Assembly: GCA_031292175.1 (NCBI GenBank)
Contig: JARLHQ010000032.1
Coordinates: 124,001 to 188,000, forward strand
DNA length: 64,000 nucleotides
Direction of reading: 5' to 3'
Source of the DNA: Humidesulfovibrio sp.
GTDB lineage: Bacteria; Desulfobacterota; Desulfovibrionia; Desulfovibrionales; Desulfovibrionaceae
In this document: positions 1 to 64,000 of the stretch, piece by piece
How the letters are laid out: each line of letters starts with the position of its first letter
How positions within the stretch are numbered: the stretch's first letter is position 1
Made by a program: the position numbers and the translations under genes
The notes under the pieces: generated by a model
Database searches by the model: none
The model's input: the letters and a program-made list of their open reading frames with translations, nothing else
What the model was told of the DNA's origin: nothing

Positions 1-1
1 G

Positions 2-352
2 TATCATTTCACCGTGGTTGACGCTTTCCTGGGCGGCTCGGTGAACGACAACTCCATCGCCTTCCGGTTCATGGGCGGGGTGACGGACCTCTCCCGCCGC
101 TCCCGCCGGGCCAGCCTGGTGGCGGGCATCCTGGAACAGTTCGATTTTATGGTGGAGATCAAGGGCGACATGGTCACGGGGCGCATCAAGAAGCACCCCA
201 CCAGAACCATGCTGGAGAAGATGTTCATGCTGGGCTGCCTCATCGGTTACACCCGCCAACTGGACGCCAAGCTTGACTCCGAGGGCGCCGTCGCGCTCTA
301 CATGGACCTATTTCTGCAACGCATCACAGCACTAAGGGAGACGCGAGAATGA
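2..352 (+). CDS. C-terminal fragment of a PEP/pyruvate-binding (PEP-synthase-like) protein, truncated by the window start
   Basis: Open from base 2 (YHFTVVDAFLGGSVNDNSIAFRFMGG...); the same C-terminal domain occurs in the ORFs at 804-3311, 3308-5959 and 61452-63953. Confidence 0.8.
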   Translation, partial: YHFTVVDAFLGGSVNDNSIAFRFMGGVTDLSRRSRRASLVAGILEQFDFMVEIKGDMVTGRIKKHPTRTMLEKMFMLGCLIGYTRQLDAKLDSEGAVALYMDLFLQRITALRETRE

Positions 353-795
353 CACCCGACGCCATCGAGACCCCGGGCAACGTTCCGGAAGAAGCTCCGG
401 GCGGTGAGGCGGCAAAGCGCAAGACCAGCATCCTGGTGCTCGATGATGAGCCCATCGTGTGTAAGCGGCTCAAGCCTTTCTTCCAAAAGGCGGGTTATGA
501 GGTGGAGGCCTTCAATCAGCCCTTTGAGGCCCTGGCGCGCATCGAGGCGCGCCGTTTCGACGTGGTCATCACCGATCTCAAGATGGAGGGTCTGGACGGG
601 CTGTCCTTCCTGGGCAAGGTGAAGGCCCTGCACCCGGACACGGACGTCATCCTCATCACCGGGTTCGCCACCATGGAGACCGCCCGGCAGTCCTTCCGCA
701 AGGGCGTGTTCGACTGCGTGGCCAAGCCCTTCAAGCTGGCGGAACTCCTGGACGGTGTGCGCCGCATCGAAAAGGAGCGGGGGCTCGTCCCCTAG
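349..795 (+). CDS. Response regulator receiver-domain protein
   Basis: SILVLDDEPIVCKRLKPFF...DVVITDLKMEGLDGL...VAKPFKLAELL: receiver Asp, Thr and Lys motifs. Confidence 0.9.
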   Translation: MTPDAIETPGNVPEEAPGGEAAKRKTSILVLDDEPIVCKRLKPFFQKAGYEVEAFNQPFEALARIEARRFDVVITDLKMEGLDGLSFLGKVKALHPDTDVILITGFATMETARQSFRKGVFDCVAKPFKLAELLDGVRRIEKERGLVP

Positions 796-803
796 CCGCG
801 CGC

Positions 804-3311
804 ATGGCGGACGCTGGAGCCAGAACCTTGCTGGAAAGCGGCATGGAGCCGGGTGGCGTCCGGTTTCTTTTTCGCACCTTCAAACGCATCCTCGGACTGA
901 ACACCCTGGCCCTGGAGCGCATGGCCCAAATGGACCGGGCGCTTGGCGGCGAATACGTCTTCGACAAATCCTTTCTTGAAAGCTCCGTGCGCGACATATG
1001 CCGCCTGACGCACCTGGTGGCCTACCACCTGAACGGCATGGCGGACGAGGCCCACGTTGCGCTCTACGACGCCTCCCTGGCGGTGAAGGACGCCCTGGAG
1101 GACATCCTTGCCGGCGGCATGGGCAGTTTGTCCGGGCGCCGGGTGCTGCCGTTTTCGGAGATCGGATGGGAGCTGGAGCCCCTGGTGGGGCTGGCCAACG
1201 TTGGCTTGGCCGTGCTGGGCCGCAAGATGGGCCTGCCCGCGCCGGACGGCTTCGCGGTGACGGTGACGGGGATGCGTGAGCTGGTCCAGTCCCAGGAGGC
1301 CGAGGAGGCCCGTGCCGAGGTGCTCCACGCCGTGGCGGAGCTGTTCGCGCGGCTGGGCGGCTCCCGGCGGTTGGAAATTTCTTTTGTCTCCGCCGGGCCG
1401 GAGGGAGCGGGCAAGATCCTGGCCGAAGCCGGTGCTGAGACGGCCGAGGACGCCCTGCGGGCCATCGCGCGCTTCGCTAAGGAGCATGCCGCTGCGGGCC
1501 CGCTGGCCGCCTGCGTGCGCCCGCGCCTCACGGGCGTGGTGCAGGGCACGCTGCAAACCTTGGCGCACGACCCGAGTCTGCCTCCGGCCATGCTGGCCGT
1601 GGCCGAGCCTCCCGGCGCGGTCCGGGACTCCGCGTCCGCGGGAGATGCTCAAGGCCGGGACGCCCTGGCGGACCGGTACTGGCTTTCGCGCACCGCGCCG
1701 CACATCCCCCTGCGCACCCGCCTGGCGGAAAAACAGCTGGCCGCTCCGTTGCCCGGCGGCGCGCCCCTCGACCTCTCGCGCGGGCGCATGCTGCGCGGCT
1801 CGGCCTGGCTCTTGCCGGAGCAGGCCGCGCTGTTGGCCCGGCTGGGGCTGGCGGCGGAGCGCGCCCTGGACAGCCCCTGTCTGCTCTCCTGGGCGCTCAC
1901 GGCGGAGGGGGATTTCCTGCTCACCGGCCTGGAGCCTGCGGAAACGGCCTATCCCGACTGGGCGGAAGACATGTGCGACGTGGAATCCGGCTGCCCCGGC
2001 GAGGAGGACCTGCTCCTGCGCGGGGGGCAGATCGCTTGCAGCGGGGTGGGGGCCGGGGCCGTGGCGCTCCTGGACGATGACACCCTGCCGGATTCCGTGC
2101 CCCTGGGTTCCGTGGGCGTGGCCCGCGCGGCCACTCCGGCCTTGTCGCGCATTGTGCCGCGGTTGGGGGCGCTGCTCACGGAGGTCGGCACCGCCGCAAG
2201 CCACTTGGCCACCGTGGCGCGCGAGAACCGCGTGCCCGCCGTGTTTGGCCTCAAGGGCGCGGTCGGTCTGGCGTCTGGAACCATGGTCACCGTGGACGCC
2301 GAGCAGGCCGCCGTGTACCGGGGCGTGGCCGAGGGCCTGCTGCGCCAAGCCGCCATGCAGCGCGCGCGGGAGGGCGCGGAGCCGGAATTTTTGGTGCTGC
2401 GCAGGCTTCTGCGGCACATCCGGCCCTTGAATCTGGTGGACCCGGCGGCGGACAACTTCCACCCGGAAGAGTGCCGAACCTGCCACGACATCATCCATTT
2501 CGCTCACGAGCGCGCCGTGGAGCTCCTCGTCTCCATCGACCCCACCCGGCGCGGCGGTCTGGGCGCGCCCCGCCGTCTGCGCGAGGACTCGCCCTTTGAG
2601 CTGCGCATCGTGGACGTGGGCGGCGGTCTGGCGGAAGGGGACGACCGACCCGAAAGCGCTCACCAGGCAGGAGGCGGCAATCAGGCGGGCGACGTGGCCC
2701 TGGCGGACATCACCAGCCTGCCCCTACGCGCCTTCCTGGAGGGCCTGCTTCTGCGCGAGGTGCGGCGCGAGGCCCCGGCGCGGCTGGCCTTGGGCGATAT
2801 CCTCTCCGGCATGGGCCGCACGGGCCAGGCCCTTTCCGCCCCGGCCGGCGGCGCGGGCCTGAATTTGGCCCTGGCGGGCAGCGACTACGCCAATATCACC
2901 CTGCGCCTGGGCTACCATTTCAGCGTAGTGGACGCCGTGGTCTCGGACAAGCCGGAGCAGACCTTCGTGTATTTCCGTTTCGCGGGCGGCTTCGCCAGCG
3001 ACGACCGCCGCGCCCGTCGCGCCGGACTCATCCTGCGCGTCTTGGAACGCCTGGGTTTCCGCGCCTCGCGCAAAGGCGACCTGGTGGTGGGCAAGCGCAA
3101 GATGCTGGAAACGGCTGAGGCGCTGGAGACCCTGCGCCTTCTGGGCGCGCTCTCCGCCTACACCCGGCAGCTCGACGTGGAATTGGCCAGCGACGCCGAC
3201 GTGGAGCGTTTCGCCTCCGGATTTCTGGAGGCCGCGGGCCTGACCAGCCTGGTTGGCTCCGGCCTGACTGGACAGTCCGGCTCCGGGGAAGAAGAGGAGG
3301 GAGGCGTATGA
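804..3311 (+). CDS. PEP-utilising mobile-domain protein, PEP-synthase-like, with degenerate N-terminal ATP-grasp region
   Basis: GTAASHLATVARENRVPAVFG phosphohistidine-domain motif; shared C-terminal YHFSVVDAVV...YFRFAGG; SVRSSA/FAGQY motifs of the paralogs not found. Confidence 0.75.
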   Translation: MADAGARTLLESGMEPGGVRFLFRTFKRILGLNTLALERMAQMDRALGGEYVFDKSFLESSVRDICRLTHLVAYHLNGMADEAHVALYDASLAVKDALEDILAGGMGSLSGRRVLPFSEIGWELEPLVGLANVGLAVLGRKMGLPAPDGFAVTVTGMRELVQSQEAEEARAEVLHAVAELFARLGGSRRLEISFVSAGPEGAGKILAEAGAETAEDALRAIARFAKEHAAAGPLAACVRPRLTGVVQGTLQTLAHDPSLPPAMLAVAEPPGAVRDSASAGDAQGRDALADRYWLSRTAPHIPLRTRLAEKQLAAPLPGGAPLDLSRGRMLRGSAWLLPEQAALLARLGLAAERALDSPCLLSWALTAEGDFLLTGLEPAETAYPDWAEDMCDVESGCPGEEDLLLRGGQIACSGVGAGAVALLDDDTLPDSVPLGSVGVARAATPALSRIVPRLGALLTEVGTAASHLATVARENRVPAVFGLKGAVGLASGTMVTVDAEQAAVYRGVAEGLLRQAAMQRAREGAEPEFLVLRRLLRHIRPLNLVDPAADNFHPEECRTCHDIIHFAHERAVELLVSIDPTRRGGLGAPRRLREDSPFELRIVDVGGGLAEGDDRPESAHQAGGGNQAGDVALADITSLPLRAFLEGLLLREVRREAPARLALGDILSGMGRTGQALSAPAGGAGLNLALAGSDYANITLRLGYHFSVVDAVVSDKPEQTFVYFRFAGGFASDDRRARRAGLILRVLERLGFRASRKGDLVVGKRKMLETAEALETLRLLGALSAYTRQLDVELASDADVERFASGFLEAAGLTSLVGSGLTGQSGSGEEEEGGV

Positions 3312-5959
3312 GCCTGCTGGCCCAGCTTGTTTCCCTGTGGCGCACCCGCCGCAAGCAGCGCAAAGAGGCCGCCCTGAACTGGATCAAGGCCCGCTACCAC
3401 ATCTTCCGTGTGCTCCTGGCCAACAACGAGCGTGCCCTGGAGGCCATGGCCGAGGCGGACCGGCTGCTGGCTGAGAACGAGCCCTCACGGCTACCGGCGA
3501 CGGTTCTGGACCTGCGCGACACGGTGCTTGAGCTCATCGACGGCCTGAATCGGCTCACGGGCAACGCGCATGTGGGCTTGTACCCGCGCCTGGGGCAGAT
3601 CGAGCGCGCCCTGGATGCGGCCCTGGACAGCTACGCCAGCGCTCCGCGCCGCAAGTGGCTGGACCTGGCCGAGGTGCGGCCGGACATGCGCGAGCAGGCC
3701 GGAGGCAAGGCCCAGCCTCTGGGGGGGCTCATCCGCGCCGGACTGCCTGTGCCCGCTGGCGTGTGCATCACCCGCCGCTCCTGCCGGGAATATTTGCGCC
3801 GCGCCAAGCTGGAGGACCGCCTGGCGGCCATCCTGCGCGAGGCCGCGAGCACGAAAATGGACGGGGACGGTGGGCCGGATCTGAACGCCTTGGCCGCGCG
3901 GGCGCGGACCATGATCGCCGCCAGCGCGCCGGACCAGGAGTTCGCGGCCGAACTGCGCGCCGCTTGGGAGCATCTGGCCGGGGGCGCGCCACTCTCCATC
4001 TCCGTGCGCAGCAGCGCGTCCTCCGAGGATGGGGGCGAGCACTCCTTTGCCGGGCAGTACACCAGCGTGCTCGGCGTGCGCAGCCCCGAGGCCCTGGTCG
4101 AAGCCTTCAAGACCGTGCTGGCCAGCGCTTTTTCCGCCCGCGCCCTGGCCTACCGCGCTTTGGTCAACCGTTCCGGGGCCGGGCTCTCGGGTGAGAGCGT
4201 GGATATGGCCGTGCTGTGCCAGCGCATGGTGGACGCCCGCGCCTCCGGTGTGCTTTTCACCGTGGACCCCACGGATACGGGTACTCCAGGCGGAACAGCC
4301 GAAGGGACGGCAGAGGGGAAGGCCGGGCGCATGCTGCTCACGGCGGTGCCGGGGCTGGGCACCCAGGCCGTGTCCGGCCGTGCTCCGGCCGACGTGTTCC
4401 GCCCCAGCCGCGACCCGCGCGTGGAGGACATGGCCGGGACCCCGGCGGAGATCGCCGAGAAGACCGTGCGCGAAGTGCCTGCACCGGCGGGCGGGCTCAC
4501 GCTGCAGGAAGTGAGCGGGCCGGAGCGCATGGCGCCGCTGCTTTCCCCGGACGAGATCAAGACGCTGCGCGACCACGCGCTGCGCATCGAGGCCCTGGCC
4601 GGGCGCCCGCAGGACATTGAATGGAGCGTGGACCACGCGGGGCGAATCTGGATTCTTCAGGCCCGCCCGGCCAAGCTGGCGCACGCGGCGTCTCAGGCGC
4701 AGGCCGCTGGCGCGGCCGCTGGCGTGGTGCTGCTTTCCGGCGGCGTAAGCGCCTCGCCGGGCAAGGCCGCAGGAAAGCTGGCCATCGTCCGCACCCGTGA
4801 GGATCTGGACACGGCGGCCAAGGCGCCCCGCCCCGTGGTGCTCGCCCTGCACCAGAGCATGGTGGATGCTGCGTCGCTGGTGCCGGAGGCGGCCGCTCTA
4901 TTGGTCGATATGGGCAATCCCCTGGACCATCTGGCCGGGCTCTCGCGCGAGTTGGGCATCCCCATGATCACCGGCCTGGGCGAGGCCACCACGGCGCTGA
5001 CGCCTGGCGACTGGGTGCTGGCCGACGCCGATCAGGGCCGGGTGGTGTCCGTGGACCCGCTGCTGTGGCAGAACGCGCCCCGGCCCGCCCCGCGCCCGGC
5101 CGCCGTGCAGGACGACGCGGCTCTAGCCGTGCGCGGCCTCGTGCTGCCGCTCAATCTCACCGATGCCTACGGTCCCACGTTCTCGATCCTGGAGGCCAAA
5201 AGCCTGCACGACCTGGTGCGCTACACCCATGAGAAGGCGGTCATGGCCTTGTTCGAGGCGGGCGACGCCATCGCCGAGCAGACCTTCACCCTGGTGCACC
5301 GACTGAAGGATCCCGCCGGGCTGCTCTTCCTCATCATCGACCTGGGCGGCGGGCTGGCGCCGGGCTGTCCCACGGAGGTCGCGGCCTCGGACATCCTGAG
5401 CGCGCCGCTGGCCGCCCTGTGCCGGGGCATGGCCACGCCGGGCCTGCGCTGGGGGACGCCGCCACCCATCGCCGGACTCTCCGGACTTATGACGCGCGGC
5501 TTTCTGGACGCCCGCAGCGAGCGTCCCGTGGGCAATCCCAACTACGCCCTGGTGGCGCGCGACTATCTGAATCTGAATGCGCGCGTGGACTACCATTTCG
5601 CCCTGGTGGACTCCGTGTGCGGCGCGAACCCCCGCGAGAATTCCATCCGCTTCCGCTTCAAGGGCGGCGGCACGGTGCGCATCCAGCGCGAGCGCCGGGC
5701 GGTTTTTGTGGAGCAGGTGCTGCGCGCGCAGGAGTTTTTCACCACCCGCCAGGGGGATATGGTTACAGCGGTCCTGACCGAGGGCTCGCGCGAGACCATC
5801 CTGGCCAAGCTTGAGATGCTGGGGCGGTTCCTGGGCTTTAGCCGACTGCTTGACGCCGTCATGGTCACGGACGATATGCCGCGCCGCGTGGCCGAAGCCT
5901 TCCTCTCGGGCGACTACGCCTTGGACGGGCTCAGCGTGGATGTTTCCAGCGCGCAGTAG
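3308..5959 (+). CDS. PEP/pyruvate-binding domain protein (PEP-synthase-like)
   Basis: SISVRSSASSEDGGEHSFAGQYTSV; WILQARPAK; GNPLDHLAGLSRELGIPMITG; shared C-terminal domain; ATGA overlap with previous gene. Confidence 0.85.
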   Translation: MSLLAQLVSLWRTRRKQRKEAALNWIKARYHIFRVLLANNERALEAMAEADRLLAENEPSRLPATVLDLRDTVLELIDGLNRLTGNAHVGLYPRLGQIERALDAALDSYASAPRRKWLDLAEVRPDMREQAGGKAQPLGGLIRAGLPVPAGVCITRRSCREYLRRAKLEDRLAAILREAASTKMDGDGGPDLNALAARARTMIAASAPDQEFAAELRAAWEHLAGGAPLSISVRSSASSEDGGEHSFAGQYTSVLGVRSPEALVEAFKTVLASAFSARALAYRALVNRSGAGLSGESVDMAVLCQRMVDARASGVLFTVDPTDTGTPGGTAEGTAEGKAGRMLLTAVPGLGTQAVSGRAPADVFRPSRDPRVEDMAGTPAEIAEKTVREVPAPAGGLTLQEVSGPERMAPLLSPDEIKTLRDHALRIEALAGRPQDIEWSVDHAGRIWILQARPAKLAHAASQAQAAGAAAGVVLLSGGVSASPGKAAGKLAIVRTREDLDTAAKAPRPVVLALHQSMVDAASLVPEAAALLVDMGNPLDHLAGLSRELGIPMITGLGEATTALTPGDWVLADADQGRVVSVDPLLWQNAPRPAPRPAAVQDDAALAVRGLVLPLNLTDAYGPTFSILEAKSLHDLVRYTHEKAVMALFEAGDAIAEQTFTLVHRLKDPAGLLFLIIDLGGGLAPGCPTEVAASDILSAPLAALCRGMATPGLRWGTPPPIAGLSGLMTRGFLDARSERPVGNPNYALVARDYLNLNARVDYHFALVDSVCGANPRENSIRFRFKGGGTVRIQRERRAVFVEQVLRAQEFFTTRQGDMVTAVLTEGSRETILAKLEMLGRFLGFSRLLDAVMVTDDMPRRVAEAFLSGDYALDGLSVDVSSAQ

Positions 5960-6001
5960 GCCGGGACGCGCCGCCCCGTACGCGCACACTCAGGCGTGCC
6001 C

Positions 6002-6679
6002 TTATGCGTGATGGAAGCGCACGTCCGGCAGTTCCAGGGCCGTCAGGACGTGGCCTGCGCCCGTGTCCACGCCGATGAGCCCCGGGGCCACCAGCGGCGT
6101 TTCCAGCGGCACATGCCCAAAGACCAGCGTACGGCCGCCCGCCGCCCAGCCCGCCGTGTCCACGACCCTGCTGGAAAGCAGCCCGTCGAGCGTGAAGTCG
6201 TCGGCCTGGTCGGGATCGGCGCCGTGGGCGATGGGCGAGTGGCAGAACACGTAACGCGGGGTGACGAGCCAACGGGTCAGGCTGGCAAAGAATTCGCGGT
6301 GCGTCTCGGGCATGAAGCCGATGCCGCAGGCGCCGGGCGAGGCGCAGTAGCTGTCGAGGGTGGCCTGGAAGCCCAGGCCGCGCATCTCCCGCAGGTCATC
6401 GGGCGAGCAGGAATGGGTGAAGCGCCGCAGGGCGACTTCGTGGTTGCCCATGAGGAACACCGTGTCCGGCCGCCTGCCCTTCAGTATGAGCAGCTCCTCA
6501 ACCACCTGGCGCGACTGCCCGCCCCGGTCGATGTAATCCCCCAGGAACACGAGCCTCGCCTCCGGGTCCAGCGCGGTCAGCCGTCCCAGCAGCGCGGCCA
6601 GCTGGTCGCGGCGGCCGTGGATGTCCCCGAAGGCGAAGATCCGGCGGTTCTGCGTCGACGTTTCCATGGCTTGCGTCAT
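6002..6679 (-). CDS. Metallophosphoesterase, serine/threonine phosphatase family
   Basis: FAFGDIHGRRDQ...VFLGDYIDRGGQS...FLMGNHE motifs; start set to MTQAMETSTQ at 6679, the ORF extends to 6724. Confidence 0.85.
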   Translation of the reverse strand: MTQAMETSTQNRRIFAFGDIHGRRDQLAALLGRLTALDPEARLVFLGDYIDRGGQSRQVVEELLILKGRRPDTVFLMGNHEVALRRFTHSCSPDDLREMRGLGFQATLDSYCASPGACGIGFMPETHREFFASLTRWLVTPRYVFCHSPIAHGADPDQADDFTLDGLLSSRVVDTAGWAAGGRTLVFGHVPLETPLVAPGLIGVDTGAGHVLTALELPDVRFHHA

Positions 6680-6694
6680 AGCGCGCCACCTTGC

Positions 6695-6742
6695 TCGCGG
6701 CAAGGGCTCGCGGCAAGGGCTCACGGCAAGGGCACGGCAAGG
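6695..6742. repeat. Short tandem repeat, about 13-bp unit ggctcgcggcaag, 3-4 degenerate copies
   Basis: Read directly: gctcgcggcaagggctcgcggcaagggctcacggcaagggcacggcaagg. Confidence 0.8.
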
Positions 6743-6756
6743 TCGCGGGGACGGCG

Positions 6757-9700
6757 CTACTTGAGTGAGAAGTCCACGCGGCTCAACGCCGCGTCCTTCT
6801 TGCCGCCTTCTCCCTCGCTCTGCTTCATGGGCTTGGGAGGCAGCAGGAACACGCGCTCGGCCGGAATCTTGCCGTTCACGCGCAGCCAGTCGGCCACCGC
6901 CGTGGCCCGGCGGTTGGCCAGAGCGCGCAAGTCCTCGTCGCCCACGGGCGCGTTGGCCAGCATCAGCTTCTCCATTTCCGCCTGTGGCAGGCTCTTGGTC
7001 AAGCCGATAAAGTTGCGCGGCTTGGGGAATTTCTCCCGTTTGTAGGCCTGCTCGAGCAGCGCGGGGTACTCCTTGGGGTCCACGACCACGTCGTTCACAG
7101 AGCCCGCCTCCTTGCGCAGCTTCACCAACAGCGCGAGCTTGCTCGCCTTGACTTCGTGCTCCAGCCAGGCTTGGCGTAAGCCCTCGCGGTCCTTTTCGGG
7201 GTCCACGCTCCCGGCGACCTCAAGCGTCAGCGCGGGCCGGTCATCCAGGGCCTTGGCCAGGGACTCCAGGCGTTTCACCGCATCAGGCGCGAGCAGGGCG
7301 CGGCCAGGGGCGAAGTCCACGTGCGAGAGCTCCTCCCCGCCGCTGAAGAGCGAACCGAGCAGGGCGAAGGGCGCTGTGACCGCCTTGCCCAGCAGGTTCA
7401 GTATGACCTGGACGACGATGCCGCCCACGGAGAACTGCGGATCGTCCAGCGAACCGGAGATGGGCAGGTTGATGTCGATCTCGCCGCGTCGGTTCTTCAA
7501 GAGGGCCACGGCCAGGGTTACGGGCAGCTTGGTGGCGTCGGGGCTGGCCACCTTGTCGCCGAAGGTCAGCTGGTCGAGGAAGACGCGGTTTTCGGCCGAG
7601 AGCTTCCGGTCGGCAATCTTGTAGCTCAGGTACAGGGAGAGCTTGCCCTTCTCAAGGGCGTACCCGGCGTACTTGCCGAAGTAGGGCGACATGGGCGTGA
7701 GCTCCACGCCGCGCACCTCGGTCTTGATGTCCAGCGCGGGTGTGGCCGAGAGCGGGTTCAGCTTGCCCGTGATGGTCAGGGGCGCACCCTCGTAAGCACC
7801 GCGCAGGTCCATATCCGCCGTGCTGCCGGGATCGGACGACAGGCCGGTGATGCGGCCGCCGATCTGCCCCAGCTTGGCCGAGTAGTTGGGCTTGATGAAG
7901 TGGTCCGTGAAGCTGACCGTGCCGCCCTGCAGCGTCACCTTGGCGATGCGCACCGGGGTGGCTGGCGCGGCGGCGGCCTGCGTGGCGGGAACCGGGGCGG
8001 TCTTGTCCATGGGCGTGCCCTCAGGCTTGCCCTCGGGCGCGGCGGCGGCCTGCGCCGCATTCTTCTTGACCAGTTGCAGGATGTTGAGCTTGCCCTCGGG
8101 GCTCACGATGAGCCGGGCGTAGAAGTCCGAAAGGGCAATCTCGCCGATGGCCACGGAAAATGGCTTGAGGGCCACGTTCATGCCCCCCAGGTGCAGGGAT
8201 TTCCATGTCAGGAAGTCCGCGCTGTTCACCTTGTCCACGCTGTGGAAGTCGCCCAGCGTGAGCTGGCCCTTCCATCCGCCGGCAAGGCTGCCATCGGGCG
8301 CGGCATTGAGCGTCAGCTCGCCGCCGCCGTTGATCTGGCCCTTGGTGACGGTGAGGTTCACCTTGTCCGCGAAGTAGGGCTGCAGGGGCAACAGTTCGAA
8401 GCCGCGCAGGTCCACCTTGAGCTTGCAGACGAGCGGCGTCAGTTGCACCGGGCCGCTGACGGCGAGCACACCCTTCTTGTTGATCAGCATGGCGAGGTCG
8501 AGGGTGGCCGTGGTCTTGGACGCGGTGCTCAGCGCGTCCAGGGTGAGTTTGGTGATGTCCAGGGTCTGGGTGGAGGCGGGCCGCACGGCCTTGTCTTCCA
8601 GGCGCAGGCCCGTGTTCGCCACCGCCGTTTTGGCGATCTCCACCAGCCAGCCCGGCGCGGTCTTGGCGGCCTGGCGCGGCTTCTTCGCGGTCTGGGAGGC
8701 TATGGGCGCGGCCGTGGGCTTGGCTGCAGGACCCTGCAAGCCGGCGATCCGGCCGTCGGCCAGGCGGGTGGCTGTTATGTTCAGGCCGTCGAGGCCCACG
8801 GAGCCGACGCGCACATGCCGCCCCGCCACGTCCACCTGAATGTCCTTGACCTCGAAGCTCGCCAGCGTGGCGGAGGGGCCGGCGTCCCGCCCGGAGTCGT
8901 CCTGCCAGCGCAGGGTGGCCTTGCTCAGGCGCAGGCCTGCCACGGCCAGATGCATGGGCTTCGGCGGCTCCGGCTTGGCCGCGGTTTTGTCCGCCTTCTC
9001 TGCGTTGTCCTTCTTGCTGGCCGTCATGTTTGTCTTGGCGGGTGCGGCCTTGGCGCTTCCAGGCAGTTGCTTGGCCAGGGCCTGCCAGTTGAGTCCGCCC
9101 TCACGCTGGGTGCGGACAAAGACCTCCAGACCGTCGATGCCGATGGCGCCCAGTTGGAAACGGTTGGACAGCGGTGCGACAGCGGCCAGGGGCACGTCGA
9201 GTTTGGCGAGGTTCAGCAGGGGCTTCTTGCCTTCCAGCAGGCGCAGGCCGCTCAAGGTGACGCGGCCCGCGAGGTCCAGCGTCGGGACTTCCTTGGGCGG
9301 CTGGCGGAACACCAGGCTCAAGTCGGTGTCGACCTGCCCGCCCGCCACGGTAAAGGGCAGGGGAAAGGGCAGGTAGGCCAGATAGGGGGTGAGCTCGAAA
9401 TGGTTCAGGTCCAGCTTGAGTTCGCTTTCGCGCACCACGGCGAAGGGCTTGCTCTTGCCGTTGAGCTTCAGCGGCGCACCATTGATGACGGCGGAGAAGG
9501 ATGGCTCGGTGTACTTGTCGGCCTGATAGGCGAGGTTGGAGATGAAGGGCAGCGCGATGTTGATGTCTGTGACCGTGTGCCGCCTGCCCATGGGCCGGTC
9601 GTCGAAGTCCACACGTCCATCGGTGATCTTGATGTTGTTCACCGAGAATTTCGGCGTGGGCTTGTCATCGGGCTTTAGCCACTCGTCCAGGAGGTCGGAG

Positions 9701-10086
9701 ATGTCATAGCGGTCCGGAGCCACGCGCGCCACGTGGATGCGCGGGCCTTTGAGACGGAATTCCTCGATGACGGGCGCTGCGTGGATGATTGAGGAAATGT
9801 TGAGATTGACGAACAGCTCGTCAAAGGCAAAAGCCTCGCCGCCGTTGCCGTCGCCAACCTTGAGGCCCTCGACCCGCACCGACATGGCGTAGGGATTGAT
9901 GTGGATCGCGCCCAGGGTCACCGGGCGGCGCAGTTGCTGGGCGAGGGTTTTGGTGAGGAACGAGCGGGCCAGGGGGGGGCCGGCGAAATAGCCGAACGCG
10001 CCGAAGAACACTGCCAGGACCAGAAAACCGAGGGCAAAAATGCGGAAGCGGCGGAGCCATTGTGGGGGAATACGTACTGCTTCCAT
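6757..10086 (-). CDS. AsmA-like / DUF748 family protein
   Basis: N-terminal TM segment then VTLGAIHINPYAMSVRVEGLKV..., long beta-rich AsmA-type repeats, DUF748-like C-terminus. Confidence 0.8.
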   Translation of the reverse strand: MEAVRIPPQWLRRFRIFALGFLVLAVFFGAFGYFAGPPLARSFLTKTLAQQLRRPVTLGAIHINPYAMSVRVEGLKVGDGNGGEAFAFDELFVNLNISSIIHAAPVIEEFRLKGPRIHVARVAPDRYDISDLLDEWLKPDDKPTPKFSVNNIKITDGRVDFDDRPMGRRHTVTDINIALPFISNLAYQADKYTEPSFSAVINGAPLKLNGKSKPFAVVRESELKLDLNHFELTPYLAYLPFPLPFTVAGGQVDTDLSLVFRQPPKEVPTLDLAGRVTLSGLRLLEGKKPLLNLAKLDVPLAAVAPLSNRFQLGAIGIDGLEVFVRTQREGGLNWQALAKQLPGSAKAAPAKTNMTASKKDNAEKADKTAAKPEPPKPMHLAVAGLRLSKATLRWQDDSGRDAGPSATLASFEVKDIQVDVAGRHVRVGSVGLDGLNITATRLADGRIAGLQGPAAKPTAAPIASQTAKKPRQAAKTAPGWLVEIAKTAVANTGLRLEDKAVRPASTQTLDITKLTLDALSTASKTTATLDLAMLINKKGVLAVSGPVQLTPLVCKLKVDLRGFELLPLQPYFADKVNLTVTKGQINGGGELTLNAAPDGSLAGGWKGQLTLGDFHSVDKVNSADFLTWKSLHLGGMNVALKPFSVAIGEIALSDFYARLIVSPEGKLNILQLVKKNAAQAAAAPEGKPEGTPMDKTAPVPATQAAAAPATPVRIAKVTLQGGTVSFTDHFIKPNYSAKLGQIGGRITGLSSDPGSTADMDLRGAYEGAPLTITGKLNPLSATPALDIKTEVRGVELTPMSPYFGKYAGYALEKGKLSLYLSYKIADRKLSAENRVFLDQLTFGDKVASPDATKLPVTLAVALLKNRRGEIDINLPISGSLDDPQFSVGGIVVQVILNLLGKAVTAPFALLGSLFSGGEELSHVDFAPGRALLAPDAVKRLESLAKALDDRPALTLEVAGSVDPEKDREGLRQAWLEHEVKASKLALLVKLRKEAGSVNDVVVDPKEYPALLEQAYKREKFPKPRNFIGLTKSLPQAEMEKLMLANAPVGDEDLRALANRRATAVADWLRVNGKIPAERVFLLPPKPMKQSEGEGGKKDAALSRVDFSLK

Positions 10087-10313
10087 CCTGAACCCTGTTA
10101 TCCTTGCATGTTGCTGGGTTGCTACGTTCGGTACAACGCTGCGGCGTCTGACTGCGCAGTCTGAGTAAGTAAGATGGGCCGCTTTTTGTCAAGGGGAATC
10201 TGCCCGCGTGGAGTTTGTCGCGCGGGGCCGGGGGCGGGTAGGAAACGGCTTGATTTCTCGAGCCGGACATGGTGTTTTTCCCCATGCCGATTCCAACACG
10301 TTAAGGAGCAGCC

Positions 10314-10802
10314 ATGCGCGACACAGCTGAAGGACACCGGCCCATGCGCCGCAAGGACCGCGAAATCACAGACCGCACGGAGATCAATGGCATCCTTGAC
10401 TCGGCCAAGGTGCTGCATCTGGCGCTGTCCGACGACAACATGCCGTTTTTGGTCCCCGTGTTCTATGCCTACGACGGCGCGGCGCTCTATTTCCATTCCG
10501 CCAAGGCGGGCACGAAAATCGAAATTTTGAAGCGCAACAACCGCGTTTGTTTTGAAGTCTCTGTCGACCACGGGATCATCGAAAACGACGTGGCCTGCGA
10601 CTTCGAAGCCCGGCACCGTACGGTCATCGGCTTCGGCACGGCGGAGTTCGTGGAAGATGAGGCGGAGAAGATCAAGGCGCTCAATATGATCGTCGGGCGC
10701 TTCACGGACAAGGCGTTCGATTACCCGCAGGCGAACCTCAAGGCCACGGCCGTGGTGCGCATCGCGATCGCCTCCATCAAGGGCAAGAAGCACGGGTTCT
10801 AG
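10314..10802 (+). CDS. Pyridoxamine 5'-phosphate oxidase-like FMN-binding protein
   Basis: MRRKDREITDRTEINGILDSAKVLHLALSDDNMPFLVPVFYAYDG...; RBS aaggagcagcc before ATG. Confidence 0.85.
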   Translation: MRDTAEGHRPMRRKDREITDRTEINGILDSAKVLHLALSDDNMPFLVPVFYAYDGAALYFHSAKAGTKIEILKRNNRVCFEVSVDHGIIENDVACDFEARHRTVIGFGTAEFVEDEAEKIKALNMIVGRFTDKAFDYPQANLKATAVVRIAIASIKGKKHGF

Positions 10803-10986
10803 TCAGTTTTCCCTGAGGTCTCAGGGGCTGCGGGGCGCTTGTCGATGTTTTCGGCGGCGTTTCGCGGCCCCTTTTCTTTCGCGCTGGTATGCTTTCGGTA
10901 AGCAACGGCCTTTTCTGTCCGTTCTTGCGCTTTTTCCCGCAGGCGCGCAAAGCTGTGGGGAAACCACCAACGAGTGAGGTGCCCAC

Positions 10987-11652
10987 ATGAACGTCATCGC
11001 CATCAATGGCAGCTCGCGCAAGAAATGGAACACCGCGACCCTGCTGAAGCACGCCTTGGAGGGCGCGGCCACGGAAGGGGCCGCGACCGAGCTTGTGCAC
11101 CTGTACGACCTGGACTTCAAGGGCTGCACCAGCTGCTTCTCCTGCAAGAAGATCGGTGGCAAGAGCTATGGGCGTTGCGCCATGAAGGACGAGTTGACGC
11201 CCGTGCTCGCGCGCATCGCCGCGGCGGACGCCCTGGTCCTCGGCTCGCCCATTTATTTCCACACCGAATCGGGCGCGATGCGTTCGTTCCTGGAGCGGCT
11301 CCTGTTCCCGTATGTCACCTACACGCCGGACTACAAGGCCATCTTCCCCAGAACCATGCCCACGGCCTTCGTCTACACCATGAACGTCTCCGAGGAGATG
11401 AAGCCCGCGGAGACCGTGGCCTATACCCAATCCGTGCTGCAGCGCGTGTTCGGCGGCTGCGAGCTGCTCTTGAGCACCGACACCCTGCAGTTTGACGACT
11501 ATTCCAAGTACCTGTCCACCTGTTGGGACGCGGCGGCCAAGGCCAAGCGCTGGGCCGAGGTCTTCCCGCAGGACTGCGCGCGGGCGCGGGAACTGGGCGC
11601 GCGGCTGGCGCAACAGGCCGGGGGCGAGGCCCGCCGCGCCAGTCCAATTTAG
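10987..11652 (+). CDS. Flavodoxin-like NAD(P)H-dependent oxidoreductase
   Basis: MNVIAINGSSRKKWNTATLL...CTSCFSCKK...ADALVLGSPIYFHTESGAMRSFLERL. Confidence 0.85.
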   Translation: MNVIAINGSSRKKWNTATLLKHALEGAATEGAATELVHLYDLDFKGCTSCFSCKKIGGKSYGRCAMKDELTPVLARIAAADALVLGSPIYFHTESGAMRSFLERLLFPYVTYTPDYKAIFPRTMPTAFVYTMNVSEEMKPAETVAYTQSVLQRVFGGCELLLSTDTLQFDDYSKYLSTCWDAAAKAKRWAEVFPQDCARARELGARLAQQAGGEARRASPI

Positions 11653-11700
11653 CCTAGTTTGTCTGGCGTCCTTGGGCGCGGCGGGTCTTCCCCAGGGCCC

Positions 11701-11925
11701 TTACCTCGGGCCGCCGCCTGGGATCTGGCCCGCCCCGTCGCGCTGACCGTCACGCTGGCCGTTGCGTTGGCCATCGCTCTGGCCGTTGCACTGACCGTCA
11801 CGCTGGCCAGCGCGCTGGCGGTTCTGCTGTCCGCCTTGGCCATTTTGCTTCCCCTGTCCGCAGGGTCCGTTTCCCTTGCCTCGTCTGCCCTGGCCATTCG
11901 GCCCGGTGCCATCCTGATTCGGCAT
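11701..11925 (-). CDS. Small DUF5320-like protein with GQRDG-type repeats, divergent to the sigma54 activator
   Basis: MPNQDGTGPNGQGRRGKGNGPCGQGKQNGQGGQQNRQ...; ATG complement at 11923-11925 with gaaggaggcatc RBS upstream; N-terminus resembles the protein at 15220. Confidence 0.75.
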   Translation of the reverse strand: MPNQDGTGPNGQGRRGKGNGPCGQGKQNGQGGQQNRQRAGQRDGQCNGQSDGQRNGQRDGQRDGAGQIPGGGPR

Positions 11926-11965
11926 GATGCCTCCTTCACCGCGCAAGCGGCTTTGGCCGTCCCGG

Positions 11966-11981
11966 AGCATGCGCCGTGCCG
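11966..11981 (-). promoter_or_regulatory. Candidate sigma54 (-24/-12) promoter for the 74-aa gene
   Basis: Minus strand CGGCACGGCGCATGCT against consensus TGGCACGNNNNTTGCW; GG-N10-GC spacing correct; about 40 bp upstream of the ATG. Confidence 0.75.
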
Positions 11982-12041
11982 CGGGACGATCGCCTGAAGT
12001 TCGGCACGGTTGACAGCGCCGCTGGAAAGCGTAGGACTCGG

Positions 12042-12064
12042 ATTGGGCGCAAAATTCGCCCAAT
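12042..12064. promoter_or_regulatory. Inverted repeat, candidate activator (UAS) site
   Basis: ATTGGGCG-caaaatt-CGCCCAAT, perfect 8-bp arms. Confidence 0.75.
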
Positions 12065-12115
12065 GCTGGTCTGTGGACGTGTTTCGAGCCCACGGCATTC
12101 GGAAAGGAGACGGGC

Positions 12116-13444
12116 ATGAGCTTCCTGCGCGACATTTCCTGTGAACACATCATGGACAGCCTGGCCGATGGCGTGTTCACCGTGGACCTGGACTGGAACA
12201 TCACCTTTTTCAACCGCGCCGCCAGCGCCATCACCAAGGTGCCGCGCGGCGAGGCCCTGGGCCGCAAGTGCTGGGAGGTGTTCCGCTCCAGCATCTGCGA
12301 TGGCTCCTGCGCGCTCAAGGCCGCCCTCGCGGCCGGGGAGAGCCGCAGCAACCGCTCACTGTTCTTTGTCCGGCCGGACGGGGCCAAGGTGCCCATTAGC
12401 ATCAGCGCCGCGCCCCTGCGCGACCGGCGCGGCCACGTGGTGGGCGGGGTGGAGACCTTCCGCGACCTCTCGGCCCTGACCCTCATGCAGAAGAAGCTCG
12501 ACGGGCTGTACAGCGTGGAGGACATCGTTAGCAAAAGCCCGGCCTTCCAGCGCACCCTGGGCATCCTGCCGCAGATCGCGGCCAGCGGGTCGACCGTGCT
12601 TGTGCTGGGCGAGAGCGGCACCGGCAAGGAACTTGTGGCCCGGGCCATCCACAACTTAAGCCCGCGCGGCGGCAAACCCTTCGTGGCCGTGAATTGCGGG
12701 GCCCTGCCGGAAAACCTGCTGGAGAGCGAGCTCTTCGGCCACAAGGCCGGGGCCTTCACGGACGCGAAAAAGGACAAGCCTGGGCGCTTCCAGACCGCGG
12801 ACGGGGGCACGCTCTTCCTGGACGAGATCGGCGACATGCCACTGACCTTGCAGGTGAAGATCCTGCGCGCCTTGCAGGAGAAGGTCATTGAGCCCCTGGG
12901 CGCGGTCTCCGGCGTGCCGGTGAACGTGCGGGTCATCGCCGCCACCAACCGCGACCTGGAGGACATGGTGGCGAGGCAGACCTTCCGCAGCGATCTCTAC
13001 TACCGCCTGAACGTGGTGCGGCTGGCCCTGCCGCCCCTGCGCCAGCGGCCGGAGGACATCCCGCTTCTGGCCCAGCACTTCGTGGCCCGGCAGAACGCCC
13101 TCACTGGCAAGGACATCCAGGGCCTCGCGCCGGAGGTGCTCCAGCTGCTCATGCGCCATCCCTTCCCCGGCAACGTGCGCGAGCTGGAGAATATCATCGA
13201 GTACGCCTTCATCCTGTGTCCCGGCGGGCTCATCAGGCCGGAGCATCTGCCCGAGAACCTGGCCCCCGGCCTGGACGCGGCCCAGCCCCGGCCGCTGTGC
13301 GGCACCTTGGCCGAGATCAAGCGGCGCGCCGTGGCCGAGGCCTTGGCCCGCAACAATGGCCGGACCATGGCCGCCTGCCGGGAACTCGGCGTGGCCAAGG
13401 ACACCTTGCGCCGCATTCTGGGCAAGGGCCGCCAGGACCAGTAA
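12116..13444 (+). CDS. Sigma54-dependent transcriptional activator with PAS domain (orp-cluster regulator)
   Basis: PAS-like N-terminus; [29 protein letters not shown]-terminal Fis-type HTH; adjacent to ORP genes. Confidence 0.95.
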
Positions 13445-13548
13445 GGCCCGCTGTGAAGCGGCAAGACGTCGTCCCCTGTGCTTCCGCTTCAGCTCGTGGG
13501 TGTTTTTCCCTGTAACGCCATGTGGTTTTAATACGCGTTGGATTCATG

Positions 13549-13581
13549 GAGCCAGTGGGGCGACTCGCTGGCTCTTTTGTT
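13549..13581 (+). terminator. Candidate rho-independent terminator after the activator gene
   Basis: GAGCCAG...CTGGCTC followed by ttttgttt. Confidence 0.6.
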
Positions 13582-13687
13582 TGCGTTCGGATTGCGGCGG
13601 CGCTGGTTCTCCAGCGCCAGGCGTTGGCCGACCCTCTGCCATCTGCGTCGTCCTGCCTCCTTCTCCTGTTTGCGTCGGCCAGGGTTC

Positions 13688-13704
13688 GGGCGCAAAACGC
13701 GCCC
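13688..13704. promoter_or_regulatory. Inverted repeat, second candidate activator site
   Basis: GGGCGC-aaaac-GCGCCC; same core GGGCGCAAAA as 12042-12064. Confidence 0.75.
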
Positions 13705-13766
13705 ACCACCTCTCGTGTCCTTGAGCTACAAAGCGCAACCGTCAGTAATTGTGCTGTTTTCCGTTG

Positions 13767-13782
13767 TGGCACGTTTCCTGCC
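13767..13782 (+). promoter_or_regulatory. Candidate sigma54 promoter of the orp/mrp operon
   Basis: TGGCACGTTTCCTGCC: perfect TGGCACG -24 element, GG-N10-GC spacing, about 60 bp upstream of the ATG at 13843. Confidence 0.85.
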
Positions 13783-13842
13783 AAGCCAGGGCAGGGTGCG
13801 TTTGTGCGCGTCCTGCGGCAAACACTGGAGGAAATAGAGACG

Positions 13843-14286
13843 ATGCTCATTTGCCTGGCCTGCTACGGCGACCGCCTGGCGACGCTGATGGAGAGCGCGA
13901 CGGAGCTGCGCTTCTATCGCGTGGAGCAGCACGTCCCGGTCCTTAACAGCACCACCCCCGCTCCAGGCACTGGTGAGTTCGCCATGATCGACCTGCTCAC
14001 GGACATGGGCATCAACGTCTTCATCTGCGGCGGGCTGAGCGGCTGCGCCCTGGCGGCCCTGCGACAGTCCGGGGTGCCTGTGGTGGCCTGGATCGGCGGC
14101 ACGGCGGAAGAGGTGGCCACGGCCTGGGCCACTGGCGGCGTGGAGGCCGTGAACCGGCTGCGCCTGCCGGGCTGCGCCCTGAGGGGCTGCGGCCGCGTCC
14201 GCGCCTGCCGGGGCCACCGCTGTTCCCAGACGCGGGCAACGCTGCGCACACCAATGCAAAAAGCGAAAGTGGAGAAATTCTCATGA
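13843..14286 (+). CDS. Dinitrogenase iron-molybdenum cofactor (NifX/NifB-like) domain protein, ORP-type
   Basis: MLICLACYGDRLATLMESATELRFYRV...GINVFICGGLSGCALAAL; RBS ggaggaaatagagacg. Confidence 0.8.
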   Translation: MLICLACYGDRLATLMESATELRFYRVEQHVPVLNSTTPAPGTGEFAMIDLLTDMGINVFICGGLSGCALAALRQSGVPVVAWIGGTAEEVATAWATGGVEAVNRLRLPGCALRGCGRVRACRGHRCSQTRATLRTPMQKAKVEKFS

Positions 14287-15149
14287 CTGGATCGACAGAT
14301 TTCGGCCGCGACCCTGAGGCCCAGAAACAGGCGGAAGCCGCGCTTTTGAATAGCCGCATGGCGCGGATCAAGCAAAAGATCGTGGTGCTCTCCGGCAAGG
14401 GCGGGGTGGGCAAGAGCACGGTGTCGGCCAACTTGGCCGTGGCCCTGTCGCTGGCCGGAAACAGGGTCGGGCTCATGGACGTGGATGTCCACGGGCCGAG
14501 CATTCCCCGCCTGCTGCACCTCACCGACAAGACAACGGACATGAACGAAGGCGCAATGCTCCCCGTGCCCTGGAGCGATACGCTCAAGGTCATGTCTCTG
14601 GGCTTTCTCCTGCACGACAAGTACGCCGCCACAATTTGGCGGGGCCCGGTCAAAGCCGGAATCATCCGTCAGTTCCTTCAGGATGTCGAGTGGGGCGATC
14701 TGGACTATCTGGTGGTGGATTGCCCCCCCGGCACGGGCGATGAACCTTTGTCTGTGCTGCAGCTCATCGGCGCGGACGCAGGCGCGGTCATAGTCACCTC
14801 GCCCCAGGCCGTGGCCATAGACGACGTGCGCCGCTCCGTGGGATTCTGCACGACCCTGGGCAACCCCGTGCTCGGACTCGTGGAGAACATGAGCGGGTTC
14901 ACCTGCCCGACATGCAGCACCGTGAGCGATGTGTTTGGGAGCGGCGGCGGCGAGACCCTTGCGGCAGAGATGAACATCCCGTTCCTGGGCCGCATCCCCT
15001 TGGCCCAGGAGATCATGACCTCGGGCGAGGCAGGCAGCACCATCGCCGATTTGCCCCAGGACCATCCCGTGGCGCTGGCCTTCGCGCACATCGTGGAGGG
15101 TGTCCGTCTTTACTCGGGGGGGCTGGCCCTGCAAAGCGGCAAGCAATAG
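14283..15149 (+). CDS. Mrp/NBP35-family P-loop ATPase
   Basis: VVLSGKGGVGKSTVSANLAVAL...LMDVDVHGPSIPRLL...DYLVVDCPPGTGDEPLS. Confidence 0.95.
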   Translation: MTGSTDFGRDPEAQKQAEAALLNSRMARIKQKIVVLSGKGGVGKSTVSANLAVALSLAGNRVGLMDVDVHGPSIPRLLHLTDKTTDMNEGAMLPVPWSDTLKVMSLGFLLHDKYAATIWRGPVKAGIIRQFLQDVEWGDLDYLVVDCPPGTGDEPLSVLQLIGADAGAVIVTSPQAVAIDDVRRSVGFCTTLGNPVLGLVENMSGFTCPTCSTVSDVFGSGGGETLAAEMNIPFLGRIPLAQEIMTSGEAGSTIADLPQDHPVALAFAHIVEGVRLYSGGLALQSGKQ

Positions 15150-15219
15150 CCCCCGGCAGCAGCCATAATTCGCTGAAAACAAAAGCATACAACAACCATC
15201 TCACGCAAGGAGCATAATC

Positions 15220-15798
15220 ATGCCAGGCATGAATGGAACAGGACCAAAGGGTGAAGGCCCGTTGACCGGCGGAGGCTTCGGACGTTGCGCCCAGGGCAAT
15301 GGAACCGGAGCAGGCGGTGGACGCGGAATGGGCGGCGGTGGCCGCAGGATGGGTGCTGGCGCACAGGCCCAAACGGCAGCGGGCGCGACAGCGCAGCCGC
15401 AGCAATCAGGAGCTGTCATGAACGCAGGCATCATCGCCGTGACCAGTGAAGGTCCGGGAATGGAGAGCATGGTCGATTCACGCTTCGGCCGTGCCGCCGG
15501 GTTCGTGGTGGTTGACCTGGCGACGGAGCAGACCAGCTACGTGGACAACGGCGGCTCCCAGTCCATGGCCCAGGGCGCGGGCATCCAGGCGGCGGAGAAC
15601 GTCGCCAGGGCGGGCGCGGGCGTTGTCCTCAGCGGCTTCGTGGGGCCAAAGGCCTTCCAGGCGCTTTCCGCCGCAGGCATCCAGGTGGTCCAGAACGTGG
15701 AGAACATGACCGTGGGCCAGGCCGTTGACAAGTACAAGCGTGGCGAACTCAGCACCTCCGATGCTCCCAACGCCCCGGCGGGCGGAAACAAGGGCTAG
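15220..15798 (+). CDS. DUF5320 N-terminus fused to a NifX/NifB-like cofactor-binding domain
   Basis: MPGMNGTGPKGEGPLTGGGFGRC... then AVTSEGPGMESMVDSRFGRAAGFVVVD...GVVLSGFVGPKAFQAL. Confidence 0.85.
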   Translation: MPGMNGTGPKGEGPLTGGGFGRCAQGNGTGAGGGRGMGGGGRRMGAGAQAQTAAGATAQPQQSGAVMNAGIIAVTSEGPGMESMVDSRFGRAAGFVVVDLATEQTSYVDNGGSQSMAQGAGIQAAENVARAGAGVVLSGFVGPKAFQALSAAGIQVVQNVENMTVGQAVDKYKRGELSTSDAPNAPAGGNKG

Positions 15799-15803
15799 CG
15801 CGC

Positions 15804-16676
15804 ATGATCTACGCCATCGCCAGCGGCAAGGGCGGCACGGGCAAGACCACGGTGACGGCCTCACTCGCCGCCGTGTGGGATGGCCCGCTCACCGCCGTGG
15901 ACCTGGATGTGGAGGAGCCGAACCTGCACCTGTTCCTCGCCCCGGAGATCACTGCCGAGGAGCCCGCGTTCCTGGAGGTGCCGGTGCTCGACGCCGCGCG
16001 CTGCATCCTGTGCGGCGAGTGCGCGGCCTTCTGCCAGTACAAGGCGCTTTCGCTCATGGGCAAGACCCTGCTCGTGTTCCCGGAGATGTGCCACGGCTGC
16101 GGCGGTTGCATAGCCCTGTGCCAGGAGGGGGCGCTTTCCCCCGGAGGCCGCGAACTGGGGCATATTCTGGAGGGCTCGGCGGGCGCTGCGCGTTTCCTCA
16201 TGGGCCGCCTGCGCGTGGGCGAGGCCATGAGCCCGCCGCTTATGCGCCAGGTCAAGGCGCGGCTGCGGCGCGACGCGGCGGGCGACGTGCTTATCGACTC
16301 GCCTCCCGGTGTGAGCTGCCCGGCAGTAAACGCGGTCATGGACGCGGACGTCATTGTCCTCGTCACTGAGCCGACCCCTTTCGGCCTGCACGACTTCCGC
16401 CTGGCCGTGGAGGCCTTCCGGCCCCTGGGCAAGCCGCTCGGCGCGGTGATCAACCGCGCGGGCATCGGCGACGGCCGTGTGCAGGACTTTTGCCGTGAGG
16501 CGGGCGTGCCTGTCTGGGCGGAATTGCCTTTCAGCCGCGCCGTTGCCGAGGCCTATTCGCGCGGCGAGGTGGCGGCCCGCGCCGTGCCCGAGATGCGCGG
16601 CATGTTTCTGGCGCTCATGGCGCGCATGCGTGGCGCGGCCGCAGCCTCCAACCCGGAGGAGGCAGATCATGCGTGA
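15804..16676 (+). CDS. MinD-superfamily P-loop ATPase with inserted 4Fe-4S ferredoxin domain
   Basis: IASGKGGTGKTTVTASL; CILCGECAAFCQYKAL; CHGCGGCIALCQEGAL. Confidence 0.95.
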   Translation: MIYAIASGKGGTGKTTVTASLAAVWDGPLTAVDLDVEEPNLHLFLAPEITAEEPAFLEVPVLDAARCILCGECAAFCQYKALSLMGKTLLVFPEMCHGCGGCIALCQEGALSPGGRELGHILEGSAGAARFLMGRLRVGEAMSPPLMRQVKARLRRDAAGDVLIDSPPGVSCPAVNAVMDADVIVLVTEPTPFGLHDFRLAVEAFRPLGKPLGAVINRAGIGDGRVQDFCREAGVPVWAELPFSRAVAEAYSRGEVAARAVPEMRGMFLALMARMRGAAAASNPEEADHA

Positions 16677-17589
16677 GATCGTGGTCATCAGCGGCAAGGG
16701 CGGCACGGGCAAGACCAGCATCACCGCGGCCTTCGCCCATCTGGCATCCGTTCAAGGCGGGGCCATGCTCTGCGATCTGGACGTGGACGCTCCGGACCTG
16801 CACCTTTTGTTGGCTCCGGACCGTCAGGAGGAGCACGCGTTCTATTCCGGGCGCGAGGCCAGGATTGATCCGTCCGTCTGCACCGGCTGCGGGCTTTGCG
16901 CCGGGCTGTGCCGTTTCGGAGCCGTGATGCCCGGCCCCCGGGCCTTTGGCATCGATCCGCTGCGCTGCGAGGGCTGCGGGGTCTGCGAACGGTTTTGTCC
17001 GGCCGGGGCCATCGGGTTTTCGGAAAAGCATTGCGGCCAATGGTACGCCTCGGCCATGCGCTTCGGTCCCATGGTCCACGCGCAGCTCTTTCCCGGGCAG
17101 GAAAACTCCGGCCGGCTGGTGGCCCTGCTCAAGAAGGAGGCGCGCGAACGGGCCAAGGCGCTTGGCCTCACCCTCATGCTCTGCGATGGCGCGCCGGGCA
17201 TCGGCTGCCCGGTCATCAGTTCGCTTTCCGGCGCGAGTCTGGCGGTCGTCGTCACCGAGCCCACGCCCTCCGGACGGCACGACCTGGAGCGGGTGGTCGA
17301 CCTCTGCCGCCACTTCCGCATTCCCGTGGCCGTGGTGGTGAACAAGTTTGACCTGAACCCAGAAAATAGCGAGGGCATCGAAGACTACTGCCGCGAGCAA
17401 GGCCATGCGCTGGCGGGACGCCTGCCCCACGACGAGGTGGTGGTGCGGGCCATGGTGCAGGGCAAATGTGTCACCGAATTGCCGGAAACGCCGTTTTCCA
17501 AGGCTCTGCGCGGGGTCTGGGAGGTGGTTGCACACCACGCCCGGACAGCGTCCCGGCCTTCCCCTTTCCCCAACACACCAAACGCATAG
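16669..17589 (+). CDS. MinD-superfamily P-loop ATPase with inserted 4Fe-4S ferredoxin domain
   Basis: MREIVVISGKGGTGKTSITAAF; CTGCGLCAGLCRFGAV; CEGCGVCERFCPAGAI; start set to the ATG at 16669. Confidence 0.95.
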   Translation: MREIVVISGKGGTGKTSITAAFAHLASVQGGAMLCDLDVDAPDLHLLLAPDRQEEHAFYSGREARIDPSVCTGCGLCAGLCRFGAVMPGPRAFGIDPLRCEGCGVCERFCPAGAIGFSEKHCGQWYASAMRFGPMVHAQLFPGQENSGRLVALLKKEARERAKALGLTLMLCDGAPGIGCPVISSLSGASLAVVVTEPTPSGRHDLERVVDLCRHFRIPVAVVVNKFDLNPENSEGIEDYCREQGHALAGRLPHDEVVVRAMVQGKCVTELPETPFSKALRGVWEVVAHHARTASRPSPFPNTPNA

Positions 17590-17600
17590 GAGACGCTTTC

Positions 17601-17978
17601 ATGGAGACCATCACCATCGCCATTCCCTCGGAAATGCCCGGAGGGCTTGATGCGGCCGTGGGCCAGCACTTCGGCCACTGCGACATCTACACCATCGTGG
17701 AGGCGAAAGACGGCAAGATCCTGGACGTGCGCACCCTGCCGAACGTGCCGCACCAGCAGGGCGGCTGCATGGCCCCGGTGAACCACCTGGCGCAGAACGG
17801 CGTCACCGTGCTCATCGCCGGGGGCATGGGCATGCGCCCGCTCATGGGTTTTCAGCAGGTGGGCATCCAGGTGTTCCATGGCTCCGGCGCGCCCTCCGTG
17901 GGGCATGCGGTCCAGGCCCTGCTCATGGGCTCGCTGCCGACCTTCAGCACGGAATTCACGTGCGGCGGCGGCCACTAG
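17601..17978 (+). CDS. NifX/NifB-like dinitrogenase cofactor-binding protein
   Basis: ITIAIPSEMPGGLDAAVGQHFGHCDIYTIVEAKDGKI...GVTVLIAGGMGMRPLMGFQQVGIQVF. Confidence 0.9.
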   Translation: METITIAIPSEMPGGLDAAVGQHFGHCDIYTIVEAKDGKILDVRTLPNVPHQQGGCMAPVNHLAQNGVTVLIAGGMGMRPLMGFQQVGIQVFHGSGAPSVGHAVQALLMGSLPTFSTEFTCGGGH

Positions 17979-17997
17979 GCCAAGCGGGGAAATCGGG

Positions 17998-18360
17998 ATG
18001 CTCATACTTATAGCCACCCCGCGCGCCGTGGCGCTCTCGGCCTTCGCCGACGCCCTGGCCCAGGACACGGGCGCGGAGCTGCGCTTCGCCGACAGCTGGC
18101 CCAACGTCGAGGCCACGGTGAGGACCCTGGCCCCGGCGTTCGTGGTGCTGGACGAGGGCCTGGAAGGCGGCGCGCCGCTCGATCTGGCGCGGCGGCTGGT
18201 CATGGTCGACGCCATGGTCAATGTCGCCGTGGTCAGCGGGCTCGGGGCGGAGGCCTTCCACGAGGCCAGCGAAGGTCTGGGCATCCTGGCCCCCGTGCCT
18301 CTAGAGCCCGGTGCGGCTGACGGCGCGGCGCTGGCCCAGGTGTTCCGGCGGTTCCTGTAG
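17998..18360 (+). CDS. Small receiver-like hypothetical protein at the end of the orp cluster
   Basis: MLILIATPRAVALSAFADALAQDTGAELRF...PAFVVLDEGLEGGAPLDLARRLV; ATG at 17998, operonic. Confidence 0.65.
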   Translation: MLILIATPRAVALSAFADALAQDTGAELRFADSWPNVEATVRTLAPAFVVLDEGLEGGAPLDLARRLVMVDAMVNVAVVSGLGAEAFHEASEGLGILAPVPLEPGAADGAALAQVFRRFL

Positions 18361-18415
18361 CGGCGGCGGTTTTCGCCATTGACAGCCCGGCCGGGCATGG
18401 ATTAAAAAAAATTCC

Positions 18416-18508
18416 ATGAACCTATCCGTAGCCAAGAATTCCTTTTCCTTTTTTGAGGACGGTTTTTTTGGGTTTAGTCGCGCCTGCGGCCGCGGAGAGG
18501 TTTGTTGA
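18416..18508 (+). CDS. Candidate Phe-rich leader peptide (30 aa)
   Basis: MNLSVAKNSFSFFEDGFFGFSRACGRGEVC stop; 6 Phe in 11 codons; immediately precedes a terminator hairpin; no clear Shine-Dalgarno. Confidence 0.55.
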   Translation: MNLSVAKNSFSFFEDGFFGFSRACGRGEVC

Positions 18509-18534
18509 CCAAGCGTTAACCAAAGCCTCTTCTG

Positions 18535-18571
18535 GAAGGGCCGCGGGCGAAAGCCGGCGGCCCTTCTTTTT
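18535..18571 (+). terminator. Intrinsic terminator in the leader of the ADH synthase gene (candidate attenuator)
   Basis: GAAGGGCCGC-g-GGC-gaaa-GCC-g-GCGGCCCTTC-ttttt. Confidence 0.85.
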
Positions 18572-18631
18572 CACCCGCCGGATTCGCCAGAGGTTCCGCC
18601 AGGGGGCGCAACACGAGACCGGGAGGTCCCC

Positions 18632-19435
18632 ATGCACCTTGGCAAAGCCATCAGACTCGAGCGCATCCTCAACCGCAACACACGGCGGGCCATCATCGTG
18701 CCCATGGACCACGGCACCACGGTGGGGCCGTTGCCGGGTATCGTCAACATGCACGCGGCCGTGAAGGCCGTGGTGGAGGGCGGCGCCAACGCCGTGCTTA
18801 TGCACAAGGGCGTGCCCCGCTGCTGCCACCGTTCCCAGGGCAAGGACGTGGGGCTCATCGTGCATCTTTCGGCCAGCACCTCGCTTTCCCCGCTGCCCAA
18901 TGCCAAGACCCTCGTGTGCAGCGTGGAGGAGGCCATTCGCCTGGGCGCCGACGCCGTGAGCGTGCACGTGAATCTGGGCGATGAGAGCGAGGCCAAGATG
19001 CTGGAGGAGTTCGGCCGGGTCACGGAGTCCGCCCAGAGCTGGGGCATGCCGGTGCTGGCCATGGTCTATGCGCGCGGGCCCAAGATCCGTAGCGAGTTTG
19101 ATCCCGAGATCGTGGCGCACTGCGCGCGCGTGGGTGTGGAGCTCGGCGCGGACGTGGTCAAGGTGCCCTACACCGGCGACCCCGAGTCTTTCTCCCGCGT
19201 CATCGAGGCCTGCTGCATCCCCGTGGTCATCGCGGGCGGGCCTAAGCTCGACAGCACCCGCGACTTCCTGGTCATGGTGCATGACTCCATCCAGGCTGGC
19301 GGAGCGGGCCTTTCCGTCGGGCGCAACATCTTTCAGCACAAGCGGCCGGACCTGCTCACCCAGGCCCTGGCCAAGGTCGTGCATGAGGACACCGGGGTGG
19401 ACGAAGCCCTGGCGCTGCTCGCGGGCCAGGAATAA
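18632..19435 (+). CDS. Class I aldolase family protein, 2-amino-3,7-dideoxy-D-threo-hept-6-ulosonate (ADH) synthase-like
   Basis: [37 protein letters not shown]...[14 protein letters not shown]...[11 protein letters not shown] gggaggtcccc. Confidence 0.85.
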
Positions 19436-19902
19436 CGCCCCTCTGGGGGGCGGGCGCGTCCGCGCCTGGACTGCGCCCGTCCCTCTGCCGGAACCAACCT
19501 TGCCGTTGGCCAAGGATTTTTATTTACTTTGCTCTGCGTCGATCCAGCCAGGCGCGTGGTATGGCCTGAGGTGCGCAAGGCCTTGGCGGGCGTGGCCACG
19601 CGGGCCTGGGACATGTCGGAAGCGGCGTCTTCTGGGCAGGGAAGACCTACGCGGCGGCGCGCCCTTGACCTTGTTTTTCGCGTTTCCTCAGGGTAAAGAC
19701 TCCCCCACGGTTGTGAGAGCATGGCCCGTTCCGCTCCCGTTCCGAAGCGGGGGGGCGGCGGGGCTGCTCGCAGAAAAAGGCGCGGCGCGTGTTTTTGGTA
19801 TGCGCGCAGGGCTGAGAAGGCCGCCACCTTTTGCCAGCACGGTGTGTCCTCCCCATGCAAGAAAAAATTATTCCATATATTGATAGAACGGGTGGCACCA
19901 CC

Positions 19903-21426
19903 ATGCACCGGGAGCGTGATGCGCGACAGGAGTCGCCGCATCGCATTCCAGGTGGGGTGCATGAGATCGCCTTCGATGAGAGCCTGCTTGTTCCCCGCGC
20001 CCTGCTGCGTCTGCTGGACCTCGACAGGCTGAAGGAGGTCGGTTGGCTTCCGCTGTCCATGGAGGACGGTCTGGCCCGGGTGGCGGCGGTGTCCCCTGGC
20101 GACCCCGCCGTGGTCGAGGACGTGCGGCGGACCCTGGGAGTCGAGCGCATCGACTTCGTGCGCATCTCCGCCAAGGACTTCGCCTGGACCATCGCCAACA
20201 ACGAGGACGTGAACCCCGGCTTTCCGGGCTTGGCCAACCGGACCTCTCTGGCCAAGGTGCGGACCTACCTGGCCAACCGCCGCTCGTTCTTCGCCAGTCG
20301 GCGCACCGTCTTTGCCAAGGGCCGCACCGGGCTGGCCATGTTCCGCACCGGCCTGGCCTTCATCGCGACGATCCTGCTCCTGTTGAGCGTCTCCGGGCTG
20401 GGCTGGCTCTCCCTGATTGAGCTGGCGTTGCTGGCGGCGGGGCTGTTTCTGCTGGTGGACGGGCTGCTTTGGTATATCCCGGCGCGGCGGCTCGGCCACA
20501 GGCGCCTGACCAGCGGACTGCCGCAACCGGTGTCCGGCGTCACCGCGCTCTATGCCATCCTCCGCGATTTTACCCCGATTTTCCGGCGCTGCGAGCCTGT
20601 GCCGGGAGCCGAGGCCCTGCGCGACGGCTGGGATGAACTCACCCCGGTCATGCGTCGCCGCTTTCTGGCCTTGGACCGCACCGAATTGGCCGAGGAGCGG
20701 ACCCTGTTGGCCTATTTCCGCACCCTCATGGGCAAGTCGCGCACCGGCATGGCCTTGGGCCGCACAGGCGTGGGCCTAGCGGGCATCGGCAGCGCCCTCA
20801 TCCGCCAGTTCTCTGCGGACAAATGGGGCCATGTGGGCTGGGTTTTCATCTGCATGGGACTGGTGATGACCCTGGAAGGGTTGTCCTGGTACCTGCCCGG
20901 CCGCAAGGCGGGGCGGCAGAGCTTCGACTCCACCCGCCAGGCCGAGCAAAACGCCACCCCCTGGGATCTGGTGCTGCCGCCTGAAACCGCGGACCCGCGC
21001 GAACGGCGGCACAGGCCCCCGCTGAAGCCCCAGGGCGGCAGCGAACCCGGCATATGGGGCACTACTGGGCTGGCCCTGGAGCGCACGTTGCTGGCCGAGC
21101 GCCGCAATGTCATGGCCCGGCTGCGGACGCACATGTCCCGGGCCAGGACGGGTCTCGCCTTCATCCGGACCGGCACGAACTTTTCCGCCGTGGGCCTGGG
21201 CCTGCTGGTTTCCTTCGGCTTGGGCAACTCGGCCTGGTCAATCTTGGAGGGCTGCACCCTGGGCCTGGGCCTGCTTCTCGTGGCCGACGGCCTTTACTGG
21301 TACCTCCCCTCGGAAAAGATACGCCGCGGCATGCCCTACTGCTTCCATGATCTGGAGATTACCCTGCCGGACTACACCCGTCCGGTTTCCGAGTGGACAA
21401 CGGCGGTCTTCAGCAATGGCGAGTAG
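19903..21426 (+). CDS. MshEN-like N-terminal domain plus three DUF202-like transmembrane repeat units
   Basis: RTSLAKVRTYLANRRSFFASRRTVFAKGRTGLAMFRTGLAF; RTELAEERTLLAYFRTLMGKSRTGMALGRTG; LERTLLAERRNVMARLRTHMSRARTGLAFIRTG, each followed by two TM segments; start set at MHRERDARQ. Confidence 0.75.
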   Translation: MHRERDARQESPHRIPGGVHEIAFDESLLVPRALLRLLDLDRLKEVGWLPLSMEDGLARVAAVSPGDPAVVEDVRRTLGVERIDFVRISAKDFAWTIANNEDVNPGFPGLANRTSLAKVRTYLANRRSFFASRRTVFAKGRTGLAMFRTGLAFIATILLLLSVSGLGWLSLIELALLAAGLFLLVDGLLWYIPARRLGHRRLTSGLPQPVSGVTALYAILRDFTPIFRRCEPVPGAEALRDGWDELTPVMRRRFLALDRTELAEERTLLAYFRTLMGKSRTGMALGRTGVGLAGIGSALIRQFSADKWGHVGWVFICMGLVMTLEGLSWYLPGRKAGRQSFDSTRQAEQNATPWDLVLPPETADPRERRHRPPLKPQGGSEPGIWGTTGLALERTLLAERRNVMARLRTHMSRARTGLAFIRTGTNFSAVGLGLLVSFGLGNSAWSILEGCTLGLGLLLVADGLYWYLPSEKIRRGMPYCFHDLEITLPDYTRPVSEWTTAVFSNGE

Positions 21427-22642
21427 CGTGAACACCGTCCCGGTGTTCCGGGAACCGTACGCAGCGCTGGCGCGTCAGGTCGGCTCCGCCGCTGTGCCGT
21501 CACTTGAGGCGGCCCTGCTCCGTGGGAACGACGAGGCGACCGCGCTGCTCGTGGCCGGTATCGGCGCGCCGTTGATCCTGGACGCCCTGGCCAAGCACCA
21601 TGGCTTGAAGGCCGTGGCCTACGATGAGCGGTTGTCCATCCCGCCGGAGCTGGTCTCGCAGATCGACCAGGCCATGCTCGCCAATGGCTGCTGGTTTCCC
21701 TTGGGGATCAGCGCAGCCGGGGCGGTCATCATCGCCGTGTGCGACCCAGCCGACCAAGAGACCAAGGCGGAGGCCACGAGCCACTTCGCGGGCCGCGAGA
21801 TCATCTGGAATGTGGCCCTGCGCCGCGACATCCACTGGTGGGTGGAGGACTTTCTGCGCCGTGCCTCCGGCGGGCAGGTTGGCGTGGAGCGCACGTCTCT
21901 CGCCTTCTGGCGCAACACGCTGGGCCAGTGGCGCACCAAGCTCGCCTGCTACCGCACGGACATGGCCAGGGCGCGCACCAGCCTGAACATCCTGCGTTGG
22001 GGCTTGGGCCTGGTCACCCTGGCCAACGCCCTGTTGCGCTCCAAGCGTCTCGATTCCCATCCCGGCCTCTACTGGGCGTTCATCACCATCGGGCTTGCTG
22101 TTGCCGGGGCGAGTCTCTGGGAATACCTGCAGGCGCGCAGGCCGGGCGTGGCGCCGCCGCCGGTGCCGACCCTGGTGGAGGTCACCGCGGCCACCATGGA
22201 GTTCCTGGAGCAGTACCATTACATCGACGACGGCTCTCCCCACTGCGAGCGGCAGCTCAAGCCGACCATGCTGGGCCGCCTGGGCGATTTGCTGTGCCAG
22301 CATTCCACCATCCTGGATACGAGCGCCGGCTTCCGTGAGCGCATCCACCTCGCCCGTGAGCGCAACGTGCTGGCGGCGCAGCGCACGGTCTGCGCCTGCT
22401 ATCGCACTGTGGCCGCGCGGGCGCGCACCGGGCTTGCGCTGCTGCGCACCGGCGTCACCTTGAGCTGCCTGGGCATCGGCCTCAGCCAGTATTTTGGTCT
22501 CAGCCCTCTCAGCGTGTTCGACGGAGTGCTCGTCTTAGTCGGTTTGCTCATGATCGGGGAGGGCGCGGTCTGGTACTGGCCCGTGCGGCGGGAACCGGCG
22601 CAAACGCCGCGCTGCATAGATTGGGATACCGATGAAGATTAG
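21416..22642 (+). CDS. MshEN-like N-terminal domain plus two DUF202-like transmembrane repeat units
   Basis: VERTSLAFWRNTLGQWRTKLACYRTDMARARTSLNILRWG; RERNVLAAQRTVCACYRTVAARARTGLALLRTGVTL; start at the ATG 21416 overlapping the previous gene. Confidence 0.75.
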   Translation: MASSVNTVPVFREPYAALARQVGSAAVPSLEAALLRGNDEATALLVAGIGAPLILDALAKHHGLKAVAYDERLSIPPELVSQIDQAMLANGCWFPLGISAAGAVIIAVCDPADQETKAEATSHFAGREIIWNVALRRDIHWWVEDFLRRASGGQVGVERTSLAFWRNTLGQWRTKLACYRTDMARARTSLNILRWGLGLVTLANALLRSKRLDSHPGLYWAFITIGLAVAGASLWEYLQARRPGVAPPPVPTLVEVTAATMEFLEQYHYIDDGSPHCERQLKPTMLGRLGDLLCQHSTILDTSAGFRERIHLARERNVLAAQRTVCACYRTVAARARTGLALLRTGVTLSCLGIGLSQYFGLSPLSVFDGVLVLVGLLMIGEGAVWYWPVRREPAQTPRCIDWDTDED

Positions 22643-24074
22643 GCACCAGCTCACCGCCAGCGGCATTCTGACCATTGGGCTCATTGTGCTCATATTGGTC
22701 TTCGCTTCCCGCGACATGAACGCGGTGGTGGCCAAGGTGCGCTTTGTGGAGATTGGAGACGACCTGAACGCCTCGCTGCTGGAGATGCGGCTGGCGGAAA
22801 AGAACTACTTCCTGTTCAATGAAGACAAGGCGCTGACAGAGATCATCTCCGGGGTCACCAAGGCGGAGGATACCCTCGCCCAGGTGCGGCCGGAGATCCT
22901 GCGGGCCACCGGGCCGGGCAACGTGAGCACCTTGCGCGGCTATCTGGAAGAATATGCGCGCATTGCCAAGGAGACGGCGCATAGCGGTGCGCGGGACGCG
23001 GCCACGGAGCAGTCCCTGCGCGAAGCCGGGCGCAAGCTCCGTGACTTTTCCGCGCGGCTCATCCGGGCCGAGCGCGACGACGTGAACAGGATCATCGCCG
23101 CCTCGCGCCGGGGGATGTTCCTGTCCTTTCTGGCGATCCTGGCCATGGCCGTCCTGGCCGGGCCCATCGTGTTCTTCCGCATCCTCAAGTCCCTGCGCCG
23201 GGTGGTGGACTTGGCCCACGCCATTTCCGAGGGCCGCTTCCGGCACATAGAGGGCGTGTTCCCCAATGATGAACTGGGCACGGTGCAGCGGGCCATGAAC
23301 GCCATGTCCGACGAGCTGAAGTCGCGGGAAAGCGAGCTCTTGCAGTCCAAGAAGCTGGCTTCCCTGGGCACCCTCACGGCCGGCGTGGCCCATGAGATCA
23401 CCAATCCGCTGAACAATATTTCCATGCTGGCCGAGACCTTTGAGACCCTGTACAACGACCTGGGCCGGGAGCAGCGCATCGAGTTCATTCACAAGATCGG
23501 GGGCGAGGTGGAGCGCATCCGCCAGATCGTCGTCGGTCTGCTCAATTTTTCCAAGCCCAAGCAGGCCGACCCGCGCGAGGCGCGACTGAACGATATCGTC
23601 AGCGGCACCATGCGCCTCGTGGGAAACATGCTTGACGTCTCCGGCATCGAGGTGGAGCTGCATCTGGCCGAGGGGCTGCCCCCTATTTTTGTGGACGAGC
23701 ACCAGATCTATCAGGTCCTGGTGAACATCGTCACCAACGCCATCCAGGCTATGGAAGAGCTGGGGGAAGGGGAGCGGCGGCTGATCATCAGCACGCGGGT
23801 GGGCTGCGCGCCCGATTGCCTGGAGATAGAAATGCGCGACACGGGCAAGGGCATCCCGGTTGAACTCCTGCCGCATGTCTTCGACCCGTTTTTTAGCACC
23901 AAGGGTGTGAGCGGCACCGGGCTCGGGCTTTCCGTGAGCTACGGCATCATTAAAAACCACGGCGGCAGGATCAGGGCCGGGAACGCGCCGGAAGGCGGAG
24001 CGGTCCTGACGGTTGAGCTGCCTGTATATGTGAAGGAGGAAGACGATGAGCACCCCGAAAATCATGGTCATTGA
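22632..24074 (+). CDS. Membrane sensor histidine kinase (NtrB-like) with HAMP
   Basis: Two TM segments, LGTLTAGVAHEITNPLNNISML (H box), GLGLSVSYGIIKNHGGRI (G boxes). Confidence 0.95.
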   Translation: MKIRHQLTASGILTIGLIVLILVFASRDMNAVVAKVRFVEIGDDLNASLLEMRLAEKNYFLFNEDKALTEIISGVTKAEDTLAQVRPEILRATGPGNVSTLRGYLEEYARIAKETAHSGARDAATEQSLREAGRKLRDFSARLIRAERDDVNRIIAASRRGMFLSFLAILAMAVLAGPIVFFRILKSLRRVVDLAHAISEGRFRHIEGVFPNDELGTVQRAMNAMSDELKSRESELLQSKKLASLGTLTAGVAHEITNPLNNISMLAETFETLYNDLGREQRIEFIHKIGGEVERIRQIVVGLLNFSKPKQADPREARLNDIVSGTMRLVGNMLDVSGIEVELHLAEGLPPIFVDEHQIYQVLVNIVTNAIQAMEELGEGERRLIISTRVGCAPDCLEIEMRDTGKGIPVELLPHVFDPFFSTKGVSGTGLGLSVSYGIIKNHGGRIRAGNAPEGGAVLTVELPVYVKEEDDEHPENHGH

Positions 24075-24426
24075 CGACGAGAAGATCGTGGTGGACATGA
24101 CCAAGATGCATTTGGTCAAAGAAGGCTTCGATGTCGAGACGTTTCTTGGCGCGGCGCCCGCCCTGGAGCGCCTCAAGGAAGAGAAGTTCGACGTGGTGGT
24201 GACCGACCTCAAGATGAAGGGCATTGACGGCATGGAGGTCCTGCGGACCATCAAGCGTCTCTACCCGGACATCCAGGTCATCATGATCACGGCCTTCGCC
24301 CATCTGAACACCTCCATGGAGGCGTTCCGCGGGCAGGTCTTCGATTTTTTTCCCAAGCCATTCAAAATCAAGGATTTCATCGCCTCGGTCAACCGGGCCC
24401 TGGGCCGGTCCGGCCAGCCTTCGTAA
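24046..24426 (+). CDS. Response regulator receiver-domain protein
   Basis: KIMVIDDEKIVVDMTKMHL...DVVVTDLKMKGIDGMEVL...FFPKPFKIKDF. Confidence 0.95.
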   Translation: MSTPKIMVIDDEKIVVDMTKMHLVKEGFDVETFLGAAPALERLKEEKFDVVVTDLKMKGIDGMEVLRTIKRLYPDIQVIMITAFAHLNTSMEAFRGQVFDFFPKPFKIKDFIASVNRALGRSGQPS

Positions 24427-24466
24427 GCTGGCGCATTGCGGGCAAGGCGCGGGCTGAAAGAAGTTC

Positions 24467-24910
24467 TCAGCTCGCCGCCGCCTGCGTGGAAAAGCGCAAG
24501 GTGAGCACGTTTGCGCCGCCTTGCCGGGCGTAGCTGGCCTGCGCCATGCTGCGGATGAAGAAAAGACCCAGCCCGCCTGGTGCGCGGTGCTCCAGGTCGG
24601 CCTCCAGGTTGGCCTCCAACGTGGCCTCCTGACGGTGGTTTGCCGGAGCCACGGGGTCAAAAGGTGCGCCCCAGTCCGTGATGTTGAGGCGGAGCGTCCC
24701 CTCGCCCGCCTCGCAATCCAGCGCGACAAGCCGTTCCGGAGCGTCCGGGGGATAGGCGTGCCGGACGATGTTCATCAGCGCTTCCTCCAGCACCAGCTCA
24801 ACGCGTTGAAGGATCGCCTGGTCCAGCTTGGCGTGTTTCGCCGCGTCCAGCGCCAGCTGTCGTAAGGCCGAGAGGCTATCCTCACTGGCCGGGAGACGCA
24901 GGCTGCTCAT
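24467..24910 (-). CDS. Anti-sigma regulatory factor (RsbW-like HATPase)
   Basis: RVELVLEEALMNIVRHAYP...LNITDWGAPFDP...GGLGLFFIRSMA. Confidence 0.9.
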   Translation of the reverse strand: MSSLRLPASEDSLSALRQLALDAAKHAKLDQAILQRVELVLEEALMNIVRHAYPPDAPERLVALDCEAGEGTLRLNITDWGAPFDPVAPANHRQEATLEANLEADLEHRAPGGLGLFFIRSMAQASYARQGGANVLTLRFSTQAAAS

Positions 24911-24922
24911 CGTCTCGCCCCC

Positions 24923-25255
24923 TTACGCTCGGGCCAGTGCTTCCTGCCGCGTGGCGAACACCGGCAGAAGCTTGGCGAAGCCGGACATGGCGAAAACCTC
25001 GGCCACGATGCCCGCGAGGTCGCAGAAGGCCAAGTCGCCTCCCAGGGGCTTCAGCAGCTTGGCCACGGCCAGAATGCTGCGCAGGCCCGCGCTGCTGATG
25101 TACTCAAGGCCGGCCAGATCCACCACCAGCCTCTTCTCGCCGCTGGCGATGCAGGCCTTGCACTCCTCCTCGAAGTCCCTGGCCGTGATGGCGTCCAGGC
25201 GGCCAGTGACCGCCAGCACCAGAAAAACACCCTCTTTGTTCTTCGTGAATTCCAT
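24923..25255 (-). CDS. STAS-domain anti-anti-sigma factor
   Basis: KRLVVDLAGLEYISSAGLRSILAVAKLL. Confidence 0.95.
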   Translation of the reverse strand: MEFTKNKEGVFLVLAVTGRLDAITARDFEEECKACIASGEKRLVVDLAGLEYISSAGLRSILAVAKLLKPLGGDLAFCDLAGIVAEVFAMSGFAKLLPVFATRQEALARA

Positions 25256-25276
25256 GCGTCACTCCATCGGCGGGAC

Positions 25277-27247
25277 TCAGCCCGCGTTTGCGCCGGGCCC
25301 GCGGAAGCGCATGGCCAGCAAGGTGATATCGTCGGATTGCTCCGCCCCGGCGGCGAAGACGCGCACGTCTTCCGACAGGCGGTCGCATATGCTCTGCGCG
25401 TCCGCATCGCCGAAGCCTGCGGACTGTTCCAGCAGCCGTCGTTCGCCGTACAGGTCCTGGGCCGGATTCATGGCCTCGGTGACGCCGTCGGTGTAGAGCA
25501 GGAGCCAGTCGCCGGGGGCGAGAGACATGGTGTCCGTGCTGTAGGATACGCCTTCCAAGGCCCCGGCCACAGGCTCCTGCCGCGTGGGCAGAAGCGCGGG
25601 TGCGCCGCCAGCGCGCAGCAATACTGGCGGGTTGTGACCGGCGCAGGCATAGCGCACCTCGCCGGTGTTCATGTCGAGCACGCCGCAGAAGATGGTCACG
25701 AACATGCACGAGTCGTTGTCCAGGGCCAGGTCGTCGTTGGCCCGCGACAGGATGCGCCCGGGATCCGCGCCGGAACGGGTGCTCTCGGCCACGGCCTTGA
25801 TGAGGGTCTTGGCCACGGCCATGTAGAAGGCCGCGGGCACGCCCTTGCCTGACACGTCGCCCACCAGGAAGCAGAAGTGGTCCGGGCCAATGAGGAAGAA
25901 GTCGTAAAAATCTCCACCCACCTCGCGCGCCGGGGTCAGGCGGGCGAAAAGGTCGATCTCGCGCCGGTTCGGGAAGGGCGGGAAGATCTTCGGCAGGATG
26001 CCCATCTGGATGTCGTGGGCGATGCGCAGTTCGCTCTCCATGCGTTCGCGATTGGCCGTGGCCGTGGTCAGGTCGCGGATGTAGTCGCGCAGGCTGGCCT
26101 GCATGTTGCCGAAGCTGAACGCCAGCTCGGCCACTTCGTCGTGGCCGAGGGGCGCGGGCAGGGGCGCCTCCAGGTTGCCTCCGGCCACCTCGCGCGCGGC
26201 GATGGTGAGCCGCCGCAAGGGCTGGGTGATGCCCCGCGCGATGAAGGCCACCAGGACGGCCAGGGCCAGGAAGGCCCCGCCGCCGATGCCTGCGCTCACC
26301 AGCGCCTGGCGGTGTACCTCGGCCAGAAGTTCGTCGCGCGGGTAGAACACGCCAAGTGACCAGCCCGTGCTGGGCAAGGGCGTGTACACCAGGAAGCCGG
26401 GCTTGCCCGTGTGCAGGCTGGTGGTGGGCACAAAGCGCGAACCGCCCCGGATCATGTCTTGGCCGATGCGCCGGAGATCGGTGTCGCCGTTTTCCTCGGC
26501 CCGGCTGAAGATGGTCTCGTGAAAGGCCACGCCCGGAGTCGGGTGGGTCACGTAGGTTCCGTTGCGGGTGATGAGATAGGCGTAGCCAGTGTCGAGCACG
26601 GAGGTGCCCGCCACCAGCCGCGTGAGCCACTCCAGGGACACATCGGCGGTGACCACGCCCTCGACCATCCGCTTGCCGTTCTGCAGGTGGTGGAAGGGCA
26701 TGGAGCAGGTGGTCATGAGCGAGTTGCCGCCGCCTTCGTCGTAATAGGGCTCGCTCCATACGGTCTGGTCCAGCTCGCGTGGGATCTGGTACCAGTCCAT
26801 GCCGTGGTAGCGGTAGTTTGGCCCGCCGAGGTTCGTGGCCTTGGGGCCCAGGGGGGTGCGGAAGATATAGGGCGCGAAGTATATCTGCTCCGCGTGCCGG
26901 GCGTGGGGCTCAAAAGCGACGGCCATGCCGTAGATGGCGTCGTTGTCGGCCAGCACGCGGCGCTGGCGGAGGCGGATGCCCGCATCGGACAAGTGCTCGT
27001 CTTCCAGGTCGTAGGCCACTCCACGCACCACGCGGGGAATGGGCGCAAGCACGGACTCGATGCGATTCACCAGGGCCTGGGCCAGGTTCTTGGCGTTGGT
27101 CTCGGCGTTTTGCAGCAGGGCCTCGCGCGTCAGGAAATACGTGGCCGCAACGATGCTCACGAGAACGAGGCCCGTGGCGGGCAGCACCAGCGCCGCCAGC
27201 CGGAAGGCCAGGCCGTGCGTCAGCTTGCGCACCACGCCACGCCTCAT
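25277..27247 (-). CDS. Cache-HAMP-SpoIIE (PP2C-type, RsbU-like) phosphatase
   Basis: Extracellular Cache-like region, HAMP, IQMGILPKIFPPFPNRREIDLFARLTPAREVGGDFYDFF...FLVGDVSGKGVPAAFYMA. Confidence 0.95.
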   Translation of the reverse strand: MRRGVVRKLTHGLAFRLAALVLPATGLVLVSIVAATYFLTREALLQNAETNAKNLAQALVNRIESVLAPIPRVVRGVAYDLEDEHLSDAGIRLRQRRVLADNDAIYGMAVAFEPHARHAEQIYFAPYIFRTPLGPKATNLGGPNYRYHGMDWYQIPRELDQTVWSEPYYDEGGGNSLMTTCSMPFHHLQNGKRMVEGVVTADVSLEWLTRLVAGTSVLDTGYAYLITRNGTYVTHPTPGVAFHETIFSRAEENGDTDLRRIGQDMIRGGSRFVPTTSLHTGKPGFLVYTPLPSTGWSLGVFYPRDELLAEVHRQALVSAGIGGGAFLALAVLVAFIARGITQPLRRLTIAAREVAGGNLEAPLPAPLGHDEVAELAFSFGNMQASLRDYIRDLTTATANRERMESELRIAHDIQMGILPKIFPPFPNRREIDLFARLTPAREVGGDFYDFFLIGPDHFCFLVGDVSGKGVPAAFYMAVAKTLIKAVAESTRSGADPGRILSRANDDLALDNDSCMFVTIFCGVLDMNTGEVRYACAGHNPPVLLRAGGAPALLPTRQEPVAGALEGVSYSTDTMSLAPGDWLLLYTDGVTEAMNPAQDLYGERRLLEQSAGFGDADAQSICDRLSEDVRVFAAGAEQSDDITLLAMRFRGPGANAG

Positions 27248-28293
27248 TGCGCCCCTCCGGCCAAGAAATCGCGGCCGACCGAGAACTGCTCGAAGGGCGG
27301 CGCTTTCTTGATGAACCGTTGGGCGGTCAGCGTTTGGGCCACGTGCTCATAGTCCGCGCGTTCAAGGGTTCCAAGGGCCGGGTCGCCAGGCTTCGCGGGC
27401 AGCATCACGTCGCGCATGCGGGCGAGCATGAAGCGCTGGTGGGCGCGGCTCACGGGCACATGGGCCGCGCGCATTCTGCCCAGCACGATGCCCAACGCCT
27501 CTTCCGGGTGCGCGAAGGCGTATTCCCATCCGCGCAGGCTTGCTGTCACCACGGCCCGGCAGAGGGCCGGATTTGTGGCCAGGGTATTCTCCAGGGTGTA
27601 GATACCATCCTCCGGGAAGTTCAGCCCCAGATCGCGGTAGAAGAACACGCGCAAATCCTCCGGGTCCAGGCCGGAGGCGAGGAGGGTATGATATTCGTTG
27701 TACCACATGCCCGAGGCGGCATCCACGCCGCCGCGCAGGAACAGGCCCAGCGTGCTGGACTGGGAGATGATCTTCGGGTGGATGCCCAGGCGCTGGAAAA
27801 GTGCGCGCGGCTGGAGCTGGAACTCGTTGTCCCACAGGCCCACGCGCTTGCCGTCCAAATCCTTGGGCTCGCGGATGCCGGAGTCCTTGCGGGTGATGAG
27901 CATCAGTGCGGAGCGCTGGACGAGCTGGGCCAGATCGACCACGGGCAGCCCCTCGGCCCTGCGTTCTATGCCCGTGGCCAGAAACATGGTGGCGAACTGG
28001 GCACGGCCCTTGGCCAAGAGTTTCGAGGCCACCACGTCCTGTCCGCCGGGGATGAGGGTCAGGTCCACCCCGGCCTCGCGGTAGAAGCCTTTGGCTTCGG
28101 CCACATAAAATCCCGCGAACTGCGCCTGCGGCTGCCATTGCAACACCAGGGAGGCGGACGCCAGCTCCCCGGCCTGGGCCACGGTTGCGGTCAATCCGCC
28201 AAACGCCATGGCGCTCAAGGCCACGGCGCACAGCAAAAGCGCGGGCGGCCGCACTCCCAGGCGATGCCAAAGCGTTGCCGATATTTTTCGCAT
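27244..28293 (-). CDS. NMT1/SsuA-type periplasmic substrate-binding protein
   Basis: Signal peptide; SLVLQWQPQAQFAGFYVAEAKGFYREAGVDLTLIPGG; ATGA overlap with the SpoIIE gene. Confidence 0.9.
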   Translation of the reverse strand: MRKISATLWHRLGVRPPALLLCAVALSAMAFGGLTATVAQAGELASASLVLQWQPQAQFAGFYVAEAKGFYREAGVDLTLIPGGQDVVASKLLAKGRAQFATMFLATGIERRAEGLPVVDLAQLVQRSALMLITRKDSGIREPKDLDGKRVGLWDNEFQLQPRALFQRLGIHPKIISQSSTLGLFLRGGVDAASGMWYNEYHTLLASGLDPEDLRVFFYRDLGLNFPEDGIYTLENTLATNPALCRAVVTASLRGWEYAFAHPEEALGIVLGRMRAAHVPVSRAHQRFMLARMRDVMLPAKPGDPALGTLERADYEHVAQTLTAQRFIKKAPPFEQFSVGRDFLAGGAQ

Positions 28294-28451
28294 TTTTTAA
28301 GCATAGCCGCATGTCCTTTCGGTGTCCAGCAAGGACCGGCCGAAGGCCTTTTACAGGGAGCGGAAACGCTTTGAGTTGACCGGCGCAAACCGCATCTGCT
28401 ATGTGTTATACCCTCCAGCCAAAACGAGCACGACCTTCCGAGGAATGTCCC

Positions 28452-29996
28452 ATGTCTGCACCCGTAAATGTCGCCGCCTGGCTCCTGGCCCGCAATCTTG
28501 AGCGCAGCCCGGCCAAGGCCGCCTACCTGTGCGGGGACGACATTCTGACCCACGCGGCCCTGGTCGCCGACGCCGCCCGCTTCGCCAACCTGCTGCGCGC
28601 GCGCGGGCTCGGCCCCGGCGACCGCGTTGTTCTGGTATTGCCGGACAGCTTCGCGGCGGTGAAGGCCTTCCTGGGGGCCATGCTGCTGGCCGCCGCCCCG
28701 GTGCCCGTCAGCGCCCAGCTTGCCCAGGCCGATTATGCCTTCATCCTGGAGGACTGTGGGGCCAAGGCCCTCGTCACCTGGGAGGACTCCTCGGCGGCCC
28801 TGGCCGCGCGCGGCTCCGCAACGGTGAGCTGCGTGCTCGCGTGCAGCCTGCACGGGCCCTGGGGGCTTGCGGACCATCCCTCGGAGTTTGAGGCCGTGCC
28901 GCCCCCGGAGGATCTGCCGGGCTTCATGCTCTACAGCTCCGGCTCCACGGGCCGTCCCAAGGGCGTGGTCCACCGGCAGGAGGATCTGCTCGTTCCCGCC
29001 GCGGGCTGGGGCGGGGAGGTGCTCGGCGTCAGCGGGGCGGACGTCATTTTTTCGGCCAGCAAGCTGTCCTTCGCCTATGGCCTGGCAAGTTCCCTTGGCC
29101 TGACCCTGGTGGCTGGCGCCACGGCGGTGCTTCTTCCCGGCAAGCCGGGGCCGTATGAGCTGTTCGCGACCCTTTCCCGGCACCGGCCCACGTTATTTTT
29201 CTGCGTGCCCACGCTCTACAACATGATGCTGCGGGCCTATGAACCGGGCGCGGCGGATATGGACATCGCATCCCTGCGCCTGTGCTTCTCCGCGGGCGAG
29301 GCCCTGCCCGAAGGGTTGTGCCGCGAATGGATGCGCGCCACGGGGGTGGAGATTCTGGACGGCATCGGATCCACCGAGGCCATGAACGTATTCATCTGCA
29401 ACAGGCCCGGCCAGGTGCGCTGCGGCGCCAGCGGCGTTGTGGTGCCCGGCTACGAGGCCCGGCTGGTGGACGACGCGGGTGCGCCTGTGCCCGGTGGGAC
29501 GCCGGGCAACCTGCATGTGCGCGGCGTGGGCATCGCCACCGGCTATTGGAGCCGACCCGAGAAGACGCGGGAAGCCATGCTCCCCGACGGCTGGCTGGCC
29601 ACGGGCGATGTTTGCGTGCGCGAGGGTGGCGTGTTCAGCCACCGGGGCCGCAGCGACGACATGCTCAAGGTCGGCGCGCACTGGGTCTCCCCGGTGCAGG
29701 TGGAGGAGGGCGTGCGCACGCATCCGGCGGTGCTCGACTGCGCCGTGGCCGGGGGGGCCGTGGAGGGCCTTGTCCGGCCCTGTGCCCATGTGGTGCTCCG
29801 CCCTGATTTCGAAGCCGGGCCAGGGCTCGCCACGGAAATTCTGCGTCACGCGCGCCACGCGCTGCCCCCGCAGATGTGTCCGGTGCGCGTGCTGTTTCAC
29901 GATGACCTGCCCAAAACCCCCACGGGCAAGGTGCAGCGCTTTCGCCTGCGCCAATTAAACGGGGGAGAAGGAATTGCACATGGCCAAGAGTGTTGA
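28452..29996 (+). CDS. AMP-dependent acyl-CoA/acyl-carrier ligase (benzoate-CoA-ligase-like)
   Basis: FMLYSSGSTGRPKGVVHRQEDL; GWLATGDVCVREGGVFSHRGRSDDMLKVGAHWVSPVQVE; LPKTPTGKVQRFRLR. Confidence 0.9.
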   Translation: MSAPVNVAAWLLARNLERSPAKAAYLCGDDILTHAALVADAARFANLLRARGLGPGDRVVLVLPDSFAAVKAFLGAMLLAAAPVPVSAQLAQADYAFILEDCGAKALVTWEDSSAALAARGSATVSCVLACSLHGPWGLADHPSEFEAVPPPEDLPGFMLYSSGSTGRPKGVVHRQEDLLVPAAGWGGEVLGVSGADVIFSASKLSFAYGLASSLGLTLVAGATAVLLPGKPGPYELFATLSRHRPTLFFCVPTLYNMMLRAYEPGAADMDIASLRLCFSAGEALPEGLCREWMRATGVEILDGIGSTEAMNVFICNRPGQVRCGASGVVVPGYEARLVDDAGAPVPGGTPGNLHVRGVGIATGYWSRPEKTREAMLPDGWLATGDVCVREGGVFSHRGRSDDMLKVGAHWVSPVQVEEGVRTHPAVLDCAVAGGAVEGLVRPCAHVVLRPDFEAGPGLATEILRHARHALPPQMCPVRVLFHDDLPKTPTGKVQRFRLRQLNGGEGIAHGQEC

Positions 29997-30216
29997 GGAA
30001 CTCCGTGGATTGTTGGAAGAAGCCGGGCTGCGCCCAGAACTGGTGCGCGCTCTTGATCCATCCGCGCCGCTGCTCAAACAGGGGCTCGATTCCGTCGACT
30101 TGCCGACCTTTTGCGCCCTGGTGGAGGACCGCTGCGGGGTGGTGCTGGATGAAATGACAGCCATGAACCTGCGCACCTTGGATGACTTCGCGCGATTCCT
30201 TGCGGAGCGTGGATGA
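29980..30216 (+). CDS. Acyl carrier protein
   Basis: LKQGLDSVDLPTFCALVEDRCGVVLDE: phosphopantetheine Ser in DSV motif; overlaps the ligase gene. Confidence 0.85.
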   Translation: MAKSVEELRGLLEEAGLRPELVRALDPSAPLLKQGLDSVDLPTFCALVEDRCGVVLDEMTAMNLRTLDDFARFLAERG

Positions 30217-31331
30217 GCGGCCGCATGACCAGGGCCGAAGCCCTCGCCGCGCTCAAGGCGGGCTATGTGGAGCTGACGCCCGGACAAAAGGCGACCGCCC
30301 GGCTTTTTGAACCCGCGGACGCTCCAGGCGTGGCGCGGCTGTTCTACCAGACCTACGGGGCGAGCTACCCCGTGGACGAGCCCTACATCCCGGAGCTTTT
30401 GATTGAGGCCAACCGTACGCACCAGTTCCACACCGTAGTGGCCTGCACCCCGGACGGATCAATCGCCGGGCACGGCGCCATCTACCGCAGTTCGTCGCCC
30501 AACCCGCGCTTCTACGAATACGGCCAGATCATGGTGGACAAGGCCTACCGCCAGACTCCCGCCGCCTTCCGCATGCACCGTTTCGCCGTGGAGCACCTGT
30601 TCGGCAAGGCCGAGGGCGTGGATGCCATATATGGTGAGGCCGTGTGCCACCACATGGCGACGCAGAAGATGATCCACGGTTCGGGCTTCGCCTCCTGCGG
30701 GTTGGAACTGGGTCTCATGCCCGAGACCGCATACGCGGGCGAGGGCGTTTTGGGCCGGGCCAGCTGTCTGTACGCCCAGCGCGTGGACCGTGACACGCCT
30801 GGCCCGCTGTTTCTGCCCGGAGACTGGGGTGGCCAGGTGCAGGCCCTCATGGGGCGTTGGGAGCTTTCCCGCCAAGTGGCGCAGGGAGATGCCGAGGTCC
30901 CGGCACAGGCCGCCACGGTGATCGAGTCGCGGCATTTCGCCTTCGCCGGGGTGCGGCGCGTCACCGTGTCCCGCATCGGCGCGGATTTCGCCGTGTGCCT
31001 GGCTGCGGAGCTTGAGGCTGCGCGCAACGATCAGGCGGTCCTGGTGCAGGTGTTTTTGTGCCTGGGCGAGGCCTGGGTGGGGCAGGCGGCGCGCCAGCTG
31101 CGCCAGGAAGGGTTTTTCTTCGGTGCGTATATGCCGCTGTGGTTCGCGGGAGTGGGTCCGGGGCCGGACGCGGTCATGCTCCAGCGCTTTCTTGAGCCCG
31201 TGACCCTGGCCGGGCTGCGTCTCCACACCCCTGACATGAGCGAGGTGGGGCAATGGGTGGTGGAGGACCTGGGCCGAGCCGTGCGCGAGTTCGGCGCGCC
31301 TGAAGTGATCAGTCTGCCGGTGCCGGAGTAG
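30213..31331 (+). CDS. GNAT-family acyltransferase-like protein
   Basis: VACTPDGSIAGHGAIYRSSSPNPRFYEYGQIMVDKAYRQTPAAFRMHRFAVEHLF. Confidence 0.7.
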   Translation: MSGRMTRAEALAALKAGYVELTPGQKATARLFEPADAPGVARLFYQTYGASYPVDEPYIPELLIEANRTHQFHTVVACTPDGSIAGHGAIYRSSSPNPRFYEYGQIMVDKAYRQTPAAFRMHRFAVEHLFGKAEGVDAIYGEAVCHHMATQKMIHGSGFASCGLELGLMPETAYAGEGVLGRASCLYAQRVDRDTPGPLFLPGDWGGQVQALMGRWELSRQVAQGDAEVPAQAATVIESRHFAFAGVRRVTVSRIGADFAVCLAAELEAARNDQAVLVQVFLCLGEAWVGQAARQLRQEGFFFGAYMPLWFAGVGPGPDAVMLQRFLEPVTLAGLRLHTPDMSEVGQWVVEDLGRAVREFGAPEVISLPVPE

Positions 31332-31337
31332 CAGGCC

Positions 31338-33671
31338 GTGCCGAAGCGCCACGCGCCATCACTGCCTCCATCGCCGCCGCGCGCCGATGCCCTGGCCAAG
31401 GCGCTGGGCGCGGAACGCTACGCCTTCGACGCCCGTCCCGAGGGCTGCCTGTGGGCCGGGGCGTTTCGGCCCGGCGCGCTGTTCGGCCCTGAAGGGGGCA
31501 TGGCCCACGGCCGCGTGCGCGGGGTGGACACGACGGCCGCCCTGGCTGTGCCCGGCGTGCTGCGCGTGCTGACCGCCGCGGATGTGCCGGGCGCGAACCT
31601 CCAGGGCATCGTGCACAAGGACCAGCCCGTGCTCTGCGGCGAGGTCCTCCGCCACGCGGGCGATCCTGTGGCCCTGGTGCTGGCCGAGTCGCCCGAGGCC
31701 TTGCGGGCCGGGCTGGCCGCCCTGCGCGCGGATATTGAGCCCCTGCCAGGGGTGTTCGACCCCGAGGAGGCGCTCAAAAAAGGCGCGCCCCAGGTCCACG
31801 CGGGCCGCAAGGGCGGCAACCTGCTCCTCGGCGCGGTCATCGAGAAGGGCGACGCCCGGGCCGCGCTTAAGTCCGTGCCGGTGCTGGTGCGCGGCGAATT
31901 TTCCACCCCGGTGCAGGAACACGCTTTTCTGGAAACCCCGTGCGGCGTGGCGCAGCTGTTGCCGGACGGTGCGCTCCAAATGACCGTGAGCACCCAGAGC
32001 CCGTTCCGCGACCGCTTTGAGATCGGCCATGCCCTGGGCCTCAACCCGTTCAAGATCCGCGTGCGCGCGCCGCATTTGGGCGGCGGCTTCGGCGGCAAGG
32101 ACGGGGCCACGGTGCAGTGTCTGCTGGGGCTTGCCGCGCTCAAGGCCGGGGGCCGACCCGTGCGCATGGTCTGGGACCGGGAGGAAAGCATACTGGCCGG
32201 ATACAAGCGCCACGCCGTGCGCCTGCGCTACGCCCTGGGCGCGGAGAGGGACGGCACCCTCGTGGCGCTGTCCTGCCGGGTTGTTTTCGACACCGGGGCC
32301 TACGCGCACCTGGGCAGTGAGGTCATGGAGCTTTCCATGGAGCATGCGGCCGGACCCTACCGCATCCCGCACGTGCGCGTGGTAGGCCGCTGCGTATACA
32401 CGAACAACCCCATTGCCGGGGCCTTTCGGGGCTTTGGCGTGGCCCAGGTGAGCCCGGCCTTTGAGTCGCTCATGGACGAGCTGGCGGAAAAGCTCGGCCT
32501 GGACCCGCTGGCCCTGCGGCGCAAAAACGCCCTGCGGCACGGCGATGAGAACTGTTCCGGGGTTCGGCTCACCGGCTCGGCGCAGCTCACCGATTGCCTG
32601 GACGCTGTGGCCGCGCACCCGCTGTGGACCACGCGGGAGGCGTGGCGGGCCGGGGCTCCGGCGTTTACCCGGCGCGGGGTCGGCCTCGCCGCCGTGTTCA
32701 ATGGCATGGGATATGGCCGAGGCTTGGCGGACATGGCCATCGCCAAGCTGGAGCTGACGGAGGCGGGCGGTTTTCTCGTGTACAACGGCGTGCCCGACAT
32801 GGGCCAGGGCAATTCCTCGGCCTTCGCCCTGCTGGCCTCGCAGGAGCTGAACCAACCGCCATCGGCCATCGGCCTTGTCCAGCCGGACACGGAGCAATGT
32901 CTGCCCTCGGGCTCGTCCTCAGCCGGGCGCACCACCTACACCTATGGCAATGCGCTGCTCAAGGCCTGTGCGGCAATGCGCGTGAAGCTGCTTTCCCGCG
33001 CGGCCATGGCGCTTTTCTGCGACAACCTGGAGGGCATGGAGCTCCTCCCTGGCATGGTGCGTCACCGGCCCACGGGCAAGAGCCTGCCCCTGGCCGCCAT
33101 GGCGGGCTTCCTTAGCCGTGACGACCGCGTGTGCGTGGCCGAGGCCCTCATGCCCGTGGCCCAGAACCCGCCGGACACCGGCAAGAGTTTTTTCATCGGC
33201 TTTCCACACCTGCTCTTCGCCTATGCCGCGCACCTGGCGCGCATCGAGGTGGATGAGCTGACCGGCCGGGTGCGCGTGTGCGACTATCTTGCCGTCACCG
33301 ACGGCGGCCGCGTGCTGCACCGCCAGGGGTTCGATCAGCAGGCCCAGGGCGGCGTGGCCCAGGGCCTGGGCTATGCGCTTCTGGAGGATTTTCGTCTGGC
33401 CGAAGGCCGCATCCTTACCGGCGACCTGTCCACGTATCTCATCCCCACGGCGCTGGACCTCCCGGACATCGCGTCCGAGGCGGTGGAGGGCTGCGAGGAG
33501 ACCGGCCCGCACGGGCTCAAGGGCGTGGGCGAGGTGGGCCTGAACGGTCCGGCCCCGGCCGTCGGCGCGGCGCTTTACGAGGCCACGGGCGCGCGCCTGC
33601 GCGACCTGCCCTTCACTCCGGAGCGTGTGCTGACAGCGCTGCGGAAAAAGCCGCGCCGGAGGCGGACATGA
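31338..33671 (+). CDS. Xanthine-dehydrogenase-family molybdopterin-binding subunit
   Basis: APHLGGGFGGKDGATVQCLLGLAALKAGGRPVRMVWDREES; GAFRGFGVAQ; GVGEVGLNGPAPAVGAALYEATG; GTG start likely. Confidence 0.95.
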   Translation: MPKRHAPSLPPSPPRADALAKALGAERYAFDARPEGCLWAGAFRPGALFGPEGGMAHGRVRGVDTTAALAVPGVLRVLTAADVPGANLQGIVHKDQPVLCGEVLRHAGDPVALVLAESPEALRAGLAALRADIEPLPGVFDPEEALKKGAPQVHAGRKGGNLLLGAVIEKGDARAALKSVPVLVRGEFSTPVQEHAFLETPCGVAQLLPDGALQMTVSTQSPFRDRFEIGHALGLNPFKIRVRAPHLGGGFGGKDGATVQCLLGLAALKAGGRPVRMVWDREESILAGYKRHAVRLRYALGAERDGTLVALSCRVVFDTGAYAHLGSEVMELSMEHAAGPYRIPHVRVVGRCVYTNNPIAGAFRGFGVAQVSPAFESLMDELAEKLGLDPLALRRKNALRHGDENCSGVRLTGSAQLTDCLDAVAAHPLWTTREAWRAGAPAFTRRGVGLAAVFNGMGYGRGLADMAIAKLELTEAGGFLVYNGVPDMGQGNSSAFALLASQELNQPPSAIGLVQPDTEQCLPSGSSSAGRTTYTYGNALLKACAAMRVKLLSRAAMALFCDNLEGMELLPGMVRHRPTGKSLPLAAMAGFLSRDDRVCVAEALMPVAQNPPDTGKSFFIGFPHLLFAYAAHLARIEVDELTGRVRVCDYLAVTDGGRVLHRQGFDQQAQGGVAQGLGYALLEDFRLAEGRILTGDLSTYLIPTALDLPDIASEAVEGCEETGPHGLKGVGEVGLNGPAPAVGAALYEATGARLRDLPFTPERVLTALRKKPRRRRT

Positions 33672-34159
33672 AGCTTTCATTTATTCTGAACGGCGCGACC
33701 GTGCGCCTGGACGCGGAACCGGACCGCCGGGCCGTGGACCTGCTGCGCGAGGAACTGGGCGCGCTCGACGTGAAAGAGGGCTGCGGCACGGGTGAGTGCG
33801 GGGCCTGCTCCGTGCTGGTGGACGGCGTGCAGAAGCTTTCCTGCCTCATGCTCGCCGCGCAGTTGGAAGGCCGCACGGTGGTCACTGCCGCTGGCCTGGG
33901 CACGGCGGAAAAACCGCATCCCGTGCAGCGGGCCTTTGCCGAGCACGGCGCGGTGCAGTGCGGCTTTTGCACTCCGGGGATGGCAGTCGCCGCAGCCGGG
34001 CTGCTGGCCGAGAATCCCGCCCCCGCGCGCGAGGACATCCGCCGGGCCGTTTCCGGCAACCTCTGCCGCTGCACGGGCTACGTGAAGATCATCGACGCCG
34101 TGGAGGCTGCGGCCAGGGAGCTGGCGGCGCGCAAGGGCAAGACGGAGGATGCGCGGTGA
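33668..34159 (+). CDS. (2Fe-2S)-binding subunit of the molybdo-hydroxylase
   Basis: VKEGCGTGECGACSVLVDG; QCGFCTPGM; GNLCRCTGYVKIIDAV. Confidence 0.97.
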   Translation: MKLSFILNGATVRLDAEPDRRAVDLLREELGALDVKEGCGTGECGACSVLVDGVQKLSCLMLAAQLEGRTVVTAAGLGTAEKPHPVQRAFAEHGAVQCGFCTPGMAVAAAGLLAENPAPAREDIRRAVSGNLCRCTGYVKIIDAVEAAARELAARKGKTEDAR

Positions 34160-35001
34160 ACGTGCTGACCCCGCGCGAACTGCCGGAACTCTTTGCGGCG
34201 CTGGCCGCGCCTGGCGCGCGCGTCCTTGCGGGCGGCACGGATCTGCTCGTGCGCCTGCGCGCGGATCTGCGCCAGGGCCGCAAGGTCCCGTCCAGCCTGG
34301 TGCGCCTGGACGGGCTGGAGGAACTGTGCGGCGTGGCGCGGGAGCCGGATGGCGCCCTGCGCCTGGGCGCTGCCACGACCCACGCCGGGTTGCTGGCCCA
34401 CCCGCTGGTGCGCGTGGAACTGCCAGTGCTCGCCGCCGCCCTGGCGGATCTGGGCTCGCCGCCCATCCGCAACATGGGCACCCTGGGCGGCAATCTGTGC
34501 ACGGCCTCGCCAGCGGGCGACACCCTGCCGCCGCTCATGGTGCTGGGCGCCAGTGTTGAGCTGGCCTCGGCCGCTGGCGTACGGCGCATGGCCCTGGCCG
34601 ATTTCATCACCGGGCCGGGCCGCACGCGGCTTGCGCCTGGCGAGATAGTCACGGCGGTGCTTGCGCCTTCGGCGCGGGAGTTCGCGGTGCGGCATTTCGA
34701 GAAGGTGGGCCGCAGAAGCGCCCTGGCCGTGGCCGTGGTGAGTCTGGCGGCGCTGCTGCGTCTGGATGCGCGCGGAAAGGCCGTCGAGGCGCGTCTGGCT
34801 TGGGGCAGCGTGGGCCCGACCGTCTGGCGCTGCCCGGAGGCCGAGGCCGCGCTCCTGGGACAACGCCCGACCCTGACTGCGCTCAAACGCGCGGCGGCTG
34901 TCGTCCGGGCCCGCGTCCAGCCTATTGATGATCTGCGCGCCAGCGCGGCGTACCGCAGCGAAGTGGCGGGCAACCTGCTGCTGCGTTTGGCTGCGCTTTA
35001 G
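34156..35001 (+). CDS. FAD-binding subunit of the molybdo-hydroxylase
   Basis: VLAGGTDLLVRLRADLR...SPPIRNMGTLGGNLCTASPAGDTLPPLMVLGA; GTG start. Confidence 0.95.
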   Translation: MNVLTPRELPELFAALAAPGARVLAGGTDLLVRLRADLRQGRKVPSSLVRLDGLEELCGVAREPDGALRLGAATTHAGLLAHPLVRVELPVLAAALADLGSPPIRNMGTLGGNLCTASPAGDTLPPLMVLGASVELASAAGVRRMALADFITGPGRTRLAPGEIVTAVLAPSAREFAVRHFEKVGRRSALAVAVVSLAALLRLDARGKAVEARLAWGSVGPTVWRCPEAEAALLGQRPTLTALKRAAAVVRARVQPIDDLRASAAYRSEVAGNLLLRLAAL

Positions 35002-36203
35002 ACGTCCTTCTCAGCCGAGGTGAGCCGCCCCACGGGAAGCACAGTCAGCGCGGCCATGAGCAGGATGGCCCCGCTCATCACAAACAGGCTCTGCTGGCTC
35101 AAGCCCGCCGCCAGCACCCAGCCTCCGATCATCGGTCCCAGTATGAATCCGGCGTCCATCGCCACCAGAAGCAGATTCGTGTTCAGCCCGCGCAGGCGCT
35201 TTGGGCTTACGTGGAACATGGCCGCGTTGAACAGCGGCATGCCCAGGCCCAAGGCCAGGCCGTAGAAAACGGCCATGACGTTGAGCACGGTCTGGCTGCC
35301 CGCAAGCGTGAAGCAGGGCACAAGCACGGCCAAGAAAAGCAGGGCCAGCCCCGTGGTGCGCCCGGGGTTCAGCTTGTCCAGGTGCCGCATGCCCAGCACG
35401 CGCAGGGCGATGGTGGCCACGTTGGCGCAGGTGAAGAACAGGCCGGGGTTGCCGGTGCCCAGGGCCAGGCTCCAGCTTTTGATGAAAAAATAGACGATGG
35501 TGTGGCCGGTCAGCAGGCCCAACTGCCCCAGGATCAGCGCGGCCACGCCGGGCAAGCGCAGGTTGGCGCGCACCTCGGCCCAGGCCGGGCGCTGGCTGTG
35601 TTCCTGCGGCAGGGCCGCGGCCAGGGCGCGGGTCTTGCGGCCCAGCGGGGCCAGCAGGAGGAGCGCGGGGACCATGAGCGGCGCGGCCACGGCGTAGGCG
35701 TAGCCCGGTCCGGGCAGAAAGGGCGTCACCGCCTCCACAAAGGGCGGCATGAGCGCGCTGGGCAAGAGCGAGGCGAGGGACAGGATGCCGAAGCCTTGCG
35801 CCACACGCCCCTGCGGCAGGATGTGCGTGAAGGTGGTGATGAGCCCGGAGAGCAGGAGCACATACCCCGCGCCGTGCAGTATGCGCACCAGCGCCAGCAC
35901 CGGGAGGGCTGTGGCGACGGGATAGCTCGCCAGGGCCAGGATGACCAGGCACACCCCGATACGCATGGCCCGGGTGCAGTTCGAGAGGTTCAGGGCCGCG
36001 CTGAGCCAGGGCCGCAAGGCCAGGGCCGTGAGCGGCTCCAGCGCCAGGAGCGGCCCACGCCACGCAGCTGGAATGCCAAGTCCTTGCAGGTAGTTATAAA
36101 ATCCATAAAAAATTGCTATGTTGCAAAAGCACAGCAGACCGACCACGCACAGGGCGATGAACTCATAGCTTGCGAGGGACTTCGGCTGGGCCTCCGCGTT
36201 CAT
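34998..36203 (-). CDS. MFS transporter
   Basis: About 12 hydrophobic segments with MFS-like loops. Confidence 0.85.
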   Translation of the reverse strand: MNAEAQPKSLASYEFIALCVVGLLCFCNIAIFYGFYNYLQGLGIPAAWRGPLLALEPLTALALRPWLSAALNLSNCTRAMRIGVCLVILALASYPVATALPVLALVRILHGAGYVLLLSGLITTFTHILPQGRVAQGFGILSLASLLPSALMPPFVEAVTPFLPGPGYAYAVAAPLMVPALLLLAPLGRKTRALAAALPQEHSQRPAWAEVRANLRLPGVAALILGQLGLLTGHTIVYFFIKSWSLALGTGNPGLFFTCANVATIALRVLGMRHLDKLNPGRTTGLALLFLAVLVPCFTLAGSQTVLNVMAVFYGLALGLGMPLFNAAMFHVSPKRLRGLNTNLLLVAMDAGFILGPMIGGWVLAAGLSQQSLFVMSGAILLMAALTVLPVGRLTSAEKDV

Positions 36204-37339
36204 GCCTCTTCGCCCTCGGCATCCTCGCGCACCTGGGTGACGACCTCACGGAAGCCCGCCAGAAAGTCCCGCATAGCGGGCTCTTGCACCAAGCTCACGC
36301 GGATCCAGTTGGGGAAGCGGAAGCCGGTCATGGTGCGCACCATGATTCCCCGGCGCATGAGCTGGCGATAGATGAGCGAGTCGGACGCCGGGGTCTTGAC
36401 CATGACGAAGTTGCCCGCGCCGGACACGTAAGGCAGCTCCAGCTCGCGGAAGGCCGGCAGGATAATTTCCCGGGCGCGCGCCACCATGCTCCGGGTGGCG
36501 AGGATGTGCTCGGCGTCGTCCCCGAGCGCGGCCCTGGCGGCCAGCTGCCCCAGGCCGTTGACGGAATAGACGATGTGCGTGCGCCGGATGTAGTCGATGA
36601 CGTCCTTCTGCCCGCACACGTAGCCCACGCGCAGGCCAGCCAGGGCGTACATCTTGGAAAAGGTGCGGAACACCACGACGTTCCTGTGGCGCTCCATCAG
36701 CTCCATGCCGTCCGGGAAATCCGGATCGTCCACGTATTCGCGGTAGGCTTCGTCGAGGACAACGATGGCCCGGCCGTCCACGCGCGCTAGGAAGCGCTCC
36801 ATTGTCTGGCGGTTCCACCACGTGCCAGTGGGGTTGTTGGGGTTGCACACGAACAGGATCTTGGTGCGCCCGTCCATGGCCGCCAGCATGGCCTCGGGAT
36901 CGAAGGCGTAGTCCAGGAGCGGGATCAGCCTGGCCTCGAACCCGGAGAACTCCGCCACCCATTCGTACACGGCAAAGGTCTTGTCCGCCGTGATGATGTT
37001 GTCGCCCTTTTCACAGAAGGCCTTGATGACGCTCGCGATGACCTCGCAGGAACCGTTGCCCACCAGGAAACGCTCCGGGTCCATGCCGAAGCGCTCGCCC
37101 AACGCCTGGCGCAGAAAGAAGCAGTCGCCGCTGGGATAGATGGCCGAGCGCGGCGGCTCGAAGCCGTCGATGACGCGCTGCGCCGCAGGCGGCGGGCCCA
37201 GGGCGTTCTCGTTGTTGTTCAGGCGGTGCAGGTGGTCCACCTTGTACACGCGCATGAGCTCCGGGTCCGGGCGGCTCGGCACGTAGGCCTCGAAGGACCG
37301 GATGTGCGACGGCACCAGCTCAGCTATCGGCAGGGACAT
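36200..37339 (-). CDS. Class I/II PLP aminotransferase (histidinol-phosphate-aminotransferase-like)
   Basis: LNNNENALGPPPAAQRVI; VCNPNNPTGTWWNR; VVLDEAYREYVD; VVFRTFSKMYALAGLRVGY. Confidence 0.9.
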   Translation of the reverse strand: MSLPIAELVPSHIRSFEAYVPSRPDPELMRVYKVDHLHRLNNNENALGPPPAAQRVIDGFEPPRSAIYPSGDCFFLRQALGERFGMDPERFLVGNGSCEVIASVIKAFCEKGDNIITADKTFAVYEWVAEFSGFEARLIPLLDYAFDPEAMLAAMDGRTKILFVCNPNNPTGTWWNRQTMERFLARVDGRAIVVLDEAYREYVDDPDFPDGMELMERHRNVVVFRTFSKMYALAGLRVGYVCGQKDVIDYIRRTHIVYSVNGLGQLAARAALGDDAEHILATRSMVARAREIILPAFRELELPYVSGAGNFVMVKTPASDSLIYRQLMRRGIMVRTMTGFRFPNWIRVSLVQEPAMRDFLAGFREVVTQVREDAEGEEA

Positions 37340-38684
37340 GCTGGCACACCAGAAGGTCGGAGGCGCCCGCGTGGGGCAGGATGAGCCGCGGCTGAAAGCC
37401 GCAGGCCGTCAGGGTTGGAAACAGCGCGGCCTGCCATGGTTCAGAGAGGTCCAGGTGCAGCAGGATGTCCGGCGCGTTGTCCACGTCTTCTTCCCGCAGC
37501 GCTTGCACATGGGCTGCTAGATTGGCCGCGAAGTCCTGTCCGTCCAAAAGGGGTCGCAGAATCGCAAGGCCGCGCCGCCGGTCGAGCGAGGTGGCCAGGA
37601 GCGAATGCTGGGGCAGTCGCGAGGTTCGGGTGGGCTCGACCCGCAGGATATCACGGGAAAAGGCCAGGCGGTCGTACTGGCGCGTGAGGAAGGGCTCAAG
37701 GTCCGCATGCGCCCATACCGCGCCGCCCACGTCCTCGCGCAGGTGGCGGAACAGGGCGGCCTGGGGCTTGCCCGCGGACTCGGCTCCGGCCTCGTTGCGC
37801 AGGGTCAGGCTGCCCAGGCGTTCGAACCAGCCCTTGGGCACATCCGGTGTTGGACGCTCGCTGAAGGCACACAGGGCCTCGGTCCTGGCCACCATGGACA
37901 GAAAACGCTCCACGAGCAGGCGCGCGGCCTCCTGGCCCAGAGCCTGGTCCGCGCTGTCGTCAAAGATGTACGGGCCGGAGAAGACCACGGCGCGCGGGCC
38001 GGAGTTGCGCCAGCACAAAAGCCCGGCTGGTTTGTCCGCGCCGTCCTGGGCCAGCAAGGCCTGGTACTGGCCCGCGGCCACCATGTCCGCGAAACGCGCG
38101 GGCCTGAAAAAACTGTTGGGGCAGGAACGCACGGGGTAATGCCCTGCGGCCAGAAGCGCCGCGTGCTGGAGCAGACCCGCGTGCAGCGGCTCGTCCTCGG
38201 TGCGGGGCACTCTGATGGGCGGGCAGAGTGTCTGCGGAGTCCGCAGGGGTTCGGCCTCGGGATAGTTCCGGTCCACCTCGGCCTGCAACACATAGACGCC
38301 GGAACCGCTGGATTCCAGGCTGCAACGGTCCGTGGTGCGTGAGGCCAAAAGCAGACCCAGCTCGTCGCCCAGGCTCCCGGACTCCTCATCCAGGTCCACA
38401 CTGGCCGCGAAGTTGAGCGCTCGCAGGCTGACCTCGCCGGCGCGGAAGCGGAAGGCCACGCGCACGAAGGTGCCGCCCTGGCTCAAGGTCAGGCGCAGAG
38501 GTTCTTCGCGCCCGGCGAAGCGGCACAGATAGGCGAAGAATTCCTCCACCGCCAGCGAGAGCTTGAGCGCGCCGCTGCGGTCCAGGCCGAAGACCTCGGC
38601 GGCGTTCTCCGCCGTGGCTGTTGCGGCGGGCAGGAAGGCCACGTCCGGCGGGAGTTCCAGGATCAGACGGTTCTCTGAGTGCAC
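37320..38684 (-). CDS. RsbW-like HATPase-domain N-terminus fused to a GNAT-like C-terminal region
   Basis: ENRLILELPPDVAFLPAATATAENAAEVFGLDRSGALKLSLAVEEFFAYL; GTG start at 38684 preferred to the 38774 ORF start. Confidence 0.6.
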   Translation of the reverse strand: MHSENRLILELPPDVAFLPAATATAENAAEVFGLDRSGALKLSLAVEEFFAYLCRFAGREEPLRLTLSQGGTFVRVAFRFRAGEVSLRALNFAASVDLDEESGSLGDELGLLLASRTTDRCSLESSGSGVYVLQAEVDRNYPEAEPLRTPQTLCPPIRVPRTEDEPLHAGLLQHAALLAAGHYPVRSCPNSFFRPARFADMVAAGQYQALLAQDGADKPAGLLCWRNSGPRAVVFSGPYIFDDSADQALGQEAARLLVERFLSMVARTEALCAFSERPTPDVPKGWFERLGSLTLRNEAGAESAGKPQAALFRHLREDVGGAVWAHADLEPFLTRQYDRLAFSRDILRVEPTRTSRLPQHSLLATSLDRRRGLAILRPLLDGQDFAANLAAHVQALREEDVDNAPDILLHLDLSEPWQAALFPTLTACGFQPRLILPHAGASDLLVCQHVPADS

Positions 38685-39373
38685 GGCGTCCTCACAAGGG
38701 GGTTGGAACCGCACGGAAGGCGCGGGTCCGAAGTTCCTGCACCTAGACATAGCAGAGCCGCTTGGGTCGGGCAACAGGGCGGGCGGCTATCGCAGGCAAT
38801 GGATTGCCAGCCTTGTTCCATCGTGGAGCGGAAACAAGAAGGTGTTGGGCCCACGGCTCCTTGCATGTCCTTCACACCCAGGCGTCCCGGTGTCCTTGAA
38901 TTACGTGCTATTCTATGGTGATGCAGTGTAAGTGAGTGCCATTGTCACGATTGTTGCGGCAAGGACTTGTGAGCCGAGGTTTCGCTCGTGGGCACGGAGC
39001 GCTGGCCCCTTCTTTGCAAGTAGTTGCTCGCGGAAACAATTGCCGCATGGCCAAACGTGCTCAAATCGACAGCAAGCGCCCCTGACGGCTTAGGCCGCCT
39101 GTTCGCAGGCGCATGCGCAGATAGGGCCTGGGCGCTAGCCGGCAAGATGGGCCCTTGAATGGTTATTTCCAGGCGGAGGTGCCTGCGCAATCCCTGGCGG
39201 TGTCGGCAATATTTGCATGCTCTGCTTTCCGCCAGGGAGGGGAAGCAAGGGAGGCGCCAGTGGGATGAACATTCGAGCGGCAGGAACCGCTCAGAACGAC
39301 GAGCCCCAGTGGAAACGTTTGGTGTTCTTCATTCTCTGTCATTGGCGTGCAGAGAATGGATAAGGAGCTGACT

Positions 39374-40222
39374 ATGCAAGTTAACAGCACAAATTCTGGT
39401 TCTAGCGTAAATGACAGGGACAGCAGTCTTGCCGCGAGCATCCTGTCCGCAAAGGATACGGATTTCAGCGGCAGCCTGTCTGCATCCGAGCTGGGCATCA
39501 GCGCATCCCAGCTGGCTAAGTTCGATACCGATGGCGATGGCAGCTTGAGCAGCACGGAGCTCACAGCCGCTCTCGCGACGCAGCGCGAGAAGATGCAAGC
39601 CCAGATGGGCAATGAGATGTCGCAAAGCTCCCAGCTGGGCCTGCTCCAGACGAGCCTCAGCCAAGGCGTCACGTCGTCCCAGAGTCCGGGAGGGATGTCC
39701 AGCGGGGGTGGCCTTGCGTCGAGCATCTCCAGTGGTGACTCCTCAGGCGTTTCCGCGCTCACCTCCAACGCGAGTGTTTCGTCCACGACGGCCAGTAACG
39801 CTAGCCATGGGGTCCACCACCACCACCATCATGCGGGAGGGGCCGAGGGTCCCCAGGCAGCCAGCAATGCCGGAAGCACGCAAGGGGATGTTCTGAGCCA
39901 GCTGGAAGAAGAACTCGCTCAGAATCTCTTCTCCAGCATGAACAGTGCGCAGAATGGCGCTTACGCCGCAAGCGGGACGGCGGCCAACGGTTCATCTGGC
40001 AGCGCATCAGGCAGCGACTCCGCCAAGATGGACACGCTGATGAAGAGTCTCTTCACTTCGGCCAGCAGCAGTGGCAGCTCCGAGGGGTCGGATCTCAACT
40101 CCGCCGCGATGTCCAATCTTCTGCTCCGCCAGAAGGCCAGCAGCGCATATCAGAGTGTCGATGGTTACTTTGCGGACCTGTTCAACAGCAGCGAAACGCA
40201 GTCAATATCCCTGACCTCCTAG
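39374..40222 (+). CDS. EF-hand-domain Ser-rich protein with internal hexahistidine tract
   Basis: DTDFSGSLSASELG and DTDGDGSLSSTEL EF-hand loops; GVHHHHHHAGG; RBS aaggag 8 nt upstream of the ATG at 39374. Confidence 0.8.
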   Translation: MQVNSTNSGSSVNDRDSSLAASILSAKDTDFSGSLSASELGISASQLAKFDTDGDGSLSSTELTAALATQREKMQAQMGNEMSQSSQLGLLQTSLSQGVTSSQSPGGMSSGGGLASSISSGDSSGVSALTSNASVSSTTASNASHGVHHHHHHAGGAEGPQAASNAGSTQGDVLSQLEEELAQNLFSSMNSAQNGAYAASGTAANGSSGSASGSDSAKMDTLMKSLFTSASSSGSSEGSDLNSAAMSNLLLRQKASSAYQSVDGYFADLFNSSETQSISLTS

Positions 40223-40248
40223 GTCCTTCGTCCGACGGGAACTTCACA

Positions 40249-40280
40249 AAGGGTCGACCTGATTGGTCGGCCCTTTTCTT
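40249..40280 (+). terminator. Rho-independent terminator after the EF-hand gene
   Basis: aaagggtcgacc-tgatt-ggtcggccctttt. Confidence 0.8.
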
Positions 40281-41053
40281 TTGGGCATGCTTTGGCGCTT
40301 GTTGGAGCGGTTCTTCGAGCCGTGCGGGGGCAGCGTCGGCAGCCAACTGGGGGAGTGTCCTGTGCAAGTGGGGCATTCTGGTGTGCAAGTGCGCGCACGA
40401 GAATGCACAATTTTAGAGAGTTAAAAATAGTAAAATGGTTTCCATGGTTAACTATTTGTGAGTTCTTTTTCCTGTTTGTGGCAAGGCGTCCGGTGCATTC
40501 GCAACGTGCCTGACCCCGTTTCTGCTGGAACTGCGAGAGGAAGTGGTTTGGGCGTTTCCGCCATGCGGGCAGGACTGCCTGTTTCGACCTTCAGGCCCAC
40601 GGTCTCGTTGCGCCTGTTGTGGAACGCCTGTTCCGACACCCCGCGTCCCAACACGGGGCCCTTTCACGTCTGAGGTCTTATCCCTTGAGAATGTCGCCTC
40701 GGTTTCCTGCCACCTGGAAATGATCGTCTCTGACACGCGTCTTTTCCTGCCCATTCCCCTTGTCTGGGGATAGAACGTAATTTCTGGCTCAGGTTCAGGA
40801 GGGCCGGTCAGACCTGCGAAGGCGGGCACTGTCGCGTCCGGCGGGAGCCGTAGCCCCATGCGTCGGGAAGCCCGCTGCACAGCCGGAGCGGGGGGTGGCA
40901 AAAATAACCGCGTGGTGTGAACACGCCCGCCCGGAGTGGGCGCACTCCATCCGTTGGCTGCGGGAACATGCTGCGGAAAAGCGCTTGACAAATGGCGTAG
41001 AGGAATTAATCATTCGATTGAATATATCCCGGACAGAGGCAAGGAGCGTTCAA

Positions 41054-41767
41054 ATGCCATCCAAGAATACTCACGCGAACGAAGGCGCGACCCGGCGCAA
41101 GCTCATCGAGACCGGGGTCAGGCTCTTCGGTCTGCATGGCTTCGAGGCCACAAGCACGCGCGCGCTGGCCACGGCCGCAGACGCGAACCTCGGGTCCATC
41201 TCCTATCATTTCGGCGGCAAAGAGGGGCTTTACCGCGCGGTGCTCGAACACATCGTGGAGATTAAGATGGCGGAGATCGGGCCGGGGCTGGACCGTGTGC
41301 TCACGGTCTGCGCCGACGCCTCGGCGAGTCGCGAGAAGCTGCTTGAAACCCTGCGCGTCCTGGTGCGCACCATGGTGGGCGTGATGATCGGCGGCGAACA
41401 GTCGCAGGCCTTCAGCCAGATCATGATGCAGGAACAGATCGCGCCCACCGCGTCCTTCGACCTCCTCTACAGCGGTTTTTTCGAGAAGGTCCAGGCGGCC
41501 TGGGCGGCGGTTCTCGGCCGGCTCACCGGGCTTCCCACGGACAATAGGGAACTCCGGCTGCGCACCCTGTCCATCATGGGGCAGTTCGTCATCTTCCGCG
41601 TGGGCATGGCGGCCACTCTGCGCCGTCTCGACTGCGAAAAGTTGTCGGATGAGATCATGGAATGCATCGTCCGCTTCGGCATCCAGCAAGTAGAGGCCAT
41701 TGTGGACGGCTTTACGCCGGTGGACCAGCCCGGCTGCGCGTGCGGCCGACAGGAGGATCGCATATGA
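41054..41767 (+). CDS. TetR-family regulator, CecR-like (DUF1956 C-terminus)
   Basis: RRKLIETGVRLFGLHGFEATSTRALATAADANLGSISYHFGGKEGLYRAV; upstream of a YbhGFSR-like operon. Confidence 0.9.
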   Translation: MPSKNTHANEGATRRKLIETGVRLFGLHGFEATSTRALATAADANLGSISYHFGGKEGLYRAVLEHIVEIKMAEIGPGLDRVLTVCADASASREKLLETLRVLVRTMVGVMIGGEQSQAFSQIMMQEQIAPTASFDLLYSGFFEKVQAAWAAVLGRLTGLPTDNRELRLRTLSIMGQFVIFRVGMAATLRRLDCEKLSDEIMECIVRFGIQQVEAIVDGFTPVDQPGCACGRQEDRI

Positions 41768-42777
41768 ACAGGAAGCGCATCCTGGTGGTCCTTGCGGTCG
41801 CAGCCCTCTGCGGCTTGGCTTGGTTCATCATTCAGAGAAATTCACACCATGGCGAGGAGCTGAAGCTCTTTGGCAACGTGGACATCCGCGAAGTTGAGCT
41901 GTCCTTCCGCGTGCCCGGCAAGCTGGCCGAAGTGCGCGTGGATGAAGGCGACCAGGCCAAGGCCGGGGAGCTGCTCGCCGTCCTCGACGCCCAGCACTAC
42001 CGTGACGCCCGGGACAAGGCGGCTGGCGACCGCGACGCGGCCGCCGCGAACATGGCCAAGTACCGCGCGGGCAACCGCGCCGAGGAGATCGCCCAGGCCA
42101 GGGCGCAGGTGGCCCAGATTGATGCCCAGGTGAAGAATGCCGCTACCCTGGCCAAGCGTCGCGAGTTGTTGTTCAAGAGCGGTGCCATTTCGGCCCAGGA
42201 GTATGACGACGCCGTGGCCAGCCGCGATGCGTTGCAGGCCCAGCTCCAAAGCGTTCGCAAGGCCCTGCAGTTGCAAAACGCCGGCTTTCGCACCGAGGAC
42301 GTGCAGGGCGTGGCGGCCAGCCTGCGCTCGGCCGATGCGGCTGTGGCCGCAGCCACTACGGATCTGAACGACACGAAGATCATCGCCCCAGCGGACGGTA
42401 CGGTGATCTCCCGCGTGCGCGAGCCCGGGGCCATGGCTGAGGCGGGGGCCACGGTCCTCGTGCTTTCGCTCGACAAGCCCGTCTGGGTGCGCGCCTACGT
42501 GCCCGAACCGCTGCTTGGCAAGGTCAGCCAGGGCATGCCCGTGCGGGTGTACACCGACAGCCGTCCAGACCGGCCCTATAAGGGCGTTGTGGGATTCATT
42601 TCCCCGGTGGCCGAGTTTACGCCCAAGAACGTGGAGACCGAGACCTTGCGCACGGATCTCGTGTACCGCATCCGCATCGTGGTGAACGAGCCGGACAAGG
42701 AACTGCGTCAGGGCATGCCCGTGACCGTCCGCGCCGCCCCGGCGGGGACGACGACAGCCAAGGGGCCTGGGCAATGA
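41764..42777 (+). CDS. HlyD/YbhG-like membrane fusion protein
   Basis: GNVDIREVELSFRVPGKLAEVRVDEGDQAKAGELLAVLD; coiled coil; IIAPADGTVISRVREPGAM. Confidence 0.95.
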   Translation: MNRKRILVVLAVAALCGLAWFIIQRNSHHGEELKLFGNVDIREVELSFRVPGKLAEVRVDEGDQAKAGELLAVLDAQHYRDARDKAAGDRDAAAANMAKYRAGNRAEEIAQARAQVAQIDAQVKNAATLAKRRELLFKSGAISAQEYDDAVASRDALQAQLQSVRKALQLQNAGFRTEDVQGVAASLRSADAAVAAATTDLNDTKIIAPADGTVISRVREPGAMAEAGATVLVLSLDKPVWVRAYVPEPLLGKVSQGMPVRVYTDSRPDRPYKGVVGFISPVAEFTPKNVETETLRTDLVYRIRIVVNEPDKELRQGMPVTVRAAPAGTTTAKGPGQ

Positions 42778-44525
42778 GCGCCGCCCTGGTCGAGGCGCGG
42801 GAGCTCGCCTTCCGCTACGCACCCGGGGCGGCCCTCGCGCTCGAAGGCGTCACGGCGGACATCCGCCCGGGCCGCGTCACCGGGCTTGTGGGCCCGGACG
42901 GCGCGGGCAAAACCACTTACATCCGCCTTCTGGCCGGTCTGCTCGACGCAAGCTCCGGCAGCGTCTCGGTGCTTGGCCTCGATCCGGCGGCGCAGTCCGA
43001 TGCCCTGCACGAGCGCATCGGCTACATGCCGCAGAAGTTCGGCCTGTATGAGGATCTGAGCGTGGCCGAGAACATGCGGCTCTTCGCCGAGGTGCGCGGG
43101 CTGCCCGCGGCCGAGCGCACCGCCACCTTCGACCGGCTGCTGCACTTCACGGGGCTTGCCCCCTTCACCAAACGCCTGGCCGGGCGGCTCTCCGGCGGCA
43201 TGAAGCAGAAGCTGGGCCTGGCCTGCGCCATGATCCGACGGCCGGAGCTGCTGCTGCTCGACGAGCCCAGCGTGGGCGTGGATCCCATCTCGCGGCGCGA
43301 ACTGTGGCGCATGGTCCGCGCGCTGGCCGACGAGGGCATCGGCGTGCTCTGGAGCACCTCCTACCTCGACGAGGCCGAGGGCTGCGACGAGGTGCTTCTG
43401 CTCTCCGCCGGGCGGCTGCTTTTTTCGGGACTGCCCGCGGAGATGACCGGCCGCGTGACCGGCCGCGTGGTCCAGGTGCGCGGCGTCTCGGGCAATCGCC
43501 GCAGCGTTCTGCGCCGGGCGCTGGGCCAGCCGGGGGTCATGGACGGCGTCATCCAGGGCAGGCACGTGCGCCTCGTGTTGGCATCCGACGCACCGCCGCC
43601 GGACGTGGAGGCCATCCGCGCCGGGCCGGAAGCCGTGGTCGTCCCGGTTCCACCGCGCTTCGAGGACGCCTTTCTGGACATCCTGGGCGGCGGCCCTGGC
43701 GGGGTCTCGCCGCTTGCCGAGCACATGGAGAACAAGCCGCACAGCGAAGGCAGCGTGGTGGAGGCCCGTGGCCTCACCAAACGTTTCGGCGACTTTACCG
43801 CGGCCCAGGACATTGACTTCGCCATCAGGCAGGGCGAGATCTTCGGCCTGCTTGGCCCCAACGGCGCTGGCAAGTCCACCACCTTCAAGATGATGTGCGG
43901 CCTGCTCAAGCCCACGGCAGGCCAGGCCCTGGTGGATGGGCTGGTGCTGGGCAAGTCGAAGGGGGCTGCGCGCTCGCGCATCGGCTACATGGCCCAGAAG
44001 TTCTCGCTTTACGGCACGCTCTCGGTGCGCCAGAATCTGGAGTTCTTCTCCGGGGTCTACGGCCTGGAGGGCGCGCGGCGCTGGAACGCCGTGGAGGGCA
44101 TGATCGAGACCTTCGCGCTCTCCCCGCACCTTTCCGCCTCCGCCGATACGCTGCCTCTCGGCTTCAAGCAGCGCCTGGCGCTCGCCTGCGCTGTGATGCA
44201 CGAGCCCCCGGTGCTTTTCCTGGACGAGCCCACCTCCGGCGTTGACCCCATCACCCGGCGCGAGTTCTGGACGCACATCAACGGCATGGTGGAGCGCGGG
44301 GTCACGGTGATGGTCACCACGCACTTCATGGACGAGGCCGAGTACTGCGACCGCATCGGGCTGGTGTATCGCGGCCGGGTCATCGCCATCGGCTCGCCCG
44401 ACGACCTGAAGGAGAAGGTGCGGAGCGAGGTCCTGCCCGAGCCCACCCTGGAGGACGCGTTCGTGGGCCTGGTGGAGGCCGACGACCAGGCCGGCGACAG
44501 CGAGCGGCGCAAGGAGGCGGCATGA
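42774..44525 (+). CDS. ABC transporter with two ATP-binding domains (YbhF-like)
   Basis: GLVGPDGAGKTTYIR and GLLGPNGAGKSTTFK Walker A; LSGGMKQKLGLACAM and LPLGFKQRLALACAV. Confidence 0.95.
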   Translation: MSAALVEARELAFRYAPGAALALEGVTADIRPGRVTGLVGPDGAGKTTYIRLLAGLLDASSGSVSVLGLDPAAQSDALHERIGYMPQKFGLYEDLSVAENMRLFAEVRGLPAAERTATFDRLLHFTGLAPFTKRLAGRLSGGMKQKLGLACAMIRRPELLLLDEPSVGVDPISRRELWRMVRALADEGIGVLWSTSYLDEAEGCDEVLLLSAGRLLFSGLPAEMTGRVTGRVVQVRGVSGNRRSVLRRALGQPGVMDGVIQGRHVRLVLASDAPPPDVEAIRAGPEAVVVPVPPRFEDAFLDILGGGPGGVSPLAEHMENKPHSEGSVVEARGLTKRFGDFTAAQDIDFAIRQGEIFGLLGPNGAGKSTTFKMMCGLLKPTAGQALVDGLVLGKSKGAARSRIGYMAQKFSLYGTLSVRQNLEFFSGVYGLEGARRWNAVEGMIETFALSPHLSASADTLPLGFKQRLALACAVMHEPPVLFLDEPTSGVDPITRREFWTHINGMVERGVTVMVTTHFMDEAEYCDRIGLVYRGRVIAIGSPDDLKEKVRSEVLPEPTLEDAFVGLVEADDQAGDSERRKEAA

Positions 44526-45664
44526 GCTCCCCGGCATCCAGAAGGCTCGCGGCGCGGCGGCTTCTGGCCATTATCCAGAAGGAGGCGCTGCAGATCGTGC
44601 GCGACCCCTCATCCATCCTCATCGGCTTCATCCTGCCGGTGTTTTTGACGCTCCTCGCAGGCTTCGCCACCAACCTGGACATCGACCACGTGCCCATCGG
44701 ACTGGTGCTTGAGGACTCCTCGCCCGAGGCCCAGGGCTTGGCGGCGGCTTTCCTGGCCACCAAATACTTCAACACGCGCGTGGGCTACGACCGCCGCGAG
44801 TTTACGGACGATCTGGTGGCGGGGAAGGTGCGCGGTATCGTGGTCATCCCGCAGACCTTCAGCCGCAGCCTGGCCCGCGCCAGCGAGAGCGTGCCGTTTC
44901 AGGTCATCGCCGACGGCTCGGAGCCGAACACCGCGACCTTCACCCAGAACTACGCACAGGGCGTGTGGCTCTCCTGGATGCAGATCCGCGCACAGGGGAA
45001 GGGCGCGGAATTCAACCAGCCGGTGTCGCTGGAGCCGCGCACCTGGTACAACCAGGAGCTGGTGAGCCTGAACAGCCTGCTGCCCGGCGGCATGGCCATC
45101 AACCTGACGCTCATCGGCGCGCTCTTGACCGCGCTGGTGGTGGCGCGCGAGTGGGAGCGCGGCACCATGGAGGCCATGCTCGCCACGCCGGTGGGGCGCT
45201 TTGAGATGCTGTTCGGCAAGCTTGTGCCCTATTTTCTGCTGGGCATGGTGGCCATGTTCATCTGCCTGGGCATCACGCTGGTGGTGTTCCACGTGCCCTT
45301 CCGCGGCTCGATCTTCGCTCTGCTCACAGTGTCGGCGGTGTTCATGGTCTCGGCCCTCGGGCTCGGGCTGTTCATCTCCTCCATCGCGCGCAGCCAGTTC
45401 GTGGCCGCCCAGTCGGCCATTCTGGCGGCGTTTCTGCCGGCCTACTTCCTTTCCGGCTACGTGTTCGAGCCCGCGGGCATGCCCCTGCCCATCCGGGTTC
45501 TGTCCCATGCCATCGCGGCCCGTTACTACGTGTCCTGCCTGAAGACCATCTTCCTGGTGGGCGATGCCTGGGAGCAGCTTCTGCCGAACATGCTTGGCAT
45601 GGCGGCCATCGCCGTGGTGCTCCTCGGGCTGACCATCCGCAACACGGCGAGGAAGATCGCATGA
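44522..45664 (+). CDS. ABC-2 type permease (YbhS-like)
   Basis: IIQKEALQIVRDPSSILIGFILPVFLTLLAGFA; six TM segments. Confidence 0.9.
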   Translation: MSSPASRRLAARRLLAIIQKEALQIVRDPSSILIGFILPVFLTLLAGFATNLDIDHVPIGLVLEDSSPEAQGLAAAFLATKYFNTRVGYDRREFTDDLVAGKVRGIVVIPQTFSRSLARASESVPFQVIADGSEPNTATFTQNYAQGVWLSWMQIRAQGKGAEFNQPVSLEPRTWYNQELVSLNSLLPGGMAINLTLIGALLTALVVAREWERGTMEAMLATPVGRFEMLFGKLVPYFLLGMVAMFICLGITLVVFHVPFRGSIFALLTVSAVFMVSALGLGLFISSIARSQFVAAQSAILAAFLPAYFLSGYVFEPAGMPLPIRVLSHAIAARYYVSCLKTIFLVGDAWEQLLPNMLGMAAIAVVLLGLTIRNTARKIA

Positions 45665-46773
45665 AGTTCTCCCGCGTTAAGGCCCTCGTGATCAAGGAAC
45701 TGCTCGCCGTGCTGCGCGACAAGAAGAGCCGCATGGTGCTCATCATGCCGCCGCTCATGCAGCTGACCATCTTCGCCTTCGCCGCGACCATGGAGGTCAA
45801 GAACATCGAGCTTGCCGTGCTGGATAAGGACGGCGGCAAGGCTGCGGTGGAGCTGGTGCAACGCTTCAACGGCTCGCCCTCGTTCACGCGGGTGTTCCCC
45901 TTATCCAGCCAGGGCGAGGTCGCGCCCACGCTGGAGGGGGAGAAGGCCATGGCCGTGCTCGTCATCGACGAGGACTTCTCGCGCGATGTGGCTGCGGGCC
46001 GGCCCGCCAAGGCGCACATCCTGCTCGACGGCCGGCGCAGCAACGCCGCGCAGATCGTGCAGGGCTACGCCCAAAGCATTGTGCAGCAATACAACACCGA
46101 CCTGGCCGCGCGAGCGCAGCAGGTCGGCCCGCCCGCGACGCTTGTGGCGCGCAACTGGTTCAATCCCAATCTGGAATACCTCTGGTTCACGGTGCCCAAC
46201 CTCATCGGGATGTTGAGCATGGTCGTGGGGCTCATCGTCACGGCGCTTTCCGTGGCGCGCGAGCGGGAGATGGGCACCTTTGACCAGCTCCTCGTGTCGC
46301 CCATTTCGCCACAGGAGATTCTGGCGGGCAAGACCATTCCGGCCATGATCCTCGGTTTTTTGGAGAGCCTCCTCATTACCAGCGTGGCGGTTTTTCTCTT
46401 CCACATTCCCTGCGTCGGCTCGTTGTGGTCGCTGTTCGTGAGCCTGCTGCTCTTCCTGTTTTCGGTGGTGGGCTTCGGGCTGTTCATCTCCTCTCTGTGC
46501 AACACCCAGCAGCAGGCCATCCTGGGCACCTTCACCTTCATGATGCCGGCCACGCTGCTTTCCGGCTTCGCCACCCCCATCGAGTCCATGCCGCGCTTCC
46601 TGCAGATCGTTTCCCTGGCCAACCCCATGCGGCACTTCCTGGTGGCGGTGCGCGGCATCATGCTCAAGGGCATGCCTTTTTTCACCGTGCTCGGCATCGT
46701 CTGGCCCCTGGCGGTCATCGCGGTGGTGACGCTAACCTTGGCGAACTGGCTTTTCCGGCGGGGATTGGAGTAG
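45661..46773 (+). CDS. ABC-2 type permease (YbhR-like)
   Basis: VIKELLAVLRDKKSRMVLIMPPLMQLTIFAFAATMEVKNIELAVLD; ANPMRHFLVAVRGIMLKG. Confidence 0.9.
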   Translation: MKFSRVKALVIKELLAVLRDKKSRMVLIMPPLMQLTIFAFAATMEVKNIELAVLDKDGGKAAVELVQRFNGSPSFTRVFPLSSQGEVAPTLEGEKAMAVLVIDEDFSRDVAAGRPAKAHILLDGRRSNAAQIVQGYAQSIVQQYNTDLAARAQQVGPPATLVARNWFNPNLEYLWFTVPNLIGMLSMVVGLIVTALSVAREREMGTFDQLLVSPISPQEILAGKTIPAMILGFLESLLITSVAVFLFHIPCVGSLWSLFVSLLLFLFSVVGFGLFISSLCNTQQQAILGTFTFMMPATLLSGFATPIESMPRFLQIVSLANPMRHFLVAVRGIMLKGMPFFTVLGIVWPLAVIAVVTLTLANWLFRRGLE

Positions 46774-46830
46774 GAGGACCACAGGCGGCCCTGCGCGGGA
46801 CACTTCTGGGAAGAACGGCGCGCGATCAAG

Positions 46831-46895
46831 AAAGGGCTTACGAACGTAATCGCAAGCCCTTGATCTATCGAGTGGTGGGGCTGGAGAAAATTGAA
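46831..46895 (-). repeat. 65-bp repeat copy A, terminator hairpin plus decayed tRNA 3' end
   Basis: aaagggcttacgaacgtaatcgcaagcccttgatctatcgagtggtggggctggagaaaattgaa; same length as copy B at 49858. Confidence 0.85.
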
Positions 46896-47030
46896 GCTGT
46901 GATTTATGACGGTAGACGTAACCGTCGGCCGGAACCCGCTCGCATCCTCTTCACCTTGATCCTCTTTGCGGCTATGCTCCCGCCAAGCGAACCCAACAAG
47001 CAAGGCAACCTGCCCCGAGGATCGACCATC

Positions 47031-47378
47031 ATGCCACAGAAACAATGCCGCCAGACCCGCCACCTGCCAGCTTTCATTCTCCTCGTGGTGGCCGAGGCGC
47101 CTCTGCATGGGGGGGGCATCCACACAGCCCTCATGGAACGGTTGCCCGGCCTCAAACCGGACACCGGAGCCATCTACCGGACGCTCCAGGCGCTGGAGGC
47201 CGAGGGCGAGCTTTCATTCGCCTGGGACACCTCGAACCCTGGCCCGGCCCGCAAGGTTTACCGCCTGACTCCCAAGGGCTGGGAGCGTCTTGCCGTCTGG
47301 AAAGGCGAAATCGAGCACCGCTTGAGTTTGCTGCAGGGTTTCCTCTCCGCCTACGATCGCTTGTCCCATCCAGCATAA
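47031..47378 (+). CDS. PadR-family transcriptional regulator
   Basis: LPAFILLVVAEAPLHGGGIHTALMERLPGLKPDTGAIYRTLQALEAEGEL. Confidence 0.9.
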   Translation: MPQKQCRQTRHLPAFILLVVAEAPLHGGGIHTALMERLPGLKPDTGAIYRTLQALEAEGELSFAWDTSNPGPARKVYRLTPKGWERLAVWKGEIEHRLSLLQGFLSAYDRLSHPA

Positions 47379-47554
47379 GCCTCCCCAAGCAGCCGCTTCA
47401 CGGCCTTCCCTGGCGCCATGAACAGCACTTCCTCTCGCAGGGGGTCTGCGGGTGGATTTCGTGCGCCCTTGCTCCGGGCGCTTGACAAGTTTCTGTGTGG
47501 TTCATATGCTGTAATTGACATCTAGATGTTTATTGCACCTAAGGAGGTGTCCTC

Positions 47555-48028
47555 ATGCTCTCCCTTGCCTTGTACGCTCTCGCGGTAATCGCGCTTCTCC
47601 TCTCAAACTGGAAGGATCCGGCGCGGACCCGCCAGGGCGTGCGCCTTGGTTTGCGCTCCCTGATGAACCTGGCGCCGAACCTGCTGGGCATGGTCGCCCT
47701 GGTGGGCTTGGTGCTGGCCTTGCTGCCGCCGGAACTACTTTCGGATCTGTTCCGTCACAGCGGGCTGGCCGGATTCGCGCTGGTCGCCGCCGTCGGCTCG
47801 CTGGTCACCATGCCCGCCCCTGTGGCCTTCCCTTTGGCCGGATCTCTGCTCAAGCTTGGGGTGAGCCTGCCTTCCCTGGCGGCCTTCATAACCACGCTGA
47901 CCATGGTGGGTGTGGTCACCGCGCCTATGGAGACGGCGCATTTCGGCAAGCGCTTCACAATGATCCGGCAGAGCCTGAGCTTTCTCCTGGCCATCACCAT
48001 CGGCGCGCTCATGGGGGTGACGCTGTGA
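47555..48028 (+). CDS. Permease, N-terminal half (DUF318/ArsP-like split permease)
   Basis: Hydrophobic; FALVAAVGSLVTMPAPVAFPLAGSLLKLGVSLPSLAAFITTLTMVGVVTAPME. Confidence 0.7.
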   Translation: MLSLALYALAVIALLLSNWKDPARTRQGVRLGLRSLMNLAPNLLGMVALVGLVLALLPPELLSDLFRHSGLAGFALVAAVGSLVTMPAPVAFPLAGSLLKLGVSLPSLAAFITTLTMVGVVTAPMETAHFGKRFTMIRQSLSFLLAITIGALMGVTL

Positions 48029-48564
48029 AGGCCCGGTTCAAGCCATACGGCCTGGTCCTGGCGGTGGCGCTCATCGAGCTGGTTTTGGGCTTTACCCATC
48101 CGGCACTGGCGTGGCGGTCGGTCGGAAACTCTGCGGAATTCCTCGGCGAAGTGCTGGCCGTTTTGCCGCCGGTGATGCTGCTCATGGGCCTTCTGGATGT
48201 CTGGGTGCCGCGAAGGCTTGTGGAGGGACACCTCGGGCCGGGTTCCGGCCTGCGCGGGGTGGTGCTTGCCTTCCTGTTGGGCACGGCAGCGGCCGGACCG
48301 CTCTATGCGGCCTTTCCCCTGGCCGTGTCCCTGGGCCGCAAGGGCGCGCGGGTGGCCAACATCGCCATCTTCCTGGGCTCCTGGGCGAGCATCAAGATTC
48401 CGATGCTGGTGATGGAAAGCAGCTTCATCGGGCTTCGGTTCGCGCTCTTGCGGTTGGCCTTTACCGTGCCCGGCGTGGTGGCGGTGGGCTTTCTCATGGA
48501 ACGGCTGGTTCCGGAGGGAGGGCAGAGCGCCGTTGCTGGATTGATTGTCGAAGAAGCTTCTTGA
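48025..48564 (+). CDS. Permease, C-terminal half (DUF318/ArsP-like split permease)
   Basis: FLLGTAAAGPLYAAFPLAVSLGRKGARVANIAIFLGSWASIKIPMLVMESSFIG; GTG start overlapping the previous gene. Confidence 0.75.
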   Translation: MKARFKPYGLVLAVALIELVLGFTHPALAWRSVGNSAEFLGEVLAVLPPVMLLMGLLDVWVPRRLVEGHLGPGSGLRGVVLAFLLGTAAAGPLYAAFPLAVSLGRKGARVANIAIFLGSWASIKIPMLVMESSFIGLRFALLRLAFTVPGVVAVGFLMERLVPEGGQSAVAGLIVEEAS

Positions 48565-48658
48565 GCTTCGGGGGCGCTGCGGTGGTTGACCGAACGGATG
48601 CGCGGCCAGCGCTATGTCTTCCGCGCTCAAACAATCGCATTCCAGGAGGGGCTTCATC

Positions 48659-49642
48659 ATGATCTCCCGCTTGAACGGAACACCACGACTCGCCGCCGCT
48701 CTGCGCATCCTTTGCGCCTGCCTGATTCTGGGCACAGGCGGCATGGCTCACGCCCAGCAAGGCCAGATGACCGACAAGGGACAGCAGGTGGAGGAGTATC
48801 TGCGCGGCATCTTCAGCAGTCGCAAGGGGGTTGATGTAACGGCGATGACCCGCAAATGGTTGGACATCCCCTACGCCTCGCTCTCCCAGGCCGAGAAACT
48901 GGACATCTATCTGCCGGAGGAGGGCGGCGGGCCCTTCCCGGTCATTTTGGCCATTCATGGCGGGTCGTTTACTGCGGGCGACAAGCGGGATTTTCAGATC
49001 GTGCCCATGCTGGCCGCCACAAGACGCGGATACGCCGTTGTCTCCATCAACTACAGGCTGAGCGGTGAGGCGAGGTTTCCGGCCCAGATCCATGACGTGA
49101 AGGCCGCCATCCGCTGGGTGCGCGCCAACGCCGCGCGCTACTCGCTGGCGGCGGACAAACTTGCCCTGTGGGGAGACTCCGCAGGGGGAAACCTCGCCGC
49201 CCTGGCGGGCGTCACCGGGGGGACGGGCGTTCTGGAGGACAAGGCCATGGGCAATCCGGAGCAGTCCAGCCAAGCCAGCGCTGTTGTGGACTGGTATGGC
49301 CCCATCGACTTCCTGACCATGGGCGACCCCAGGCGGCTGGAGGAGAAGGGCAACAAGCTCATCGGCAAGACGAGCCTGGAGGCCCCGGAGCTTTACCGGG
49401 CGGCCTCGCCCGAGAGCCACATCCGCCCGGGCGTCCCGCCAATCCTCATCCAGCACGGGGATGCGGACCAGGTCATTGCGCTGGGACAGTCCGTCCACTT
49501 CGCAGCCAGACTTCGGGCTGCGCTGGGCGAAAAGGTTGTCGCTCTCGATGTCCTCAAGGGTGCGGACCATCTTGATGAACGGTTTACGACTCCGGAAAAC
49601 ATCGCAAGGGTGTTGGATTTTCTGGACGGGCATCTGAGATGA
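48659..49642 (+). CDS. Secreted alpha/beta hydrolase (BD-FAE/esterase-like)
   Basis: Signal peptide ...GTGGMAHAQQ; ILAIHGGSFTAGDK; LWGDSAGGNLAALAG; HGDADQVI. Confidence 0.9.
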   Translation: MISRLNGTPRLAAALRILCACLILGTGGMAHAQQGQMTDKGQQVEEYLRGIFSSRKGVDVTAMTRKWLDIPYASLSQAEKLDIYLPEEGGGPFPVILAIHGGSFTAGDKRDFQIVPMLAATRRGYAVVSINYRLSGEARFPAQIHDVKAAIRWVRANAARYSLAADKLALWGDSAGGNLAALAGVTGGTGVLEDKAMGNPEQSSQASAVVDWYGPIDFLTMGDPRRLEEKGNKLIGKTSLEAPELYRAASPESHIRPGVPPILIQHGDADQVIALGQSVHFAARLRAALGEKVVALDVLKGADHLDERFTTPENIARVLDFLDGHLR

Positions 49643-49857
49643 CGTGGGCAATCTAGCCGAAGCTTGAGAGCCTCAGCCATTTGCAGTGGCCGTGAAGGGA
49701 ACAACGGGGAGGTCGAACGCACTCATCGTGTGCGCCAAGGATATTGGGCAAGTCAGTTTGCCGAAGCTTGAGTGTCGATTGGTGTGGTGGGGTAGGCTGC
49801 TCAATTCGATTCAGCCCGCGCATAAAATGTAGTGCGAAAATGGAGTGCGCCAACGAA

Positions 49858-49922
49858 AAAGGGCTTGCGAATCGCTTCGCAAGCCCTTGATCTATCGAGT
49901 GGTGGAGCTGGAGGGGATTGAA
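49858..49922 (-). repeat. 65-bp repeat copy B
   Basis: aaagggcttgcgaatcgcttcgcaagcccttgatctatcgagtggtggagctggaggggattgaa; includes a strong hairpin gggcttgcgaa/ttcgcaagccc. Confidence 0.9.
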
Positions 49923-49949
49923 CCCGCGGCCTCTTGACTGCCATCCAAA
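49899..49949 (-). other. 3' half of a tRNA-Ala(GGC) gene (candidate att site or tRNA remnant)
   Basis: Minus strand GTTTGGATGGCAGTCAAGAGGCCGCGGGTTCAATCCCCTCCAGCTCCACCA: anticodon loop ATGGCAG, TTCAATC T-loop, CCA end; no D-arm or 5' acceptor strand upstream. Confidence 0.75.
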
Positions 49950-50354
49950 CAAGGCGGCACATGGACCTTAAAATGATTTGTTTACTTTTTGCCTGCACTA
50001 CAAAATAACGACCTTTACGGGACTTTTGTAGTGCGGATTTGTGGTGCAGCCTACCGCAGGCGAAGAGGTCATGACCTCGCGTTCCACGGCGAGTATTGCT
50101 CCAGGGGGGCTGCCCCGTGCGGGGAGCAGGAAAGAAATATCTTACCCAAAGCAAATCAAACTTCGACAGTAATTTCTAACTATTGTCGCTTTGAGCGTCG
50201 CCAGGCACCCAAAAAACTCCTGGCATCATGAAAAATCGGAGCCGTAGGGGCATCTCATGGAAACTACACTCACCGTACCATCTCCGGCGGCTCAGGCATA
50301 CGCGTGTATGGCGTCGCATCAACAGACACATCGTACAAAATACGCCTTCGCTTG

Positions 50355-50570
50355 CTACGCGCTATCTGCCTTGCCCTCCAGCACGGGGACGTCATACCGA
50401 GTGAGTCCGGTGTCAAAGTCCATCAGGTTCACAGCCAACACCGCAAAAGGGGCGTTCTTCTGCCCGACGACCTGCGTTAGCCTGAGGGTCTGACCGAAGT
50501 ATAACCATCCGCCCCACCCTGCCAGAACAAGGAAAACCCCGAGGGCAATGAGCCAATGGATACGTTTCGT
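50355..50570 (-). pseudogene. Open frame encoding a small TM protein without a canonical start codon
   Basis: TKRIHWLIALGVFLVLAGWGGWLYFGQTLRLTQVVGQKNAPFAVLAVNLMDFDTGLTRYDVPVLEGKADSA stop; protein-like composition with a TM helix; no ATG/GTG/TTG between the upstream stop and the TM segment. Confidence 0.5.
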
Positions 50571-50590
50571 CTACAACGACCACGCTTGCG

Positions 50591-51289
50591 CTAGCGGACT
50601 TCTAACAAGGCAAATCGTACCCCGTCATCCCTGGTCACCACACGGAAGGACTCTAGCCGTGTGGAGGCCAACTTACCGTTAACCATAAGGTTCGAGGTCA
50701 CCGTGTATGTGCCGTCCTGGAAGCGGGGGGGGATATGCACAGTGTGTACGGTCTCGTAGCCGCCGCCGCCATCGCTGGAGGGCAATTCCTTGCTGAATTT
50801 TTGAAGAACGTCGTCGCCCAGCTTGAGCTGCACGTTCTCGACCACGCTGTTCACAGCGCTCACGCGTCCGCGCACCACCTGGGCCTGGGACTGGATCACA
50901 AGGTCCTCGCCCTTCTGCAGCACGCCGCTGGCCGGAACGATGGTGGTTGTGTATTCCTGGACCACTGGCTCAGCAGGCAGCGAGCCCTTGTTGGCGCTCT
51001 TGAACTGCATTTCCACTTCGGCAGCGGTTTTGGTCTGCCGCGACTCGGAGGTCACGGCAAGACACAGGCCACCTGCGAGGAGACCTCCACCCGCCGCACC
51101 GATAGCCGCGCCGGACACCTTATTCTTGGACAGCAGGGCACCGATAAGCGCCCCGGCCAAGGCTCCGCCCACGGCGGCGCCGACGCACTTGCCATCGTCG
51201 CTGGAGCTGCCTCCCTTGGTAGTCGCGCAGCCAGAGACCAACAACGTCATCACAATTGTCAGAGCCACAAGTCGTTTTCCAACAAACAT
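50591..51289 (-). CDS. Glycine-zipper lipoprotein
   Basis: LTIVMTLLVSGCATTKGG lipobox; AAVGGALAGALIGALLSKNKVSGAAIGAAGGGLLAG. Confidence 0.85.
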   Translation of the reverse strand: MFVGKRLVALTIVMTLLVSGCATTKGGSSSDDGKCVGAAVGGALAGALIGALLSKNKVSGAAIGAAGGGLLAGGLCLAVTSESRQTKTAAEVEMQFKSANKGSLPAEPVVQEYTTTIVPASGVLQKGEDLVIQSQAQVVRGRVSAVNSVVENVQLKLGDDVLQKFSKELPSSDGGGGYETVHTVHIPPRFQDGTYTVTSNLMVNGKLASTRLESFRVVTRDDGVRFALLEVR

Positions 51290-51315
51290 GCTCCCCCCCT
51301 CAGTTATTGTTGCCG

Positions 51316-52491
51316 CTATTTCACCGTCATCTCGTCCATTTGACGTTTCTTCTCCACCTCGCTCCCTGCGATGATTCGCAAGGCTTCGGCCTTCACCTTT
51401 GGATCCCCGCCAGCAAGGCTCAAAATAGATTCCGCCATCTGGCGTCCGATCTTCCAGTTTCCGCCATCCACCTCGTGCTTCGCCTTCTTGAGTTCGGCCA
51501 AGGCTTGGGAATTGTCCGTCCTCGGTGGCTGTGCTGATTTGCCCCCTCTCTCATCTTGGGACGGATTGGAGGCTATGTGCGACTTGACGAGTCTGACAAT
51601 GCTTGAGGCCTGGCTGCAACCAGTCGCTTGGGCATCGGCAGCCGCCTGCTGCGCGACCACCACGTCATTTCTGGCCAGAGCTTCGCTGGCAGTGACGTAG
51701 AGGCCCTGGCAAATGCTGTTCTTGTTGGCCTGGGAATTGGTGATGGCTTGGAGCTTCTCCTGGGCCTGACGATTGCTGATGTCTTCACTCATGATGGTCT
51801 TCAGCTTCTTTGCTGCGGCTTCGGCCTTCCCCTGCCTTGTCAAAGACTCCGCATCGGCCATGAGGCCTGTATGACGCTTGAGCACATCCTGAATGCGTCC
51901 GAGCAAGGCGCTGGCCTTCGGATTGTTGGTATCCTTTGCGAGCAGCTTGTCCAGGTAGCCTTTGGCAGTTGCCATGTCCCGATTGATAAAAGCCGTCTCA
52001 GCCATGGCATAGGTTTCCACTGCCCTGTCTGTTCCGGTGCCGTTCAGCATAAGATAGCCCAGACCCAACACCATGATCAGGCTTACGGCAATGACTGCGG
52101 GCTTCAACCACGGGCTGACCGGGCTAGGCGCATCGTGCTTGGCCCTGCTCTCCCCGGTCTTATCCTCCACAGGACTCGCCGGCGTGACGATGGGCTTTTC
52201 CACCACCGGAGGCGGAGGAGGAGGCGTGACGATGGGCTTTTCCACCACCGGAGGCGGAGGAGGAGGCGTGACGATGGGCTTTTCCACCACCGGAGGCGGA
52301 GGAGGCTTTTTCCAGGACTTGGAGCTGGGCAACGCGACAACGGGCTGGGCTACGCCGCAGAATGGGCAGTGCAGCACCTCGCCGTAGAGCGTTTGCGAGC
52401 AGCTCGTGCAGGCGTTCTGGCCTGAAAAGGGGGGGGTGTCCGGTTTCATCTCGTTTTCTAGCATCTCTTTCACACGTTGGAGCTGCGGCAC
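51316..52491 (-). CDS. Zinc-ribbon membrane protein with Pro-rich linker, one TM segment and a TPR-like periplasmic region
   Basis: CTSCSQTLYGEVLHCPFCG; PPPPPPVVEKPIVT repeats; VIAVSLIMVLGLGYLML; AKGYLDKLLAKDTNNPKASALLGRIQ; start uncertain (52491 GTG or 52464 ATG). Confidence 0.75.
   Translation of the reverse strand: MPQLQRVKEMLENEMKPDTPPFSGQNACTSCSQTLYGEVLHCPFCGVAQPVVALPSSKSWKKPPPPPVVEKPIVTPPPPPPVVEKPIVTPPPPPPVVEKPIVTPASPVEDKTGESRAKHDAPSPVSPWLKPAVIAVSLIMVLGLGYLMLNGTGTDRAVETYAMAETAFINRDMATAKGYLDKLLAKDTNNPKASALLGRIQDVLKRHTGLMADAESLTRQGKAEAAAKKLKTIMSEDISNRQAQEKLQAITNSQANKNSICQGLYVTASEALARNDVVVAQQAAADAQATGCSQASSIVRLVKSHIASNPSQDERGGKSAQPPRTDNSQALAELKKAKHEVDGGNWKIGRQMAESILSLAGGDPKVKAEALRIIAGSEVEKKRQMDEMTVK
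52181..52306. repeat. 3 tandem copies of a 42-bp unit inside the zinc-ribbon gene
   Basis: ggcgtgacgatgggcttttccaccaccggaggcggaggagga starting at 52181, 52223 and 52265; identical apart from the end of the last copy. Confidence 0.95.
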
Positions 52492-52544
52492 GGCCTATTG
52501 CCCAAGTGCCGCGCCGCAGTGACGGATTGCAGTCGGCGCGCCGG

Positions 52545-55500
52545 CTACAGAGGGGGCGGAGTCATGCCCAGGGGAGGCGGTGCCATGAACAGGCAAGCCA
52601 ACTCAGGCACCTGGCTGGCCGGCAGCCAGGCTGGTAGGCCCGGCTTCCATACCTGGGTCGTCAGTGCCAATTGGCCGGTGCCCACCAGGGTCCTCAGTGA
52701 GGCAAAATCGTAGGGGCCACTTTGCTGCATGTTCACCGCCACCCACCATTCAGGCACAGAGAGTGGAGGCGGCGCAATGAAGCCAGTGATTGGTGGGATG
52801 CCCTGCCCCAACCCCTGCATGGGCTCAGCTCCAACACATAGGCTGCGCAACCACCCTGTGTCGAAGAATTCCTTTCTGACCCTGCGCTTGCAACGGTCCG
52901 CCCCGTTTGGCTCTGCCGGCTTCACTTCCCAGGGAATCGCGTCCAAGTTGGAATCGGGTACGATCTCGGTCCACTTCTCAAAGGAGCGAGTCACATCCGC
53001 CCAGCCTTCGCCCCATTCCGCAAGGCACGTCTCAGTGAGTCGGAGGTCACCATCGGTGAGCCTGCGGTTGCGGGCCAGTTTGGTGAGCTCCGCGTGGAGC
53101 ATGGCTGCCACGCCATAAACAAAGCCTGGGCGATCCTCGTCCTTGCCGCGTTCCGTGGTGTGCGTGGCAGGAGAATATGTCTCACGCTGAAAATATTCAG
53201 CAAGGTGAGCAAGGGCTTGAAGCTGCAGGGGATCAAGTTCGTCCAGAGCCTTGTTGACAGCATTTTCCACATGCGGACGGAATTCCGAAGGCAGGCCGTC
53301 CAGGCGGAAGGAGCGCTCGTTGCCCAGGTTCTTCCAATCGCCCCGGCCGAAGTCCAACTGGTACAAACCTGGGGGAGTGGTCTTCCGGTGGTTGCGCACC
53401 AGCTTGCGCAGCATCACCGCCAGCAGAAACAGACGTATGTCCGTAGCGGCATGCTTGAGCTCCAGGGGCGTCGGTACCATGGGGTGAACAAAGAGCGTCG
53501 GGTCTTTGTGGGTGTGCAGCGGCCATCTTTTGCTCTCCAAGCGGTACTTGGTGCGCCAGTCCCCTAGGCCCGTGAGCACGCTCAGAGGGAAGCCGGAGAT
53601 CTCACAATAGCACACGGCACGACCGGAGATGCCGGTTTTCTTGAGTTGGAATTGCGTGGCCGTGATGCCCGCGTAGGTAGGGATGCAGGAGTGCAGTTCA
53701 TCAAGCATGGGCTGCCAGTCTTCGGGATTCATGACACCCATGAAACACTTGAAGCGGTCTTGCCTCAGGGGCACGTCGGCGAAGTTCGCGTCGATCCAAG
53801 GCATGGCAGCCTTTAAAAATTCAGTAAACTTGCTCATCCTGGTGCTTGGGTCCATGCCCATGAGCTTGCGCACCAGAGGGTCTTGCCGTTTCTGCGGGGA
53901 CTGAGCCTGCTGTGCCAGCCGTGCATGGGCTGCGCGCATGCGCAACTTGTTCAGCAGTTTGGCCTTGCCGTCGGCAGAGCGCAACATGGGGAATATTTTT
54001 TGGGAGCCCTCGAAGTCCTTAAAGGCCTCGTTTGCCCAGGTGCGCAGGAGCTTGGGCTCGGGCAGCTCTTGGGGCGTGGTTTCCGCCTCGATGTAGATGT
54101 AGTTGGCGTGGACTTTGTCCTTGCTGTCCTCGATGGTTTTGGAGGTGCGGGTAATTTCTTTGCTCACGGCCAAAACATCGCGGCGGCCAGCATGGAATTC
54201 GGCCAGCAAACCGCTGTAAATGGCCTCATTCTTGTCGTCCGTGCCGTGCTTGCCACCAATGAGCGTGGTCAACTCACGCAGCACGTCGGCGCCAGTGGTG
54301 GCGGCCACGCTACGCGCATGAAAGCGCAGGTAGTCGCCCAGGTCCTGTTTCAAGTCATCAAGATACATGGAGGCCTTCTTAATGTCCGGACCGCTCAGGA
54401 AACTGCCCTTCACCGCGTTGGCCACATTGTTCAGGGTCTCCTCTATTTGGTTTGTCTTCAAAGCGTCGCGGATCTTGCGGTACCGCTGGGCGTTTTCCTC
54501 CAGTTGAAGGGCCAATCCAGTGGTGGGGCTGGCAAAGGCTGTTTTGATGAGTTCTGACAGGGAGAGCACGTACTCCAACCCGCCATAGTCGCGGTTGTCC
54601 AGGTACTCGTAGAGTTTCTGATGCAAGATCGTGTACTTCTTGGCGCGCAGCTCTTTGCCCCTGTTGGTGATGCGCTCCTCGCACGTGATGGACATGGTGT
54701 CCTGGTTGCGAATCACGTCCTGCTCCAAGGCCGGGATCTTTTCACGCAGCAGACGAGCCCAGTCCTTGAGGCTGCCCTGGTCCGCCTTGACCCCCTCCAC
54801 CAGAGCATTGAGCTTCTGCTGGATGGCCTCTTCGATGCCGCCGTGGTCGTCATGCAGCAGGTCAAGGACCAATTGGTTGTCCACAAAGGGCGCGCAAAGG
54901 TTCTGCAAGTCCGACTTGTTTCCAAAGTTTGGGAACTGGCTAAAAGTGTAGGATGAGAGCTTCAGGTGCTCACGCATGAAGTCATCGCGCTTTTGGTCCG
55001 TTGCCTGCAACGCCGACTTGTCCGTGGAGGCAATGCCGAAGAACGCCTCCAGCATGGCTGCGGCAAGACAATACTCATCCTGGTCCTGCTGCTGAGACTG
55101 CTTGGTGTCCATGATGGACTGGCCGAACGCTGAGTAACCCATGCAGTAGGAAAGCCGCATGGTGGCGCCATAGTCTGCTGGCAGGGGCGGGTTGTAGGCC
55201 ACGGCCTTGTGCTGCTTCTGGTTTACCGAGGCCGAGCGTTTGGAGCTGGCGAAGTCCTCACTGGCGAAGTCCTCAAACAAGGCGTCTGCAGTCATCTCAT
55301 AGACGTCCTGAACGTCCTTTAAGGCATCGCGGCCCATATTGGCCGACTCAATGAGATACACATCCGTAAAGGGCGTGTGGTCCAGGACTTGCGGCCCTTC
55401 AAAATTGTCCCAGCAGCCCACATACTGCGGGAACTTGTTCATGCAGGTTTCAAGTTCCATGAGCGCGGCATAACCGTTGGCCTTGGTGCGATCAGCGTTG

Positions 55501-56249
55501 GCTTTTTCATATCCGCGGGGGGTGAAGAGCATGAGCTGCACATCGTAGTTGCCGCCGCCGAAGATCTTGGTGGCCAACACTTTGGCCAGCCAGCCGAAGT
55601 CCAGGAAGGAACCCGAGCCCGTGCCACCGGCGCAGGAGCCAACCACCACGATGCGCACCCGAGCGTTGTCCACCTTCAGCCCCAGGCGGTCCAATTGGGC
55701 CTGGTTGCTGCGGTTGGCTTTGAGGCTGTTCAACTTCTGCTGGATGTTGTCGCGGACGGTGGGGTAGACGTCATAGAAGTAGAGCCGCGACACAGCCCGT
55801 AGCTGTCCCGCGCCGTCGACCAGGTTCAGGTCCTTGACTATTTCCCCGGTGAGGGGACACCACGCCTCGATATGGGGGTACTTGTTCAAGTCGTCTTCAC
55901 TGCGCAGATACTTCATCGGGTCCAGGGTGGTGACGATGCGGTCCTGCTGGGGCAGCTTCACAAGCTCAGCAAGGGGATCATCCACAGCGCTGCGGTCGCC
56001 CTCGAGCACTGCGGAATGGTCCATGTCGAAGTGGAGGAACTCTGCGACCGGGAAGGCCTCCAGGGAATCGATACGGGTCTGCCCGCCCGCTCCCCAGTTA
56101 GCGTGCAGGATGCGCCTGCGCACGCGTAAAATGACTTCCATGCCCGTACCGCCGATGCCAATGAACAGAACCGGCTGTAGCTTCCTTGTCACTTGGTTCT
56201 CGTTGCCCAGGCTCTCGGCACCGGCGGCTCCCTCAGCATTTCCTACCAT
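52545..56249 (-). CDS. Tubulin/FtsZ-like GTPase (Tubulin_2-type) with C-terminal GYF_2-like domain
   Basis: LFIGIGGTGMEVILRVRRRI; VVVGSCAGGTGSGSFLDFGWLAKVL (GGTGSGS signature); C-terminal WWVAVNMQQSGPYDFASLRTLVGTGQLALTTQVWKPGLPAW. Confidence 0.85.
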   Translation of the reverse strand: MVGNAEGAAGAESLGNENQVTRKLQPVLFIGIGGTGMEVILRVRRRILHANWGAGGQTRIDSLEAFPVAEFLHFDMDHSAVLEGDRSAVDDPLAELVKLPQQDRIVTTLDPMKYLRSEDDLNKYPHIEAWCPLTGEIVKDLNLVDGAGQLRAVSRLYFYDVYPTVRDNIQQKLNSLKANRSNQAQLDRLGLKVDNARVRIVVVGSCAGGTGSGSFLDFGWLAKVLATKIFGGGNYDVQLMLFTPRGYEKANADRTKANGYAALMELETCMNKFPQYVGCWDNFEGPQVLDHTPFTDVYLIESANMGRDALKDVQDVYEMTADALFEDFASEDFASSKRSASVNQKQHKAVAYNPPLPADYGATMRLSYCMGYSAFGQSIMDTKQSQQQDQDEYCLAAAMLEAFFGIASTDKSALQATDQKRDDFMREHLKLSSYTFSQFPNFGNKSDLQNLCAPFVDNQLVLDLLHDDHGGIEEAIQQKLNALVEGVKADQGSLKDWARLLREKIPALEQDVIRNQDTMSITCEERITNRGKELRAKKYTILHQKLYEYLDNRDYGGLEYVLSLSELIKTAFASPTTGLALQLEENAQRYRKIRDALKTNQIEETLNNVANAVKGSFLSGPDIKKASMYLDDLKQDLGDYLRFHARSVAATTGADVLRELTTLIGGKHGTDDKNEAIYSGLLAEFHAGRRDVLAVSKEITRTSKTIEDSKDKVHANYIYIEAETTPQELPEPKLLRTWANEAFKDFEGSQKIFPMLRSADGKAKLLNKLRMRAAHARLAQQAQSPQKRQDPLVRKLMGMDPSTRMSKFTEFLKAAMPWIDANFADVPLRQDRFKCFMGVMNPEDWQPMLDELHSCIPTYAGITATQFQLKKTGISGRAVCYCEISGFPLSVLTGLGDWRTKYRLESKRWPLHTHKDPTLFVHPMVPTPLELKHAATDIRLFLLAVMLRKLVRNHRKTTPPGLYQLDFGRGDWKNLGNERSFRLDGLPSEFRPHVENAVNKALDELDPLQLQALAHLAEYFQRETYSPATHTTERGKDEDRPGFVYGVAAMLHAELTKLARNRRLTDGDLRLTETCLAEWGEGWADVTRSFEKWTEIVPDSNLDAIPWEVKPAEPNGADRCKRRVRKEFFDTGWLRSLCVGAEPMQGLGQGIPPITGFIAPPPLSVPEWWVAVNMQQSGPYDFASLRTLVGTGQLALTTQVWKPGLPAWLPASQVPELACLFMAPPPLGMTPPPL

Positions 56250-56282
56250 GGCATGGTCCCCCCACGTTGACTATTTTACTGC

Positions 56283-56735
56283 TTAGGAGCGTTTCCCGCT
56301 CACGAACATGAGCACCAGCGCCACGAGGCTAATGACGCCCAAGGGGCCCATGAAGAGAGGAGTGAGGAACTTCACGCTGCTCAAGATGGCCAAGACCGAG
56401 GCGGTTGCCAGGGAGGCCAGGAAAATGAAGAGCCACCACCCGGCGGCAGTGGCGGCTCCAGGAGGTACCCGACGACCCGCGAGATGGTTGGCGTAGGCGT
56501 TCTTGGCGAAGAAGAAAGCCACGAGCAGCACCAGCAAGATGCCGGCGGCAATGGCGTAGTCTCTGGGCTGCGGCCCCAAGGGCACCTCGATGATCCCCTC
56601 CCCGGTGATGGTGAGCTTCCCGTTGCTGTCCAAAGTGGCCCCCCCTACAATCGGGGGGCTTGCGGCCTGTCCCGGCTGCTGGCTCTGGGGGGCTGCCTCA
56701 GGGATAACAAAACCAGTGTTCGCCTTCTCTGCCAT
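56283..56735 (-). CDS. Small protein with Pro/Gln-rich N-terminus and three TM segments
   Basis: YAIAAGILLVLLVAFFFAKNAY; WWLFIFLASLATASVLAIL; LFMGPLGVISLVALVLMFVSG. Confidence 0.7.
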   Translation of the reverse strand: MAEKANTGFVIPEAAPQSQQPGQAASPPIVGGATLDSNGKLTITGEGIIEVPLGPQPRDYAIAAGILLVLLVAFFFAKNAYANHLAGRRVPPGAATAAGWWLFIFLASLATASVLAILSSVKFLTPLFMGPLGVISLVALVLMFVSGKRS

Positions 56736-56786
56736 GTCCTGACTCCTTCTCTTGCGCTGTCGTTTTGGTGGATTGCGACTCTTCCG

Positions 56787-58277
56787 CTACCTGCTAATGC
56801 TCACAGTATGGCCCTCAGTGACGGACTGCACCGTGGGCTGCCCTAAGCCCCGGCGCAGCACGGCGATCTTCTGATCTTGGCCGGAATAGATGTCCACACT
56901 GGAAAACCGGGCCAAGCTGACGCGACGGGGCGTTCCGTCCACAAAGATATTATAGGAGTCGGCCGTGCCGCGGCGCGAGAGCAGGAAGAGACCAGCCCCG
57001 CCCAAGCCCAGCAGCAGCGCCATGGCCAACAGCAGGGGGTAAAGCGGGTAGTTCACCCGCACCAGCAGGGGAATGCGCCCCTCAGAGGCAGTGATGTTGG
57101 CCGGAGGCAGAAAAACGTCCGGCAGAGGGTCGCCGGGGAAAATCTCCTGCATCCTTTTGCGGAAGTCGTTATCCAGGGAGAGCTTCTGGTTGTCCAGGCG
57201 CACAAGGATCTGCGCTGGAACTGCAATGCTCCGGCCAGCCTGCAATAGCCCTTTCAAGGTCCAGGGACTTGGCCGGTCGATGCTGATGGGGATAGTCACG
57301 CGCGCTTCCACGGCCTTGCCCGGGGCCAGATCGCTGATGGTGTCCGGCGCAATCTGAAGCGGGCTTGAAGCGGCAGCAGTCGCAACCTGGGCGGAGACCG
57401 ATGCGGACTTGATGACATAGGGGTAAAAGAGGTTCTCCAACCCAGCAACCACCAGGGCCAAGGGCTGACGCGACTCTGCGTCAACGTCCACAACCAGTGT
57501 GCGTTTGTCGTGGCCAAGGCTTGCAGAGACGCCCGAAGCGTCCAGGACCTTGCGCGGCATAATGCGGATGGCGTCCCTGTCCAAGGGCTTCAGCTGGGCC
57601 GGGACCTGGGTGAAAATCTTCGCCAGGCACCCGCTGTCAAGGAGCGCCTGCAGGTGCTTGTCCGCCGGGGGGCCATAGGCCAGGGCGTAGACCATAAGCC
57701 CATTCGCCGTGTAGGACTTTCCTACCACAGGCATAGCCAGGGGGAGCGTCAGAGTCCTGGCGATGGCTGGCTGGTTGTGTACCAAATCATAAAATTCGCG
57801 GTTGCGGGCAGCTGTCTGCGCATTGTTGTTGGGACTGTTCTTATTGTTGGTGAAGATCCAGATGATGCCCGGCTGGCCGTGAAATGTCGCGGAGATGGTC
57901 TTGATCACCGCCTCATTGAAATCCGTATTCGCCAGGGTCTTGCCTTCGCCTTTGTGCGCCAAGCCAAGTTGGTCCAAAGCCTGCCGGACGCCGGAGGCGC
58001 TCGGTTCTTGGTAGATCTGGCGTGGGGATTCGTTGCCTGGAGCAGACTGGTTGAACGCCAGCACAGAGATCACGTCGCCGGGAGAACTCACAGTCTCTGC
58101 GGTATGCGCTACAAGAGTCTTAAACGGTGACGCTGGGTCGACAAAAAATGGTTCCATCCAGCCGGAATTCTGAACCAGAAAAGCCTGTTGCATGCACTGG
58201 CCCTCGGCGGTCCACAGGCCAAGGACCAGGGCCAGAACCAGAGCCCAAAAGGCGCTTCCATGTGTTTTTCTGCGCAT
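56787..58277 (-). CDS. vWA-like extracytoplasmic domain protein anchored by a C-terminal TM segment
   Basis: Signal peptide; QAFLVQNSGWMEPFFVDPASPFKTLV; IIWIFTNNKNS; TM YPLLLAMALLLGLGGAGLFLLS, then a short cytoplasmic domain. Confidence 0.7.
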   Translation of the reverse strand: MRRKTHGSAFWALVLALVLGLWTAEGQCMQQAFLVQNSGWMEPFFVDPASPFKTLVAHTAETVSSPGDVISVLAFNQSAPGNESPRQIYQEPSASGVRQALDQLGLAHKGEGKTLANTDFNEAVIKTISATFHGQPGIIWIFTNNKNSPNNNAQTAARNREFYDLVHNQPAIARTLTLPLAMPVVGKSYTANGLMVYALAYGPPADKHLQALLDSGCLAKIFTQVPAQLKPLDRDAIRIMPRKVLDASGVSASLGHDKRTLVVDVDAESRQPLALVVAGLENLFYPYVIKSASVSAQVATAAASSPLQIAPDTISDLAPGKAVEARVTIPISIDRPSPWTLKGLLQAGRSIAVPAQILVRLDNQKLSLDNDFRKRMQEIFPGDPLPDVFLPPANITASEGRIPLLVRVNYPLYPLLLAMALLLGLGGAGLFLLSRRGTADSYNIFVDGTPRRVSLARFSSVDIYSGQDQKIAVLRRGLGQPTVQSVTEGHTVSISR

Positions 58278-58287
58278 GGGGGCCTCC

Positions 58288-59811
58288 TTATTGGCCGTTG
58301 CCCTGGATGGTCCACCCAGGCAGATATTTAAAGTCCGGGTGGTACAGGAAGAGCTGCCCTCGGAAGATGAAAGTAGTAGCCTCCCAAGGTTTATGAAGCT
58401 TGGCTACGTGGAAACCCTGGCTGTCCGGCTGCTGGCGGTGAATCTGAAAGCGCGTGGGGATACTTTCCTCGATCTGTAGGAAACCCGAGGCGCTGCCCAC
58501 ATAGTTTGCCCGAAGAACCAGCAAGTCCCCGTGGGCGACGGACTCAAGCAAAGGGACAACGGCCTCGTCATTGTCGTGGGCACCGAACTGAACTTTTTCC
58601 GGGTCATTCCACGGGGAGCCCAAAAGTCGCTGTTCCACCTTGATGCTACTCTTGCCCGTGTGGTGGCGCGCCCCGGTGGCCTTGTGCAATTCTCCGCCGC
58701 CGTGGCCCAGGAGTACGTACCCGTAGCCAAATTCCTCCTTCGACTCCTGCCCGATCTGGGTTTGGAGCCAGAGCCTGCCGTCGGACTCGTCACAGTGCGG
58801 TGGCCCGAACTCTGTCACAGGCTGGCCAGCGCTCTCGGCCCAGGGCAAAAAGGCGAAGATGTTGCGCCTTGAATTGGCCACCACCTGCCCGACGCTGGAG
58901 ACCAAGATGGCCTCATGAGGAGTTGCCACGGCTTGGCTCCAGTCTGCCTTCGGGATTCCTGAAACGCATTCATTGGGCGATGCTGTGGCAGAGGAAACGC
59001 TCACCAGGGTCAGGGTTTCTTGCCCGGCGTTGGCCATGAGCCCATAAACCCTGTCGCCATTAGGCAGCAGCGGGGAAACGCAGGTGCCTGGGGCCAGCAC
59101 CTCGGCCCGGTAGGTAAGGGTAAGCGGATCCATGCGCACAGTCAAAATACCTGAATCCGAAGGCCAGAGGAGCACTGTGTCCCCGGCAAGGTTTTCGGCC
59201 TCTGGCCACCACTGCGTTAAGGGAAGGCCACCTGCACCAAGGAAGGGCATGCCTTGATCCGTGGGATTCAGCTCTGCCCACAACTGCGCTGAAGGCACCC
59301 AGCAGTGGATACAGCCGTTCAGTGCATCCAGCGAGAACAGGAAGGAGTGGCGCAAACCACAGCAGGCGACCAGAAAACTGCGTCCGCCCGGAGGAGGCAT
59401 GACCAGTTGTGCGTCCGGATCGGCCGGCCATTGGGCGTGCTCGGTAAGTTTGAAGGCCAACTGCGTCAATCTGCCGCCCCGCAGCAAGCCTGCGGTGTTG
59501 TGCTGGCAGCCGCTAGGAGGAAGCCATGTCTGTTGGCTGAGGGGGGCTGGCGGAAGCAGCTTATGGCCAGTGGTCGGGGAATGCTTGAAGGACGGAGGGA
59601 AAAAGACCGCTTCTTCAGCGGCTCCGTCCGCCTCCGAATGGCTGCAGGGACAGCCCAAGGCGTATGCCACCTCACTGGCCCCCCAGATGGAAGCCACATC
59701 TCGCCCGCCATGACTCCTTAGCCTGAATGCCCCGGAGTCCAGGCAACGTGTCCAGACTGTTTGCGAACTCTCGTCAATCCAGGACTCTACAGGACTCAAA
59801 GCACCCTCCAA
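58288..59811 (-). CDS. Large orphan protein, possibly beta-propeller-like
   Basis: Beta-rich repetitive segments (SFLFSLDALNGCIHCWVPS; TVLLWPSDSGILTVRMDPLTLTYRAEVL); TTG start at 59811 or 59799; first gene of the tubulin-like operon. Confidence 0.6.
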   Translation of the reverse strand: MEGALSPVESWIDESSQTVWTRCLDSGAFRLRSHGGRDVASIWGASEVAYALGCPCSHSEADGAAEEAVFFPPSFKHSPTTGHKLLPPAPLSQQTWLPPSGCQHNTAGLLRGGRLTQLAFKLTEHAQWPADPDAQLVMPPPGGRSFLVACCGLRHSFLFSLDALNGCIHCWVPSAQLWAELNPTDQGMPFLGAGGLPLTQWWPEAENLAGDTVLLWPSDSGILTVRMDPLTLTYRAEVLAPGTCVSPLLPNGDRVYGLMANAGQETLTLVSVSSATASPNECVSGIPKADWSQAVATPHEAILVSSVGQVVANSRRNIFAFLPWAESAGQPVTEFGPPHCDESDGRLWLQTQIGQESKEEFGYGYVLLGHGGGELHKATGARHHTGKSSIKVEQRLLGSPWNDPEKVQFGAHDNDEAVVPLLESVAHGDLLVLRANYVGSASGFLQIEESIPTRFQIHRQQPDSQGFHVAKLHKPWEATTFIFRGQLFLYHPDFKYLPGWTIQGNGQ

Positions 59812-60429
59812 AACAAAAGGTCAATATTCTGCCGCTATCCAAGCCTCGTCGATTAAGTCTCGTCAGCCTCGCTGGGTCGGGCTTTCCGGTGCGCATCTGC
59901 CTTGGCTAAACAGCAGCAAGCTCCCAAGGCACTCGGCCCAAGACGACAAGAAACAATGCGGGCGGCGCTCCGCCACTGTGCTGTGTGACCCTCGCGGATT
60001 CCGCCATCTGGCAAAAGCACGTTCGCCAACAAGAGAATCCCCTGCAACGGGGGAATCTCACGCGAAGTTAATTGAGTATGCTTAACGATTCGATGAAACG
60101 ACTACCAGAATTACGTACGCGATGTAAATAGATTCGATGGACCTGCTCCTCAACACTGAGCTGGGGAAAGTAGCTTTTTTCACTGTTTGGGCTTCGAAGA
60201 CGCCGCCCGCTCGAAGGGATGGCTGAAATCGCCCGCCAACAGTTGGCGTGGGTGCCCCGCCGTTCCTTTTCGGTCCAGCCGGAATTCGAAAGCGTGTTTT
60301 CCAGGGAAGTACGGGAGAGCCATGCGGAAGAGATGGCCGGGGAGCCGCGAGAGGGCATCCTGCGCGGGACGAACGTGAGTCTACCGGAGGCGCGTTCTCC
60401 GCTGCGGCGTGGCTGCCGTGCCTGGAGGG

Positions 60430-61455
60430 CTACCCATTGTCGTGTCCCGCGCGCTGCCAGTCGAAGAACGCCTGCACATACCGCCCTGTGACCACGCTCC
60501 CCATGTCGAAGGCCGGGAAGCCCTCGGGCATGAACTGTCCGGTCTGGCTTTGATAGACTTGCCGCGAGAGCTTCTCCAGGGCCGGGACCAGGGTTTCGTC
60601 CCACAAGGTCCGGCGGGCGTCCTCCGGAAGATCATGCACGCGGCAGGCCAGGGGGCGCAGGGCAAAAGCCAGGCAGGCCCCATCCTCCAGCAGGGGGCAG
60701 ACCCCGCCGTTTTGGGCGAGGTCCGCGCCGCGCTTGATGACCGCTGCGCGCTGGGCGCGGGTAAGGGCGGCGCCCAGCGCCGTGTTGATATGCACAGCCT
60801 CCCCGAACATGAGGCGCAAGGCCCTGTGGCAGCAACGCGTGTGCCCCTGGCCGCACCGCCCGGCGCTAATGTGGCCTGCGGCCTGCTCCGCAATATCCAC
60901 AAGCTGCTGGTAGTCGGCAAAAAACGGGCGCATGTCCACCTGGCAACGATGCTCCAGCGAGGGCTCGCGGACCTTGAGGCGCATGGCCTTCTTTCCGTAG
61001 CGCCGCACCGCGCGCCACTGCAGGAAGTTCGCCGGCTGGGAGCGCAGCGCGCGCAGTGTCTTCCAGGCCTGAAAATGCCCCAGCCCCCGGCGCAGCAGGT
61101 AGGCGTTGAGCACCGTTCCCGTGCGCCCAATGCCATGGCGGCAATGGATGAGCACCTTCTTGCCCAGGTAGATGGCCTCGTCGAGCCAGGCCAGGGCTTT
61201 CTCCAATTCGGCCAGATCGGGGGCCTGCTCGTCTTCGGTGGGCAGGTGGTAGACCTCAAAGCCCTGCTTGGCCTCAATTTCGTGCAGGTCCGTAAATTCT
61301 CCGCAAAGGTTCAAGATGGCCCCGACACCTTGCTCGCGCAGGGAATCCAGGGCGGCGTAGGACATGGGCGCAGGGCCCACTCCCAAATGGTCCGTCACCC
61401 AGGTCAACGGGTAGGCAGCGTTCCGCAATGGGGGCATGCGCGTCTCCGGCTTCAT
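60430..61455 (-). CDS. Dual-specificity phosphatase domain fused to a YkgJ-type Cys-cluster domain
   Basis: VLIHCRHGIGRTGTVLNAYLLRRG (HCX5R); CPLLEDGACLAFALRPLACRVHDL. Confidence 0.85.
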   Translation of the reverse strand: MKPETRMPPLRNAAYPLTWVTDHLGVGPAPMSYAALDSLREQGVGAILNLCGEFTDLHEIEAKQGFEVYHLPTEDEQAPDLAELEKALAWLDEAIYLGKKVLIHCRHGIGRTGTVLNAYLLRRGLGHFQAWKTLRALRSQPANFLQWRAVRRYGKKAMRLKVREPSLEHRCQVDMRPFFADYQQLVDIAEQAAGHISAGRCGQGHTRCCHRALRLMFGEAVHINTALGAALTRAQRAAVIKRGADLAQNGGVCPLLEDGACLAFALRPLACRVHDLPEDARRTLWDETLVPALEKLSRQVYQSQTGQFMPEGFPAFDMGSVVTGRYVQAFFDWQRAGHDNG

Positions 61456-63953
61456 TGGCCTTGGTCCATTTCGGACAGGAAGTCCTCGGCGAGGCGCTGG
61501 GCCTGGGCCGCATCGGTCAGGCGCAGATCCAGGCGCTGTGTGCGGACGAGCAGGCGGCCCAGCATGATCAGGGAGCGGCGGACGTCCGCCTCCTCTGCGC
61601 GGGAAAGGCGGGCGTTGAGCATGTCGCCCCGGACGCGCACCACGAAGCCGCTCCCCTCAAGCACCGTGGCGATGACGCTGGCACGCCGCCGCCGCTGTTC
61701 GGGCAGTCCGCCGCCGCCCATGAACCTGAAGCAGATATAATTGGCCTCCGCCCTGGGGCCGCAAAGACAGTCCAACATAGCGAAATGATACCCGAAGCGC
61801 ACAAGTAAATGCAAATAGTCCGCGGACAGCAGGCCATAGCTGGCCAACAGGCGGGAGTCTTTGCGGAAGATCCCGGCGCTGACCCGGTCGAATTCCGCCC
61901 AGTCACAGCAGAACCCCGTGTCCGCCCATGTCTCTCCGGAGCAGGCCAAGCCTTGCCAGAGAGCCCGCATCGGCGCGCTGGCGATATCCTCCGGCCGCAC
62001 CTCGTCTCCGCGCCCGGACGCAGGGGCGAGCCCTCCGCCCAGGTCCAGCAGAAAGAGCGTAAAGGCGAGGCCCGTGCGCAGCCGCCTGGCTTTGCCCAGG
62101 CCCCGGTCCGGGCGCGCATCCGTCCCGCCGTTCTCGGTCGGCCCGACCATTTCCGCCACGGCTCTCTCGTGGCAGAAGCGCACCAGGTCGTGCAGGGAGT
62201 GGCAACCTTCCGGACGGAAGTCCGGAGCCTCGGGGTCCGTGAGCCCCAGGTGGCAGGTCTGCCTGGCCAGTGCTGCAAAGCGTTCGGCCAGGCGCTTGCG
62301 CTGCTCTTCCATACGTTTCGCGGGGGCGTCCCGCAGTGCCGCCGAGCATCCGGCAAGAATCCGGCCCGCATCTCCATCCACGGTGACGAGCAGCCCCTCG
62401 GGCAGGCGCGCCCGGATGTTCTTCAACCCGGAGACAACGGGCACCCGGGCTTCTCGCGCCACGGAGGCAAAGTGGCTTGCCCGGCAGCCGGACCGGGCCA
62501 CCACGGCCACCACTCGGTCGGTACCGCGGGCCAGGGTCGGCGTAAGACAGTCCACCGCCAGCACGGCTCCGGCCGGAACACGGGCGATGTCGTCGCCTGC
62601 GCCCAGGTGAAACACCGCCCCGCAGCCCACACCCGGCGCGATGGGGTTCAGACCCTCGGCCAAGGCCCGCGCGCCTGAACCGCCCAAGGCTTCGGCGTCA
62701 TCCGGCCAGACCACCTCCTGGTCGGCCTTGAGGCTCTGCGGGGCGCTCTGATTGCGCGACTGCAAAACATAACAGCGGCCGTCCGGATCCCGCGCCCACT
62801 CGACCTCCTGCGGCCTCCCGAACACGGACTGCAACACCAGGCCGATCATCACAAGCTCTGAGAGTTCCGTCTGTCCGAGTTCAACGTCCGCATCGCCCGA
62901 CACATCGAGAATTTGTGCGGGCAGCCGGCGGGACAGGCGGTACGTGCGGGCTTCGCTCGTGCCCGAGACCAGGGCATCCGCCAAGCCTGCGGAAGCAAAT
63001 ATGGACACGCATTGCCCTGCCTTGCCCGGCGCGCTCTCGCAGCTATGCAGCACCCCGGCCGCCGTCGCCCGGACCATCGGCAGGACGAGCACCGCCATGG
63101 GGGCGCACTCGTCCGGCAGGCCGCAAGTCACGCGATAGGTCACGGCCCTGGGCCGATATTTTGAGGCGACAACACGCCGGTAGGCCTCCACAATATGTTC
63201 CGGCGGCACATCAAGTTCGCTGGTGTACTGCCCGGCGAAGGATCGTTCGCCGTCCTCCGCCACGGCGGAACTGCGCACGGCGAGGCGCCTGCCCGCGAAG
63301 CCACTGCCCGCCACAGCCTCGCGCAAGGCCCGAGCCAGATCCTCCGGAACGGAAGCCCCGAGCACCAGCGCTTGCATCCCGACGCAGAGTGGGCCGACGC
63401 GATCTGGCCGCGAAAGGTCCACCTGCCGCAACAGGCGCTCCAGGCGGCGTTGCAGGCCGCTGGCCGTCAAGAAATGTTGAAAAGCGCCGGTGGTGACGAC
63501 CAGACCGGGCGGCACCGGCAACCCGGCCCGCTGCACAGCGGCCAGATTGGCGGCCTTGCCCCCGGCTGTTTCCGGTCGGCCTAGGGCCTGCGCCAGCGGC
63601 AGGACAAACGGCCTACCGCTTTTGGAGAGCCGGGGTGGAAGCTGCTGCGCCAGCCCCAAGCGGATTCTTGCCAACGTCCCGGCCAGCCCCGGATAGCCTC
63701 CGGGATGCATGGCCAGAAGCCGCGCCACCACATTTCCTACAGCCTCGGAGAGCTGGCCGCACAGCCAGTTTATTCTGGCCGGATCGACCTGGCGCGCTCC
63801 GGAGAAGATTTCCTCCAGTTCAGCCACCAGGAGCAGGCTTTGCTCATCCGCCGCAAGCAGGGCCTTGAAGGCTTCGTAACGGTCGCGCAGGCGGCCTTCA
63901 GGGAAGAAGATCGCCTGGCCCCAGCGAGAGAGTATCCGCGACAAGAAACCCAT
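61452..63953 (-). CDS. PEP/pyruvate-binding domain protein (PEP-synthase-like)
   Basis: RLAVRSSAVAEDGERSFAGQYTSEL; GCRASHFASVAREARVPVVSGL; C-terminal FGYHFAMLDCLCGPRAEANYICFRFMGGGG; overlaps the phosphatase gene. Confidence 0.9.
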   Translation of the reverse strand: MGFLSRILSRWGQAIFFPEGRLRDRYEAFKALLAADEQSLLLVAELEEIFSGARQVDPARINWLCGQLSEAVGNVVARLLAMHPGGYPGLAGTLARIRLGLAQQLPPRLSKSGRPFVLPLAQALGRPETAGGKAANLAAVQRAGLPVPPGLVVTTGAFQHFLTASGLQRRLERLLRQVDLSRPDRVGPLCVGMQALVLGASVPEDLARALREAVAGSGFAGRRLAVRSSAVAEDGERSFAGQYTSELDVPPEHIVEAYRRVVASKYRPRAVTYRVTCGLPDECAPMAVLVLPMVRATAAGVLHSCESAPGKAGQCVSIFASAGLADALVSGTSEARTYRLSRRLPAQILDVSGDADVELGQTELSELVMIGLVLQSVFGRPQEVEWARDPDGRCYVLQSRNQSAPQSLKADQEVVWPDDAEALGGSGARALAEGLNPIAPGVGCGAVFHLGAGDDIARVPAGAVLAVDCLTPTLARGTDRVVAVVARSGCRASHFASVAREARVPVVSGLKNIRARLPEGLLVTVDGDAGRILAGCSAALRDAPAKRMEEQRKRLAERFAALARQTCHLGLTDPEAPDFRPEGCHSLHDLVRFCHERAVAEMVGPTENGGTDARPDRGLGKARRLRTGLAFTLFLLDLGGGLAPASGRGDEVRPEDIASAPMRALWQGLACSGETWADTGFCCDWAEFDRVSAGIFRKDSRLLASYGLLSADYLHLLVRFGYHFAMLDCLCGPRAEANYICFRFMGGGGLPEQRRRRASVIATVLEGSGFVVRVRGDMLNARLSRAEEADVRRSLIMLGRLLVRTQRLDLRLTDAAQAQRLAEDFLSEMDQGQ

Positions 63954-63963
63954 GGGATACCTC

Positions 63964-64000
63964 TCAGGCCATGAGCACCGCCGCCACAGTGGACTCCAGC
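63964..64000 (-). CDS. C-terminal end of an unidentified gene running off the window
   Basis: Minus strand ...LESTVAAVLMA stop, immediately upstream of the PEP-synthase-like gene. Confidence 0.3.
   Translation of the reverse strand, partial: LESTVAAVLMA

Follow-up and report, generated by a model that had tools for sequence, protein, structure and literature searches.

Our analysis supports the existence of an operon built around a GTPase of the Tubulin_2/FtsZl1 family at positions 50591–59811, minus strand, of a 64,000-nucleotide stretch of Humidesulfovibrio sp. DNA (the window). Judging from sequence, there is an even chance that the six-gene cassette encodes an envelope-spanning machine that is tethered to the inner membrane and based on this tubulin-superfamily GTPase, as a variant of the predicted FtsZl1/vWA systems. 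The arrangement is not due to chance, because its central protein (TUB) matches Pfam Tubulin_2 (3.4e-50) and GYF_2 (9.3e-16), and because 22 independent loci show this gene order.

Six Genes in a Fixed Order

An earlier sequence-only reading had described six consecutive minus-strand genes with short gaps. These open reading frames were all found, on one strand and with intergenic gaps of 10, 51, 33, 53, and 26 bp, and in order of transcription they are PROP, VWA, TM3, TUB, ZNR, and GZIP:

58288–59811, minus strand: PROP gene (507 aa; soluble, Trp-rich), the first gene of the operon
56787–58277, minus strand: VWA gene (496 aa)
56283–56735, minus strand: TM3 gene (150 aa; Pro-rich N-tail and three TM helices)
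52545–56249, minus strand: TUB gene (1234 aa; Tubulin_2/FtsZl1 GTPase)
51316–52491, minus strand: ZNR gene (391 aa; zinc ribbon, Pro-rich linker, and one TM helix)
50591–51289, minus strand: GZIP gene (232 aa; glycine-zipper lipoprotein)
49859–49888, minus strand: terminator-like hairpin (13 pairs and a T-rich tail; a sequence pattern only)

A better and likely start for PROP is the TTG at 59799, which has GGAGG 7 nt before it. The hairpin lies ~700 bp beyond GZIP and is a possible end of the operon. The motifs GGTGSGS, the GYF tail, the zinc ribbon CxxC...CPxCG, the PPPPPPVVEKP repeats, the VSGC lipobox, and the glycine zipper are all present. The possible seventh small TM frame of the sequence-only reading, at 50355–50583, was not borne out: the interval holds ORFs of 28 and 56 aa that are not obviously transmembrane and have no match in relatives, and the boundary at 50355 lies ~240 bp beyond the last supported gene.

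We scanned ~85,000 species genomes with TUB as the sole query protein. A single-sequence scan of contigs gave zero matches, and a three-sequence alignment recovered 23 relatives. Although only TUB was queried, the order PROP-VWA-TM3-TUB was found in all 22 loci outside Azospirillum, with a PROP ortholog first in each, and the gene set keeps one arrangement across more than 20 bacterial species of distant groups. The ZNR gene follows the tubulin gene in 21 of the 22 loci (the contig ends in the remaining one), and the GZIP gene is found in 14 of 22. Azospirillum keeps PROP-TM3-TUB, again with the PROP ortholog first, and in its two loci no VWA gene lies beside the tubulin gene. Trees of the four core families are concordant (r 0.87–0.97). 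The partner genes are thus co-inherited with the tubulin, a point on which the sequence-only reading had staked its proposal. No clean empty insertion site was found in the genus, where relatives keep the P0008-P0007 gene pair and diverge beyond it.

TUB Is a GYF-Tailed Member of the Tubulin Superfamily

The Tubulin_2 match of TUB scores 171.7 bits against a curated cut-off of 27, and the domain is matched at E ≤ 0.001 in all 24 clade members. The protein is organized as follows:

55110–56168, minus strand: Tubulin_2 GTPase domain (residues 28–380; Pfam and fold match)
55611–55631, minus strand: nucleotide-binding loop T4, AGGTGSG (residues 207–213)
53940–55109, minus strand: helix-rich middle region (residues 381–770)
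52599–52748, minus strand: GYF_2 domain (residues 1168–1217; Pfam 9.3e-16)
52548–52580, minus strand: proline tail PPPLGMTPPPL

GTP loops T1 and T4 are intact, the GTP loops are conserved in 22 members, and within T4 the AGGTG and the last G are invariant across them. In an AlphaFold model of residues 1–1150 (pLDDT 82), the best 50 PDB matches were tubulin, FtsZ, CetZ, and TubZ only, with modest TM-scores (0.30–0.48 by target) over ~360–390 alignment columns; the model has long helices at residues 472–709 and a C-region rich in helix, matching the FtsZl1 pattern of a long helical/coiled-coil middle followed by a helical C-terminal domain. The earlier identification of the GGTGSGS protein as a tubulin-like GTPase with a GYF-like tail is therefore upheld by the Pfam matches and by the tubulin-superfamily fold predicted for 52545–56249. 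No FtsZ_C or Tubulin_C Pfam domain was found in TUB.

The module tubulins form a single clade, and a GYF domain is present in 23 of 23 untruncated members of that clade versus none of eight other Tubulin_2 proteins. The PPP tail was found in all 21 members examined. An 810-aa paralog of TUB keeps the GYF domain and has a degenerate T4 loop (GSYGSG). By sequence comparison the middle region is a separable insert, because it is missing from this paralog. The broken GTP loops and retained GYF domain of the paralog suggest a two-subunit polymer or a cap.

Predicted Envelope Partners

The VWA-like protein is predicted to consist of a signal peptide or N-anchor, a periplasmic α/β domain and β-rich region, a C-terminal TM helix, and a short cytoplasmic β tail. 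Three of its features are relevant here:

58155–58172, minus strand: QNSGWM, in place of the MIDAS motif DxSxS of vWA domains; invariant (21/21 members)
57825–57851, minus strand: TNNKNSPNN, near-invariant, where vWA domains have the strand-4 motif TDGxxN
56970–57041, minus strand: C-terminal TM helix (topology prediction)

The sequence-only reading had called it a vWA-like membrane protein. The vWA identity is weak: of 21 members, 3 matched Pfam VWA, with E 0.083 at best, and the standard MIDAS DxSxS is not found, its place being taken by QNSGWM. PDB entries with vWA-type proteins (8s05 and 8jtl) appeared among weak fold matches only, and the fold search, made with a two-sequence model, was uninformative (TM-score ≤0.2 by query). 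Profile-profile comparison with the vWA proteins of other Tubulin_2 operons was not significant. Together these data point weakly to a vWA fold.

PROP is predicted to be cytosolic and has no Pfam family, PDB match, or TM helix; its N-terminus carries a zinc-ribbon remnant. Calling it propeller-like is tentative: a search for blade repeats gave one weak internal pair (hhalign probability 34). TM3 has a GFxLPxP-type motif in its Pro-rich N-tail. ZNR combines a cytosolic CxxC...CPxCG zinc ribbon (52357–52410, minus strand; residues 28–45), its best-conserved portion, with a cytosolic linker carrying PPPPPPVVEKP repeats, a TM helix, and a predicted periplasmic helical/TPR-like part. GZIP has a module-specific C-terminal domain of ~140 aa, and this part by itself matches 13 orthologs (E 4e-21 to 1e-10). 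The membrane topology of the module proteins is conserved across members, and the products are predicted to occupy the cytoplasm, inner membrane, periplasm, and outer membrane, in line with the span first proposed. The earlier suggestion that the GYF tail binds the ZNR proline linkers is possible, but the linker is not singled out: the PPP tail of TUB itself and the N-tail of TM3 are equally conserved candidate ligands.

A Model for an Envelope-Spanning Machine

In the model that we favor, GTP would control the assembly of TUB just under the inner membrane, and contacts between GYF domains and prolines (in the linker of ZNR, the N-tail of TM3, or the tail of TUB itself) would tether and cross-link it there. 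The VWA-like protein would couple a periplasmic state to TUB, and the GZIP lipoprotein would reach the outer membrane. The outcome would be a device that remodels or braces the membrane or envelope, with a role other than cell division because the genome encodes its own FtsZ separately. Not all of the spanning parts can be essential, since Azospirillum lacks the VWA gene and some members lack the lipoprotein. A more specific form is rather unlikely: GTP-driven GYF-tubulin polymers, in some Pseudomonas mixed with a GTP-dead partner subunit, would be clamped at the inner membrane and connected mechanically to the outer membrane. We know of no characterized bacterial tubulin homolog with an inner-to-outer membrane linking role.

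The cassette shares with the FtsZl1/Tubulin_2 (PF13809)-vWA operons (PMC2875224) the GTPase domain, a helical C-terminal extension, membrane partners, a vWA-like neighbor, and a separate FtsZ. It differs in having a fixed complement of its own (PROP, propeller-like; VWA, vWA-like but MIDAS-less; TM3; ZNR, with zinc ribbon, Pro-rich linker, and TM helix; and the glycine-zipper lipoprotein) and in the fusion of GYF to the tubulin. In those operons genes for a P-loop GTPase, a Ser/Thr kinase, or an OmpA-domain protein are frequent but not universal, and the MIDAS is usually intact (PMC2875224); none of the six gene products here is a P-loop (TRAFAC) GTPase, Ser/Thr kinase, or OmpA-domain protein. 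OmpA-family genes were seen near an Azospirillum copy only. With FtsZ, CetZ, TubZ, and tubulin, TUB shares the predicted fold and GTP loops, but it is much larger, lacks their C-terminal Pfam domain, and is encoded in an envelope operon.

Alternative Explanations

Stress, defense, secretion, and vesiculation, the other roles that the sequence-only reading floated, are not told apart by the evidence. The cassette might instead act in biological conflict (anti-phage defense or self-sacrifice), the tubulin being a switch that responds to a periplasmic or cytosolic trigger and the membrane proteins harming the envelope. GAP1-N2 conflict systems also contain tubulin, vWA, and membrane-associated genes and zinc ribbons and are predicted to form a cytoskeleton-like assembly (Kaur et al., 2020; PMC7159879). 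The patchy, partly horizontal distribution (the Rhodanobacter copy nests with Azoarcus), the caspase genes adjoining Azospirillum copies, and a BREX-like locus of Meiothermus that pairs Tubulin_2 with vWA point the same way. However, the cassette lacks the zinc-ribbon-bearing GAP1 TRAFAC GTPase and the FNIII component, as well as MoxR and VMAP genes, and it occurs in Proteobacteria/Deltaproteobacteria rather than Actinobacteria/Firmicutes (PMC7159879). PADLOC matched none of the six proteins; the cassette encodes no effector of the nuclease, TIR, pore, or NAD-depleting type; and no defense-island context was seen in the flanks outside Azospirillum. The flanking genes vary with genus and are mostly housekeeping or transport genes, and an upstream neighbor common to 7 of 9 Pseudomonas loci suggests long residence rather than fast turnover. 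We regard a conflict role as unlikely.

A membrane-bound signaling complex, in which the tubulin-fold protein forms no filaments, is quite unlikely. FtsZl1 proteins lack a recognizable T7/FtsZ_C region (PMC2875224, PMC9871819); Makarova and Koonin were unable to identify the T7-type catalytic region (PMC2875224), which makes filament formation uncertain. The paralog with degenerate GTP loops is also typical of regulatory pairs. Against this, the fold match to polymer-forming relatives extends over ~360–390 columns, and assembly would be favored by the length of the helical middle and by multivalent GYF-proline contacts.

By analogy with the Myxococcus focal adhesions, the cassette might serve surface motility, adhesion, or secretion, using the GYF domain and zinc ribbon as GltJ does, to join a cytosolic GTPase to the envelope. 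GltJ carries a zinc ribbon and proline-rich linker where an envelope machine faces the cytosol, a theme common to the cassette. The closest solved and curated matches of the GYF tail are AgmX/GltJ (PDB 7z3c; NCBIfam GltJ), and a zinc ribbon, a Pro-linker, a TM helix, and a TPR-like part recur in the cassette. But the GltJ model scores TUB at 26.8 bits against a cut-off of 450, over the GYF part only; the GYF domain and zinc ribbon belong to different proteins; the GTPase is of the tubulin type rather than the Ras-like MglA; and the cassette has no homologs of the remaining Glt/Agl machinery. MotA/MotB-like genes adjoin one locus only (Massilia). A machine of this kind is very doubtful.

That TUB is a partition or positioning tubulin of the TubZ or PhuZ type, taken over from a plasmid or phage, is highly improbable: the superfamily is shared and one Azospirillum copy is plasmid-borne, but almost no copy that we found lies on an identified plasmid, the cassette has membrane and lipoprotein partners in place of a DNA-binding partner, and TUB has no PHROG match or viral-contig relative and two weak partial matches to phage records only. 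Searches found no match for the VWA-like and TM3 proteins among plasmids or for the VWA-like protein among phages.

Significance

Since 2010, membrane remodeling has been the predicted role of FtsZl1/Tubulin_2 proteins (Makarova and Koonin, PMC2875224), and we found no experimental studies of them in the open-access literature searched. What is new here is the fixed PROP-VWA-TM3-TUB gene set. As a self-contained set of six genes in several genetically tractable Pseudomonas, the cassette offers a clean system for asking what Tubulin_2/FtsZl1 proteins do. The GTP-dead paralog would be a prokaryotic example of subunit specialization within a tubulin family, and if TUB does assemble at the envelope, it would represent a new class of linkage between the bacterial cytoskeleton and the outer membrane.

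The operon and its tubulin-like protein

As the sequence-only reading had proposed, six consecutive minus-strand genes, with intergenic gaps of 10–53 bp, form an operon in the window:

58288–59811, minus strand, PROP (labeled propeller-like)
56787–58277, minus strand, VWA (labeled vWA-like)
56283–56735, minus strand, TM3 (150 aa, three transmembrane [TM] helices)
52545–56249, minus strand, TUB (1234-aa tubulin-like protein)
51316–52491, minus strand, ZNR (zinc-ribbon, proline-rich TM protein)
50591–51289, minus strand, GZIP (glycine-zipper lipoprotein)

A better start for PROP is the TTG at 59799, 7 nt downstream of GGAGG. The possible seventh small TM frame (about 50355–50583) proved to be two short ORFs that have no match in relatives, and was dropped. 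The G+C content of the operon is 58–61%, compared with mostly 62–71% in the rest of the window. Elsewhere in the window, a gene for a dual-specificity phosphatase with a fused CxxCxxCC domain (60430–61455) and a PPDK-like gene (61452–63953) form a two-gene unit, and the pair is conserved in several genomes of the genus. PPDK_N/PEP-utilizer paralogues lie at 804–5959 and 61452–63953; the genome has approximately ten such matches, including a tandem array near the left end of the window.

The tubulin signature and GYF-like tail first noticed in TUB both correspond to Pfam families: Tubulin_2 at residues 28–380 (3.4e-50) and GYF_2 at residues 1168–1217 (9.3e-16). An AlphaFold2 model of residues 1–1150, based on a 24-sequence alignment, had a mean pLDDT of 82 and a pTM of 0.71. 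All 50 of the 50 PDB matches listed for the model were tubulin, FtsZ, CetZ, or TubZ; their E-values are modest, the best being 2.8e-4, and their TM-scores, normalized by target, lie at 0.30–0.48. A tubulin-type fold is thus supported both by the Pfam match and by the matches of the predicted structure. When the TUB sequence was compared with the PDB, the only match at E <= 0.001 was that of the GYF tail to AgmX/GltJ (7z3c). The genome also encodes a separate, ordinary FtsZ.

Conservation of the gene set

Relatives were sought with tubulin proteins as the sole query, and because the partner genes were absent from the query, the resulting synteny is not circular. The 23 named loci come from Duganella, Massilia, another Oxalobacteraceae MAG, Rhodoferax antarcticus, a Betaproteobacteria MAG, two Azoarcus, a Hydrogenophilales MAG, Rhodanobacter fulvus, a Thiodictyon MAG, Endozoicomonas, Parendozoicomonas, nine Pseudomonas, Azospirillum TSO35-2, and the Deltaproteobacteria MAG PowLak16_MAG11, whose locus is on the same contig as L058, found in a genome that belongs to the phylum of the window.

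The partner genes are co-inherited with TUB, as the operon reading required. The order PROP-VWA-TM3-TUB on one strand was found in all 22 non-Azospirillum loci; ZNR came next in 21 of the 22 (the remaining contig ends there), followed in 14 by the glycine-zipper lipoprotein gene. Tree distances of TUB, VWA, PROP, and TM3 correlate strongly (r 0.87–0.97, also without Pseudomonas). Those of ZNR correlate less (0.57–0.79), because the zinc ribbon is its sole well-conserved part. Both Azospirillum loci (L012 and L083) have PROP-TM3-TUB, lack the VWA gene, and carry a zinc-ribbon gene nearby, with a PEGA domain in L012. In PowLak16_MAG11 (L058/L070), the glycine-zipper lipoprotein in this slot has a nonhomologous C-terminal part and is followed by a second, coiled-coil lipoprotein; different proteins can thus occupy the slot.

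The module tubulins form a single branch (support 0.93), separate from the other Tubulin_2 proteins sampled. Among 24 clade rows scanned, 23 have GYF_2; the row of the window alone lacks it, having been truncated ahead of that domain for modeling. None of eight other Tubulin_2 proteins carries it. All 21 members examined have a PPP tail after the GYF domain.

Directly after the lipoprotein gene, Pseudomonas MF4836 (L074:15383-17815) and P. chlororaphis 14D6 (L077:15383-17815) encode an extra 810-aa TUB paralogue that retains the GYF domain and lacks the middle region (profile positions ~376–763), which identifies this region, at the sequence level, as a separable insert. The paralogue has lost otherwise-invariant residues (G34N, G209S, T210Y, and D217Q) and its GTP loops are degenerate (GNTG and GSYGSG); it may be a GTP-dead partner subunit.

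VWA, read earlier as a vWA-like membrane protein, has a signal peptide and one TM helix, with an alpha/beta domain and a beta-rich region between them and a short tail. QNSGWM and an NN(K/R)NSP block are conserved at the place expected for the metal site of a vWA domain; the vWA homology is weak, which makes "vWA-like" a label rather than a result. TM3 has a proline-rich N-tail and three TM helices in all members, and ZNR has CxxC...CPxCG, a proline-rich linker, and, in most members, one TM helix. PROP is soluble and Trp-rich; among loci L061–L083, its N-terminal zinc ribbon is intact in Endozoicomonas, Azospirillum, and PowLak16, and has decayed through cysteine loss in other lineages, including the window. 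Searches of Pfam and the PDB gave PROP no fold.

Flanks and spread

The genes that flank the module vary with the genus, most of them having transport, housekeeping, or signaling roles. PADLOC matches there were mostly to single or generic models, except for caspases adjoining the Azospirillum copies. Caspase-family genes adjoin the module in both L012:7439-23057 and L083:13703-15211; in L012 (plasmid p2), the module's neighbors also include OmpA-family genes, DUF4384 genes, and a type IV secretion locus.

Of 348 genomes from the order of the window, only 8 encode any Tubulin_2 protein, and the other 14 genomes from its genus encode none. The TUB tree unites Rhodanobacter (gamma) and Azoarcus (beta) at full support; the cassette thus moves horizontally. 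An upstream neighbor gene common to seven of nine Pseudomonas loci indicates that it has long been resident there. In most Pseudomonas, the region upstream of the module (L075:3152-6249 and equivalents) encodes several small secreted proteins plus one large one; the flanks matched the Pfam families DUF2388 and DUF7844/Lnb_N.

A different Tubulin_2-vWA pair lies within a BREX-like defense locus (DUF1156, Swt1-type HEPN, and brxL) on a Meiothermus taiwanensis plasmid (L014:1-14909), and a phage-labeled human fecal contig ("Bacteriophage sp.," MT836542.1:6934-7581) has a Tubulin_2-type match.

Proposed mechanism and relation to earlier work

Given the gene sequences, synteny, and topology that the genomes establish for the cassette, we infer tethering, polymerization, and function. 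In the simplest account, a tubulin scaffold under GTP control would be tethered to the inner membrane through GYF-proline contacts, with single-TM proteins connecting it to the periplasm and the lipoprotein providing the link to the outer membrane. Candidate ligands for the GYF domain are the ZNR linker, as initially suggested, the tail of TM3, and the tail of the tubulin itself.

Tubulin_2 corresponds to Makarova and Koonin's FtsZl1, for which they predicted vWA-linked membrane remodeling (PMC2875224). Kaur et al. described tubulin/vWA conflict systems with GAP1 GTPases (PMC7159879), and Tubulin_2 proteins have been treated as divergent FtsZ-like proteins (PMC9871819). GYF, tubulin, and this gene set together were not found in the openly searchable literature; single loci may have been mentioned earlier elsewhere. 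The cassette tubulin belongs to FtsZl1, and the operon is a new, well-defined FtsZl1 operon variant.
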